Source: Trichodelitschia bisporula
Taxonomy: Eukaryota; Ascomycota; Dothideomycetes; Phaeotrichales; Phaeotrichaceae
Direction of reading: 5' to 3'
Assembly: GCA_010356995.1 (NCBI GenBank)
Contig: ML996698.1
Coordinates: forward strand, 802,064 to 866,063
DNA length: 64,000 bases
Shown: positions 1-64,000 of the stretch, one piece after another
Numbering within the stretch: the first letter of the stretch is position 1
Layout of the letters: each line of letters starts with the position of its first letter
Notes under the pieces: generated by a model
Database searches by the model: none
The model's input: the letters and a program-made list of their open reading frames with translations, nothing else
What the model was told of the DNA's origin: nothing
Made by a program: the position numbers and the translations under genes

Positions 1-31
1 CCCCCGTATCACATTCCCCTCATTCTGCACA

Positions 32-1748
32 ATGTGCTTCTACTTCGACAAGCTTGACCTCGATGTATGCCCCGCGAAGCCATTCGCTTCTACATCCTCT
101 CTCTCGTTGTGCCCGCGTAGAGCGGACGGGCCCCGTGAGGCCGATGTAGAGCGGCCAGGAACCATTGTTCATACCAACTTCACCCTTGATAAGACGCTGA
201 CGCCCCTCACCCCACAGGACTTCAAGGACCTCTTCTCGACGCTCATGGTCAGTCTACCGCTGACACCGCACCGCGTACGCTTCCAACGCATCGACCACAC
301 CTTCACATCCGAAGAAGCGGTGACGAACCTGGGCTCGCTCAAGTTCTCGCAATCGAACCGCATGCCCGATCCCAAAGACCCATCCCGCATCGTCACCACC
401 ACCACAACCACCACCTTCTCCATGGCCAAGGAAATGGCCCGCTCCGTGTGCACCAAGTTCCTCGACGCGCGCTTCATCGAGAGCGTCGACGGCAAGAGCG
501 ATTTCTCATCCCGCAGCGCCGTCTGGCAGCTCACGCCCAAGGGCATGAACATCCTGCAGTCCTTTTGCCAGCGCAACGGCATCAACCAGCGGCACGTCTT
601 TGAGCTGCTCGCCTCGCCGCGCAACACCATGAACCTGGTGCTGCTGGAGCGCGAGCCTGACGGCGACAAAATCCACCGCGACCAAGCAACCATTGAAGTC
701 GTATTCCGGCGCTTCGCCGGCGCCGAGCCCAACGTGAAATACAGCACCGCGAACTCAGACTCAGACTCGCTCTCCGAGTACCAGACAGGCATGATAGGCG
801 TCAAAATGGCCAAGGAGCGTAAAATGGGCGACAAAACGCACCACAACACCTTCACGGGCAAGGCCTGCGTCGACTGGCTCATGGACTGCTGCACCGTCGT
901 CGACCGCCGCGAGACCCACGATCTGGCCCAGCTCTTCTGCGACTACGGCCTCATGCAGCCGATTGAAACCTTCGGCACCAGCGCGCCCACGCGCTTCTCA
1001 CCCCTCAAGAGCGCCATCTACGCCATCACCGAGAAAGGGCAGCGCGTTGCGGGCTGGATCGCCTCACCAAAGCCCCCTATGCAACTCAACGGTGACGCCT
1101 CCGCGCTCAACGGCCGGCCCCGCGAGGGCGCAACCCGCGACTCCAACACCGGGCGCATGACCATCATCATCCGCGACCCGGCACTGCGTCTCCTGTTCCG
1201 CGAATTCCTGCGCGACACCCACTGCGAGGAGAATCTATCCTTCTTCCTCGACGTCAAGGACTTCCTGGCCAACTACACGGCCGCGAAGAAAGAGTCCGCA
1301 ACGCCGCGCCTGGAAGTCATCCGCGAGACCCTGGCAGCAGCATACAGTCCGTCATCCCCCTTTCCTTCTCAAACCCTCAAGCTAATGTGACCCAGGCCTA
1401 TACAACGCCTTCCTCGCCCCGGGCTCCCCATGCGAACTCAACATCGACCACACCCTACGCACCTCCCTCGCCGCACGCATGACCCGCGCCGTCGGCGACG
1501 ACGAAGCCATGATCAAGTCCCTCGACGAAGTCGCCACGCTCTTCGACCAGGCGCAGAACTCAGTCTTCAAGCTCATGGCCAGCGTAAGCCCGGTTCCTCC
1601 CCTCACCAAACCTTACCCTGACTAACTCCCGCAGGACTCGGTCCCCAAGTTCATGCGCGAACAGAAGTATGCATCTATTATCCGTGAGCGTGGCCTGGAT
1701 GTTGCCCTTAGTGCGCCGCATATTGCCCCGCCGCAGACGGTCGATTAG
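32..1748 (+). CDS. flbA: FlbA-type regulator of G-protein signalling (DEP-DEP-RGS), 5' end uncertain
   Basis: This is an RGS protein that speeds GTP hydrolysis on a heterotrimeric G-alpha; in Aspergillus FlbA restrains FadA growth signalling and so permits conidiation. The sequence shows the fungal DEP region (NLGSLKFSQSNRMPDP, then a run of threonines and FSMAKEMAR), a second DEP domain around GKACVDWLMD, and a C-terminal RGS domain (LLFREFLRDTHCEENLSFF, then LYNAFLAPGSPCELNI). Two introns are clear, 1347-1395 and 1584-1634, and the stop is TAG at 1746-1748. A likely acceptor at 211-217 puts the conserved DFKDLFSTL segment at an exon start at 218; 218-1346, 1396-1583 and 1635-1748 add up to exactly 477 codons. 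The reading frame from ATG 32 also runs in, but its first 60 residues do not look like the family, so the true N-terminus probably lies in an exon left of the window. Confidence 0.88.
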
Positions 1749-3094
1749 CCTCCGCGCTAGGGGTCGAGTGGCGAGTGCGCGGTGCGGGCCGTCCCGTGCA
1801 CAGCAACTTTGCCACGCATCTTCTCTCCACGTGTGTTGGATGCCGGCTTTCCAGGTCGCCGCGTGCCCTCCGTGTTGCGCGGCGCCACTGCAGCGTCTTC
1901 CCCGTCCTCTGCCCTCGGCCTGGAGAATGGCGCTTTGGTCCCCTTCCCCTCCCGGGATGTGACGTTCCTTGTGTCGGTAGTATGCGGGCTTCGTCCTGCT
2001 AGGCTGGGGTGTTTTGTAAAAGGCAGGTGGGCAAGACGGTGGTTACCATGACGGGTGTTAGGTAGCGGGTAATAAGGAGGAAAAAGGGAGGGAGGGCATG
2101 AAGCTGCATATGCACCTAGACTGGCGTTTTCTTTTGGTTTCTGGAGGATCTATTGTACTGCACGTGCCACGTGCGCGGGAATATGTATGTGTTGGTTGTA
2201 GCGTGTAGGACTGTGCTGGATGGTTAGGATTACGGCTAGGGATGCGTATATAAAATGTCTTGGATGCGTGGATACTTGGTTTTTGTCGTGGAGTTTGGTC
2301 AATTGTGATTCTCCCCATTGTTAACATGCTGATCTGCCCCGCTAGACTGGCGAAGAAGAGCTCGTGGCGATTCGGCTGTGATCTCACGATCGGCGGATCT
2401 GAGCCAGGATACGGCACACAGGCATCACATCTGCGTCCGGCGAGCGGGAGGGATATGCCGCCACGTTCATGTTCCATATCTGGACAGTTAGGTCACAACC
2501 GCAATGCCACCATCGCGTTCAGCCTACCCGAAGGTACCCGGTGATCCACTGGAATTCGCTTGCGCTCTCACAACCAAGGGGATTCCCTCTCGGTTCGCGT
2601 ATTCCTCTTGCCGAGCAGCTGGAGCCGATAGGTTTGCGAAGTAGGCTTCTTACGCCACGAGGGGTCCGATTCCCACTTGCTGGTAGTGGGGATCATGCGC
2701 CGTGAGGCCGAGAGACTGCAGACACGAACCGAGAGCCTCATTCACTCCGCTTGCCTCGTCTCCCGGAATCGACATGTCTACAATAGAGGGCACGAAGAGA
2801 AGATCAGTATCCTCGCAAAATGCGGACCAAGTCCCCAGATAGTACTCCCGGACTTCACAACTCCCGCTCGAAGGCACTTGACCGTCCTTGCATCGCTCTG
2901 GAGCCTTGCTACGAGGCAGTTCACAGTCCGGGATGTCCGAGTGCCGTTGCCCGTGGCCGACCGTCAAATTCCGATGTTGGTCCGTTAAATGTTCATAATT
3001 TACCTCCCCCGTATAAACTCCGCCGACGTGCCTCGTTCCTGCCTCGTCTTACCCCTTTCCTGGAACCTGTACCACGAGGGGTTAGACTTCGCCC
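1749..3094. other. intergenic, no gene recognised
   Basis: No convincing exon is seen on either strand. A TATA-like stretch (GTATATAAAA) lies near 2246 but no open frame with coding character follows it. The open frames here are short, overlap on both strands and have no domain I recognise. Confidence 0.5.
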
Positions 3095-3265
3095 ACTCCA
3101 TGTGGGTAAGGAAGGAGCAAAGGAGGATTCTTGGCATCGTATATTTAAATCTCGACAGTCTCTTCTTCTCTTCCCCTCATCGTCTTTTACTTCAATCTTC
3201 AGTTTACACGGATGTTTTGCCTGTGTACGAACCTTGCTCCCATCACCATTATGGGGACCAGATCT
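3095..3265 (-). repeat. dispersed repeat family R1, copy 1
   Basis: Read on the minus strand this segment carries the R1 core: ACTGAAGATTGAAG, a purine run of GAGGAAGAGA type, CGAGATTTAAATA, CGATGCCAAG and CTCCTTTGCTCCTTCCTT. The same ordered blocks recur near 26990, 28830, 41740, 52050 and 54400, there on the plus strand. The TTTAAATA block is TATA-like. No coding frame or clear terminal repeat is visible, so the type of element (solo terminal repeat or MITE) is open. Confidence 0.65.
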
Positions 3266-3679
3266 CGCAAGGTAATATGTTTCGGCTGATGGGCGCTGGC
3301 GACGAACACCGCATTGGAAAGAGCTCGAGAGGCACATGCCTGATGTAACTACATAACCATACTCCTGCGTAGCGAATGTCAACAATCCGACAGCCTTGCC
3401 GGTCATCGTCCGGTCCCCACGGCTAGCCCAGACCGGACCTTGTGTACTATCAACATGGAGGGTGCGGGCGAAATGGTCCCGCACGGCATTGGGACACTCC
3501 TTGTTCGGGCCGCGCGTTTCTTCGGAATACGCCGTCAATACACCGGTCTTCCACACGGATACCCCTTCCTCAAAGAACCGTAAAGATTGACCCCCACCAA
3601 CTATCCCATCCGCCCAAATCTAGCAAAGAACAGACCCTCGTCAGCGCATAACAATCCAATCTCAACGCCAACTCAGCGC

Positions 3680-4162
3680 TCAATCACCACCTGGATCATT
3701 CACGTCTCCCCCGTCCGCGGCTCCCGGTGAGTCATCCACAGCGGCTACCGGAGGGTCGACGACATTATCTTCCCGCGTGGCCCTTGCCCGCATCCTCCTC
3801 AGCAACCCCATGGGTTTCGGTGCCTGATCTGCAGCCGTTGCCGGAGTGGATGTACCAGTATTTTCCTGGGAGGCCTTCGGGCTTGTGCGCATCTTCCTCA
3901 ACTTGTCCTTCACCTTCCTTCCGGCATCTCGGACCGTACGCTTTACAGCCACGAGGGCGTCTTTACCTTTCGCACGGGCATGACGCCATTTCTCTCTCAG
4001 GTGCCACGATTCTCGTGACGTGTACGGGTCGAGGTCTGCCCATGGCGTATTAGCCCACGAGTCGTCCGGCTCAGGAGCGGAAGGCCTGGCTGGAGGGAGG
4101 GGCTCGCCGATTCTTGTCCTGGGACGCTGGTGGAACTCGTCGACCAAATAGTTACGATACAT
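3680..4162 (-). CDS. hypothetical basic protein, 160 aa visible, probably with an upstream exon
   Basis: I do not recognise the family. From MYRNYLVDEF the frame is open for 160 residues. The middle is rich in charged residues (KWRHARAKGKDALVAVKR, then GRKVKDKLRKM), which suggests amphipathic helices, and the tail is Ala/Asp/Pro-rich and probably disordered. The frame is also open and protein-like upstream of the ATG (PPPFVKPPTRAIRPILNQ) back to an acceptor-like site near 4231, so one or more 5' exons probably exist up to about 4370. A GTAAGT donor lies near 4277, but the phases I tried do not join cleanly, so I give only the secure part. The gene is transcribed in the same direction as the next gene to the right. 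Confidence 0.5.
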   Translation of the reverse strand: MYRNYLVDEFHQRPRTRIGEPLPPARPSAPEPDDSWANTPWADLDPYTSRESWHLREKWRHARAKGKDALVAVKRTVRDAGRKVKDKLRKMRTSPKASQENTGTSTPATAADQAPKPMGLLRRMRARATREDNVVDPPVAAVDDSPGAADGGDVNDPGGD

Positions 4163-4728
4163 CGCGTGAGACTGGTTGAGGATGGGGCGGATGGCCCGGG
4201 TTGGGGGCTTAACGAAAGGGGGTGGTTGAACTGTACGGCATTAGTCTGATATTCGAAAGAGTTACTGGAGGAACTTACCGTGGGACACTGGAGGCTGTTA
4301 ATTTCTGCTGGATAGACTCGGGGTTCAATGGTGTCTGGTAGATGTTTCGCGGCGACTGTGGACAAGAATGGCGTTTGATGGAGTGAAGGATGATATGATG
4401 GATGGTATGAAGCTAGAAAATGATGGGTATGATACTGTTGAGCTTCATGTAGCGGGAGACGGTGCTGTTGTGTTGGTGATGGGTGTTAAAGAAGAGTCGG
4501 GATGGGGAACTGAGAGAGGGAGAGAGCAAATGCTCATGAAGAGGGAAAGAAGGGTACGATTATGGGAGAAGGAGCAACCGCCGCCCTCTCCACTAGCAAA
4601 GCCTCACGTCGACATCCACATCACGAACATCGCTCAACTCAAAGACCAAAACCCAATCCATTAAACCCGCATAACCCCCTAAGCCTCAATCCTCCACGGA
4701 GCACTTCCAGAGGACCACCTCCCAATCT

Positions 4729-5343
4729 CTACTTCTTCGCAGGCACCAAATCCTCCACAAACCCCTTCCACAACCTGCCCAATTCCTCCCTCACCGTCTC
4801 CCCCCCCTCCGCATTCACGGAAGTCACCTCCTTAACCTTCTGCACCACCCCCTCAAACGCCCCCCCATCACCAACATCCGCCATCCTTCTCGGCTGCTCA
4901 AAATGCGTCCCATCCGCACTCACCGTATGCACCTCCCCCCTCATCAACTGCCCCTCGCGCTCAAACACCGGCCCATCTATCCTCGCATAACTCGTCCCGC
5001 TCGAAAAATCCACAATCGGGACCCGCAAAGGCTGCGTCCCCGCCTCGATCACCACGTCGGGGAAGTACATGAAGTCGATGGTACTAGTGTCGCCGGGGGC
5101 TTTGGCGCTGCGGGAGGTGTTGAAGGTGCGGGAAGAGGGTTTGGAGGATGATGCGGCGGTGGCGTCGAGGTCCATGATGCTGGCTTTTTTGGCGTCGCGC
5201 GGGTTGGGGTTGGAGCGTTTGGTGAGGAGGTCGGAGGGGAAGGTTGTTGGGCCGGTCATGGACAGCGCGCGGGTTTGGATTGCGGGACCCGTGTGGGAGG
5301 GAAGCGTGCGGGCGAGGGCGCGTATTGAGCGTTGGGCTGCCAT
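4729..5343 (-). CDS. conserved-looking hypothetical protein, probably mitochondrial, 204 aa
   Basis: This is a single-exon gene of unknown function. I chose the ATG at 5343 because the product then begins MAAQRSIRALARTLPS, an Arg/Ser/Ala-rich stretch with no acidic residues that looks like a mitochondrial presequence; the longer open frame upstream (to 5556) reads like untranslated leader. The body has low-complexity Ser/Ala segments, then a compact region (FMYFPDVVIEAGTQPLRVP, later SYARIDGPVFEREGQLMRG) and ends FVEDLVPAKK. The region upstream of 5343 on this strand is AT-richer and promoter-like. The call as a gene rests on length, codon character and the plausible N-terminus; the function is open. 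Confidence 0.6.
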   Translation of the reverse strand: MAAQRSIRALARTLPSHTGPAIQTRALSMTGPTTFPSDLLTKRSNPNPRDAKKASIMDLDATAASSSKPSSRTFNTSRSAKAPGDTSTIDFMYFPDVVIEAGTQPLRVPIVDFSSGTSYARIDGPVFEREGQLMRGEVHTVSADGTHFEQPRRMADVGDGGAFEGVVQKVKEVTSVNAEGGETVREELGRLWKGFVEDLVPAKK

Positions 5344-5556
5344 TGTGTGTATGTATGTAGGAAGGACGAGAATCGACTCAAAGGATGGAAGATATACGAC
5401 GGAATGGGTGATTTGACGGCAAGATTGACAGCAGGATTGACGAAACGCAAGACGGTGAATTGCGAGATCAGGAGAGAGGGAATTGGGCAACAGACGCATC
5501 GGCGCCGGATTCAACCCGCCTTTATGCGACCAGCAAGCAGGGAATGTCGACCACAA

Positions 5557-7629
5557 GGACAGCCGCGCGGGCCTAACGCGCGCCCCCGGCTCCCCCGCCC
5601 AGCACGCCGGGGCGCCGCAGCGTCGGATCCCCTCCCCGCTCGGCGCCGCTCACTCACTTCCTCACTTATCCCCTGACCCATTCTCCCTCCTCCCTCCCTC
5701 GCTCACTTACTGGCAAGCAGAGTGAGCCTTGCAAAGCGGATGGACTCGGGATGCCATCGGAACCAAAATCCCGTTTATATGAAGACAGCCTGGACCCGGC
5801 TGGCCCCGCGATATGGAAAGGATGGATCCGGAACGCGGTGCGTGGGCCCGAGTGCGGGGCCTCGCGGCGATGGAATGGTGAGGGTGAAGACAGTGGCACC
5901 CCTGTACGCCCCCCTTGTGTACGGAGTAATGCTGCGATGGACACGCCTTCCGCTGCGGTGCCGCTCATTCACCGTCTCGCAGTCAGCGGGGGAGCAAGAG
6001 CAGAGCGGTATGCAGAGTATCAAGCCCGCATTGAGTCTTGCTGATCGCTTACCTCTCTCCTCGCCTCACCTTTCTCATCCATCCATTATCTCATGATCAC
6101 AACTCCACCCAATTACTCGGGAACCGTCGTCACTCCGTCATGCCACAATCCCTCCCCTCAACGCAGGCCCAAGCTCCTCAACCAACGCCCCGCGTCGGCC
6201 TAGCCAATAACCCCACGCATGCACGCAGGCCTAGCGCCAGTTCCCCGCAACGCCTGGACGGCGTTCGGTGATCGGGGCTGCTCCCACGCCTCCCCACCTA
6301 TCACCACTTAACTTCATTTTGTATACCCACCCACCCACTCCCCAATTCCCAATCATCTTAAAGCAATTGCCCTCCCTTACCAAGCCCACGATTGAAGTCC
6401 AGCGTCTGACACGAAGACCTTATCTTAAGGCCAGCCGCCAGGAGCAAACACGATCTTATGCTGACGAGCCCTACGGTCGGACCTGGGGGTGGATTACATA
6501 GATTTTTCATTCCCTTACTACTGCAGCACCAGTAAATCCACACCCCGGGACCGAAAGTTTACTAAACGTGCCACGTTCATTTCCGACTCTATACTATGTG
6601 ATTCAACATAGATTTTTTAAGTAATTCGTACGTAGTTTTCTATGTAATTCGCTCTCAGCTCCGACCGTAGGGGAGGGAAGGGGCGGTGTGCTCAACACCC
6701 TGACTGGGCCGTTGGGTTAAGCTTCGAACAACGCATTTAGCGGAGATGCGGTCTGCGGGTGGGTTTAGCGCAGGGGTGCTATTCGCTAGGGGGCGGAGGG
6801 GGCGGGCGGGCGGGGATATGGCGGCTTTGCTATTCATGGACTGGCGGTGCGTTGAGAGTTGAGAACTCGGGTTTAGCGTGTTGAGGCCTCGTGAAGTTGC
6901 CTTACCTCGTGTTGTGCTGATCAGGGTCGGGCTGGTAATTCTAGCTGCGTGTCAACGGCGACGCGTGGTGAGCGTGGTTGTTTGCGGCCTGCCGGGTATG
7001 GCCCCGGGATTCGGCGTCGGAGTTGCGGGCTCGGGCCCGGGCTTGTGGCTATCTCCGAGCGCAGGCCGGAGCCTTGCGGATGGGGGTCAACCTTGCGCGT
7101 GGGGGCTTTGGTGTACTCTCCGTACATGGCTGGGATCTCTGCTCGTCCTCTGCGAAGCTGGCAATGGCGGCTGGTCATCGTTGCTGTCTCCGTACGCTGG
7201 GGTTGAGGGTGCATCACGCTCGCAACCGGATACCTCCTCGGTCGTCATGCTATGCTGGCCGGACAGACGTAGATGGCTCGACCGATTGCCTTGATCTCCC
7301 ACGTGTTGAACCAGCTCGTTGGGCTAATGGCGGCAGGATATATGTACTCTGCGAGGGAGAATGCTGTTGATGAAGGGTTGAGAGCCGGGTCTGGGCTGGT
7401 AACGCGTTCTGAAGTATGGGATGAGCAAGCACGTACTCGAGGAAAATACAGTGGAGGTAGAACCTTTGACCTTCAGTGCTACGTTCGCTTCGCAATATAC
7501 CTTGCTGAACTATTGACAAGATGAAGTATTAGGTCCTCGATTCGGAGCAGGAATGAGAGAATGACATGTTGTGGACCGGGTGACCATAATAGCTCGTTTC
7601 TCACACTCCTCTTACACTCTCCTCGAGGC
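5557..7629. other. intergenic, no gene recognised
   Basis: About 2 kb with only short overlapping open frames on both strands, none with a domain or exon pattern I recognise. The part next to 5343 presumably holds the promoter of the minus-strand gene. Confidence 0.45.
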
Positions 7630-7990
7630 TATAGTGGGTGAAGGTAATGAAGGATGGATATCGTTAAGTGGTTGTTGGTTGTGAAGAAAGAAAATGCGGC
7701 GTCGTAACGAAGTTGAGGCCACCCGGTATGAGCGGTGGACTTTCGTCACTCCCCCCTCGGAACGCGACGCAGATGCACTCCGGCATCGGACGGTATGTTC
7801 TTGCCGACGCTAAATGCTCCTTCCATCTCCAAACTATCCCTGTCTGGCAGCACGAAATTACACGATGGACTCGATCAGGCGACAAGGCTGGAATGATGAG
7901 ACGCACCTGTACCCCATTCTCGTATCGTGACATCAACATCGACACAAGCTTCTTCAATATCCACCGCGCAGACATGAATCAGACCTGATG
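7630..7990 (-). repeat. dispersed repeat R2, copy 1 (inverted relative to copy 2)
   Basis: Read on the minus strand this matches 12390-12660 on the plus strand. Shared blocks in the same order are TTCCAGCCTTGTCGCCTG, GTGCCAGACAGGGATA (copy 2 GTGCCAGAGAGGGATA), ATGGAAGGAGCATTTAGCGT (copy 2 ATGGAAGAAGCATTCAACGT) and CCGCTCAT. The two copies have clearly diverged and contain no intact gene. Confidence 0.6.
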
Positions 7991-8096
7991 CCCAGATACG
8001 GATAGTAGGAAATGGCTACTCGGACCGAGCAGCCGAAGGAAAGCCGGAGCCGTCAGTAACCCATCTCGCCAACCACCTCATCCCCCCCCAACCCGC

Positions 8097-10527
8097 CTAT
8101 CTCTCCAACCTCAACAACCCCTCAACATACCTCCGCGCATCTAATCCAACGCCCATCCCCTCCGCCAACCTCGCCGGCCCCCAACCCGCAGCCGCATCCT
8201 TCCCACCCCCACCCCACCCCGCAAAAAGCCCACTACTCTTCCGTCCCCCCTGTGTGCCCTCCCTCGCCCTCCGCACAAGCACCGCCTCCCTTACCGCAGG
8301 TCTATCATCACCCTCCGCAGGCCCACCCTCCCCTTCCCCAGCCCCGCCTCCGCCCTCCCCAGCCCCGCCCTCCCCCGCCCCAATCCTCATCCACACAACC
8401 CACCACCCCCTCCCCGTCTTAACACTCCTCTCCAAAACACCCCCTGCCCCGCGCGCGACCTCAACCACAGCCGCATGGCATCCCAGCGCCTCTTGCCTGC
8501 TCCACCCCCCATCTACCACCAGTGTGCCAGGTAGGGGTATATTGGGTATACTACACCGCGTACCCAGCCCCACGGGGTCATAAAGAAGATCGAAGACCTG
8601 CTCCGTCCCGCCCACGCCCCCTTGCGCAGCCGCCATCCGCGCCGCGGCCCGCTCGGCGCTTGTGCTGGCTGCTAGGGGGGCGTGGAGCGGTGCGAAGAAC
8701 GCATGCAGGCTTTTGTAGAAGCTGGCGTAGCTGAGGGGGGGCGTGTGCGGGTCGAACAGGAAGGTGTATATGAAGGGGCGGTGGGCGTAGATGAGGACGC
8801 GGAGGCGGGAGCGCGGCCCACCCGGCGGGGAGGGGGTTGGGCGGGGAGTTGTTTGGCCGGATTCGAAGGGGGAGGGGGGGGATGGAGCTGTGGGAGCTTC
8901 TTGTGGGAGTTCGATATAGAGCGTGCGCACGGGAATGCGGGTGTTAGTGGAGGAATCGGAGTCGGACGCTGGGTCGGGGTCGGTGATGTTTTCGTCGAGG
9001 GGGCCTTTGAGGCCGATTACGAAGTGCCCGTTGTCTTCGAGGTGGAGCTGGGCTTGGAGGCGGGTGGCTAGTTCGTCGATGTCGGGCTCTGGGTTCGGGG
9101 GGACGGTTTGCATGGGTCGGTCGCTGGCGTCGTCGGTGTTATCGGCGCTTGAGGGCTTGTTTCCCCGCCCGGAGCCGTAGCCTAGGGTGAGGTACTTCAT
9201 CCAACCCTCTGACTCCTGAGGCTCGGCGGCGCGGCGGTCTTCCGCTGCGGAGATGGCGGATGCGAGCGAGTTTTCAGCCGCGGAGACGATGGGACGAGGG
9301 ATGCCGGGCGGGCTGGTGCCGGGCGGCGGAGATCTGAGGGTCGGGGTGGAGGTATCCGCGCTGCGCTTGTCGGCGCGCTCTTTGCCTTTGTCCAGCTTCG
9401 GTGCTTCGATTCGTTTCTTCGGCTTCCGCCTAGTAGAACCCGGGTTCTCCTTGACGCCGTATGCTTGCTCGCCGTATGCGTACACCCACTGCACCCAGTG
9501 CGATACATCCCTGAGCGAGTTGCGAGAAATAGCGCCCACGCCCGAGAATATAACACCATCGGCCGCCTGCACGGGCCGATCCGTCCCCATCCACGGCTCC
9601 GCATCCAGCGGCCGTTTACTCTTCGCATCCCTCGTCCCTTGCGCCCTCTGCGCCTCGGAGGGCTCGTCAAACCGCGCCACCACAAGATCGACCAGCCCCT
9701 CTGTCCTTTGTGCAAAATCCTCCAGCACCTCGCGCTCCCCGCTGCCCCATTCCTCCTCCCCGACTCCGACGCCTAGTTCGCCGCCTGCCGCGAGCTGCAG
9801 GCCCCCGTAGATATCGACGGCCGGATTACCGTGCAGGAGCACATCCCATGTCCCGGCGAAGCGGTTCCAGAAGCGCTCGAGCAGGTTGCAGAATTTGGGG
9901 CGCGGGTGGCGCGAGTACATGCTGTAGAGGGAGGTGCCGTTGTGCAGGAGGAAGATGGAGTGGGCGCGGAGGAGCTGTTGGAGGAGGAGGGGTGGGGGGC
10001 TGACTTCGCGCGCTGAGTACTCGATTGTGGGAGCAGTCGGTTCGGCGCTTTTTGTGGGAGTGGAAGCTGGGACGGGGATGCGCGTGAGGTCGATGGACTG
10101 CTGCTGTTAGAAGGTGCGTGAAGTGCTGAATGGGTTGGGCTGGCATACCGCGATGATCCACCACCCGCTCTCGAGTTCGTGCATCACGATGCGTGACTTC
10201 TCTGTGTCTATGGAGTCTACGGCCCGACCATTGGAGAAACCCCTGATCCCGTCAGTTCATATCTCCACGGCTCACAGCAACAGACCTCGCGAAGCCAACC
10301 ATGCCCTGCGCCAGGCCGATCTGCCTCAACCTCTCGTTCTCCTCCTCCTGCAGCTGGCGCTCCAGCTCCTCATTCTTCTTCGCAGCAGTGCGACGCCGGA
10401 GTCGCGTCGTGCGGTCATAGTAGTAGACGATCTGGTCCCGGAACGTTTCGTCTGTAGGGCCGAGGGCGGGGTTGTAGATGGCGAGAAAGGCGAGTTGCGC
10501 GGGGACGACGCGGGCTTCGGAGGCCAT
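8097..10527 (-). CDS. CCZ1: vacuolar fusion protein CCZ1 homolog, ~780 aa, three exons
   Basis: Ccz1 pairs with Mon1 to form the guanine-nucleotide exchange factor for the Rab7-type GTPase Ypt7, driving late-endosome and autophagosome fusion with the vacuole. Exon 1 (10527-10286) encodes the N-terminal longin-type start (VPAQLAFLAIYNPALGPTDE, then DQIVYYYD). Exon 2 (10242-10149) gives GFSNGRAVDSIDTEKSRIV and HELESGWWII. Exon 3 starts at 10103, or three or six bases later because CAG is repeated at the acceptor, and runs to the stop at 8097. It carries the signature FWNRFAGTWDVLLHGNPA and YGGLQLAAGGELGVGVGEEE. Splice phases are exact (336 + 2007 nt). Long Pro/Ser-rich and Gly-rich linkers lie in the C-terminal half. 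The gene diverges from FMT1. Confidence 0.93.
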
Positions 10528-10848
10528 GTTTGGAGGTGCTTCTAGCTTGCCATGAGGTAGTGGGTTAGGAAAGACATGCGCAGCTCGAAGATATTCGCAT
10601 TTGTTCGGATTGTAGGGAGTGATAGGAGTGTTTATGTTGCTGTTGCTGTTGTATCAAGTGTTTATGCAAAGCTTAGGTGCGAGCTGCACAGGCTGTGGAG
10701 ACGTCCCCGCTTTCTACCCTGCACAGATCGATGCCGCACCACACCTCCGATCCGCCGCCGACATCACTGCAAGCGCGTGCATGCTGGGCACCGACCGCGA
10801 CACACTCTAAAAAACTTCACTCTCCCACTCCACCTCCGAACTCCCCGC
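10528..10848. promoter_or_regulatory. shared divergent promoter between CCZ1 and FMT1
   Basis: The start codons of CCZ1 (minus, 10527) and the formyltransferase gene (plus, 10849) are 321 bp apart with no gene between them, so the promoters of both housekeeping genes must lie here. The right part is rich in CT tracts and has no strong TATA box. Confidence 0.6.
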
Positions 10849-12050
10849 ATGAATTCAATATCGCGTCTACGCGCATCAGCATGGCACCAATTGCAATGTC
10901 GACCACAATGCCGCCTCTCCTCCTCCGCCCGCATCTCCAAACCCCTCCGCATTCTCTTCTGCGGCTCCGACGAATTCAGCACCCCCTCCCTCCTCGCCCT
11001 ACACAAAGAACACCAGATCAATCCAGGACTGGTCGAGCACCTTGAAGTCGCCTGCCGCCCCCCAAAGCGCGTAGGCACCGGCCTCAAGACCCTCCGCTCA
11101 GGTGCCCCTCCCCTCCCTACCCATCTCCAACTAGAGCTAACCCCACAGTTGCCGTCGACACCCTAGCAAACTCCCTCTCCCTCCCCATCCACCACGTCGA
11201 CAACGTAAACGACATCCTCCTCCCCCCAGGCGTAAACCTCATTGTCACCGTCTCCTTCGGCCTCCTCATCCCGCACCGCGTCCTCAAAGACACCGAGTAC
11301 GGCGGGCTTAACATCCACCCCTCCCTGCTGCCGGATCTCCGCGGCGGCGCCCCACTGCACCACGTTCTCCTGAAGCGGAGGCGGTTTACCGGCGTGAGTC
11401 TGCAGACGCTCCATCCCAGCCGCTTTGACCACGGGACCGTCATTGCGCAGACGCCGGAGCCGTGGATTCCGGTCCCGGAGAAAGGAACGCCGGGCGAGCT
11501 GCTGGCCATGCTGGCGCCGCTGGGGGCAGATATGCTGGTGCAGGCGTTGCGGGACGGACTACATGTGCCCCCAGTGCAGCCGCTTAAATTCGACGCGCGC
11601 ATGCTGGACCGCATGACAGACGGGTACGGCCCGGCGTGGGCGCCGCAAGTCGAAAAAGCGGACTCGTGTGTCAACTGGAAGAGCATGCCATCATCGCAAG
11701 TAGAGCTTCTGGCGCGGGTGTTTGGCCAAGTGTGGGACGGGGAGACGTGGGCGCGGTACCACGAGATGGCGGGCTGGAGCGCGGATGGTCCGCGGAGGCG
11801 GATGATATATGAGGATGTGAAGGTAGGGGAGGGGGAGCCGCCTGAGGGGTTGGAGCCGGGGGATTTGTTTGAGTTGCCGGGAGAGAGGGTTGGGGTTAGG
11901 ACGGTGGATGGGTATGTGGTTGTTGGGAGGAGTACGGTGGGGGGGAGTAAGGCTGGGGCTGGGAATAGGCAGTTGTTGTTGAAGATGCGGGTGGCGAAGA
12001 CGAGGGCGGAGGAGTTAGCTGCGAACTCCGATGCGACCGAAGCATCATGA
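10849..12050 (+). CDS. FMT1: methionyl-tRNA formyltransferase, mitochondrial, 384 aa
   Basis: The enzyme transfers a formyl group from 10-formyl-tetrahydrofolate to initiator Met-tRNA for mitochondrial translation. Exon 1 is 10849-11101, the intron 11102-11148 (47 nt), exon 2 11149-12050; the joined frame is exactly 385 codons. The first 30 residues (MNSISRLRASAWHQL, then CRLSSSARIS) look like a mitochondrial presequence. The catalytic domain starts LRILFCGSDEFSTPSLLAL and contains the family signature NIHPSLLPDLRGGAPLHH with the catalytic Asn and His. The matching Asp lies in RFDHGTVIAQ. A C-terminal OB-like domain follows (ADSCVNWKSM and later LLKMRVAKT). It is close to family length and intact. 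Confidence 0.92.
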
Positions 12051-12389
12051 TCCCCTTCAGCGGGCCCGGAGCAGAGGCGCCGGCGCAAATGGGCTCTATG
12101 AAAGGCTCATTGTTACGGGCTGGAGGGTACTGCCTTCGGTACCCAACTGGTGGTAAAGCAACCACCTTCGTGGTCGGATGGCTTGTCAGGTCGACCTATG
12201 TATGAAATCTACCCTCTGGACTTGAAGCATGGTGAGACTGTCTCCGTTTATTGGAGCCCCTCTGTCATTCTCCCCGCTAACACAGCCAAAGTTTCCACAA
12301 AGCTTTCGCGCTGCTTGTCATGCATGATGTCCCAGTTATCAACATCTGCTACCCTCTATCTAACAGCTCTATATTTCCCTCTATGGCGA

Positions 12390-12660
12390 ACAAATCTGTT
12401 GGCTCTTCCAGCCTTGTCGCCTGGCCCGAGTTTCACATGTGATATCTCGGTGCCAGAGAGGGATATGATGCCAATGGAAGAAGCATTCAACGTCGGGAAG
12501 GATTGCGTTCAACTCCAGAACGCACCTGCCAGTCTGCAGAGAGGAAGTCACGATGCTCCGCCGCTCATGCCAGCTCACTCCTTCGTCTATGAAATCCCGC
12601 CTTTTTCCTCTTCTCATCCTCCAACTGCACATCAACGTCCATTCTCCACCACCTCCAGAC
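12390..12660 (+). repeat. dispersed repeat R2, copy 2
   Basis: This is the plus-oriented partner of 7630-7990; the shared blocks are listed there. It ends just before an ATG at 12664 that opens the frame running into the minisatellite. Confidence 0.6.
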
Positions 12661-12726
12661 ACCATGACCTCCACAAACCATGACCTCTCAACCTACATCA
12701 CTCAATTCAAACCTCAGTCTTCATCT

Positions 12727-12839
12727 CTCAATCCATCACTCAATCCATCACTCAATCCATCACTCAATCCATCACTCAATCCATCACTCAATCCATCACT
12801 GAATCCACCACTCAATCCATCACTCAATTCATCTCTCAA
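12727..12839 (+). repeat. 12-bp minisatellite, about 9.5 units
   Basis: The unit CTCAATCCATCA is repeated head to tail with only a few substitutions near the right end (CTGAATCCACCA, CTCAATTCATCT). In the frame starting at ATG 12664 it encodes repeated Ser-Leu-Asn-Pro. Because 12 is a multiple of three, unit gain or loss would not shift the frame. Confidence 0.95.
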
Positions 12840-13262
12840 TGCCACTTCATCCTGGCGCAAGCCGAGGGCGAAGACAAGGTCAAAGCAAGGGGGTTTCGGA
12901 ACACTTCGTCCCGGTGCTCGATACGCTGCAACAGCATGTCGAAGCTAGCGCATACATGGTACTGAGCGTATCCCCACGTAGCCCTGAAGAAGAGTTGCGG
13001 CAAGTCTTCAACTGTACTTATGGGTTTGCATTCCTTGGGACTCCACACAGCGGTTTCAGTCTCGCCTAATAGGCCGAAGGGCTCGCCAAAGCCATCGGCG
13101 TTATGAAGCAAACCAACGAAGAGATTCTAGGTGTTCTGAAAAGAGACTCGGAAGTAATGGAGCGGGTTACGGACGGCTTGCATCAACTACTTCGTTCTCG
13201 AACTCAACTCAGGATCACCTGCTTCTTCGAAGAATTGCCGTTGCCTGGCGTTGGTCTTGTAA
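12840..13262 (+). pseudogene. decayed fragment of a fungal SesB/NLR-type alpha/beta-hydrolase protein
   Basis: One frame reads FNCTYGFAFLGTPHSG, then AEGLAKAIGVMKQTNEEI, LGVLKRDSEVMERVTDG and ITCFFEELPLPGVGLV. These are hallmark blocks of the hydrolase-like N-terminal domain found in fungal SesB and NLR proteins (usual forms YGIAFLGTPHRG and ITCFFEELPLPGVG). Such proteins are linked to non-self recognition. Here the upstream hydrolase portion is not recognisable, in-frame stops interrupt the block after the GTPHSG motif, and nothing matching the rest of the family follows 13262. It is a host-gene relic rather than a working gene. Confidence 0.72.
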
Positions 13263-13339
13263 GTGGACACCCGCCTTGCCAGCACTTCTACTCAGCCACC
13301 CTGCAAACCAATAAGACCCCATCCCGACTGAAGATGCGG

Positions 13340-13655
13340 AGATTGGCGGAACGGAGCACGAGAAAAACGATGGAAGCAGGCCGAAAAGCTCTGGCTGCGT
13401 CGAACAGCGCGGATGCGGCGCCCCGAGTCCTGTAGAATACTGTACGTTCTTCCGTCCGTCTTTGACTCTCTTATACTCACTAATGAACGAAACTCAGAAA
13501 AGACCGGCCTGACGTCCAAGAATATTTGCATAAGATCATGCGCGGGAGTCTCGGCAGGAAGACTGATTTCATGTACGGGTTCCTGCCGCACGATCGTCCA
13601 GAGAGGCCGAAACCTAGCAACGCCGGAACTCCAGCAGTTGCGGACGCTCCTCTGT
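13340..13655 (+). pseudogene. coding-like remnant of unknown family, two possible exons
   Basis: A frame reading KRWKQAEKLWLRRTARM joins across a plausible intron (GTACGT near 13442 to CTCAG ending near 13497, branch site ACTAATG) to DRPDVQEYLHKIMRGSLG and then FMYGFLPHDRPERPKPSNA, ending at a stop near 13655. I do not recognise the family and can find no start exon. It may be an orphaned 3' end. Confidence 0.3.
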
Positions 13656-14091
13656 AAGCGTGACAGCCGTTTTACTCTCGAAGCTATACACTTACTCTTC
13701 ATAGTGCCAACGGACGCAAGGTCCCAGTCGAGACTCTGCCTATGCCGGCGCTCGGACTGCTTCGCCCATCCTACACTTCCTCCACGTCTTACTCTCTACG
13801 ACTCTATTCTCTTTTTATTCATCATGGCTCCACAAGCGAAGCGAAAGCACTCTAGTCATCAAGTTGTCTTACTCAACAACTTCAAAAGCTCGAGCGCATT
13901 TTCGACCAAATTTTGCTGTATCTAGATTGTGGGAGCCTCCGACTTCCCCTCTTCTTTTCGTTGTCGCTTTTCAAGCACTCAGCTTACGCCGCTGCCTGTA
14001 GAGCCCTCCGATCATTCGACTACCTTCAACACTTGACTTTGACCTTAAAATACCGTAAGATTCCTCCCATCGTAACGATGTCGGCCGACAA

Positions 14092-14605
14092 GCTCCAGGA
14101 AGAAGTCAAAGATACTTCGTGCATAGTCTCTACATCGAAGTGGACTACTTGAAAAGACGAGGCGCTAGGATGGCCGGCCGGCAAATCAGCAGAAAGCGAC
14201 ATCGTCGCAACACGAATTCCTAAAGGCCTAGGGAAATGGACTCAGGTCCGAGCCATACGAAACCAAACGAAACTGGCAGTAAGGAAGTTCATTGATGATG
14301 GCGAAGGAACTGCTAAAGAGTGGTGGACAACCCCTGAAGCTCGCCGCCTCACTGAGGCAATCAAGGCAGCGGCCTTCGAAAAGACGCTTCTGCTCAAGCA
14401 GAGCGAAAAGATTGACCGCACTGGCCCGTTGAGGCGAACATTAGCCTTTGTCTCCCTCTTCTCGGCCATGACTGAATCCACTTTGTTACGTTCTTCACCG
14501 CCCACTAGAACCTGCGCTTCATCAATGTCTTATGCCCGCGGGCTTTCTTTTGCCCTCACACGAATTCTTTCCTCATCCGTGACGGAAAACATGTCGGCGA
14601 GATGA
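14092..14605 (+). pseudogene. coding-like frame of unknown family broken by one in-frame stop
   Basis: From ATG 14092 (MSADKLQEEVKDT) the frame runs to a TGA at 14150-14152 and stays open for 150 more codons to 14605, reading ALGWPAGKSAESDIVATRIP, RKFIDDGEGTAKEWWTTPEA and RLTEAIKAAAFEKTLLLKQS. The composition is protein-like, and no start of a new gene lies at the stop. I do not recognise a domain. It could be a decayed gene or a gene with an unrecognised intron. Confidence 0.35.
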
Positions 14606-15009
14606 TTACAACCGTCTTATTCACCAGCTTCGTGCAGGAATTGGCCACCCTCTTTCACCCTCAAGGGGAACATCATACCCTCAAGGCCGAACGGCACAGA
14701 TTCTCCTGCCTCGGGACCCTCTGAGTCCCGCGTCTTTATCCAGAGTTTTGTTTTCAGGTTCCACCTTGCGTTGCGACGCCTTCCGCTGCATTACAGTGGG
14801 GTAGGGTCGTCAGGTCGAAGTTTCTTTTGGTTGATAATGCCTATACGGCCTTCTGTACGCAACGCAATATCCATTTTTAGTCCACCAAGCTGTCCAAATT
14901 GGATAACTTGGGGCTACATTCTGTACAGTAGCTAAATTTCTCATCGCAGTTCATTACTTCTCCATGTGTTGCAGCTGAGCACAGTCACTGCCCTCGGAAC
15001 CAGCTGTGA

Positions 15010-15572
15010 ACCCACGACCTGAAGGACATCGGGTACTTTCCTCCGAAGAGCGTGTCAAAGGAACTACTGTCACGGGAGGGACTGGACGTTTTCATTGCCG
15101 ATCCGGAGGTCTATGGCGACCGTATCGATGATGTTGTTCCAATCCAGGAAGCGACGGCTGTTGAGAACCGCGGACCACACTCGAAGGGAACGGGCAGAGC
15201 GGATGTTTGCAAGACGTGCACACGGGTGCGACCTAGTACCACCACCTCAGCAATCTGAAAGTGTTCCGTTGACGGGAGGATCTGGGCCCCGCGGAGCTGG
15301 TTCTAGAAACGCAATGCGCGGACTGTATGGAGTTTCCGGTTGAGGTCCGCCAGGGACATGATTCGACGTACTGGGAGCGTAGGGCATTGTGGTTGGACAG
15401 GCAGTATGAGGATGGAAGTGATGACAGGCTCTGGGAGCAGGTTGGTCGAGAAATGAGATGCAGAGTAAGGGGGGAGGGGCGTTCAGGTACCGCGTTTGGA
15501 CGTATCCATCCGCCTGTCCTGTTCTCGTTTCACTGCAACAGTTTCAGCATCACGGTCAAAGGTGAAGCGTGA
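15010..15572 (+). pseudogene. two adjacent coding-like fragments, family unknown
   Basis: The first frame (about 15010-15258) reads DLKDIGYFPPKSVSKELLS and DVFIADPEVYGDRIDDVVP. The second (about 15279-15572) reads LVLETQCADCMEFPVEVRQG, STYWERRALWLDRQYEDG and DDRLWEQVGREM. Both look like protein, but they lie in different frames and have no visible start exon. I name no function. Together with 12840-14605 they suggest a stretch of decaying genes. Confidence 0.25.
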
Positions 15573-15654
15573 GTTTCACTCCTATAAGCGAACTTAATAC
15601 GAATACTAATTGCCATAGCAAATGCAGCTGTCTTCACGAGACAACATACATAGG

Positions 15655-16190
15655 AGCTGGCGCTTACGGCCATAAGGGCGCGAATGAAAGTGATCTATAA
15701 AGCATATGAGGTCGTCTATCGGATGGCGGCCTAGAGCTGGACACCGCAGAAGAGCCCGGCCCGATCGGGCAAATAGTGTAGGGCTAGATCGTGATCTCAG
15801 GGCGTGTGATCGCCGGAGCACACACCGATGGCTTTGACATACCCATAAGCGCAAGGCTGGAACGAGATGCCGGACGCCGGAGCCCTACTGCCGCTCTGGC
15901 CTTCATGAGAGTGATAGGAGGCCAATGTGCGCTTACGACCGTAAGGTCGATCTTAGGGCTCAGGATCACCGGAGATACTCCCGAGCTCTGCAGCAAGCGC
16001 AAGGCTGAATCGGTCGTCGAGATCATTTCTTCCACCAACCACGGCAGGCACCGCAGCCCTACTCCTGCGCTTGTGAGGGGCTTCCGAGGGGACGAATCGG
16101 AATGCTGGCGTCTCGGCCACCACTTAAGAGGTTCATCTCGGGAATTGGTCGGCAGGAGCTGGGTACGTCAGCCTCGTAGCCAACACGCAA
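15655..16190 (+). repeat. degenerate tandem repeat, about two units
   Basis: Blocks recur in the same order: GCGCTTACGGCCATAAGG (15660) and GCGCTTACGACCGTAAGG (15927); ATCGCCGGAG and ATCACCGGAG; AAGCGCAAGGCTGGA and AAGCGCAAGGCTGAA; AGCCCTACTGCCGC and AGCCCTACTCCTGC. Spacing between the blocks differs, so the unit is about 200-270 bp and heavily diverged. No RNA gene was recognised. Confidence 0.4.
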
Positions 16191-16316
16191 GGCTGCCATG
16201 TCCCACCACTCGAGAACTTCATTTCGGAACCTCGCCCGCAAGTAGTTGAATATATCAGCCTCGCGCCAAACCCGCATGGTCGCCGCACTTCTGCTTTCCC
16301 AACCCACACTTCACCA

Positions 16317-17018
16317 TCACAGCTTGCCCTTAGCTTTCACCACATTCCCATCCCTCGAGTGCCGCGCATACATCCCCGGCAGTACATTCCCCAAAAAAGC
16401 CATCTCCTCACTCGCATGCCTCAACAACCCCTCCGCCACCTCATCCCTAAACAATCCTTCCCTAACCGCCACCCCCTCAGGCCCCGCGGGCAACCCCTCC
16501 ACATCCCCAACCCAAAACCGACTTCTCATCCGCGCACCCCCCGCCTCATCCCTCACAAGGTGAATAACATGTCCCGTCCGCACAGTCGGCGCGTCAGCGC
16601 CACTCCCATCCCACGTCCCGACGCGGGCACACACCGCCGTCGCCCATCCATGTTCCCTAAACTTCCTCTCCCAGTCGGGGCCGAAATACACGCCGGGGCT
16701 TACGAAACTGAGCCGCAGCCGCTGGAGCTGTCCCCCGATGCGCTCCTCGACCAAATGGTGCCCGCCGATGTATGTGGAGTTATTGAGGCGGGGTCCGGCC
16801 CAGGCGCTGGAAATATGGTCGTAGGGGTGCCAGAGGGCGTAGTCGGCGGTGGAGTGGATGTAGCCGAACCACCAGTCTATCATGGCGCTGGTAACGGCCG
16901 GCATGAAGGTGTGTGCTGCGATGTAGAGTTCGCCGGAGGGGAGGCGGGTCCAGCCTGACTCGAGGGTGCTGTAGGGTTGGTCGAGTAGGCGGGGGGCTTG
17001 GGCAAGGGTGAGGGCCAT
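16317..17018 (-). CDS. DAPG-hydrolase (PhlG)-like protein, 233 aa
   Basis: The protein resembles the DAPG/phloretin hydrolase family, whose bacterial member PhlG cleaves a carbon-carbon bond in 2,4-diacetylphloroglucinol with a metal ion. Family-like blocks are ESGWTRLPSGELYIAA, AMIDWWFGYIHSTADYALWH, PYDHISSAW and IGGHHLVEERIGG, which carry the Trp/His/Glu residues typical of the metal site. The C-terminal GHVIHLVRDEAGG and FWVGDVEGLP are also family-like. I prefer the ATG at 17018 (MALTLAQAPRLLDQPYSTLE); an upstream in-frame ATG at 17093 would add 25 Pro-rich residues. It diverges from the Zn2Cys6 regulator at 17555, which may control it. The substrate is unknown and the family call comes from motif memory. 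Confidence 0.7.
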   Translation of the reverse strand: MALTLAQAPRLLDQPYSTLESGWTRLPSGELYIAAHTFMPAVTSAMIDWWFGYIHSTADYALWHPYDHISSAWAGPRLNNSTYIGGHHLVEERIGGQLQRLRLSFVSPGVYFGPDWERKFREHGWATAVCARVGTWDGSGADAPTVRTGHVIHLVRDEAGGARMRSRFWVGDVEGLPAGPEGVAVREGLFRDEVAEGLLRHASEEMAFLGNVLPGMYARHSRDGNVVKAKGKL

Positions 17019-17554
17019 GGTTGTTGGGTGCACGTGAGGGGGAGACGGAGCGGGAAAGGGACCCAGGTTAATGATAAGCTGTGATCGGGACATCGGATGG
17101 GATTGTGGGATGCCCTTCCTTTAGCGGGAACGCGGTATCGGAGTATTCAGGCCATAGGTCGAACCAGGAGGCCTGTGAAGGGGGATATGTGTTTCGCATT
17201 AGCGTTTGGGGTTAAGGCGCACTAGGCGCTGTTTCGAGATCTATGAAGTGGTTTCACCCCGCCTGATATCTCCTCATATCTTGTTAGCACGCGCTTCATA
17301 TGCCCTACACATAAAAAATCCACCACCAGACCTTACGCGCGTAACCCGCCCCAGCCCTCCCCCACCAGCGCCCCCGATCTGCCCTACATCTGACACCCGC
17401 CCCCAGTCCAGCACCCGTAGCCCCAGTCTCGCTAGCTTCCCCCCCCAAAAGCAGCCTAACACCGGCCCTCTAAATTGTTCCGCCCCCCTCCGGCCCCGAA
17501 TCCGAACCCCCTAAAAAGACTGGCCCACGGCGCCGCCGCCGCCCGCCACCGTCG

Positions 17555-20236
17555 ATGCCGCCCTCCCCCATGCCCGCTTCCGCGGCTCCGTCTCCGGGAC
17601 GCCTTGGTCCTGCGCCTATCGCCGGCGTAAAGCGTAAGCGCCAGCCGCGCGCGCCGCTCGCGTGCGACACGTGTCGTACACGCAAGGCGAAGGTGCGTTC
17701 AGCCTTGCGCCCTCAGAGCCCATGCTAACGGGCGCAGTGCGACCAGAATCGGCCGTGTAGTTACTGCATTAGTACGTTCATCCTCCCGCATTCCGGGTCC
17801 GTGGGCTAACCCCGGCTCCGCAGAGCACGCGTTCAAATGCACCGACCGCGTAGACAAGCGGCCAGCGTACGCGCGCCCGACGCGCGGCTTGCTGAACGTG
17901 CAAGTGGAGCCCTCCATGTGGTGAAGCCGCGCTGACGAGCCAGTGCTATTAGCCCGAAGCCGCCGGCTGGGGGGTGGGGTATGCGGCCGGTGCCGGCGTG
18001 TGCCGGACCCCTAACCCTCGCGCCGCGGGTGCCATCCGTGGGACGGGGTGTACCATCCGCGGGACACACCCTCGCATCCATGAGGCATGATGTGCCCCAC
18101 CCCGCGCACCCGACCCCCACGTCGTCGTCCCCGTCGTCGTCGCGCAGCCAGACGCCGCCCAATTCGCCGCCTACTGAGACGTTGCCTGATTCGCTGGGCG
18201 AGTTGAATACGCACACCCACGGTACGGAGTTCTACGGCCCGACGGGAATCTTCAGTTTCCTGGCACGGTTGCGACGGCGCGCGCGGTCGTTCCGGGCTGG
18301 CGCTGCGGGGCGTGGGAATGGGAACAATTTGAGCGTGCTCGATGTTAGCATCGTGAATTACCTTCATAGCTTTGATTATGGTGGGGCACCTGGGAATAGC
18401 CCCTTTAGGGAGGATGAGAATGCACCAGCGGGGATGACGGACGAAGAGATTGAGAGGGAATGCGGGCGGCTGTTTTTTCTGAACTTGCATCTTATACATC
18501 CGGTGCTGGACCAGGCGGCTTTCCTTGCGCGGGCGGAGAAGGAAGTTTGGATTGAGGAGGGCGAGGCTCGCGAGGCGAGCCCCGCCGGACGTGTGTTTCT
18601 GGGACTCTTCTATGCGGTCCTGGCGCTGGGGGCGATTACGGCGGGCGAGGATGCAATGTTTGTGAGGGCGCATGCGGCGCCGGATGGGGGGGAGGGAGTG
18701 TATCCGCCGCTGCGGATTGCGAAGTATTTCTTCGAGAAGGCGAAGATGTTTGTTGGGGATGTGTTCGAGGCGTCGTCGTTGGAAAGTACGCAGACACTGT
18801 TTTTGATGGTAAGAAGCCCGGCGGTTGGCAAGGCTCCGTTGACGCTCCAGTCTGTGTTTTGTCAGAATGCTCTGAAGCCGCATAGCTGTTACCTGTACAG
18901 CGGGATGGCAGCGAGAACAGCGCTGGCGATTGGAATCCCTCAACGACTGACGAGTCATACCGGTCAGGCGAGCAGCCTGTGGTGGTCAGTTAGAAACCTC
19001 TGAGTATTTTCCCGGCTAACAACCACAGGAACTTGTACTCACACGAGATGTAAGCCAGAAGGAGCCCATATGTCACCGTCACTCATCTCAGCCAGAGAAA
19101 TGTGCGCATCCGCTGGCCGTGAGTCCACCCTTCGCGAGCCCGGCTGTTATTACATCCCGCTGCCAGACGCATCCGTAGGTTTTCCGTCTCAATCCCGCAC
19201 CCACTAACGGCGCAGTATCCGCACGCGGCCTACATGTCATGCATGACCTCTCTCGCCGAGCTCCTAACCCAAGTGTCGAAAGAAATCTACTGGCCCCTCA
19301 GCACCAACGATATAAGCCTTACGTCGCGCAAATCCCTCCAGCTCGACGCCAAGCTTCTCCGCTGGCGCGAGCGGCTCCCACCGCATCTCGCCCTGGACCG
19401 CACCTCCATCACCGAGCCCGAATGGCTGACGAAGCAGAAGATCGTGCTGAAGCTGCGTATGTCAGCCTCGTGCCCATCAAGGGAGCCGAATTGACAGCAC
19501 CAGGCTTCTTCAATGCGCGGATCCTCCTTCACCGGCCCTTTCTCATCGCCGCCGCGACGACCCGCCCCCCATCGCCGGCTTATGACACGCATGTGCAGCT
19601 CTGTGTTGCAGCGTCGCAGGCCACAATTGCGCTCATCTATGACGCGTACGTGCATCGGCCGTACTTCCGGACCTGGTTCGTCGCTGCCCTTTGCCCCGTT
19701 CCCATCAGCTCCTCCCTCCCTCTTTTCTCCACCCCCTAACCGCGCCCAGGTGGTACAACACAACCTACGCCCTCTACGCAAGCATGATCCTCCTGTACAC
19801 CATCCTAACCACGCTGCCCCTACCAGCCTCCATGCCACAATCATCCCTCTTCGCCTCCGTCGAGCACAGCCTCGAAATCTTCACCGCCATGCGGCACGTC
19901 AGCGTTGCGCGGCGCTGCGCGGAGCTCACGCGCGCTGTGCTCTCGGTTACCTGCGCAAATGCTACTGCCGCGAGCCAGGAAGCCAAGCTGCAAGAGCAGT
20001 GGGAGGAGGAGGATCAGGCCCAGCGGCAGCAGGCCCAGATGCTACCGGACGTGGCGGCAGGAATGCAGATGCCCACATGTCCGGATGGCGGGCAGTTGGA
20101 TAACATTGCGGGGGAGTGGTTGGGGACGATGCAGGGCGAGTGCGATTTTGCGGGACTGTTGGATCATGACTTGTTGCATGGGTTTGCGCTGTTTGAGGAT
20201 GGGTTGATGGGTGACTCGAGTATGCTGCGATTTTAA
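17555..20236 (+). CDS. Zn2Cys6 fungal-specific transcription factor, 687 aa, ten exons
   Basis: A DNA-binding regulator with an N-terminal binuclear zinc cluster (CDTCRTRKAK joined across an intron to CDQNRPCSYCI, then KHAFKC) and a fungal_trans middle-homology domain (FYGPTGIFSFL, LFFLNLHLIHPVLDQAAF, SVFCQNALKPHSCYLYSGMA, LYSHEIEMCASAGR, SLAELLTQVSKEIYW, FFNARILLHRPFL). My exon model is 17555-17692, 17738-17771, 17824-17920, 18148-18808, 18851-18984, 19029-19049, 19096-19174, 19216-19456, 19504-19675 and 19750-20236, which sums to exactly 688 codons. The weak point is intron 3: 227 nt by this model, with no better acceptor in phase except one giving a 32-nt intron. The acidic/Gln-rich C-terminus could be an activation region. 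It diverges from the DAPG-hydrolase-like gene. Confidence 0.88.
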
Positions 20237-21638
20237 GGGGATCGGTTGTGCTGGGATGTGAAAGGCCGATGGTTCAATGAAGCCATGCTTGTCCCGGGAG
20301 AAGAGAATCTTTATGTAGGACTACGCATGGCGCCTAGGATGCGCTAGCCGAACGAGATCCCAGAGCTCTGTGGAACCGCCTATAACACATGGCCGGATTA
20401 GCAACGTCACGCGGCAATCCCAATTGCTATGCACCAAATACGAATCTGAATGCAGAATGAGATGGGAGTTCGAGGGCATGTCGTCAAATTTGCTTTCTCG
20501 CCGTGAAAGTTGCATCACCGCCATCGTTCTTGTCGTTCCGATACGAGTAAGCTAATCGGAAGCTAGCCGTACCCCGGACAAGATCCGATTGACCTGGAAA
20601 AGTGTGGAGTTCATCCGCTTCGCACGTTCGGCAGCCATACGAACGGTTCGGGCGGTAGTTGTCGCCGGCGGAATACGCGCCAATCGGAAAACATGCCGCG
20701 GAAATGGAAGAGTTCCGATGAACATGTACGCCGTGGAAAGGGACTTTAGTTTCTGCCTTAACAACCACAAGAGTCTGTTCCAACAAGCGGGATGTGGGAG
20801 GGCCGATGGGTTGGTCGTGCGGCCTGACCAACCCGTTCTGATGGTGCTTTCGGCTCCCGCGTCTGTACGGGAAGTTGTCTTGCGGATTTCAGAGCTTTTC
20901 GGCCTGCCGTTGCACGCCTCCTCAATCCGATGAGACTGTAGTGTTTCGAATCTCGAGATCCACTGAAACTTGGAACTTCAAAGACACTTGCGGAGCTGAC
21001 ACAGTGAGCCGCGGGAGTTTCGTCTTCACTCCACGTATTTTGGCCATTCCACAAGAGGCGGCCAAGAGGAAGACACCAGCAGAGGGTAAAGAGAAAAGCT
21101 CATGGCGAATTGTGGTGATGTTGCCACTGTTCAAGTGACGGCTGACGTCCATATGGCCAAGCTTGGGGAGCTTACATAAGGATGATGATGACGTGAGACA
21201 ACAGACTTCAAGTTCTACCTCTTAACACCAAAAGTATCTGCATCTACTGTACTTTTCTCGACCAATCCTCTCTCCATGATCGCTTCCTGCATCTCTTGAG
21301 TCTTGGCCTGTAGAAGGCAGGCTACCGACACACGCACACAAAACCGGTCAAGACGTGCCAACTCGGATTTGGCATCAATTCATTCTATTCCCGAGTGACG
21401 ACGACGCCCAGCCTCGGCCGTATGCCTTCGGCTTCGTCACCTCTCGAGGATGATTCCTTTGTCGCAGCCAGCTCGCGTAGCCGAGTATTACTCATAAGAG
21501 ACAGCATGCTTATGGTCCTCGCCGCTTTAGCTTGAAATGGGTATTTTGGTATTCATATGACCCCATGCCTCTCCATTTTAAATGAACTCGACTTGTCATC
21601 ACAGTCGCTAGTCTGGAGACAAGCAATTCTGCCACGAT
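20237..21638. other. intergenic, no gene recognised
   Basis: About 1.4 kb without a convincing exon. The right end is presumably the promoter of the bZIP gene. Short open frames exist on both strands but show no domain. Confidence 0.45.
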
Positions 21639-22984
21639 ATGGAGTCGTCAAGCTCAACCAGTGCCCCGAGATCTAGGGGCCGACCTCCCCTGGCACCTAC
21701 TGGAGATCCAGTCGAAGATGTAAGGTTTAGAACTACTCATCATGTTTAGCAACGACTAACACAAACAGCAACGTCGAGCGCGAATGCGCCGCGCGCAGCG
21801 TAACTTCCAGCAGCGCCGAGCGACGGCCATTGCTACGCTAGAGATGCGCGTTCGCGAGCTGGAGAGCACCGTCGAGGCCATGAGTACAGAGTTCGTTGCG
21901 TTTGGAGACCGGCTGCTCGAATCCTCAGCCCTTGCCGCTAGCCAACATGCCCAGGTTCTCCAAGATCTGAGAGACACCACGCATCGATTCTTGACTCTTG
22001 CTCGTGCTGCTGACCCTGACCCTGACGCGGAGCCGAGTCACTCGCAGGACGTGTCATCGTCCTCCGACGATGGTGGCCAGGGCGCCAGTGAACAATCCGT
22101 CCAATCACCCTCCGTGGGGTTAGATCCGCTGTCGGGATTCACGGCGTCCTTTAGCGTTGGGGTTCCGGCCTATGCTACGGTTTACCCCACAGTCCCGGCA
22201 TCCGCTCCTGCAGGTCAGTTCAGCCCGCGGCTCAACTATATGCTTTCACCTGATCCCTCCTCTGATCAGGTATTCCCGATGGAGTATCTGATCGGCAGCC
22301 CGGAGTCATTCCCGACTCGTCTTTTCTTTGACACCATCCAGGAGGCACGCAGCTGCTTACTGGGTGAAGTCTATGCCCCGGGCTTCATTCCCAGCGCCTG
22401 CCGCTACAGACTGTTCCAAGAGTCAGTCACTCTCGTGGTCGAGGCTATTCGGCAGCAGCTCGAGTCCATGACAATCAACCAGAGTGAAAGTCTCCACCTA
22501 GATCCCCGGCTAGAGGAAGGTGGGACGAATCTGTACTCGCGGAACGAATACCGGCGGCTGCATCCCATGCTGGTCCAAAATGCGGCCGATATTGCCCGCC
22601 AGGGCGGCGCTCTCTCCGAGTGGCTAGACCCGTGGCACGCATATCAACGTCTGCGACAGGTCTGGGGGTTGCGGCTGACGTCATCGGCGGTCTTGGTCCC
22701 GACGCACGTGAGGCGTGCCTACCTCCCGGGTAAGTGACATGCTCGCAGCTTGCTCTTTACACACTGACTTCATCGCAGGCGGTGCACAGTTTTCGGCGAC
22801 GTTTGGGCTTCCTCCACCGCCCCAGCATGAGATCGGTCTGGAGCAGCCCGATACACTTATCAACCCCCAGATCCTCATTCGGAGGCTGAATCGGACAGCC
22901 ATGTGCTTGGGCGACGGGCCGCGGTTCCTGACACGTGAGGTGGATGAAGCGGCTCACTGGTTGCTGACTGAAGTGGTAATATGA
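21639..22984 (+). CDS. bZIP transcription factor, 415 aa
   Basis: Exons are 21639-21719, 21769-22729 and 22779-22984, joined in phase to exactly 416 codons. The basic region, QRRARMRRAQRNFQQRRATA, is followed directly by a leucine-zipper-like helix (IATLEMRVRELESTVEAM). A Ser/Asp/Pro-rich linker comes next, then a C-terminal part of the kind seen in fungal bZIP regulators (PTRLFFDTIQEARSCLLGEV, WLDPWHAYQRLRQVWGL, FLTREVDEAAHWLLTEVVI). Such proteins often regulate stress responses or secondary metabolism; the target is not known here. The gene ends 66 bp from the convergent end of the dehydrogenase gene. Confidence 0.85.
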
Positions 22985-23050
22985 ACTCAATTGGATTACG
23001 ATTTGCTCGAATGCGACGCTGCTGAACCGCCTCTATCTAACGTTGATATC

Positions 23051-24010
23051 TCAGAAGGGAAACCCGAGCAAGCCAGTGGTCAGGAAGCGATCATCCTTCT
23101 CGAACTTGTCCTGCAACTTCTTCAACTCAGTCACGTCCCAGTTGGCGTACACAAGGCGGCCTCTGACGAATGCCGCCTCGGGGCTGGAAGCCCACACCGC
23201 AAAATGTGCCGGAAGAGTGGCTGTCACGGTTAGCCGAGTCCTGGTCAAGATCACAAGGGAACGTACGAGTATCCGGGGTAGGAATGTTCATGGCCGACTT
23301 TTCATTCATTGCCGTCTTGACCACGCCGGGGTGGAAGTTCAGGACCTGGACGTCAGGGTACTGCGCGGCGACCAGCTCGACCACCTTCGCAGCCGCGAGT
23401 TTCGACGCCGTGTAACTGGAGAAATATCCAGCCATCTCTGAAGGCAATGCCACGACACCGGAGCTCGTAGCTACGAAGGCGGCGTTGGGCTTGTGGCTGG
23501 GGAGGAAAGCGTTGGCAACGATGAAGGTGCCCTTCACGTTGATCTAGGACGGTCAGTCATGTCCACGGTCTTGTCAAATCAACGCACCTCGAACCCAGTC
23601 CACCAATCCTTGAGGTCCCCACTGCCAATAACGGGGCCGGGCTGGGACAAATACGCCGCATTATGGACGAGTACGTCCCAGGCGCCAATCTTCTTCGCCG
23701 CCTCTTGGACAGACGCCTCGTCGGCGATGTCGGCGCGGTGCACTGTGACCTTGATGCCGGGGAACTCCTTTTCAACGACGTCCTTGGACTCGTTCAACGT
23801 CGCAACGGTGCGGCCTAGGATGTGGATGTCTTTCGAGCCTGCGAGAGCGAAGGCCTGCACCGTGGCGCGACCGATGCCCGTGCCGGCACCGGTGATGACG
23901 ACGGTCTTATCGGCCGCCGAGAGCTCGGGGCGGCGAGGGTCGATGGCCGCATAGGTGTCGTTGTGGATGGTGAGGGGGACCTCGGGGAGAACGACCTCTT
24001 TGTCGGTCAT
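23051..24010 (-). CDS. short-chain dehydrogenase/reductase (SDR), 289 aa
   Basis: An NAD(P)-dependent oxidoreductase of the classical SDR fold. Exons are 24010-23588, 23543-23267 and 23220-23051, in phase and summing to 290 codons. The cofactor motif is TGAGTGIG, the structural motif is HNAAYLS (usual form NNAG), and the active site is TSSGVV followed by YTASK (catalytic Tyr and Lys). The acidic tail DKFEKDDRF and the short N-terminal extension before the Rossmann fold are common in fungal paralogs. The substrate is unknown. The gene has a TATA box about 160 bp upstream and faces the bZIP gene tail to tail. Confidence 0.92.
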
Positions 24011-24170
24011 TGTTGTGGTGAGAGGGTTTATTGGGTGCTTAGTGTTGGTGCTGGGAGTTGGGGAAGAAGGTGAAGGGATGAAGATGAGCTGAGAGTCTGT
24101 GAAGCTGCTTGATGCTAACCGAGTGAAGCTGTTGTTGTTGTTGTTTGTCTCATGGGGTGGAGAGCGACCT

Positions 24171-24180
24171 TCATATATAC
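24171..24180 (-). promoter_or_regulatory. TATA box of the SDR gene
   Basis: On the minus strand GTATATATGA lies about 160 bp upstream of the SDR start codon at 24010, a spacing that fits a fungal core promoter with a long leader. Confidence 0.4.
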
Positions 24181-24796
24181 CCGATTCTCGTCTATGCTTA
24201 CGAGAAGCTCTGCGGGGCTCTGCGGGGCCCCACAGGGGTCAATGGCTGACTCGCTGATACGCAGTTGCGCTACGTCGTCAGCCTATTCTTTAGGTTGTGT
24301 GGAGTTTCATGGGACAATTTCTAAGCCGGAACCTCTCCCGGAGGTAGCTATCGCATGTATCGGGCTAAAGTCGCGCCGCGTTAAGGAACGCCATCGGGCT
24401 CAACAACGGGTGGATCAGTAACTCTGCGGACAGCCTTATCATCTTGGCAAGTATTGTAAACATGAACTGCTTGTTAAACTAAGTTTGGAGAAGAAAGATC
24501 TGGAAAAGTGCTTTAAGACGGAGTTACTTCTATTCGCCGGCTGGGCATGCATGACGTGCTCTCCATGTGAATTCTGCGCGCTCACTAAAAACCTTGCCTG
24601 GTCTTGGAAAGGGGGCCTTTCAGCCGATCTGCACGACGATGACAAACCCATATAACAGTGGAGGCGACATGTCTAGCCTTTGTAATGGCGTTAGGATTCG
24701 AATTTAGGACCAAATTTCTCGGTAGAGGTCCGGTTAACCTCAGCTGTTGGAATAGGGCTCGCCGCCACCTTACTCAAGACGTAACCTCGATTAACC

Positions 24797-24885
24797 ACCA
24801 TGCCTGAGGCCTCAACCACATTACAAACCATTCCTGAGGCTTCAACATATTACAAACCGTGCCTTAGGCGTCATATATTTCACAC
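24797..24885 (+). repeat. imperfect short tandem repeat, three units of about 30 bp
   Basis: Three consecutive segments start ACCATGCCTGAGGCCTCAAC, ACCATTCCTGAGGCTTCAAC and ACCGTGCCTTAGGCGTCATA, the first two continuing with an ATTACAA-type tail. Each contains a palindromic CCTGAGG-like core that could pair with the next one. Confidence 0.65.
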
Positions 24886-25384
24886 CTCAGGCACCGGCGA
24901 ATTTAAAGTGTCCGAGTCTTTGAGCGCACCTCATGAGGCCGAAATAGAGATCTCACGACGGATGTGCGTCATAGACGCCTCTCACAGGGCTGCCCGATCT
25001 ATCAGATCGTTGCGCAATGCGTGGTTGTTCAGCGAAGTCGAGATTAGTGAACGTCCACGATGGGGCCAGGGACTGCACGACGGGCCGCCCACGAGGGTCC
25101 CTGTGGGCCCTTTGTTGTGGATAGGGCTGACGTCACATTCTGCAACGTAATTCTTACATTGCCCTTCAACGAGATCGTTTGACTTGCATGGGATGTCAAG
25201 CAGTAAATGGGACCTGCAGACGTGAACTAATCCCGGGTACGTGTGGCGTAGTGTGGCTGGGAGTTACCCCGCCACACCCGCGAGCAAGGAACGTCATGAC
25301 CCAAGCAAGGCGAGACACCTTGTGTGCCCAGCACATCCAACTTCAACCTCACCTCTCACCACGCGAAGGCGATCTCCAGCAACC

Positions 25385-26012
25385 ATGGCGGATGTCTCGC
25401 ACTCCTCGCTCGAAGAGTATGGCAATGAGTTCGCCGCGCGCGCCCGCGCCACCTTCGACAGCTTCACCGACTTCGCGCTGCGGGACAACGTGCTTGAAGT
25501 CGCCGTCGGGCTGATGTGCGTGTCCCTTCCAAACCCTTGACCCATCTAACGTCCTCAGTCTTGCAGCTGCGTTCTCCGCCGTGGCCAACAGTCTCGTAAC
25601 CGATATCCTGCTCCCCGTTGTCTCGCTCATCCCGTGGATAAACCGCAATCTGGACGAGCGGTTCGCGGTCATGCGGCCCGGCCCCCAGTATCGCTATCCC
25701 AACGGCACGGTAGTCGGGTATAACACGCGGGCGCAGGCGCTGGAGGATGGCGCGCTGATTTGGGCGTGGGGCGCGTTTTTAGATGCTGTGCTGCGATTTC
25801 TGCTCATTGCTGCGAGCTTGTTTGCGATTGCGAGGATATATGGGTATGTGGCCGATGACAACATTATCAAGAAGCAGGTCAGGTGTAAGGAGTGCAGGAA
25901 GTATATCAGTGAGAAGGCGAGGCGGTGTTTTAATTGTACGAGTTGGCAGGATGGGAGGGAGGATGTGAAGCCGAGGGGGGGTGGGGGGCAGGGGGAGGAT
26001 TTGTTGTCGTGA
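25385..26012 (+). CDS. mscL: large-conductance mechanosensitive channel (MscL-type), 194 aa
   Basis: A small membrane channel of the MscL family, which in bacteria opens under membrane tension to release osmolytes. Exons are 25385-25515 and 25559-26012, joined in phase (195 codons). The first helix is typical: FTDFALRDNVLEVAVGL across the intron to LAAAFSAVANSLVTDILLP. The second helix is GALIWAWGAFLDAVLRFLL and IAASLFAIARIYG. Fungal members add a C-terminal CxxC pair (CKECRKYISEKARRCFNC) that may bind zinc, as here. The last residues (KPRGGGGQGEDLLS) are low-complexity and coincide with a local DNA duplication that continues past the stop. Confidence 0.93.
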
Positions 26013-26230
26013 TGGGTGTAGGTGCTCCCCCACGTGTTTGTGTTTGAGCAAGCGTTAGTGTTTTGTTGGATACCCTCTTGTGGCAGGATTGGAGGGAGGA
26101 TGGGCCGCCGAGGTGAAGTGGGGGGCAAGAGGAGGATTTGTTGTCGTGATGGTTGTAGGTGCTCCCCTCTTGTGTTTGTGTTTGAGCTTGAGCTTGAGCA
26201 AGCGTTAGTGTTCGGACGAATACCTCTTGC
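25946..26230 (+). repeat. ~135-bp tandem duplication covering the 3' end of the MscL gene
   Basis: Unit 1 (about 25946-26080) and unit 2 (about 26081-26230) share GGCAGGAT, GGAGGGAGGATG, GAGGATTTGTTGTCGTGATG, GTAGGTGCTCCC, GTGTTTGTGTTTGAG, GCAAGCGTTAGTGTT and an ATACC end. Unit 1 contains the last ~22 codons and the stop of the channel gene, and unit 2 repeats them as 3' flank. Unit 2 has an extra GAGCTT expansion. Confidence 0.85.
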
Positions 26231-26324
26231 GGCAGATTGCTGTGCGGCAGTACGCCATACGTTGCGGCATGCGACATTCCCTTTATAATCCCCGTTGATG
26301 GGCATAGTATTATTGAGGGCGAAC

Positions 26325-26556
26325 CCGGGGCCACTGTGGCCCAGTGGGACAAACTACCAACTTGGCCTTAGCCTACCCCGCAGGGCCCCACAATCCAGCC
26401 AGGTCCTGGGTTTGACCCTCGATCCTCGCACAATATTTACTACTATATCACTTACATATTGAACAACTTGAAAAACCCCCCAGCTTCAGCTGGCCACTGA
26501 AGCTGGGCGGTTTTCGTAGCCCCGAAAGGGGCGAGCCTTTTGCTTCTATGATCTTT
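26325..26556 (+). mobile_element. Pol III-type SINE-like unit with a tRNA-like head and two 3' hairpins
   Basis: TGGCCCAGTGGG (about 26338) fits the A-box consensus of a tRNA promoter, and GGGTTTGACCC (about 26407) resembles a B box some 70 nt later. Downstream, CCCAGCTTCAG and CTGAAGCTGGG form a strong hairpin (about 26468-26516), followed by GCCCCGAAAGGGGC, a stem with a GAAA loop. The stretch ends in TTTTTTT (about 26549), a Pol III terminator signal. The head does not fold into an orthodox tRNA by eye. No target-site duplication was found. Confidence 0.4.
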
Positions 26557-26954
26557 TTTTATGAATTGAACTTTTGTACATTTGCTAATGTCGCATCTTT
26601 TTGTGTTGGTGTCTGAACATTGGTGCTCGTTCTTGTCTCATCTTTTGGTGATGACGGTGGTCCTGGTGTTGACTTGAGACGGAAGCATGGTGGCCCGGCT
26701 GCTGCTCTACGGCTACGTTAAGCGATCTCCGTTTTTTTATAAGGTCTACGGATCCCATACTGCAGCAAAAGCCTCCGCCTCTTCGTCAGTGTGTACTTGC
26801 AGTTGGGCTTGCTGATCATGGATGCCGCCCTCATCGACAGCGATGCTCTGTCTTGTCGACCAATCAGGGACCGCCGTTCCGTCTAGCACCCCCTGTCAGC
26901 CTCGCCGTCTAGAACTATCTTCTAGCTCTACGACTGATGTCCTGAGGGGCTCAC

Positions 26955-27140
26955 GGCACGTGTATACAATATGGTAATTGCGAAGATAGATTGGAAGACG
27001 AGGGGAGAGAGAGAGTCAGAGACTTTCGAGGTTTAATCACACGATAACAGGTATCCTCCTTTGCTCCTTCCTTCCATCATACTTGCATTACATCACGTCC
27101 CTGCTTACATAAGAATGCTCCTTCCATAACCACATCAACT
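26955..27140 (+). repeat. dispersed repeat family R1, copy 2
   Basis: It carries the ordered R1 blocks GAGAGAGTCAGAGACTTTCGAG, shortened here to GAGTCAGAGACTTTCGAG, then GTATCCTCCTTTGCTCCTTC, CATCACGTCCCTG and AAGAATGCTCCTTCC. It is followed to about 27290 by a loose ATCACCACTCA-rich simple repeat. Confidence 0.7.
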
Positions 27141-28111
27141 ACCACCAGGTTTTGCATCACCGCTCAGTTAGCACCATCAATCACACATCACCACTCAATG
27201 CCATCACTTAAGTATCACCACTCGGCATCATAGTCAACGTCATCACTCAGCACCATCACTCAAACATCACCACAACATTGACAGGCAGGCAGAGATGGCA
27301 GTGCTCTAGGGCCCCTACTATGCTCGCATGGTAGCTGCCTTAGGGCCCGGGGAGACCGCTGGTCTAGGCGGGTAGGCCGGGTGTGTCTGCGCCTGCGTCC
27401 TGCCTAGCTAGTAGGAGCCCCCGGGGGTGCGGGCTGGTACATGGACCGGCCTGCCCCCGCTGCCTAGCTAGTCATGTCATTCTGTTGTTTCCCCCCCCAC
27501 ACCCTGCACTTGCCTTTCAACATCATCACTCAACGCTATCGATCTTGCTCTTCATTTCTTCAGACGCCCTTATGGGCATCGGGATTGGTAGTACCGACTT
27601 CCCCGCTTTATACGCCTCAATATCCAAGGTCCGTCTCTTCTCACAGCCTACTTGGCGGGCTGGGTGAGGCAGAACCGCCAGGCGAGGATGGAAATCCCTG
27701 GGATTTACACTCCAGATGGGTTGGGAGGGCTGCAGTGCGGTCGCTGGTTCTATCAGCAGAGGACCGGCGCCGACCCGTTGAGAGGCAATGGGGGTTTGCA
27801 GCCGACATGGATATGGCAGGGCTGAGCCGACAATGTAAGTTGCTTCAAGTGCACGATTGTCCGTTGGTTTTGCATGCTTCAACCAGTTGTACTTTCTTGG
27901 GTGCCCAATAACCATTGTCAGATGGTAGGACCCCAGGAGCGTCTCCATTGCTGGATCTTACCTCTCAGTGCTCTCAATCCAGCGCAATAATTAACAATAA
28001 GTCACACAGTCTTCCCCACCGATTCATATACTTCCATCGACCTACGCAGTTATCAATACCGAAACCTCCACAAAAGCCACCTAAACGACCTCCTGGCTCC
28101 TTGGCCAGCTC

Positions 28112-28695
28112 ATGGACATGAGCTTCTTTTACAAAACCGGAAACATGGTCTTGAAGAACTGGCAGAAGCGCCGCGCCGCCATAGTCTCGAATCACCCCTC
28201 CCAACCCCTCGGAGCGGACGAGCTAGATCTCAGCGAAAAGATCACAGGCCTAATATTCGATCGAGAGATGCGCCAAACATTACTTTACGAATGGCTCATC
28301 GAGAAGGGCCTGTGGTCTTCAGCAAGCCAGCCAATCCAACTCGGGGACCCCTCGCAGTGGCCCCCGCTAATTTCGTCCCCCATCTTCTCCGACAGGCCAC
28401 ATTCGGAACTCGATGTGCTTGCCGGTGGAATGAAAGACGCCATACTGGCGAATATTGCTGCGCGGAGGGCGAGCCACTGCAACGGTTCAGATTTCTGGAG
28501 GCGGATTTGCGCTTCGACCTGTTCCTTGCTAGGATGGAGACGGAAACTCAGGGGCCTGGGTGCCCGGGTTGGTTTGCGGCTTTGTTCGGTACCGGGATAC
28601 AGGAGGCGAGGCGCTTGGTGGACCGGGATGAGTGGTTGCTTATCATTCTACTGAATATGGCGGCGGGGAGGCTTTCTTTCGTGGGGAGGGAGTGA
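28112..28695 (+). pseudogene. hypothetical protein, reading frame shifts part way
   Basis: From ATG 28112 the product (MDMSFFYKTGNMVLKNW, then SEKITGLIFDREMRQTLLYE, SELDVLAGGMKDAILANIA) looks coding for about 110 residues. After about 28460 the coding look moves to the next frame (LQRFRFLEADLRFDLFLARM, IQEARRLVDRDEWLLIILL) and ends at 28695. There is no convincing intron at the switch, so this is either a one-step frameshift in a dying gene or a sequencing error. I do not recognise the family. Confidence 0.4.
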
Positions 28696-28799
28696 AGCAG
28701 GATGAGATCACGGAAGTTGAGGAGGCGTATGAGGAGGTATACATAGCAATTCTTGCCGCTCCTTAAAGGAAGCATAGGCTTGCCACGTACAATGCTGCG

Positions 28800-28945
28800 G
28801 TGCGTAGTACAAGTTTGACAAAGGGTGAGGAAGAGAGGAAAGTCGGAGAGCTCGAGATTAGATACACTGTGGGTGCCAAGTATCCTCCGATGCTCCATCT
28901 TCCCATTATGAGCACATCGCCATGTCCCTTCCAAAAGTAACATGC
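28800..28945 (+). repeat. dispersed repeat family R1, copy 3
   Basis: A more diverged copy: GAGGAAGAGAGGAAAG, GCTCGAGATTAGATACAC, GTGCCAAGTATCCTCC and GCTCCATCTTCCCATTATG appear in the R1 order, and AACATGCTCCGG follows as in copy 6. Confidence 0.5.
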
Positions 28946-29075
28946 TCCGGCCTCCCATCGTGCGCACAATACCATGTTTCTTCCCAAGAGTTAGTCAAGG
29001 GCTTACGGCATGAATATGTACAAAGATTGTGCTGGATGTGACGTCGGTATTACACGTACCATATCGCCTAAGCCC

Positions 29076-30761
29076 CTAACAAGAAATAGAGGCTACCCGT
29101 AGAGGAGAGTGAGCATACTCCCACCATCCCTGCCGTCGCCTCTGTCTGGTGGCTGCCCTAACGAGGTGTAGCGTCGTACGATAGACTTCACCTCCGACAT
29201 GGAGTACGATGGCTCCGCGTACACCACTGCGTCTTTTGGCCGCCGACCGAGCCATTTCAAAAAAGACCCATGGGAAGTTGATTGGTGAGCGGAATTCACA
29301 CTTGTGATAGATGGCTCTATCCAGGCAGTTGTTAGGACACCACTTGAGTTCAATGTTCTGAAGGGCAGACTGGCAAGCCTCCAATTTGTGAACTGTCTCG
29401 GGTATCCAGTGCTTGCGCTCGAGCCCGACACCACCACGGTCCCGAGCATATGTGTCAAAGATTGCCGCTTGCCAAACTGGGTCTAAGTCCAGATCGATCT
29501 CAAGAGTGCGCAGCTTTGGAGCTAGAATCCTGCAGCACATGCTTATTGATGGTGAAGGGGGGTTGCTCGGAAATTGCAAACTGAGGAACTCCAGATGAGG
29601 AAACCCAGAGACGTCTAGGTCGCACATGACCACATTGTGCCGCACATACTCCCCTTGCAGAGCAACTCTGATTTCAAGTCTTGTCAAGACTTCCGGTAAT
29701 CATCCAAACCCGGCTGAAAGAAAATGCGGCTGGGAGAAGGCAAGTTGGAAGCGTTGAAGCAAATGGGGTGCAGGATGATCTCATGCAAAGGCCAATGTCG
29801 ACTTGTCATGAACTCAAAAAGTTCTTTGTAAGGTATTTTGTTCCTCCCGTCACAGCTTGTTAGGCGAGCGAGGGGTAGGCTGCCTTTTTGACTGTGACAG
29901 GCGATTAGCAACGGAAGAAATGGGAAATCGGGGGGGTGGGGGGGGGTTCGGTAAATGGAAACGAAAACGAAAACGAAAATCCCGGTATTTGGACATACCG
30001 ACTGACCTTGGATGAGACTTTTCTATTTCCCATGCTGCCGAGTGGCGGTATGTTAAGCAGCTCGACTTCGCTCCAGGAATAGACAATCAGCCCATCAGTG
30101 AATACACCATTGCAGCCTAGACGACGCGTACCATTATTGCAGGCTTTGACTCGAAGGCGTCAAAGATGCTCCAAATTTCCGAGTGCTTCGAAGGCCACCA
30201 TCAAGACCCGCCCGGCACCGTGTCTGTCAGAGAAGCCATACCGCGGTGATTTGAATTCGATTATCTTGACTTCGTGAACATTCCATAGCCAAGTGAGAAT
30301 GTCCCTGGTGGACAGCAACTCATGGTCATAGAGTTGAGTGCTGTCTTGAGTTCATAGTAGCCGGCGCAAATGACGAGTCTTTTGCAGAGCTTCCGGAGTT
30401 CTGGATTAGCTTTCAGCGAGCGATGCAGCAGCTCTGACCCATTCCGATGTCGCGGGTGGTTGGGATTGTTCGAGGTTCGGAAGACATCCACAGGGTTATT
30501 TCGCCCGACTTCGTAGCAGATGGTACCGTAGAGTAGAACATATGCAACTTCACGAAACCTCTCACAGACACCATCGATCTTGCGATAGTCCCTTTTTTCT
30601 AAGTGATGGGTGATAAACTCCATGCGGTAACTTTCCCTACGGCAGAAGATCGAGCTTTTCTCCGTGTCAGACACCCTGCCAGCCTCCTCAAAAATTAGAA
30701 GGAGGAGCTCGGTCGGAAGCTTGAGAATGGGTGCTGGGAGGGGCTTATCGAGGTTCTTCAT
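29076..30761 (-). pseudogene. F-box/LRR-like protein gene, apparently decaying
   Basis: From ATG 30761 the product begins MKNLDKPLPAPILKLPTEL followed by LLLIFEEAG, the F-box start (LPTELLLLIFE), then IDGVCERFREVAYVLLY. F-box proteins recruit substrates to SCF ubiquitin ligases. The continuation changes frame near 30340 (DHELLSTRDILTWLWNVHEV, IIEFKSPRYGFSDRHG) and meets a TGA after NLEHL near 30170. The frame then resumes as RLRVKACNNGTRRLGCNG, and leucine-rich-repeat-like segments follow to 29076 (DLDVSGFPHLEFLSLQFPS, LAPKLRTLEIDLDLDPVW). Short introns could explain part of this, but no good donor-acceptor pair fits, so I call it a pseudogene. Confidence 0.55.
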
Positions 30762-30857
30762 TGCCGAAGAGTGTGGATTGAAGAGACGGTAGAAGCTGTT
30801 GCAAAGGATATAGAGGCGCATGTAGAGGTTGCTGCATGACTTTTCGTCGAGGTCCAC

Positions 30858-32215
30858 CTCGGTTTTAAAGGGCCAGATTGCGAGTCCCTTGGGGAGGCGT
30901 TGAACGGGACCGCGTCAGCATCGTCGTCATCTTGCTCATAGTTCTCCGGCGATCTTGTCAACCGTATCAAAGACGAAGCCAGCTCTCGTGAGGCAACATC
31001 GGCCCGAGTTGCTATATGGCAACGAGGGTCCATAAGAACCAACAGGCTTAGCTGGGTGTCCTGCTGGCCTCTTAGTAATCCCTTGGGTCCTGAAGCCGTA
31101 AGGTAAGAAGATGCCGCAGTCCATGACCACTTGGTGACTTATCCTGCGTGCGCTGCTGTTCAATCAGCGTCAAAACTTAGATGCAGGCAACTGGCTCGTT
31201 TCGTAGGTGGCAAGTTAACCCGTAAATTAGGGAATTGTAAGAGAGACGCGTGGCCTATCCGGCAACGGAGCCTTCTGTCCTCTGATGCTCATCGTCTCGA
31301 TAACCGCGCAAGTACCTCTCAATCGAGGGTGTCAGGCCATCATAGCGTCCTCTCATGAGAGCTGGGGCCGACGCTCTCCCACAAGTTCGACTGCACCACT
31401 CTCCGGAAGCTGTTACCTGCTTGCCACCTTCTTTGGTCATACACGTGTCGTGTACCTTCGTTGTCAGCGATGAACCTAAGAAGCTCACCGTACATTCCGA
31501 CGCCGCGCCATACCTCATGATTTGCAATATCGTTCAATACCGGGTACCGACTACGCGATGACGCCGTCACGCCAGGGTTCAGCACCGAACAGCTGTACTG
31601 GCAGTAAATCTCTCAGAAGTCAAGTATTTCCGGTAGGCGCTATGCCTCACACCTATGGTTAGTCAAATGCAAGCGGAAGACGTGTCGTTGCGGTACTACC
31701 ATACGTATGCAGGTTGTTTGTGGAGTGACGTCGAGCTCCGGCCCAACCACCTTGCGTCGGCCGGTACAACCCCCAAGGCTGACTAACCAGGCACACGTCA
31801 CGGTTCCCCACAATCCCCCAGTCCCAGAAAGAAACACCAAGCGCGCGGCAGACCCTCCATGGAATCGAGTACTCGATCAATTCACTATAGACATTACGCG
31901 GTTGGCTGGCGGGATGTGGGTGCCCGTTCTCGCATACAGGATTCCGCACGAATACGAGGAGAGCTGCGCATCGGCATACCGCCGCGGTCACCCGACCCGA
32001 GTACCGGCCCGAGCAGCAGCATCTCGGCATCCACCTCAGACCCTCTCCCTCGCTCCCACACCTCAACCGCCGCTTATCCCAATAACCCAACCCACGACAC
32101 AGTCATCACAAAAGTCTGTTTTAGTAAACCCGCTCCACCCATGCCGCTCCAGCCATGCTGCTCATCAAATCCGTACAAACGCCCCATTCCCTCCGCAAAG
32201 CACCCCCAGCCCAGC
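30858..32215. other. intergenic, no gene recognised
   Basis: About 1.36 kb with overlapping short frames on both strands and no domain, exon pattern or repeat that I can support. Confidence 0.4.
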
Positions 32216-32862
32216 CTACAGTACATCCCTCCTCTCATGACGTTCCCGATGCCTTCTGCTCCACTCCTCCTCCTCCCGTTCCTCAGGCCTTCTCCAACTC
32301 TCCTCATCCTCCCTCCGCCACCTCTCCAACCTCTCCTCACGCGCCTCCACCACCACACCAGCAGACGTAGCCGCTTCCTCCCCCTCCGTGGTTACCACCC
32401 CGCCNNNNNNNNNNNNNNNCCCCCCCCAATCCCCCTCACTCCTCCTATCCAAGCTATCCCTCCCATTCTCAGTCGCCCTCCTCAGTGGGTGAACACGCCT
32501 GGATATAAGATAAATCAGGATAAGCCCCAACGATAGCGCAAGCAAGATTCCCCCCACTATAGACCCTAATATCACACCCAGAAACGTGCCGTTAGATAAC
32601 GACGGGACTACGCGGTGCGAGTGCGGTGGCGAGGATGTAGCTGCCGCGGCGACGGTCGTGGAAGATGCGGCTTCGGATGTCAGGGCCGCGGTGTGCGGGA
32701 CGGAGGTTGGACTGGCGTCGTGGAGCGTGGACGCAAGACTCGGCGTAGACGTCGTCGGGCCTGAGTGATGTCGGCGCTGGTCACCCCGGCCACTAGAACT
32801 AGCGCGAGGCTCACGAAGACGACAAAAAGCACGACCCGCGGAGGTCGTGCGCCGCGGGGCAT
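32216..32862 (-). CDS. mucin-like single-pass membrane protein, frame broken near the N-terminus and interrupted by an assembly gap
   Basis: ATG 32862 opens a signal-peptide-like start (MPRGARPPRVVLFVVFVSLA, then LVLVAGVTSAD). The rest of the protein lies in the frame one base over: a Ser/Thr/Pro-rich stretch, a helix (NGTFLGVILGSIVGGILLAL, SLGLILIYLISRR) and a charged tail (REERLERWRREDEESWRR). The tail is interrupted by 15 N (five unknown residues) and ends at 32216. The frame change after VTSADITQ may be real decay or a base-calling error beside poorly resolved sequence. The layout and the MPR-start match the divergent gene at 33526, so the two are probably paralogs. Confidence 0.5.
32405..32419. 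other. assembly gap, 15 N
   Basis: Fifteen unknown bases lie inside a C-rich tract in the cytoplasmic-tail part of the minus-strand membrane protein gene. The gap length may be nominal. Confidence 1.
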
Positions 32863-33525
32863 GGTGATGTGCATCCGTAGAGGGAGAGAAGGAGCACTCA
32901 TGGGTCGTGGTATTTGAGGTCTGCATCCATTCCTTCACCGCATCCCCATCCCCACAGCCTCAGCCCTCCCTTAAAAATTCCAAAACACAAATCCAGCCCA
33001 GCCCCATCGCAAGGATCACCCCGCCGCCGTTACGCCACCCCACATCCGCACACCGCTTCAACCACTCACACGCCATCTCTCCGAGCACCACATGCAACCC
33101 CTCCCCGCCATCGCACATGGCATGCGTCCATGCTCCCGTCCCGTCTCACGTCCCGAAGCGGAAAGCTAGCTCGCGCAATTGTAAGGTTAGTCGCGCGATC
33201 AGCGTATCAATTCGATATCACGACACCACAGCGCAATGCGCACCGCACAACAGTACCATAAACTCCAATTCCCAATTGCAGCTCAATCCGCACGCGGTCA
33301 CCGCTCCTCAATATCTACAACCCCTCGTGCACACCGTCCCGTCCGCAACGCCCATCCCAGCGCCACCGCACAAAAAGCACACCCCGCATCCCAGCAACTC
33401 CTGACCCGTGCGCCTGCCCCAGCATGGGAGCATAACAATCCCAGAAACCCAGAAAATCAAAAACCCTCGACAACAAATAACCCACTGCTCCCACCGTCCT
33501 CGCGCTCATCCATCTATTTCTCACT
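32863..33525. promoter_or_regulatory. divergent intergenic region between two mucin-like membrane protein genes
   Basis: 663 bp separate the two start codons of the divergent pair. The stretch is rich in CCA/CAC and has no gene that I can support, so it should hold both promoters. Confidence 0.4.
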
Positions 33526-34350
33526 ATGCCACGGGCCGCACCACAACGAGCCACGCTCTTCCTCCTCCTCAGCCTCGCCCTAGCGGCAGTCGCGCAGAAC
33601 AGCACGAGCACCACGCTCCCTTCAGGCCCAGTGCCATCGTCGAGTCCCGCCTCCACGCTCCCTTTCCCTGAGAGCAGTCTCGCCGCACCAAAACCAAGCA
33701 CAAGCCCACCTTCAACACTAAGCACCATCACACACACCTCAAAAACCTCATCCTCATCAACCCCAACCTCAACGCCCCCACCCCGCCCCCAGCGCCCAAA
33801 GCTATCCACCGGCGCACTAGTAGGCGTCGTTCTCGGCGCAACAGCCGGCTTCATCCTGCTCGTGTTATTAGTGTATGCGCCTGTTGTCGCGGGGACAAGG
33901 AGGGCGGTTGCGGATGGAAGGATTACGCCGATGATTGGGAGGAGGAGGGGACGGTCTGTACGGTCGTCGGATGAGGAGGGGAGTTTGGCGGGGGAGGGCA
34001 GGGGGGAGGAGAAGGGAGTGGGGGTTGGGGTGAGGGAGGTTGAGGGGGATGAGAGGGAGAGGGGGACGGAGAGTGATAGTGTGAAGAGTGGGATTGAGGT
34101 TGGGAGACGGGATGAGGGGTGTGAAGGTGCGCGGGGTGTTGGTGTGGCGGTGACGGCGGCGGGGGATGAAGCGGCTGAGGTTATTGGTGTGGCGGTGACG
34201 ATGGATGAAGCGGAGACGAGAGCCGGGGAGGACGAAAACTCCGAAGATGATGATGAGGACGAAACGTCAATGGAGGAGCATGCCATGGAGGCAAGAGCGG
34301 GTGGCAAGGCAGTGCAGGTCGTAGTTAGGGGCGAGGAGAAAAGGCTGTGA
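33526..34350 (+). CDS. mucin-like single-pass membrane protein with acidic tail, 274 aa
   Basis: A single-exon gene for a surface protein of unknown function. The N-terminus is a signal peptide (MPRAAPQRATLFLLLSLALA, cleavage near AAVAQ). Residues of about 25-85 are Ser/Thr/Pro-rich and probably O-glycosylated. A membrane helix follows (LSTGALVGVVLGATAGFILL, VLLVYAPVV), then a long Glu/Asp/Gly-rich cytoplasmic tail (ENSEDDDEDETSMEEHAME). The layout resembles fungal wall-sensor-like proteins but no Cys-rich WSC domain is present. It is divergent from a probable paralog at 32862. Confidence 0.65.
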   Translation: MPRAAPQRATLFLLLSLALAAVAQNSTSTTLPSGPVPSSSPASTLPFPESSLAAPKPSTSPPSTLSTITHTSKTSSSSTPTSTPPPRPQRPKLSTGALVGVVLGATAGFILLVLLVYAPVVAGTRRAVADGRITPMIGRRRGRSVRSSDEEGSLAGEGRGEEKGVGVGVREVEGDERERGTESDSVKSGIEVGRRDEGCEGARGVGVAVTAAGDEAAEVIGVAVTMDEAETRAGEDENSEDDDEDETSMEEHAMEARAGGKAVQVVVRGEEKRL

Positions 34351-35013
34351 TGCTGGACGTGCAAAATGCGGGGACGGACGGCGGAGGAATGGCTACTGCG
34401 GAGCTGGGCAGCATAGGAGCAGGCATTGCGAACAGGCAAACAAGGGGTGGATAGGCTGGACCAGGACTCGTTCGCGGCGGGAACTGCGTGTCTATACGAA
34501 TTCGATTTTACAGATGTGTCTGCAACGGTTTTATGTCAGACTCTTGAGATGATAGCATCATGGGCAAGGTTATTGGGATTACCGTTCCTCGGCCGCATAA
34601 CATGACATTAGGCCAATTCGGCCGACATCCGGTCTTGCCGTTGGAGGTTGTTCGAGTGTTACAGTGCCCGTGATGTGGCAGGCCTGATCGGGCTCTCTTG
34701 CTTCGATGGGTGACGCCATTTGTCTTGTTCGCTGGGCATGCCAGCAACTTGAGCCGACCCGTCCCGGCCCATTCCGTGATGTCGCTCGCAAACTCCGGAC
34801 TCGTGGTCTGCAGGCAGTCGGGTTCCTAGGCTCGACTTTCTCCTCTCAAACGCCCGTCCTCCTCCTTTCGCCACTTGGAGGGCCCATTCCTCGGCTAGCT
34901 GATTGCCATGCACGCTGGAAGATCCTCGAGGTCCACGGGAGCGAGCTGGAAGTAACTGAAGCCAGCCCTCAAACCACCAGTGGACGGACAGTTTTCACAT
35001 GAGTCAATCCAGC
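34351..35013. other. intergenic, no gene recognised
   Basis: About 660 bp between the membrane protein gene and the 3' end of the HET gene. Only short shadow frames are seen. Confidence 0.45.
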
Positions 35014-37275
35014 TCACCAGATGGACATGTAGGTCATCTGCACCTTCTCCAACGCCGGTGGCCGCTCATGCATATACCCATGCAGATACGCATCACCAAC
35101 AAGACGATACTTCTTGCCTTCAATCCTCCGTAGCACAAACGGCAGCTGACACTCTTGAAAATAGCAGAGCACGTCGCCTTCGCACGCCGTAGCGGGGACC
35201 CATCCCATCAACCCGTCCTTGGATGCAAAAAACTTACGCCCCACGCTGAACGTCCGAAACGCCGAACTGAAGCGCTCCGCACCTTTGATCTGGTTCTGCA
35301 GTGTCCCGAGCTTCCAAAACAATCCAAAAACCCCGCGGAGCCACTCCCACCAGCTCCACAGTGAGCGCTTGGGTGGATCGGCCCCGCCCGATCCAGCGGC
35401 GGCATCACGTTTGACCGAGTCTGCAAACTCGTTAAACGTACCAAAGACCGAGGCCCACAACGAGTAGGCCCTCTTCATGTCGGCAGGCGCCGCGACGCCA
35501 CGCTCTTCGCGGTTGAAGATCAACGTCCGCCAGTAGGCGTCGAAGATGTGCTCCCCTGTAGGGTAGGGGTCGAGGGTGGTCGCGAGCTCCCAACATGCGT
35601 CATCCCATCCTTCCATTTCGCGGGTGTTGCGGATAAGACCATCAATGTCATTTGCGGTTGTGGGGGCGAGATAGGGCATTTGGTGGATGATGGTACCGAC
35701 GGTGTCGAAGACTTGGCCGATGAGGTACAGTTCCTGGGAAGATCAGTACCGGTCAATGTGCATGTCGCTCGTGCTTTTGAGGCAGCTCACATTTGACAGG
35801 CCCACACGCTGTAACACCGGCACATGTGGTATCTCGTCGAATAAATAGTATGTGCAGCCAAGGCTGTTTGTGTACCGGAAGTCACTCGTCCAGTCAGGAA
35901 CCCACGACGGCAGGTCTTCCGAATGATGCGCAGAGTCAACATACGACAGCCATAGCGTCGAACTGCTCAAGGCATGCCTTATGATATACTTGGCCAAGTC
36001 AATTTGAACATCGGCGAGGGGCTTGTCATAGTTGATATAGCCTTCGACAAAGCTAGGATTGATGTCACCGGCCAGATTCACTAGAGCAAAAATCTTGTCG
36101 CGCGGTTCAGTGGCGTTAAAAAGCCTAGTATGATTCAGCAGCTCCAACAGGCTCGGCTTGTCGACCAAGAGTTTGATACCACGTAAAAACCACAGGCTGC
36201 TGACTGAGGGCGCAAGATGCAAGTGCGAAGACCAAAGGTCCTGCACGCCAGAGAGAGAAGTTTGCGTTGCAGCATACGCTGGATCCGGCCGCAGGCTCGC
36301 ATTCGGCAGATGGGAATGCATCACTTCGCTGATGCAGTGATACGTCTCGATAGCGCCTGCTGCGCCAAAGAGGATATCCCGATCGACCACGAGATCTCCG
36401 CACTGTACGATGCACCACTCGGCGAGCAGAATTTCCTGAACAATCCAGATTCGGAAGAAATAAGGACGGTATAGGAACCTGAACAAAGCCGCCCAGTCCG
36501 GATGCTCCAAGGGCGGAAGACGGAGCTGCGAGAGTGACCTAAACTTCTGGACTGTGAAGTCCTTAATCGACGGATTCCCACAGCGAAGGGTTATCAGAGA
36601 CATTAAGGCGAAAGCTTGTGCGTCAGTCTCTTGCTTCTCGCCGATATATGCAATGACAAGGTCAGCACCCTGGTATATGCTCCCCATCATCTTCACCTGC
36701 TTCGATTTCTCGACATTGTGGGCCTGGTTGATGCAGAGCGCGTCGGCCCAAAGCAACTCGGTGCGGCCGTCTTTTCTGATTTGTCGAAGGGCCGCAAACA
36801 GATTTTGTCTAATTTCGACGGGCTGGCCATTGCAGATGATGGTATGTGTCGAGGTTGGGTCGCCCCATGTGTAGGAGAGGGCGTTGTAGGCCGGTGCCTC
36901 GGACAGAGGCTTGACGACCAGTGAGCAGCGGACTTCATCCACATTTGGTCCGTCTTCGAACTGAATGAAACGAACTCCAGTCCGGGGAAGAATCGGTTCA
37001 TAGAGAAACCCGCGGTCTCGCGACGACACGAAATCGCTCTCCCTCAGCTCGGGATGCAACGAGCAGGGGAAAAGGTGCTTAACACGACTGTGCTCCGCAC
37101 ACTCGGGACAAATCAAGTCTGCGGTCGGCTCGTCCATGTTTGCTGGAGGTGGTGGTGCGTGTCGAAAGTTTGGACGTCGGGGAGAAGACAGGATCGAGCC
37201 TTCCATTAACTGAGGAAAGTACTTCGTACGATGGCCGCGGTCGAGCCAAGAGCCAAAACTACCCCGCTGCGCCAC
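35014..37275 (-). CDS. HET-domain (heterokaryon incompatibility) protein, 734 aa
   Basis: HET-domain proteins act in fungal non-self recognition and can trigger cell death after fusion of unlike hyphae. Exon 1 is 37275-35791 and exon 2 35733-35014, joined exactly in phase across a 57-nt intron. The domain motifs are in order: YNALSYTWGDPTSTHTI, ICNGQPVEIRQNLFAALRQI, LLWADALCINQAHNVEKSKQ and VKMMGSIYQGADLVIAYIG. Later blocks are also family-typical: FLYRPYFFRIWIVQEILLA, EPRDKIFALVNLAGD and LPSWVPDWTS, and near the C-terminus GRKFFASKDGLMGWVPA followed by GDVLCYF. A second possible start, ATG 37137 (MDEPTADLICPECAEH), would remove 46 residues. The gene is intact. Confidence 0.9.
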
Positions 37276-38570
37276 ACTCGCAGATTAAGTTAGACGAGAT
37301 CCGACCGGTGAGGGGTCAAGGCCCGGCAATGTTCACGATGTTTTTGCCTCCGTCTACCTTGATGCGGAGCAAAACCTCTCACATCGCGGAGCTCATTACA
37401 CGAACCTAATGAGTTTGAAGCTGCACCCTCCAGCCAGAACCGTGCCCCATGCTGCAAGGCGAATAGGCTAGTTTCATGGTAAGACAGAGAAGCAAGTCGT
37501 CCCGCGAGGTATGTTTGGGTGCCGTCGCTAATGCAAAGCATCGACATTGTGTTCTCCGGGATGTTGATAGAGCTCGTTAGAAGCCCGAACGGCGTGGATG
37601 AAGCGTGAAACCTCTTGACTGTGGTCCACGTACTCTATGCTGCCATCAACAATTCAATATCGAGCAGGATCTTGCTCCAGTCACCGTGAAAACTCCTCAA
37701 CTGGACATCAAAATGATGTAGCATGAGGCTGCTTGAAGGACGGATGTATGTTGTCATACAGGCACGTCTGAATAACCCGACGTGAGAATAAAGGTCCTCT
37801 AGGGCCGGCTTGGCCCCGGCGAAAGGCCGCTTCCCCAGCCTTCGTCCGATGACCTCATCACTCACCGCACCACCACACTCCGCTTTCCTGCGACACTCAC
37901 ACCCACAACTGTTCCGACTCATTCAAACCGGGATAGACCAATTGCCAATGCCTACTCAGCCTCCAAAAGAACCAAGAAGGCTGCCCAGCCCCCGCGCCAT
38001 CCAAACAAGCTTAGCCCGACCTAATCCCTCGGAGGTGCCTCCGATGCCGCTCGCGGGCTGGGCTTAGTGCCTCGGCGGGCGCTTCCACGGCGGCATACGT
38101 ACCAAAAAGAGAGTGCACCATGAGTAGCGTGGGGTGGCAATGCAGACGAGATACGAGATTCGAAGCAGAAAGTGTGCTCGTATGGAAGCGCCTTTGCTCG
38201 GTACTCCCTTTGCAATGTTCACGCCGAAGGAGGGAGATCGGCAGCCATGAAGTTGAGATACAAAGGGCGGGGGTCTTAACAAAGCCTTCCTGTTTTGGCT
38301 TGTTCGCTGGACGTATCAACTGCTCTCTGAAAGCTGTGGACCAGCACAGCAGCCCGTCAACCCATAGTGTACATGTCCATGTCTATCACCCGCCCTACAG
38401 CACTTAGCGCGTCAGCTTGCGCGAACCAGTCACTCATCCGCGCACAAGAAACCTCACATCCACACAACGCCAATGTCTCAAACCCGCTCAATCAAACTGG
38501 TATATCCCTTCGACGCCAAATACACGCTGCACATCTCCCATCTTTTGAACCCAAACCCAAACCCAAACCA
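37276..38570. other. intergenic, no gene recognised
   Basis: About 1.3 kb between the HET gene start and the 3' end of the first surface-protein gene. It holds the HET promoter at its left end. I see no exon or repeat I can support. Confidence 0.45.
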
Positions 38571-40156
38571 CTACCCCCTAAACCCCTCCTCACTCCTCAT
38601 CTGCTCCTCCAGCCTCGCCTCCATTTCCTCCAACTCCTGCAACCGCGTCAACCGCGCCCGTTCCGCCCTGATCCGCTCCCGCTGCGCCGCCATGCTAAGT
38701 ACCTCCGTCGACGTGCTCGTTGCCGGACTCGTAGGGCTCGTCGCATCGCTCGCGTGCCGTGCGTGGCTCGGCCGCGGCAGGGGCGACCGAGCCGACGAAC
38801 GCGACACACCCCGCAGCGGCGGCTCAGGTGGCACCGATGGCTCCCTAGGCGGCGGCGGCGGTGGGCCCGGGGGCGCAATGACCAGGGGTGCGAGAGGCGG
38901 AGGGGGAGCCCGTGGTGACCATGCGGGTTGCTCCTCGCGCGCCCGCGTCTGCAAGGCATACTCGCGCGGGCTGAGCATGCGGCCGTCGAGCTCGTGGTTC
39001 ACGGGCGCAGCGTCGAGTTCTCGCGTCGAGAGGTGGCGCACCGTGGTGCTGGTGTTAGTTTTGAATTCGTAGTCCTGGTTTGAGTTTGTTGGGGAATATG
39101 GGGGGGTGCGGGCGCGGCGGCGGTGGAGGAAGAGGAAGACTAGGATTATCAGGAGGGCGAGGACGAGAAGGGCGCCGATTACGGCGCCGGCGATGGCGCC
39201 GGGGGGTACCGATTTTCGGGTGGAGGGGGAGAGGGCGCCGGGGGGGATAGGGTCGCCAGCAAGGGCCCAGTGCATGATGGCGCTGTCGGTGTGCTCCCAG
39301 CGGATTTGGACGGGGGCGGCGATGAAGATGGCCGAAGTGCCGGTTACGGCTGTTGTTAGGCCGGTTGCGGAATAGGTGGTTGAGTGTGGGGCGAAGGAGG
39401 TGCTGGCGAGGACTGCGTCGGATAGGTGGTCTGTTTCGGTGGATGCGTAGAAAATTGTGTTTTCGAGTAGACCGGTGGAGGTGGTGAAGAGGGAGTATTC
39501 GGCGGAGATGGTGAAGGGGGAAGTGCTACGCGAGACGCATTGCGAGGTGCCGAGGAGACCTTCGACGGCGAAGCCACTGGGGGGTTAGGGTCTAGATGGA
39601 GATGGGGGATGTGGGATATGGCCTACGTGTAGCAGCAGAAGCCGGCGAATTGGACTGCTGTTGAGGTTCCGCCATGGACGGTTGTGGACTGCGCGGTTTT
39701 TGCCAGTGTCTGCCCGCTTGGGCATATTCCTGGGGAGTAGAAGCTGATAGAGACGAAGCCAGGGGGGTAACATGACGATGTCCTTCCGACGACGAAGTTC
39801 CCCGCTCCAACGGAATTGATATCCCGATTCGGCGCCGCATATTGTGTCGCACAGGCCGCGGGCGGCGTGAACGAAGTCGTCAAGGGCGCGATGTTACCGA
39901 AGCCGGCCGTGGATGTTGGGACTGCAACCATGGTCGTCATATAATCTATGGTGCCTCCCGACGACAACTGGGTTGGAGTGACAGATGTTGTCCAGGTGCC
40001 ATACACTGTGATCACACTCAGATCCGGCGCGAGGTCGGGGAAAGCAGTGTACACGAGACTGCTCCAGGGCGAGGCGATATCACCGTTGGCCGAGCGAGCC
40101 GCGAGCTGGCGTTCCACTAACTCGGCGTTGTTGACGAACCTACGCAGCAGAGCCAT
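38571..40156 (-). CDS. surface protein family member A, single-pass membrane protein, 511 aa
   Basis: First and most diverged member of the array. Exons 40156-39627 and 39576-38571 join in phase to 512 codons. The ectodomain has FTPPAACATQY, GRTSSCYPPGFVSISFYSPG, ICPSGQTL, FCCYTGF and VQIRWEHTDSAIMHW. A membrane helix follows (GAIAGAVIGALLVLALLIIL), then a tail with the shared signature (RELDAAPVNHELDGRMLSP), a Pro-rich segment and a coiled-coil-like end (RERIRAERARLTRLQELEEM). Unlike D-G it has no exon 2/3 intron, and the start MALLRRFVNNAELVERQ is not an obvious signal peptide, so a 5' exon may be missing. This kind of protein is widespread in moulds but functionally unknown. Confidence 0.8.
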
Positions 40157-41689
40157 CGCGAGATGCGCAAAACGGCGGGTAGGAGATGCGGAGATCGAGG
40201 AGAACGAAGAATAGCGCGATCTCCGCTTTCTTGTAACTCCCTCTGCGCCGAGCTGCCCAGTGGCGGGCCTCGCTACGCTTAGGGCCTCACTGAGCGCCCT
40301 GCAGTCCGTCTACGGTGCTGCACTCCCGTCACTCCCCGTCCACGCACCTGACATGGCGCGGCGAGGCAGGGGATTGGAGCGCGGGCGCGAAACGGGCTCG
40401 GGCTTCGGTGCATACGTTCGCAAATCCATGCTCAGTCGGGCACGCGGCGCATGGGAGGCCGACCGGCGCAGTGCCTCGCTTCTCTCACGCCGCGTGGGCA
40501 CATCGTGATGTATTGCTGTGCTCCGCGCCGCAGACGTTTCGGACCCTGGCACTGGCGGTTCAAACGGTCGGAGCTTGGACGGGGATCGCAGGCATGGATT
40601 GAAGCGTCGTCGTGGGATTGGTCGCAGGCGGGCTGAATCATGGGTTCGGGACCGATCTAGGCTATTCTCGTATCTCGTTCTCCTTTGTCGCTTTGTCGTG
40701 GCTGCGGGGCGCATCGCGTTTTCAGCCCGGTGGCTTGGTGGCGCCGTCCTGCATTGCTAAACTTGCATGTCGGGGGAGAAGCCCACAGCCTTGAGGATAC
40801 GGGCGTCTCCCACGGCATCCGCGGACGACAACCAAAGAAAATTAGCAACCAGAAATCAGGAATACCATTGTCTTCAACAATGGCACAAGATATTCCCCGC
40901 GACTATTCGAGTCAGTTAGCAGGCATCCCGATCCTCATTGCCTCAGCCTCGTGGTTGAGCCTGAGGCCTGCATTCTGCATGCACTCGGTGCAAGCATTGG
41001 AGCAGCCCCTGTTGCTAGCAGCGTTTGATCCTTCCCCTGGGCGCTGTGCCCTACGTCGCGCACCGAGTAACTGGATATTTACACAAAGCAAAGAAACCCG
41101 CGAAGCGACTCGGCGAAGCGATGAATAAAAGGAATTGGCAGCGAGAACGAACCTGTCGTGATGCTCCCCCACGCCGCGGACAAAATGCCAAACTCGGATG
41201 CCATCACATTCTCGTCACAACATCTACCTTTTGCCCGGCTTGTTTTGTCACCCAATCACACTCTCGCTGAATGTCTTTACCGTATTTACAGATCGACGTA
41301 TCCGCCGTCGGCGCGGAGCGGACGGTCCCGTGTGGGGTCGCGGGGTGAGTGGTCCTATTCGGGTCCAGTAGCTTGGCGCAAAGACCTCTCCTCATCCAAG
41401 TGCACAGCCGAGGTCTTCGGGCCGGGCAGGGCGGACGTCTGGCGGCTGGTCGTTGTCCAAAGCACAGACGATAGCAGACGCTAATGGTTAAGCTATGAGC
41501 CATGTGGTCGAGGTTGTCGTCGGCTATGGTCTTGTCGTTAACCTTACTGATCCTACTAGACGCAAAGCACAACCAGCGTCAGTAGCAACGTGCGCTGCAC
41601 GCGTCATCGTACTCGCCTGGTATGCGTCGCGACGCCATCTCAACCGCACTGGCCATCTCCTGAATCTCCCTTTGCGGCACCGCATGATG
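40157..41689. other. intergenic, no gene recognised
   Basis: About 1.5 kb without a supportable gene. Near 41493-41560 a stretch (GTCGTCGGCTATGGTCTTGT) resembles 45980-46050 in the 3' flank of member D, so part of this is probably duplicated array spacer. Confidence 0.4.
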
Positions 41690-41885
41690 GGAGCAAGGGC
41701 TCGTTATGTGCGAAGGCCACTATAATACTGAAGATTGAAGTAGAAGACAAAGGGAGGAAGAGAGGAAGAGACTCTCGAGACTTAAATGCACGATGCCAAG
41801 TTTCCTCCTTTGCTCCTTCCTTCCATCATGCTCACATTGCATCATGTCCCGTCATTACACAAGAATGCTCCTTCCGTGTCTACAT
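41690..41885 (+). repeat. dispersed repeat family R1, copy 4
   Basis: The clearest copy: GGGAGCAAGGGCTCGTTATG, ACTGAAGATTGAAGTAGAAG, CTCTCGAGACTTAAATGCAC, GATGCCAAG, CTCCTTTGCTCCTTCCTTCC and AAGAATGCTCCTTCC. It lies 3' of member B. Confidence 0.75.
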
Positions 41886-42705
41886 CACCGCAGGCGCTTT
41901 GCGAGGCGGCAGGTACGAGGTCTGCCCATCTCCTAGCCGGCAGGCAGCAGCAGAGGCAGTACTGCTGTCAGTGTCATTCAAGACCTGAACGATAATGAGA
42001 AGGCATAGATGGAAGTAATTGATGCCTCTAAATAATGGTGAGCATTGTCAAATGAAGTCCGAGACTAGTTCTAGGTAGGACAATGACGTCCCGATGGTCA
42101 AAGCGCCGCCCGAAAAATAATGAGCCCCGCCCTGCCTCAGTTTGCCTTATAGAAAACAGTGTCGTTAGCAACACCAAGCTAATATTTCGTCGAGATGCCT
42201 CATATAGCTTGCAATCTACTGGGATCGCGTCAACTAGCTATCCCTTTTGCCGCTTGGTCCTGCCCGTTCTCCGCAGCCTAAGATACTCTTACCTAGAAGA
42301 GTGGTGTTCACCATTTCTCCAGGAGGCCCTTCGTCCCTTCGTGACGATACAGTACAGTGAAGACAACCCCCTCCACCCGCATCACAATCGGTTGAGACAT
42401 TGACAGGCGCGGGCGGGTCGCGCAGTCTGCTCCTGTCCACTGCCAAAGTGTGGATACCAAGGAACCGGTGTTGGCATTGAGATTGCTCTCCGGAGCCTTC
42501 GTCCCCGCTCTTCCACCCCCACACGTCGAGACCCACCACTTTGCCGTCACGACCTCGACATCAACGGCCGTGGTCGTCTTTGTATCTCCGTCATTTCAGT
42601 AAGCGCAGCCGTCGCGGAGCGCTCCAGATGCACAATGCTGCCCCAAAGACAACTTCGACAAGGCGACAATCACAAAACAACCAGCTCCCATTCTCCTTAA
42701 CAAGA

Positions 42706-43788
42706 TCAGTAAGATTGCCGACGGGGGCGTCTTTGAGTATCGCTATTTGTAGTTTCTCCCAACAGCATCGTTCTGCCATCCACCGGCGTCGCCTCAAGAT
42801 CGTGGTTCACCTCCACTCCCGCGGACTGCGCGTCGAGCTCGTATTTTACAGCTGCGGACTCGGGGTGTACTTTCTGGATCTTGTTGAGCGTGGTTTTGAG
42901 CGTGGTGCTCTTTGGGGGTATCGCAGTGGAGAGTCATGCCATGACGGCTGTGTCTGTTGTTTCCTAGCGGATGGATACGGGGGACATCACGAAGATCGCA
43001 GGAACTGTATCGCTCACTCACCGTTACATGCGAGGGCGAGGGTATGCCCCTTCGGAGGTGTAAGTCTGCTTCAATTCTGTATAGGGGTTTTGTTGGTACG
43101 GGACCGCGCGTGGTTGCGGGCCAGTTGAGACAGGAGATGCAGAGGGAGCCGCTGTTGGAGGGATCTATAGGGCCGGAGTCGACGGCATAGCCGCTTGTTG
43201 GAGCGTCAAAGTTGTGCTACGGGTGGGGGGAAGGGGGAGGGGCATGGAGGGGACGTACGTGGGACAGCAGAAAGCTTGAGTCTGGCTGGCGGCGCGGTTC
43301 AATGTTGATAGAATGCTTGTGTCGCCGATCGCGTACCCGCTGGGGCATATGCCGGGCGAGTAATGCATGGCACGGAGATAGTCAGACGGATAGCAGGCGG
43401 CGGTGCTGCCGAAGTAGAAGCAGAACGTGGTTGGCTGATTGAGCGTACGGAGGATAAAGTACTGCGAGTACGAGGCGGGGGGTGTGAACGTAGTTGTTAG
43501 AGGCAGGATGATTCTTTCCAAGGTTAAGGTTTTGGTTGTGGTCGTCTACATGATGTCGGCGTCCGCCGACATGATTATAACACCAACTATTGTGGCAGAT
43601 TGGAGACTCGAGTCCCACAAGGCTTGGTAGATGTCGGTATTGGATATTGTGTTTGTGAACTGGACGAAATTGCCTGCCTTTCCCATTCCCATTTCACCTC
43701 TGGACCTTAAATCCGGTGAGGCGGCACCAGAGGCTCGAACCATCGAGACGACCGCAAGCACCCTAAGAGCCTGAGCTAGTACAATCAT
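42706..43788 (-). pseudogene. surface protein family member B, pseudogene
   Basis: The start MIVLAQALRVLAVVSMVRAS is a family signal peptide. The ectodomain is recognisable (TTTFTPPASYSQYF, AACYPSDYLRAMHYSPGICP, SGYAIGD, QAFCCPT). It is interrupted by an in-frame TAG before the FTPP block, by TAG at the conserved Trp of the IRW motif and by TGA at the Trp of the VMAW motif. The membrane helix has been lost: the frame passes from the VMA segment directly to the cytoplasmic tail (AVKYELDAQSAGVEVNHDLE, DGRTMLLGE). The FTPP block has Ser where others have Cys. This is the most decayed member. Confidence 0.85.
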
Positions 43789-44222
43789 GACTGATAACGA
43801 GTGTAAAAACGGGCGAATGTCACAAAAGGATCGCTTATTAGGCTAAGCCGGCCGTCGTCGGTGCTTTATATTTCTCAGCACAGCGGCGGGGTAAAAGAAT
43901 GAATGCGCCGGAGGCTGAGGAGTGGCAAAAGGCTTGGCTGGGTGGGATGCAGTCGGGTTGCAGATGAGTCCCATGCCAAGTGAGCCATTCTCGCCCAGCC
44001 TCATGGTGCGCTTCGCAGGTTTTTGGACGGTTTGCGGTGTCACAATTGACAACGATTTTGTTTTGGGATGGCGTGGATGGATACTTCGCTATGCGGTATA
44101 ATAGTTTTGGGAACCGGTCGCAACAGCTAAGCAGAGGGAAAAGTAAATGGGACAAGGCTGGCCGGAGTAGGAAACGACTTAGCACGGAAGGGCCAGGCGG
44201 GAAGTGAAAAAGAGAAGGAAAG
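43789..44222. repeat. short upstream spacer of member B, shared with other array members
   Basis: GCGCCGGAGGCTGAGGAGTG, GGTGGGATGCAGTCGG, GTGCGCTTCGCAGG and GGACGGTTTGCGGTGTCA recur in the upstream regions of C (near 45660) and D (near 48700), with parts also in E, F and G. This shows that promoters were duplicated along with the genes. Compared with D, E and G, about 1 kb of spacer is missing. Confidence 0.65.
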
Positions 44223-45452
44223 TTAGGTAGACGTTCGCACCGCTCCCTTTCTCTCTTGATGGTTGCCGTGTAAAGTCAACACTGACGCACACAACATCGG
44301 CACTTGCAGTAGCGACGATACGCAAGCATACTCGTACCTCGCTTCTTGATCTTCTAGTTAAATTAGCCAAGCTGCCTTTAAAAGGGGGTAGAAACCTGCC
44401 TGAGGGTGTTAAATGCTTGCGCCGCCGTACGCGGAATGTTATCATGCCCGCGATGCTGAGTCCTAGCACCGCGAGTCCGCCAAGTATGCCGCCGGCGAGA
44501 GCCCCGGCGTTGGGGCCTGGTTTGCTGGCGTAGCCTGTGCTGTTCGAAGTCTTAAGCCAGGACAGGACCGCCTTATCTGTCGTTTGCTAGCGGATGGATA
44601 TAGGGGTTACGACGAACTGAAGTGAGCCGACGCCGAAGAATTGTGCGCTTGAGGACGTGTACGGCAGGCCGGTTTGGGAGGGGAAGTAATAGGAGTTAGT
44701 GTATGCGCTGATGGTCCACGAGACGGTGATTGGTGAATTTGGCCCGGGCAAGTTGCTGAAGGAGAAGCAGGCGCAGGAGCGGTGGGTTTCTGTGTCGGCC
44801 CCGATGATGTAGCCACTGTGGGGTTAGACTTGGTTACGACAGGGAGATGGTATGGGGGGATGTACGTAGGACAACAACGGGCTGCAGTTTCGCGTGGTTG
44901 GGTTGTGCTGGTGATGAGCGTAGGAAGTGGCCGTCCCCCCTGGAACCAGTCGCTGGTCGTGGATGTTGGCACGGTCGTATCGGCGACCGTTTACCCGCGC
45001 GGACAGATACCGGGCGAGTAGTACGTGACGGAGAGGTAGTCCGGCGGGTAGCTGGACGAAGTTGTACCTACGAAGACACGGTTTGCAAGTTCACGGAACT
45101 GGTACTGCGTCGTACACGCTGGGGGTGGGTAAAAAATGGCGTTTAGCGGCGCGATGGAGCTTAAAAACCCCACGGTTGAGGTTGGTAATGCACCCCAAGA
45201 ATCCTCAGTCTGTCTCCATGTGCCGACCGCTGTGACAGAGGTGGCCTTGGGATCGAGTTCGGCGTAGTTGCTGTTGTACATTATGGTTGTGAAAGGCATT
45301 CCCTCGCTGATTTGGGTGCCGGGATTGTTTACGGGGACAAAGGATACTTCGGCGAAAGTGGCGGTGTCGCGTCTTTCGAGCCCGACGGCTCCAGAGGATC
45401 GAATCATCACGATAATCGCCAGCGCCCCAAGAATCTGAGCTAGAGCGGCCAT
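44223..45452 (-). pseudogene. surface protein family member C, all splice phases kept but two premature stops
   Basis: Exons 45452-44866, 44815-44400 and 44353-44223 keep exact phases (378 codons). The signal peptide (MAALAQILGALAIIVMIRSS), ectodomain (YPPPACTTQYQF, YPPDYLSVTYYSPGICPRG, RCCPTGYIIG), helix (GALAGGILGGLAVLGLSIAG) and a diverged tail (EARYEYACV) are all present. A TAA sits at the conserved Tyr after GICPRG and a TAG at the conserved Trp of the IRW motif. The Cys of the usual SSCYPPGY is Ser. The exon 2/3 intron has a GCAGGT donor. Confidence 0.85.
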
Positions 45453-46278
45453 GACAGAAACAGTAGCGAATGTGAAAACGAGGGAGTAGCGCAAAAGGAT
45501 CGCCCATCATGCTTATGCGAATTGTGCAAGTACCGAAGCCACGAACCAAATTGCTAAGCTCCCGGGAGCTATGATGTCTCCCGGTGTCCGGATTTGAGAA
45601 ACTCGGGAACGCATGAAGATGCGGGGTGAGCTATTCTTGCCTAGCTACGGAGTATGGTGCGCTTTGCAGGGGTTTGGACGGTTGGCGGTGTCAAAAGTGA
45701 TAACGAATTTGGTTAGCTACTACTAGAACCACCTCCTAAGCTTACTGACTGGCGACATATAAACGAAGTGAGCTTCACGATGTGGGCAACTGTGTTGCGC
45801 ACTCGGGAAAATAATGGAGGCACTCACATCGTGAACCCCACGCCCGAGCCGCACTGCCCATCATCAATTCCCTTCTTCGTACGGAATGCCACCTGGGAAG
45901 CGCTCGCCTAGACACTAAGTCAACCTGCACATGCCATCGGAAGAGCCTCCGAGGGGTGAGGCCGGGTTCAGAGGCACGTTGTCGATGTCATCGTGGACCA
46001 TTGTCTTATCGTTACTCATTCTGCCGGAGGTGGGGGACACAAAGCTCCATCTCAGCACAGGCCAAAATACCAGGGCCATATCCTCCCGCGCTCAATGCCT
46101 GCGCTTTGGTACCTGCGCGATGAAACTGAATGATGATGGGAAGCCACAAATTGCAGTAATGAATGGTTCCGAAAAAGACGCAGGGAATTGTGACGTGAAG
46201 TCCGAGGCCGGGAGTGATGTGAGCATACGGCAGGAGCATGCTTCTCAGGCAGGAACACAGTTGTATTTACCCCTCGAA
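45453..46278. repeat. spacer between members C and D with duplicated segments
   Basis: The left part (45590-45720) carries the shared upstream motifs of the array (GAGCTATTCTTGCC, GTGCGCTTTGCAGG, TTTGGACGGTTGGCGGTGTC). The right part (about 46190-46262) matches 52218-52280 in the 3' flank of member F: GTGATGTGAGCATACGGCAG and GTGATGTGAATATGGGGCAG, both followed by a GAGCAT block. No gene is seen. Confidence 0.55.
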
Positions 46279-47726
46279 TCAGCCTATCCCGAAACCGGCC
46301 GACCCTTCCCCCTCCCTTGCCAGCGAAGCACGTTTGCGCTCATACGGCCCCTTAGGCGCATACCCCGAACCCAGCATCGGCCTCCCCTCCCGCTGCTCCG
46401 TCGCGAGCTCATGGATCTTCCCCACCCCCGCGGGCTGCGCCGCCAACTCGTGCCTCGTCTCCTCCGGCTGCGCGTCTAACGGCCATTGCCGGCCCGCCGT
46501 CGAGGAAGGCATTTCCTGGATCCCGGGGTAGGAGCCGCGGAACGGTTGCTTTGATTCCGCTTCCGGTTTTGGATCTTCTGGGCTGGATTAGCGAAGCTGT
46601 GCTTAGGGAGGGGGTGGGAAACTTGCCCGTGGGCACCGATTGTCTGCGCCGCTTGCGCCGCCGGAGGCAGAATATTAGAACGCCTGCGATGGCGAGGCCG
46701 AGGACTGCGAGTCCGCCGACGGCCCCGCCGACGATGGCGCCGATGTTGACGCCGGTACGGGGAGCTATGCTCGCGGGGCTCGTGCTGTTCGCTGAGCCCG
46801 CGGTGGTGGAAAGCCAGTCTAAGACGGCTTTGTCGGTTGCGGCCCAGCGGATGGACACGGGGGTTACGATGAATTGGACTGGGCCCTTGCCGGCCATTGT
46901 TGTGTATATGTCCGAATGTGGCACGAAATTCGTAAGCTTCCCGGAGACAGGGGGGGTGAGATAGTGGCGGTAGAGGGCGGTGATGGTCCATATGCTTGTT
47001 GGTGATGTGGAGCCGGATAAGGTTGTGGGAAGAGAGTTGCTCATGGAATAGCATGCGGAGGAGCCGGGGTTTATGTCGTAGCCGCTGTGGGGTTAGGTTA
47101 GGTTGAGAGGGTGGATGGGATGGGACCTACGTGGGACAGCAATAGGCGTGGGTTTGGCTGGAAGCGGCCAGGACACCAGAGTCGGCAATGGTATATCCCT
47201 GCGGGCATATGCCGGGCGAGTAGTACGACATGGAGATATAGCCCGGCGGATAACACGCTTTCGTACTACCGACCCAGACAGACGGCGGATCCCGTGTAAG
47301 TGAGCGGACGACGTAGTTCAGCGAGCATGAGGCAGGGGGCGTGAACACGCTTGTCAGCGGCGCGTAGGTGCTTGTCCAGCCCACAGTTGTCACCACGTAC
47401 ATCCCGACAGCATTAGCAACGTTTTCCCACCCCCAGGTGAAGACCAGCGTGACGGAAGCGAGGGCGGGGTCGAATTCGGCGACACTGATTTGGGGATTGT
47501 AGACTGTGGTTGTGGTGGGTACGCCTAGGTCGGGGCCCTTGGGGACGACGGGGAGGCCGCTGTAGGTGCTGGTGGTGGATGCGGGGGTTGAGGCCTTTGG
47601 GACGACGGGTAGGCCGCTGTCGGTGGTGGTGGCGGCGGCCTGGCGGTCCTCAAGCCTGGCGACTCCAGAGGCTCGCACCATCGCGGCGAGCGCGAGGACT
47701 CTAAGAGCCTGAGGTAGCACAATCAT
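46279..47726 (-). CDS. surface protein family member D, intact, 450 aa
   Basis: A single-pass surface protein of unknown function. Exons 47726-47131, 47084-46627 and 46577-46279 add to exactly 451 codons. The signal peptide is MIVLPQALRVLALAAMVRAS. A partly duplicated linker (two copies of SGLPVVPK) is unique to this copy. The ectodomain has VFTPPASCSLNY, CYPPGYISMSYYSPGICPQG, YCCPTGYDINPGSSACYS and VTPVSIRWAATDKAVLDWL. The helix is GAIVGGAVGGLAVLGLAIAG followed by an Arg-rich stop-transfer (RRRKRRR). The tail carries SYPGIQEM, PLDAQPEETRHELAAQPAG, HELATEQREGRPMLGSGY and a basic end. The exon 2/3 intron begins GCAAGT, a GC-AG intron. Confidence 0.9.
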
Positions 47727-48880
47727 GACGATCGAGCGCGTAAAACGGGGGAGCGGGTCGCAAGAGGAGCGCCTGTCAGGCGCCAGGCGGGCATCGGTCT
47801 TTTAACCATTTCCTAGTTACCGTACAGAGGCAGGCGGGATGGACTTCTTGGAGGGTTGATCTCTGCCATGTCTGCCTCAATGCAGTCTGGCGAATGCAGG
47901 CCAAGGGACTAGTTACTGTGTAGAAAGACGCCCGCAGATATGCGCAGCCAATCCAGAGCATGACAGGCACGGAAAAGTGCCTGGAACAGGGAATACGTCG
48001 TGTGAGCGTCGCGCTTGTCCAGATTCGTACATTGGTCAGTATCGCGCCTGAATTCACGGTTATTGCCTTGTGGAGATGTTGACGGCCCGACCCATGATCA
48101 GCGCTCCACTCCCAGCTCCCGATTCACGACGGTCCTCGAATCTTACGGTAGATGCTAGGTAATTGATGTTCAGCCGCGCACCGAATAGGCCCAACCTCCG
48201 AGCAGTCGTGATACTTCCACCCCAAAAAGTATGTCTTGCGGACAAGGCCAGGAACATAAGTTACTGGGGAACAAGTACGGTATGGTCATTTGAGAAGATC
48301 TGAGCCTCATGCGACACTCTTCTACGTCGGAACGCTCGCTTGTTTTCTGGATGCGAGGGAGGGAATCCTTCGGGCCGTTTTCGTGTAACGTGGCGTGCGT
48401 GGTGAGGCTGTGCATGCACAGGGCAGGGGCTGGCCTCGGCGCTGTTGCTTTTTGGCGGGATGCCGTAATGATGGCCGCCGACGTGCCCGCGGCGTGCTTA
48501 ACCTTATCGGATTTTCGAACGCGACCCGCGACGAGAGTCGGGTTAGAATGTCATGGCCGAGAAAATATGTTATGGGTAGTTTGGGGGAGAGACTGCTACA
48601 GTACCTCGTAGGTGGGTGTTTAAGGTGGCGGGGTGGCGGGGTACAGTAGCGTGGGTGGTTGGAAGTAAAAATTCCAGCCGGGGGCTGGAAGAATGATGTG
48701 CCGGAGGCTGAAGAGTGCCACATGGTTGATTGGGTGGGAACGAGGTCGCACAAGAGCCTTACCCGTATGCCGCATGAGCTATTCTTGCCTTGTGGGCCGC
48801 TTTGCAGCCTTTGAGTCGGTTTGCGATGTCAAAATTGAGAGGAAAGAAAAAGAGAACAAGGCTGGAACGAGTCTATGATC
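47727..48880. repeat. long upstream spacer of member D (array duplication unit)
   Basis: Segments match the regions upstream of E (50814-51900) and G (56718-57770) in order: GCAAGAGGA next to the start, AATGCAG, GAAAAGTGCCT, GTCCAGATTCG, GACGGCCCGACC, GCATGCACAGGGC, ATGCCGGAGGCTGA-like and GCAGCCTTTGAGTCGGTTTGCG. No gene is supported in it. Confidence 0.65.
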
Positions 48881-49380
48881 AGCAGTCCTATTCCCCCGTA
48901 TTTGCTCCCCTTACTGTTCCTCCATCCCCGCCGACTGCTGCATTCAAAGCTGCTGCGTTGATGGGCTGCTGTGCAAGTCCACAGCTTTCAGATAGCAGTT
49001 GAAAAAGTCCAGTAAACAAGCCAACGCACTCCTCATGTCGGGCTGCCGCGCCGATGGTGCAGTAATGCAAATCCCAGCACTGCCTCCTCCATCAGTGAAC
49101 ACAGAGTTAACCTCGTCTGGATTTGGCAGCTTGCATCCCACATGTTGGCGCCCGCGACCTCGTTCACCCGCCAAAACAAGGCCTTGGTTGTCCACGAAGC
49201 TTGGACTTGAAGGCCGGGCGCTGGGCACCGTGTGCTGCGTTGAAGAGTGCTGAGACGCGCAGCCAGGTCGGCAGACTGGCTCACGCAGCGACGTCCTCAG
49301 CCCTTCAGCAAGGGGAATGCTACAGCCGCGTCGGCGACGATCGCATCGCCGCATCTTCCGCCATGGTGGATGATGCAAGC

Positions 49381-50813
49381 CTAGTGCAATCGAAACGAAG
49401 ATTCCATCATTTCGGCGAGTAACCGGGCCTCCCCCACCGACCCTTCCAGCCGCTCCCCCTCCGACCCCTCCAACTTCCCCCCCTCAGACCCCTCGCTCTT
49501 AAGCGAAGCATGTGAGCGCGCATACCGCCCCTCATCCGCAGACCCAGGCGACAGCATCGGACTTCTCTCAAGCGGCGAACCCGTGAGCTCGTGGCTCACC
49601 CCCGCGTGCTGAGCATCCAGCTCGTATCGCGGAGCCTCATGCGCGGAGGACATTTCCTGGATCCCGGGGTAGGGGCCTGGGAACGGTTTCTTGAAATCCT
49701 GATCTTCCTGGTCTTCCAGATCTTCCTTATCTTCTGGTCTGAATTAGCCAAGCTGTCCTTGAGGAGAGGGAGGAAAAGAAAACGTACCTAAGGATACCGG
49801 CCGCTTGCGCCGCAGAAGCCAGAATTTCATTACGCCTGCGATGATGAGGCCTAGAGTCGTGAGGCCGCCGATAATGCCACCGGCGACGGCCCCGGGATTG
49901 TGGCTGGGTTTGTGAACCGGCACGTTGATGACGCTTGTGCCATTCGAGCTGCTATTCGCATCTGCAAGCCAGTCCATGACGAATTGATCTGTCGATTGCC
50001 ACTGGATAGGCACAGGGGTCACGATGTGTTGCAACGCGCACGTGCCGCTTAATGTCGTATGTGTTTCCGAGTACCTTGGGCCGCTGCTCGGCTGGGGAGA
50101 AGCATAGACGTAAGAAGTTGCGGTAATGGTCCATGATTTTGATGTTGAGGAGGCAGCAGAGGAGATGCAGAGGGAGGAGCCGCGGGTCGCAGGGTCAGAT
50201 CGGATGTCGTAGCCACTGTGAAGTTAGGCGCGGTTATGATGGATGGGTGGAATTGGGGGACGTACGTGGGACAGCAATAGGCTTGGGTACCAGGGAGAAC
50301 GACATGGTTAGATGTCGCAGAGTTCATGTTGAAGGCCTTATACCCGCTCGGGCAGATGGCGGGCGAGTAGTACGCGGCGGAGAGGTAGCCTGGCGGGTAG
50401 CAGGACGAAGTCATGCCGACGAGTACACTGACCGTGGACGAGGTCTCGTACGACTGGGGAAGGATGTTTTGCGTCGCACATGCGGGAGGTGGGGTGAACT
50501 GGGTTGTAAGAGGCGTGACGTAGCTTGACCAGCCTAAGGTAGAGGTTGGGACCGTGACCCATTTACTGCTCTGTAGGTCCCAGGTGCCGATCAGAGTGAC
50601 AGAGGTGAGACTGGGGTCGAATTCGGCGTAACAAGTCTCAGGGTTGTATACCGTAGTTGTGAAGGGATCTCCCACGTTGTGTTCCGCGGTGGTGGTGGTG
50701 GCAGCGGGAGCGTCGCCATAGCCGACGAGGCGCTCCTCAAGCCTGGCGGCTCCAGACACTCGAATCATCACGATGACGGCGAGGAACTTGCTGACCTGAG
50801 CTAATGCGATCAT
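49381..50813 (-). CDS. surface protein family member E, intact, 442 aa
   Basis: Exons 50813-50266, 50215-49788 and 49733-49381 add to 443 codons. The start is MIALAQVSKFLAVIVMIRVS (an upstream in-frame ATG at 50864 reads as leader by comparison with the paralogs). The ectodomain has TQFTPPPACATQNI, GMTSSCYPPGYLSAAYYSPA, ICPSGYKAF, YCCPTGYDI and VTPVPIQWQSTDQFVMDWL. The helix is GAVAGGIIGGLTTLGLIIAG with a basic stop-transfer. The tail starts with an acidic run (EDKEDLEDQEDQD), then PYPGIQEM, PRYELDAQHAGVSHELTGSP, RSPMLSPGS and short EGSEG repeats. The exon 2/3 intron is GT-AG here (GTACGT). Confidence 0.9.
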
Positions 50814-51900
50814 GACGGATTGTGAAGGTGAAAACGACGGAAGCAGTTCGCAAGAGGATCGCAAGTCAGGCTGAGGCGGTCGTCGACCTTTTCTCTATTT
50901 CCCAGCACAAGAGAGGCCACGGATTCTTCTTTCTTGCAAGATCGACAACCCCGCTACTGGCCGTCTGCCATAGTGAGCACAGCCTGGTAAATGCAGCCCA
51001 AGCTACCAGATTAGAAACCTGCAGACGTGCATAGCCCAGCCCGAGTCCGACACAGTGCAAGACACGCAGGGAAAAGTGCCTCGAACAGGAAATGTCGATG
51101 GGAATTAGGCAGGATTTAGAGCATAAGCAGCCTGACGCAGGTCAGGTTCGCATATCGGGTTGCAGGGTGGCGGCCTGGCGCAATTGTCAGTGTGGCGCTT
51201 GAAGTCCAAGTTCTTGCTTGGTTGAGATAGCCTTCCCACCCCTGCTCGATAAGCGTACCCGACGGCCCGACCTACAGAGCCACCACACTGTTCAAGGCCG
51301 AACTCTTGTCTGAAGACCGGCTCGAAGCCATGCCGCGCGTTCAACATCCTCCTCGCTTCAGAGGCCTCGAGGTAAGCCTGTCAGAGCCACACCCGGCCGC
51401 GCACCAAACAGCCGTTACCGCACGACTACCTCAAGAGGTATGTCTGCTGTCACTCGAAAAATGCCCCACATATTGAAAATAACGCTCTGCGCCCCATTCG
51501 ATATCCTGGACCTGCACGGTCGCTTACTTTCCCTGTTGCAGGGAAGAATCACTACCGGATGCATCGTGCAGTAAGGCTGTGGATGCACGGGGCATGGATG
51601 GGCTTCGCCACCGCAGATGTCATTGGGCGAGATGAAGTGCGGTGCGAAAGCCGCTGCCGCGCGCGCGGTGTCGCTCTTCGGCTTTTAAACGCGAGCCTCG
51701 ATGGAAATAGGGTTGCGGCGTCATGACCGAGAACTTATGGTGTGGGTGGTTTGTGGGAGGGAGTGCTGGATGAATGTTCGGGAGGAAGTGGAGATTCCGG
51801 TCGGGGACTGGAAAAAGAATATGCCGGAGGCTGAGGAGCGCCACAGCTAAGCCGAAGTGAAAGTTCAACAGGACACGGCTAGAACAGGCCTCTGATCAGC
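50814..51900. repeat. long upstream spacer of member E (array duplication unit)
   Basis: Matches the spacers upstream of D and G; shared blocks include CAAGAGGA, CAGAAACCTGCAGA-type, GAAAAGTGCCTCGAACAG, CGACGGCCCGACC, GATGCACGGGGCATGG and ATGCCGGAGGCTGAGGAG. No gene is supported. Confidence 0.65.
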
Positions 51901-51989
51901 AGTGATTTTCATAGGCTTCGAGGAACCACTGGCCATGAGCTGAGCCATCAAATCGATAGCGTATCGCCTATTCAGCATTGCAGTTAGTT

Positions 51990-52210
51990 GGTCTTCCATA
52001 CATGGAATGGGAGAAAGGGCTCATTACGTACGAAGGCAACTGTAAAACTGAAGATGAAGGTAAAGAGAAAGGGAGGAAGAGAGTCAGAGACTCTCGAGAC
52101 TTAAATACGCGATGCCAAGTGCCCTCCTTTGCTCTTTCCTTCAACCACGCGCTCATGACATCACGTCTCTCAGGATGCTCCTTCCTGGCATAGCAACGCT
52201 CCTTCCATCG
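51990..52210 (+). repeat. dispersed repeat family R1, copy 5
   Basis: Shows GGGAGAAAGGGCTCATTACG, AACTGAAGATGAAGG, GACTCTCGAGACTTAAATAC, GCGATGCCAAG and CCTCCTTTGCTCTTTCCTTC. It lies 3' of member F, as copy 4 lies 3' of member B. Confidence 0.75.
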
Positions 52211-52440
52211 CAACATCAGAAGTCCAGACCTGGGTGTGATGTGAATATGGGGCAGGAGCATTGCTACTCAGGGGGAGCACGGAAGGATACTTGGCAACAC
52301 ATGCTTGGTCTTGAGCGTCTCCGCCGCTCAGCTTCTCCTCTTCCCTCTCTTTCATTTATACTTTCACTCCGCACTCATTGCCATTGCACGTGCCGGAGAT
52401 TCGTTCCCATCAGTGTAACTGTACAGGTTGAGTCCCGACT

Positions 52441-53893
52441 TCATGTCGGAGCACCCCTGGGCCTCCTCTCCCCCCCCTCTGCCTCCTCCCCCTCAGGCCC
52501 TTCCCCCTCCAGCCGCTCTCGCTCCTCCCACTCCGGCCCTTCCCCCTCCGACCCCTCTCGCCCGCCCCCCTCCGGCCCCTCCCCCTCCGACCCCTCGCTG
52601 TGAAGCAAAGCATGCGAGCGCGCAGACGGCTCCGCATGCGCAGAGCTAGGCAACAGCATTATCCTACCCTCAAGCGGCGTAGCCGCGAGTTCGGGTCTCA
52701 CCCCATCGGACTGCGCGTCCAGCTCGTAGCTTACCTCCGCGTGCAGAGCATCCAGCTCGTATCGCGGGGCCGCAGGTACGGTGGCCATTTCCTGGATCCC
52801 GGGGTAGGCGCCTTCGAACGTCTTCTTCAATTCTTGATCTTCTAGTTTGCATTAGCCAAGCCACCCTTGAAAAGGGAGGAAACCTGCCTGAGGGTACCAG
52901 CCGCCTTCGCCGCCGTACGAGAAATATTATTATGCCGGTGATGAGCCCGAGTACCGTAAGTCCGCCGACTATGCCGCCGACCAGGGCACCGGTGTTGATA
53001 CCGGAGTGAGGGACCGGCGCGCGGGGAAAGCTCACGCTGCTGTTCGCGGAGCCTGTAGCCGTAGAAAGCCAGTCCATGACGGCTTGGTCGGTCGTTTTCC
53101 AGCGGATGGATACAGGGGTCGCGCAAAATAGTATCGGCTCCGTGCCAGTTATTGAGAAGTATGTGTCCGAGTACAGCGGGACGCTGCTTGGCATAGGGGT
53201 ATAATAGTAATGAGAGACTACTGAGTAACTCCATGAGATTTTTGATGAAGTAGGGCCGGGCGTGGGTTCGGGATAGTTGAAAGAGGAGTATCAGGCGGAG
53301 GTACTGCTAAGGTGGGTGTCGGGTAGGAGGGTATAGCCACTATAGGGTTAGGGGCGCTGTTGCGACGGGTGTATGGGATGGATAGGGACCTACCTTGGAC
53401 AGCAAAAGGCTCGGGTTTCGGAAGAAGCGCCGTTGAACACTGGCAGCACGCTCGATTCGCGAATCCCATACCCGTTCGGGCAGATGCCGGGTGAGTAGTA
53501 TGCGACGGAGAGATAGCCCGGTGGGCAGCAGGACGAAGTGGTGCCGACGAGGAGGACGGATATGGGCTGGTTCTTCCCGTTGATGAGGTACTCTGTCGCA
53601 CATCGTGAGGGGGGGATGAAATGTGTTGTTATCGGCGCGACCGTGCTTGAGAATCCTAGAGTAGTGGTCGGAGATGGTTCTAAGTGATCCCCTGCTATGC
53701 CCCAGATGCCGGTCACAGTATGGTAGGTGAAGTTGGCATCGAATTCGGCGCGGCCGGGGTTGAGATTCAATATCGAGGATATATAGGGCTGCCCCGCGGT
53801 TGGGAGAGTGGTGGTGAAGGCGGCGGTGGTATCATCAGCTCGAACCTCTACGACGAACGCGAGAAATCCAAGGACTTGAGCCAGTACGACCAT
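52441..53893 (-). pseudogene. surface protein family member F, one premature stop, otherwise complete
   Basis: Exons 53893-53394, 53339-52888 and 52841-52441 keep exact phases (451 codons including stops). It is nearly a twin of G at the start (MVVLAQVLGFLAFVVEVRAD, EFDANFTYHTVTGIWGIAGD). The ectodomain has HFIPPSRCATEYL, SCCPPGYLSVAYYSPGICPN, AFCCPR and VSIRWKTTDQAVMDWL; the helix is GALVGGIVGGLTVLGLITGI. A TGA early in exon 2 replaces the Cys codon that G reads as ACYSS. The tail (AYPGIQEM, PRYELDALHAEVSYELDAQS, LEGRIMLLPSS) ends in a long Glu/Gly/Pro repeat. The exon 2/3 intron has a GCAGGT donor. Confidence 0.85.
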
Positions 53894-54132
53894 GGCGGAG
53901 AGCGGGTGTGAAAAACGGAGGAAGCAGTTCGCAAGAGGAGCGTCCATCAGGCTGAGGCGGGCGTCTGTCTTTTAGCTCGTTCCCAGCGCACGCGGCGGGG
54001 GCAAAAAAAGCCATACGCACGGGTAGTACACCGGAGCTTAATAAGTGCCACATGGCTCAATTGGGAACGATGCAGTCGGATGAAGCGGGTCTCATCCCTA
54101 CTATGTCACTCCATCTGCTCCTCTTACCGTCC

Positions 54133-54234
54133 AAGGACTGAGCGAAAAAGTGAAGACCACTCCCCCCGCTTCACTGGCCGTATGCCTCACCAAAAGCCGC
54201 CGGGGGGGAGTCTTCACTTTTTCGCTCAGCCCTT
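54133..54234. mobile_element. 102-bp palindromic MITE-like element
   Basis: The ends CTGAGCGAAAAAGTGAAGAC and GTCTTCACTTTTTCGCTCAG are perfect inverted repeats, extended outward by AAGG/CCTT and inward by C-rich/G-rich arms with a two-base indel. The ~35-bp core has no coding frame. It sits about 240 bp upstream of the start codon of member F. I saw no clear target-site duplication. Confidence 0.75.
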
Positions 54235-54344
54235 AGTTCCCTTGGTCCCTCTTCCGTCCATAGGCCCTTTCTGAATTCTCCAATTTCGCGCCCGCATGGT
54301 AGTGCGGCTCACCAACGTGCGCTACTCGGTACAGTCGCCACTCA

Positions 54345-54510
54345 GCCTCGCCGTTCTACACTAAGCCCCCGTAAAAGCGTGAAAGTAAGAGATTATGAAG
54401 AAGACTATGAAAAGAAAATAGAGAGGCGCAACGCCGGATAAAATATATGCGATGATCTATGTGTACTTTCCTTCCGTCATGCGCACCTTCCCGACTAACA
54501 TGCTCCGGTG
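54345..54510 (+). repeat. dispersed repeat family R1, copy 6 (degenerate)
   Basis: GAGATTATGAAGAAGAC, a purine-rich run, GATAAAATATATGCGATG, CTTTCCTTCCGTCATGCGCA and AACATGCTCCGG follow the R1 order. CAGCCTCGCCGTTCTAC before it also resembles the region before copy 2. Confidence 0.45.
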
Positions 54511-55414
54511 CAGCTCTTCCCTTGAAGGGCCGCGGAGAGCTCCTGGAGCCTCGTATTGCGAGTGCTGGCCCGACGTAATGCTAAATAGGTTGTGCTGGGC
54601 TGGATGTCTCCAAGCCGGTTGCTGGCAGTTGCCAGCTGTTGATGACTTGATGTTCCGGCTCGTCGCCGAACCCTCCGCGCGTGGCGCTGCCTTTCTCCAC
54701 GATACACCCGTAAAAGTGGAGCTTCCCGCAAAGCTTGGCCTAACCTACTGACGGGGGGCTGAGGTACTCGTACAAGTTGCATACTAGAACTCTGAATTGA
54801 TTGTGAGAAGCCGGAGAGATCTAAGCAATGTATCTACGTGTGAGTGTGGTACGTGCAACGGGCCATCGCACGCGCAATGTCACGTGACTCTCATGGCTGA
54901 GTGTCCTCGCAATGAGCAGCAACCCCACGATAGAGTATCGGCTGACAGACGTCCCCATGGCCCCTTCGTCACTCGAGTAATGAAAGCCAGCTCATCTCCG
55001 CTTATCGACCGCCGTCTGCGATGGGGTGACGCGATGCCAAGATCTCAGGGTCTACATCATAGATCTCCGAGCTCTCACTCTCTCTCCTTCATCATCAAGT
55101 CATTCATTCTCTCTCCATGCAGCCCTCGTGCCGTGACCGTAAGGCTGTTGATCCCACTAATGTCTAGTAGCACACCAACGCTGCAGCGACGCGAGCCTCC
55201 ACTCTGCCTCCCCAAACATGAACCGCTAAGTCACTCTCGTCCGGAGTTGATGGCCTTGCATACCACCTGCTAACGTCCGCGATTGAGTTTGCTCCGCAAC
55301 AGTGACGTAGGTGACCCACAAACCCGCATCCGTGATGGTCGCAGCGCCGCGCCTTCTGCGAAGATTACTGGCACACACCCAATATATTGTACAACCGAGA
55401 TACCAGCGGCACTC
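54511..55414. other. spacer between members F and G, no gene recognised
   Basis: About 0.9 kb between repeat R1 copy 6 and the 3' end of member G. Short frames only; no domain or clear array-spacer match was found. Confidence 0.4.
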
Positions 55415-56717
55415 TCAATTCGGCGCATCCCTCGACCTCTCACCCTCCACTTCCAGCGTATCCCTTGCCAGCGAAGAATACGACCGCGAATCCAGCACGT
55501 GGTGCGAATACCCAGTGGTCAGCATCGGCGTGCCCTCCTGCTGCTGAGCCGCAAGCTCGCGGGCGGGCTGCTGCGCGTCGAGCTCATATTCTATGAACGG
55601 CTGGTCGGAGTATGTTCCCTGGACCCCGTGGTTAGGGTTCGGGGTCGGGGACGCATGCTTAAGCTCTGGGTCTCCTACTCGGCATTAGACAAGACGGCTT
55701 CGACGTGGGGAGAAACGAACCAGATGGTACCGGGCGTCCGCGGTACCGGACGCAGAACACGATCGCGCCTGCGATGATGAGCCCAAGCAGCGCGAGTCCG
55801 CCGATTATGCTGCCGGCGAGGGCGCCGGGGCTAAGGCTGGCGGTGCGCGTGTGGTTCGACCTGCTATTCGCTGAGGCCGTGGCCGTTGTAAGCCATTTCA
55901 TGACGGCTTGGTCGGTCGTTTGCCAGCGTATGGATACAGGGGTCGCGAAAAATATCAACTCGTCCGTTCCAGTTATTGACGTGGGTGTGTCCGAGTACAG
56001 CGGGCCGTGGCTTGGGAAAGGGGTATGATATTCACGAGAGATTACTGTGAGCTGCCATGGGCTTTTTGATAAAGCGGACTCGGACGTGGGTTCGGGAAAG
56101 TTGAGAGAGGAGTAGCAGGCGAAGGAACTGCGAATTGCGGGGTCGGGTTGGAGGGTGTAGCCACTATAGGGTTAGGGGCGCTGTTACGACGGGTGTATGG
56201 GATGGATGGGGACGTACGTTGGACAGCAAAAGGCTTGGGTTTCGGTGGAAGGGCTATTAAGCACTGACAGCACGCTCAATTCGCGTATCGTGTACCCGTT
56301 CGGGCAGATGCCGGGCGAGTAGTATGAAACGGAGAGGTAGCCCGGTGGGTAGCAGGACGAAGTGCAGCCGACGAAGAGGATGGTTAAGACCTGGGCCCCC
56401 CCGTAAATGATGTACTCTGACGCACATCGTGAGGGGGGGGTGAATTTTGTTTCTAGCGGCGCGACGGTGATTGAGAATCCTAGGGTAGTGGTCGGAGATG
56501 GTTCTAAGTGATCCCCTGCTATGCCCCAGGTGCCGGCCACAGTATGGTAGGTGAAGTTGGCATCGAATTCGGCGTGGCCGGCGTTGAGATTCAATATCGA
56601 GGATGTATAGGACTGCCCCGCGGTTGGGAGAGTGGTGGTGGAGGCGGCGGTGGTATAATCAGCTCGAACCTCTACGACGAACGCGAGAAATCCAAGGACT
56701 TGAGCCAGTACGACCAT
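55415..56717 (-). CDS. surface protein family member G, intact, 400 aa
   Basis: Exons 56717-56218, 56163-55721 and 55674-55415 add to exactly 401 codons. The signal peptide is MVVLAQVLGFLAFVVEVRAD; an upstream in-frame ATG at 56771 reads as leader. The ectodomain has TKFTPPSRCASEYI, GCTSSCYPPGYLSVSYYSPG, ICPNGYTI, AFCCPTGYTLQPDPAI, ACYSSLNFPEPT and VSIRWQTTDQAVMKWL. The helix is GALAGSIIGGLALLGLIIAG. The tail is EYELDAQQPARELAAQQQEG, TPMLTTGYSHHVLD and a Ser-rich end; it lacks the GIQEM block of D-F. The exon 2/3 intron has a GTTCGT donor. It is the best intact reference copy for judging F. Confidence 0.9.
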
Positions 56718-57770
56718 GGCGGAGACCGGGTGTGAAAAACGGGGGAAGCAGTTCGCAAGAGGAGCGTCCATCAGGCTGAAGAGGCCATCCGTCCTTTATC
56801 CATTCCTCAGCGCGGGCGGCCTTTTCGCAGGGTTAACGACTGGTCCTGGCCAATGCAGGCCAATACTTGTACTACTCAGAAACCTGCAGATGCGCACCAG
56901 CCAACCAATACCCAGCATAGGGCCCGACACACGCACCTGACATGCACGGTATAGAGCCTGTAACGGGAAACGCCAATTGGAACCGGGCAATACGTGGAGA
57001 TGAGGCTTGTGGCTGGTCCAGATTCGCATATTGGTATTGAAGGGTCACTACCTGATCGAACCGTTAGTTCGAGTATGGCCACGGAAGGCCCTGTTCTTGC
57101 CTTGTTGAGATGGCTCCACGCTATGGAGTAAGCGTTCCCGACGGCCCGACCCAGGATCAGGGCCCTACCCGGGCGCGAAAGGACGAGGTAACATTCGAGT
57201 AGGCACGACGCGTTCACCCTACGGAGCGTGGCTGCCGCAGTACTTTTCTCTGGGAGCTTCGTGCATATGCAGCTGAGGCTCTGCGCCCCCATTCGATGCT
57301 CCGCATCTGCACTGTCTCTAATTTCCGTTGTGGCAGGGAGAATTCCTGCCGTACTACAGTACCGCACGCGTCGTGCAGTAAGGCTGTGCATGCACGGGCC
57401 GGGGTAGGCTTCGGCGCAGCAGATGCATTTGGGCGAGATGCCGTATAACCTGAGTCCGGAAGGCGCTGCTGGGTTCGCGGGGTTTTCATCGGCTTTTAAA
57501 GGTGGGTTTGAGATTGGGAATGGGATGAGAATAGCATAGGCTGAGAAGAATACGGGTATGGGTGGTTTGGAGGAGAGATTGCGGGTGAGGGTGAGGAGGG
57601 AAGTGGTTGGGAGTGGAGACTTGGGTCGGAGATCCGGAAAGAGAATGTGCCGGAGACTGAGTTGCGCCACCGAGCTTGATTGAGTGGCATGCAGGCTGAC
57701 GCAGAAGAGCCCCATGCACAGTGGGCTATTCTTCCCTTCGCAGCCTTGCGGTCGGTTTGCGTGTCAAGAT
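56718..57770. repeat. long upstream spacer of member G (array duplication unit)
   Basis: Matches the D and E spacers: CAAGAGGAGCGTCCATCAGG, CAATGCAGGCCAA, CAGAAACCTGCAGATGCG, GGTCCAGATTCGCATATTGG, CGACGGCCCGACCCA, GCATGCACGGGCCGGGGTAG, GGGCGAGATGCCGTA and ATGTGCCGGAGACTGAG. It marks the right edge of the array. Confidence 0.65.
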
Positions 57771-58893
57771 AAGAGTGGAGAAGATGAATGGTGTTGATTT
57801 AGACTCGTTTTGATTGAGATGGAAATTTGAGATAGGTATGATTGCGTTGGAACTGTCTGGATGTGATACGGCTTGCCGGTATACTCCTCAATACCTGAGC
57901 GAAGAAGGGAGTAAAATGGAGCAAGGCTGGACAAGTTCTCTGATGAGCAGTGATTTGCACAGGCTTCGGGACCAATGCCTGTACTATCCAATCAATGGAT
58001 GGCTCTTCGGCGTGGCAGTAAGGCAAATTACTCCACACATCACACTCCACACTCCATCCTTCGTTCCGCTTTCCAACCGTTCCTGTGTACCTCCGTATCC
58101 GTCAACTGCTGTATTACCATCAGTCTCGAACATTCCCCGCGCATCGCTTCAGATGCCACTACGGATGTAAATATCCTCTTCCGAATTCCGCACCAGCAAC
58201 CGACAATAATCAGAGCAGGAAACGGACCAACTCGGAGAGGCCATGCGGAGAGCGAAAACCCGAGTAAACCCTAACCGCCCCTCTCCCATCCATCAACCTT
58301 CTCAACAGATTCCGCACTATTTCGTCAGCCGTGAGATTGCAGCATGGTAGATACCCCACATACTCGCCACCCTCAGCCTCGCCGCTCCACCAAGCCACAA
58401 GCCTTCCCCGCAAAACGCGGTCGGCCCTAGTCCTAAACAGGCTTGGTGCCCGTCCCACCACACCTCAACCAAACCTAACCAAACCCTCCGCCGATCCCCC
58501 CCCCCGGGTCCCATCCACGCTATCAGCGTTTCGTTTCCCTCGAACACACAGCCCTACCCGCGAACCCCGTCCCAATGGGCCCCAATCTGTCCCACGCACG
58601 TCGCGCAACCGCCATTCGCCAGACCGCACTGTACGCCAAACGCGCGAAACGCAGCAAGGCCAGTTCGCTGCGGGTGGTAGATACGCTGCCGTGAATCGCA
58701 GCGGGCCGGTGTTTTGATGACCATGTAGGCGGAGGGCTCGTCTCCGGTGCACCGTGCGTGGGAGATCAATCTGGGGATGGGGGCGTTAGGGCCGTGGGCG
58801 GAGAGGGGGATATAGTACGGACGGTGGGCGGGGCGGCGGGTCTACGTTTCTTCGTCTTTTGCGAATGTGAATTGTGATTAACGAACGACGCGG
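57771..58893. other. intergenic, no gene recognised
   Basis: About 1.1 kb between the last array spacer and the ABC transporter. The right end should hold the transporter promoter. No exon is supported. Confidence 0.45.
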
Positions 58894-61800
58894 ATGATGA
58901 CGGAGAAGAAAGAACCGCAGCTCAGCGTGCGCGCAGTGTCGCCCTCGCACGACGCCGGAGACACGAGCGTTGATATCCCCGCCCCGGCGGTCGATGAGAA
59001 AACGGAGCCGCCGGCGCCGAAGCCGAGTATGGCGAATTTCTTCGTGAGTTGGATGGGGCCCGGTGGATGCGGTTTCTAACTGCGCAGAAAATCCTCGCGT
59101 TCGGCGATGCACTCGATTGGACGTGTATGGGGATATGCACCTTCAGCGCCGTGGGCGCGGGGATTGCGATGCCGCTTATGTTTCTGGTTTTCGGGCGGGT
59201 TGTGGGTGATTTTACGGGGTATTTCACGCCGGGCCAGGGAGTGGGGATGGAGAACGGGACTATCGGGAATGGGACGGATGTGCTGGTGGATGAGGAGGTG
59301 GTGCGGCTGATGGTTCAGGCGGCGAAGGATAAGTTCCTGGCGACGGTGAATAAGAATGCTATGTATATGGTGTATCTTGGGCTGGCGCGGTTCATGCTGA
59401 GTTACATCTCTATGGTAGGTGCTGCGTGGGTTGCGCGTGGCAAGGCTGACACTCGCAGCTCTCGATTCGCATTTCTGGCCTGCGGATCAGTGCCCGCCTG
59501 CGATTGGCATACCTGCGCGCTCTCTTCCAGCAACCGATCAGCACCATCGACGCCACGAGTCCCGGCGCCATCGCCTCGCGTCTCACAACCAACAGCAACA
59601 CCATCGAATCCGGCATAAGCCAACAATTCAGCCTCGCAATCCAAGCTATCTCCTTCACGCTAGGTCTCTACATCGTCGCCTTCGTGCGCTCCGCCCTCCT
59701 CACCCTCGTCGCCAGCGCCAGCATCCCCATCGTCATGCTCTGCTACGCCGCCGCCGTGCCCTTCATGTACAAATTCTGGACCGCGGCTGAGAAATGGAAG
59801 GACGCGGCGAGCGGGCTCGCGTTTGAGATTTTTGAATCTGTGCGCATTGTGGTTGCGTTTGGGGCGGAGGGGAGGCTTTCGGAGAAACATCATGATTTGG
59901 TGAGGAGGGCGGCGGCGGAGGATAGGAAGAATGCGCCGATGGCGGGGGTCCTGATGGCGCCGATGTTTTTGGCGGTGTATGCGACGTTTGCGCTTACGTT
60001 TTGGTTTGGGATACGGCAGTTTATGGGTGGGAAGATTGAGGGTATTTCTACGATCATAATGTACCCCCCCCCCTCCCTCTTCCTACCTCCCCGTACTAAC
60101 CCCCGCAGCGTGCTCTTCTCCGTCCTTTGGGCCGAAATGTGCGTCTTCCGCCTCTACAGCCCAATCGTGCAAATCATCCGCGCCAGCACCGCCGCCTCCG
60201 AAATCCTAGCAGTCCTCAACGCCACCGTACCCCCGACCACTGGGCTCGACGCGTCGGAGGTCTCCCTAGCCGAGGACATCATCTTCCGCGACGTGACCTT
60301 CGCGTACCCGACCCGGCCCGACACCATCATCCTCGACGGGCTATCCGTGCGCTTCGAAGCCGGCAAAACGACCGCCGTAGTCGGTCCATCCGGGTCCGGG
60401 AAAAGCACCATCGTCGGCCTGCTCGAGAAGTGGTATGTGCCCGCACGGGGCGCCCATCCTGTGGCCCCGATGCCCGCGACGCCGCAGATGGCGGCTACGA
60501 TATCCGCGTGGCCGATTCCGGACCACGAAGCTCTGCCGGGCATTTTCGTGGGCGGGGTGAATCTGGCGCTGATCGACGAGCGGTGGTGGCGCAGCTGCAT
60601 CGGCCTGGTGCAGCAGGAGCCGTTCCTGTTTGACGACACGATTGCCGCGAATGTAGCGTACGGGCTGGCGGGGACGCAGTTCGAACACGCGGAATCCCGG
60701 GTCAGGCGGGCAATGGTGGAGGCGGCGTGCAGGGAGGCGTATGCCGATGAGTTCATCGCGCGCTTGCCGCGGGGGTATGAGACGCGGGTGGGGAAGGGGG
60801 GGATGAAGCTTAGTGGTGGGCAACGGCAGCGGCTTGCGATCGCGCGGGCGATTGTTAAGGATCCGCCGGTGCTGATTTTGGATGAGGCGACGAGTGCGGT
60901 GGATGTGCGGACGGAGAAGATTGTGCAGCGGGCGTTGGATAGGGTGAGTAGGAGTCGGACGACGATTTGTATTGCGCATCGGTTGAGTACGATTCGCAAG
61001 GCGGATAAGATTGTGGTTATTAGGGCGGGGCGGGTGGTGGAGGAGGGCACGCATGAGGAGTTGCTGAAGAATGAGGATGGGGTTTATAGTGGGTTTGTTA
61101 GGGCGCAGGCGGTGGAGATGGGAGATGGTGATGGTGACGAGGGGATTGATGCTTCGGGCTTTGAGGAGTTTGAGATGGATGATCCTAAGTTTCAGATCCG
61201 CGATGACGGGGTCGAGGAGGCGCCATCCGGCCAGCAGAAGCACATCGAGAAGGGCTTCCTGGGCAGCTTCGGCATGCTGCTGTACGAGCAGCGGTCGCGG
61301 TGGGTCTTGTACCTCTGCACCGTACTCGGAGCCTCAGCCGGCGGAGGTAAGTAAACGCCCTTCGCAGCGGCCCGGCTAACAGTCCCAGCAACCTACCCAC
61401 TGCAAGCATATCTCTTCGCCAAGGTCATCGAAGTGTTCACCATGGCAAAGAGCGAGCTCGTCCGGCGGGGCAACTTCTGGGCGTTAATGTTTGCGATCTT
61501 GGCCGTGGGCATGGGATTCGCGTTCCTGATCATGGGATGGTCGTCATCGCTCATCTCCACCGTCGTCTCGTCCTACTACCGCCAGGAGTACCTCGAGAAC
61601 ATTCTACGGAAGCGTATTTCCTTCTTCGACCGCGAGGAGAACTCGTCCGGCACGTTGACTGCGCGGTTGAGCACCGACTCGACGCAATTGCAGCAGCTCC
61701 TCGGCGCAGAGATGGGCATGGCGTTGGTCGCGGTGCTCAGCATTGTGGGCAGCGTGATCATCGCCTTCGTCTTCGGGTGGAAGCTCAGCCTCGTCGGCGT

Positions 61801-63300
61801 GCTAGCCGTCATGCCCGTCGTGCTGATCGCGGGCTACTTCCGCGTGTCCCTCGAAGCCGACTTCGAGAAACTAAACGCGCTGGTCTTCGCCGAGAGCTCT
61901 CAATTCGGCGCGGAGGCCATCGGCGGCTTCCGCACGGTCAAGTCGCTGATCATGGAGGACACAATTGCGGACCGATTCGCGGATCTACTGAAGACGCATG
62001 TGGACAAGGCGCTGAAGAAGGCGCGCGTATCGACGCTCGTGTTCGCGTTCTCCGACTCTGCGGATATGCTCTGCCAGGCGCTGTGTTTCTGGTACGGCGG
62101 ACAGCTACTGGCGAGTCGCGAGTATGATATCGTGAGCTTCTTCGTCATCTACATGGCGGTTGTGCAGGTAGGCGTTCCTTTCCGGAAATTGATTTACCAC
62201 AAGGCTGACCCCAGCAGAGCAGCATGGCCGCAGGAATGTGGTTCTCCTTCTCCCCCAAGTGCGGCCCCTCCCCCTCCCCATCCCACCAAGCCATCCTAAC
62301 AACCCTAGCATCGTCGACGCCACCGCTGCCGCAAACCGCATCCTCAGCGTCCGCCCGAGGCGCAGCGAACAAGCCCTGAACCTGCGACACATGCCGCTGG
62401 GCATGGGCCCCGCGAGCATCGAGTTCAAAGACGTATCCTTCGCGTACGAAGAGCGCGCGACGCCCGTCCTCTCGGGGATAAACATCCGCGTCCGTTTCCT
62501 GAACCGCGTTTCTTGTTCCCGACTAATGTGTGTAGATTGAGGCGGGGCAGTTCGCTGCGTTTGTGGGGGCTTCAGGTGCGTCGCCTGCTTCCGGCGTAAA
62601 GAGAGGGTAACTTACTAACCATTCCCAGGCAGCGGCAAATCCACAATGATAAGCCTGCTAGAACGCTTCTACGACCCTTCTCAGGGGCGCATCGAATTCA
62701 ACGGCGCAAACATAACCGAAGTCGACCCCGCCTCCTACCGGCGCAACCTCTCCCTCGTCGCCCAAGAAAGCACCCTGTACGAAGGCACGATACGCGAAAA
62801 CGTCTCCCTCTCCGTGCCCTCGACCACGGAGGCTGAGATCGTAGCCGCTTGCACGGCAGCCCAAATCCACCCATTCATCGCCTCGCTGCCGGACGGGTAT
62901 GAGACACATATTGGGCCTAAGGGCGTAGCGCTGTCGGGCGGGCAGCGACAACGTCTGGCGCTTGCGCGCGCCCTGCTGCGCAGACCCCAGGTCCTGCTCC
63001 TCGACGAAGCAACCGCGAACCTGGACTCCGCGAGCGAGAAACTAGTCGCCGAGGCGATAGAGCAGGCAGCGGGCGGGGGGCGGACGGTGATCGCGGTCGC
63101 GCATAGACTGGCAACGGTGCAGGGCGCGGATGTGATTTTTGTGTTTGGATCTGGTAGGGTGTTGGAGCGGGGGAATCATGCGGAACTGTTGGCGAGACGG
63201 GGGGTTTATTATCAGATGGTGAGTAGCCTGGTGGGGGGTGTGGTGCGTTGGGTAGGGCTAATACGGATGGTAGTGTCAAGCGCAGGCGCTGGATCGATAG
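58894..63300 (+). CDS. full-size ABCB (MDR-type) ABC transporter, 1324 aa, ten exons
   Basis: An ATP-driven membrane exporter of the TMD-NBD-TMD-NBD type, related to fungal multidrug and Ste6-like pumps. My exons are 58894-59043, 59088-59414, 59459-60060, 60109-61346, 61389-62167, 62218-62258, 62309-62489, 62536-62575, 62629-63218 and 63274-63300, which sum to exactly 1325 codons. NBD1 has Walker A GPSGSGKST, Q-loop LVQQEP, signature LSGGQRQR, Walker B VLILDEATSAVD and the switch His in IAHRLST. NBD2 has GASGSGKST (split by an intron), VAQEST, LSGGQRQRLALARALL, VLLLDEATANLD and VAHRLAT. The protein ends CQAQALDR. NBD1 has an insertion of about 25-30 residues after Walker A (ARGAHPVAPMPATPQ). 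All core residues are intact. The substrate is unknown. Confidence 0.92.
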
Positions 63301-64000
63301 GTGGGTGTGGGGTTGGGAAGGTTGCGATCTGGACTACTGCGGCTGAGAGGGGGCGAGTATCGCGACACGTGGGGTGCGGAGCTAGGAAGGAGGGCGTGCA
63401 TAAGGCGCGGTTAGCGGGGAACGGTGAGGATGTGCGATCCTTCGCGCGAAACGTGAGTCGCACGTTACGGCAACCCGAGTAAGAAACACGAGAAGAGACG
63501 GAGGATGTCCCGTTCCTTCGGCTTCCTTGGAGTTCCGGATAGGTGTTTCCCCGACTATCGTTAAACGTAGTAAACGGCGCTGGGCCGTGTAAACGTATTG
63601 CTTGTCGCTCGGTGGTCGTTCCGAGTGTTGTGCACGACTTCGATGCCCCCGGTCCGCCGCCGAGCCGTGCCCCGACTCGGCTGCATACGCCGCGACTACC
63701 CGGCATCCGCGCCGCAGATGCATCCCAGCCTCAGCATCATAACCGGCCCTTCTCACCAAATGTGCGACTCAGGTAACAAGTGATGCTCACCAGCTACATT
63801 CGTCAAGCATGCATTTCCCTCCATACCCCGCCCAGAGCCCAACCACGCAGTCCAGCACCCTCGCCCGGCCTCGGCACCCCACGAGTCAGCCGCATCCCCG
63901 CCGTCCGACGTCCTGCACCACCGCAACAAAAAAGCGCCACATCCGCCTGCGCGAGCGTGGCGAGCCGCCAGATCTCGGCGGCCCAGCATTCAATGGCGCC
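63301..64000. other. 3' flank of the ABC transporter, no gene recognised
   Basis: About 700 bp to the window end. Open frames on both strands overlap and show no recognisable domain. A gene starting beyond the right edge cannot be excluded. Confidence 0.4.

What the first reader, a model, noticed from the sequence alone, without database searches (positions are those of the whole stretch)
38571..56717. Tandem array of seven single-pass surface proteins of one uncharacterised fungal family
Seven same-strand copies share signal peptide, FTPPxxC, CYPPGYxSxxYYSPGICPxGY, CCPTGY, an IRWxxTDxAVMxW segment, one helix and a tail with YELDAQ, HEL and PML motifs. Four are open (A, D, E, G), two carry stops only (C, F), one is decayed (B). 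Proteins with the YYSPGICPSGY core are common in moulds but have no known role. The copy number, the mixture of live and dying genes, and nearness to a HET gene suggest a birth-and-death family of surface sensors or self/non-self markers. The function is inference.
Basis: partly seen in the sequence, partly recalled or inferred. Interest (0 to 1): 0.85.

Follow-up and report, generated by a model that had tools for sequence, protein, structure and literature searches.

The report
Fungal surface-protein array with swapped tails
A dung fungus carries one cluster of eight related single-pass membrane proteins, some intact and some dying, from a family that is widespread in moulds but apparently unstudied, and the outer parts of two of them look as if selection had made them differ, as expected of surface sensors.

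Summary
Seven same-strand copies lie at 38571-56717 in Trichodelitschia bisporula (Dothideomycetes); an eighth, open copy (H) lies 32 kb past G on the other strand. Five genome searches found no other copy of the cysteine core. Copies share a 6-cysteine ectodomain, stalk, one helix and an xELx-rich tail. My spliced D and E equal GenBank proteins letter for letter. A, D, E, G, H are open; B and C are dead; F has one stop.

New here:
(1) Relatives (500 reported) have no Pfam ectodomain; 0 of 121 aligned relatives has a signal-peptide-like start. The array's N-terminal extension was found in no other species.
(2) Cysteines 84 and 108 occur together or not at all in 120 of 121 relatives, predicting an optional disulphide; the aligned copies lack it.
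(3) F and G are recombinant: near-identical 5' parts, tails of different ancestry.
(4) F/G ectodomain dN/dS is about 2 (about 4 in its second half; one pair, segments chosen post hoc), against 3 of 54 changes in the intron between.

The HET neighbour is weak evidence (chance 0.08); RIP is not supported. Best reading: a birth-and-death array of receptor-like recognition or wall sensors; ligand, topology and signalling are inferred.

The parts
38571..40156 (-). Copy A, 2 exons (39627-40156, 38571-39576), 511 aa, open; no signal peptide seen; long proline-rich tail
42763..43788 (-). Copy B, dead: several stops, first core cysteine changed, helix lost, YELDAQ remnant
44223..45452 (-). Copy C, dead: TAA and TAG stops, second core cysteine changed, YELDAQ tail lost
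46279..47726 (-). Copy D, 3 exons (47131-47726, 46627-47084, 46279-46577), 450 aa, intact; identical to EJ06DRAFT_79794
49381..50813 (-). Copy E, 3 exons (50266-50813, 49788-50215, 49381-49733), 442 aa, intact; identical to EJ06DRAFT_557755
52441..53893 (-). Copy F, 3 exons (53394-53893, 52888-53339, 52441-52841), one TGA at the last core cysteine; annotated as a 182-aa product EJ06DRAFT_557757
55415..56717 (-). Copy G, 3 exons (56218-56717, 55721-56163, 55415-55677), 401 aa, open; EJ06DRAFT_522800 is the same gene with a longer intron 1
53638..53953 (-). 5' part of F (about 60 nt upstream plus N-terminal extension) that is 93-98% identical to G: homogenised tract

Best explanation
A recombining birth-and-death cluster of receptor-like surface proteins. 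Shown from sequence: shared exon structure, six-cysteine core, stalk, one hydrophobic helix followed by basic residues, a tail with xELx motifs; open, truncated and dead members; F and G with near-identical 5' parts but tails of different ancestry; F/G ectodomains differing mainly by amino-acid changes. Inferred: the ectodomain faces outwards with three disulphides; its second half contacts a variable ligand (another strain, another microbe, or wall material); the xELx motifs recruit a common cytosolic partner, so that recombination can join different ectodomains to different tails; selection favours a changing set of ectodomains while damaged copies decay.
For: Architecture and copy state. 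Family-wide conservation of the cysteines, one helix (119 of 121; the other 2 have two) and the tail motif (116 of 121; mean 2.13 against 0.21 shuffled). Recombination. F/G ectodomain dN/dS 2.07, Fisher p 0.004; second half 3.47, p 0.0014; codon likelihood 1.91, p 0.026 and 4.02, p 0.004; intron 1 between them differs at 3 of 54 sites.
Against: The selection signal is one pair in one genome, with segments chosen after looking (six tested by likelihood): first half of the ectodomain 1.16, N-terminal part 1.73, tail 0.65 and whole gene 1.03 do not differ from 1. Much of the excess lies after the stop of F (p 0.012), while before it p is 0.09. Older pairs are below 1 (likelihood 0.46-0.64; counting 0.52-0.91). 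GenBank starts copy H after the predicted signal peptide. No ligand, partner, expression, structure or population evidence was available.
Confidence: 0.45

Rival explanations
1. Cell-wall integrity or mechanical sensors that work like Wsc1/Mid2 (glycosylated stalk in the wall, short tail calling a Rho-GEF), the array giving dosage or condition-specific copies without recognition of other organisms.
For: Same general plan of stalk, one helix and short tail; Mid2 profile touches the stalk and helix of 13 of 121 relatives at E <= 0.01; UniRef labels some relatives, and copy G, Mid2 domain-containing.
Against: No Mid2 or WSC match in the copies at E <= 1 and no WSC among the families listed for 121 relatives; dosage alone does not predict the F/G excess of amino-acid changes.
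Confidence: 0.25
2. Relaxed selection after tandem duplication: a redundant family drifting to decay, with no selection for difference.
For: Two of eight copies dead and one truncated; whole-gene F/G dN/dS is 1.03; F carries a stop.
Against: Relaxation gives ratios up to 1, not 2-4 in the ectodomain; all five open copies keep all six core cysteines; older pairs remain under constraint.
Confidence: 0.2
3. RIP (repeat-induced point mutation) drove the decay and divergence of the duplicates.
For: Copy C has the highest RIP index (+0.24; reached by 0 of 208 control windows); B and C carry a TAG at the same tryptophan codon.
Against: With the protein held fixed, 14% of synonymous shuffles reach C's coding value; open copies G and H also exceed about 99% of control windows, and the spacers look like controls; the stop of F is TGA where G has TGC, a change that RIP does not make.
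Confidence: 0.04

Closest known systems
Uncharacterised YYSPGICPSGY family of Pezizomycotina (hypothetical proteins; some labelled Mid2 domain-containing)
   Same: Cysteine core, VSIRW-like segment, S/T stalk, one helix, basic stop, xELx tail
   Different: The array copies except A carry a signal-peptide-like start and a ~90-residue extension not found elsewhere; all aligned copies lack cysteines 84 and 108
Mid2/Wsc cell-wall stress sensors of yeast
   Same: Single helix, S/T-rich outer region, short cytoplasmic tail, signal peptide (description in PMC6469404, passages)
   Different: No Pfam Mid2 or WSC match in the copies; a cysteine core of another kind
Neurospora doc-1/doc-2/doc-3 kind-discrimination genes
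   Same: Linked, highly divergent paralogs; DOC-1 and DOC-2 have one or two predicted helices (PMC4831770, passages)
   Different: No sequence comparison was made; that paper reports homologs only in Sordariales; their role rests on genetics that is lacking here
HET-domain and NLR incompatibility genes
   Same: A HET gene lies 1.3 kb from copy A
   Different: Intracellular and unrelated; nearness is within chance

Membership tests
YYSPGICPSGY family (uncharacterised) | Core cysteines at reference positions 19, 58, 76, 101, 102, 122 | tested here: met
   All six present in A, D, E, G, H; one lost in C and in F and in B
YYSPGICPSGY family (uncharacterised) | One C-terminal helix and xELx tail motif | tested here: met
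   119 of 121 relatives one helix, 116 of 121 the motif; D, E, G, H and A have one C-terminal helix; YELDAQ, HEL in D, E, F, G, H tails, RELDA and HEL in A
YYSPGICPSGY family (uncharacterised) | No signal-peptide-like start, core begins near residue 12 | tested here: not met
   0 of 121 relatives have a hydrophobic start; D, E, G, H have one by the same rule, A does not. A simple hydropathy rule, not a signal-peptide predictor. I treat this as a variant feature, not as exclusion
Mid2 (PF04478) | Pfam match over the curated cut-off | tested here: not met
   No Mid2 match in copies at E <= 1. Relatives: 13 of 121 at E <= 0.01, best 6.3e-05; bits are shown only for P0022, 19.5 against cut-off 23.2
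WSC sensors | WSC domain | tested here: not met
   None in copies nor among the 22 families listed for 121 relatives
Fungal allorecognition locus (doc-like) | Polymorphic haplotypes controlling strain-strain interaction | not testable with these tools
   One genome of the species held

The most novel reading that the evidence does not exclude
The family is a widespread, undescribed class of extracellular receptors of filamentous fungi, with a small cysteine-bonded ectodomain and a common xELx docking tail; arrays such as this one generate new recognition specificities by shuffling ectodomains and tails, and in this lineage the receptor was rebuilt with a signal peptide and an extra outer domain.
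Probability: 0.2. Interest if true: 0.85.

Novelty: new variant of a known kind. Interest (0 to 1): 0.52.

Why it matters
A 2022 review says that fungi, unlike animals and plants, do not seem to harbour extracellular pattern-recognition receptors with LRR motifs (PMC9119436, passage seen), so which surface proteins of moulds sense other organisms is open. Here is a family with hundreds of members, no Pfam ectodomain and a receptor-like plan, and one cluster where open and dying copies, recombinants and a candidate positively selected segment sit side by side. That makes the recognition idea directly testable by resequencing isolates and deleting one locus.

Tried and rejected
RIP as cause of decay: suggestive on raw dinucleotides, not after a synonymous shuffle. 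Assembly duplication: rejected. HET linkage: within chance, P 0.084. Pfam and PDB sequence searches gave sub-threshold or stalk/helix matches; one PDB hit (8z4h, E 0.31) falls in the ectodomain and was taken as chance. Further copies elsewhere in the genome: none; hits on other contigs cover stalk, helix and tail only. Literature in the held library: no paper with the motif strings or EJ06DRAFT; one taxonomic paper names the species (listing); searches listed nothing that I recognised as this family (listings only).

Full report
What is there. The window is C12:802064-866063 of a 25.65-Mb genome in 30 contigs. Proteins from its 970,100-base contig are named Trichodelitschia bisporula, a dothideomycete of the Phaeotrichales. 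Seven copies on the minus strand lie at 38571-56717; one DNA repeat family of 118 nt, around the YYSPGICP core, is found in all seven. Genome searches with copy G, copy A and three relatives from other fungi put every cysteine-core match at C12:841-892 kb: these seven and an eighth, H, on the other strand at C12:890661-892024, 32 kb past G. Between G and H lie an ABC transporter, a fungal-rhodopsin gene and an MFS gene; beyond H lie F-box-like genes.

Gene models. I spliced A and C-H by hand. Intron 1 (46-54 nt) splits the codon after CCP (CCY in A). Intron 2 follows the juxtamembrane basic stretch in all but A and uses a GC donor in C, D and F. For D (450 aa) and E (442 aa) the models equal GenBank proteins EJ06DRAFT_79794 and EJ06DRAFT_557755 letter for letter. 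H is annotated from its second methionine, 15 residues later, which would remove the signal-peptide-like start, and differs by one residue at intron 2. G is annotated with a longer intron 1 that removes about 50 residues, including a cysteine kept by the other open copies; F as a 182-aa product ending at its TGA. If F is made as annotated it would be a secreted, membrane-free fragment; this is untested.

State of the copies. A, D, E, G and H have open frames and all six core cysteines. B has several stops, the first core cysteine changed and the helix lost. C has two stops, the second core cysteine changed and the YELDAQ tail lost. F has one TGA, at the last core cysteine. So each of the three damaged copies, and none of the five open ones, has lost a core cysteine. 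The spacers are partly related too (for example AB and EF, 83% over 162 bases), so the duplicated units included flanking DNA.

The family. A search with the exon-1 profile found 23 proteins, two of them from this genome. A second, with a mixed profile, reported 500 at E <= 0.001 (possibly a cap) among 7,990 scored candidates, 120 listed, from Penicillium, Aspergillus, Talaromyces, Fusarium, Hypoxylon, Colletotrichum and others. By my hand count of locus-tag prefixes in that listing, 14 genomes hold two or three members. I aligned 121 of the 137 proteins then in hand; the 16 left out were two from this genome and short, long or redundant rows. Of the 121, 119 have exactly one C-terminal hydrophobic helix and two have two; none has a hydrophobic start, while D, E, G and H have one by the same simple hydropathy rule. 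The xELx tail motif is in 116 of 121, mean 2.13 against 0.21 in shuffled tails. No Pfam family covers the ectodomain above its cut-off, and the families that most of the 121 members touch at E <= 0.01 are helix or stalk models: Mid2 in 13, Podoplanin in 12. Against solved structures the profile has no match better than E 0.005, mostly in stalk and helix. The extension was sought with residues 1-260 of H among proteins of 0.55-1.75 times its length: of 8 hits at E <= 1, four are T. bisporula and four start at the core.

A predicted disulphide. Among the 121 relatives, cysteines at reference positions 84 and 108 are both present in 79, both absent in 41 and single in 1 (Fisher p about 1e-31, not corrected for relatedness). 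They most likely pair. The seven copies aligned there (A, C-H) lack both.

Recombination. F and G are 93-98% identical from about 60 nt upstream of the ATG to the end of the extension, 73-93% through the ectodomain, 52-74% from the helix on, and at background outside. Trees by segment agree: F and G are sisters in the N-terminal part (0.999) and ectodomain (0.995), but G and H in the tail (0.994). Ectodomains and tails have been recombined between copies.

Selection. For F/G the ectodomain shows 80.7 amino-acid changes in 376 sites and 15.3 silent ones in 137 (dN/dS 2.07, one-sided p 0.004); its second half 47.7/195 and 5.3/66 (3.47, p 0.0014). A codon likelihood model gives 1.91 (p 0.026) and 4.02 (p 0.004). 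Intron 1, between the halves, differs at 3 of 54 sites; ectodomain amino-acid sites against silent plus intron sites give p 1.5e-4. Against this: segments were chosen after looking, six by likelihood; the first half alone (1.16), N-terminal part (1.73), tail (0.65) and whole gene (1.03) do not differ from 1; up to the stop of F p is only 0.09, and the part after the stop carries much of the signal; older pairs are below 1 (0.46-0.64 in three pairs by likelihood; 0.52-0.91 in five by counting). It is one pair in one genome.

What was weaker than it looked. The HET gene next to A is real (E 1e-30), but the genome has 37 HET matches and the chance of one within 5 kb of a 51-kb cluster is 0.084. 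RIP looked possible for copy C on raw dinucleotides (0 of 208 control windows reach it), but 14% of synonymous shuffles of the same protein do.

How it most likely works. Shown: architecture, conservation, copy state, recombination, F/G excess. Inferred: outward ectodomain (basic residues after the helix, conserved cysteines), ligand contact by the second half of the ectodomain, a shared tail partner through xELx, and selection for a changing repertoire. The plan resembles Wsc/Mid2 sensors (PMC6469404, passages), and the genetics resembles the linked divergent doc paralogs of Neurospora (PMC4831770, passages), but it was not shown to belong to either. In the held library no paper holds the motif strings or the locus-tag prefix.

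Noticed in passing
L006:6662-8025 (C12:890661-892024, outside the window): Eighth copy, open, on the opposite strand, GenBank EJ06DRAFT_531632; its tail is sister to that of G.
   Followed up: yes
EJ06DRAFT_522800 (copy G, 55415-56717): The GenBank intron 1 removes about 50 residues including a cysteine kept by the other open copies; probably a mis-spliced model.
   Followed up: partly
52441-52620 and 49420-49510: The tails of F and E end in glutamate/glycine-rich repeats from a 15-nt-period array.
   Followed up: no
33481-34347: On the + strand beside the HET gene: hydrophobic start, S/T-rich stretch, one helix and an acidic tail, without Pfam match.
   Followed up: no
L046 (C16:390200-391900): Another single-pass reading frame with a different outer part but a tail with VHELP and SEMEV motifs; the xELx tail may be shared beyond this family.
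   Followed up: partly
L028:766-1782 and 3407-5089: Two F-box-like genes beside copy H.
   Followed up: no
A3 reference position 45: 33 of 121 relatives have an extra cysteine there, only in proteins that also have 84 and 108.
   Followed up: no
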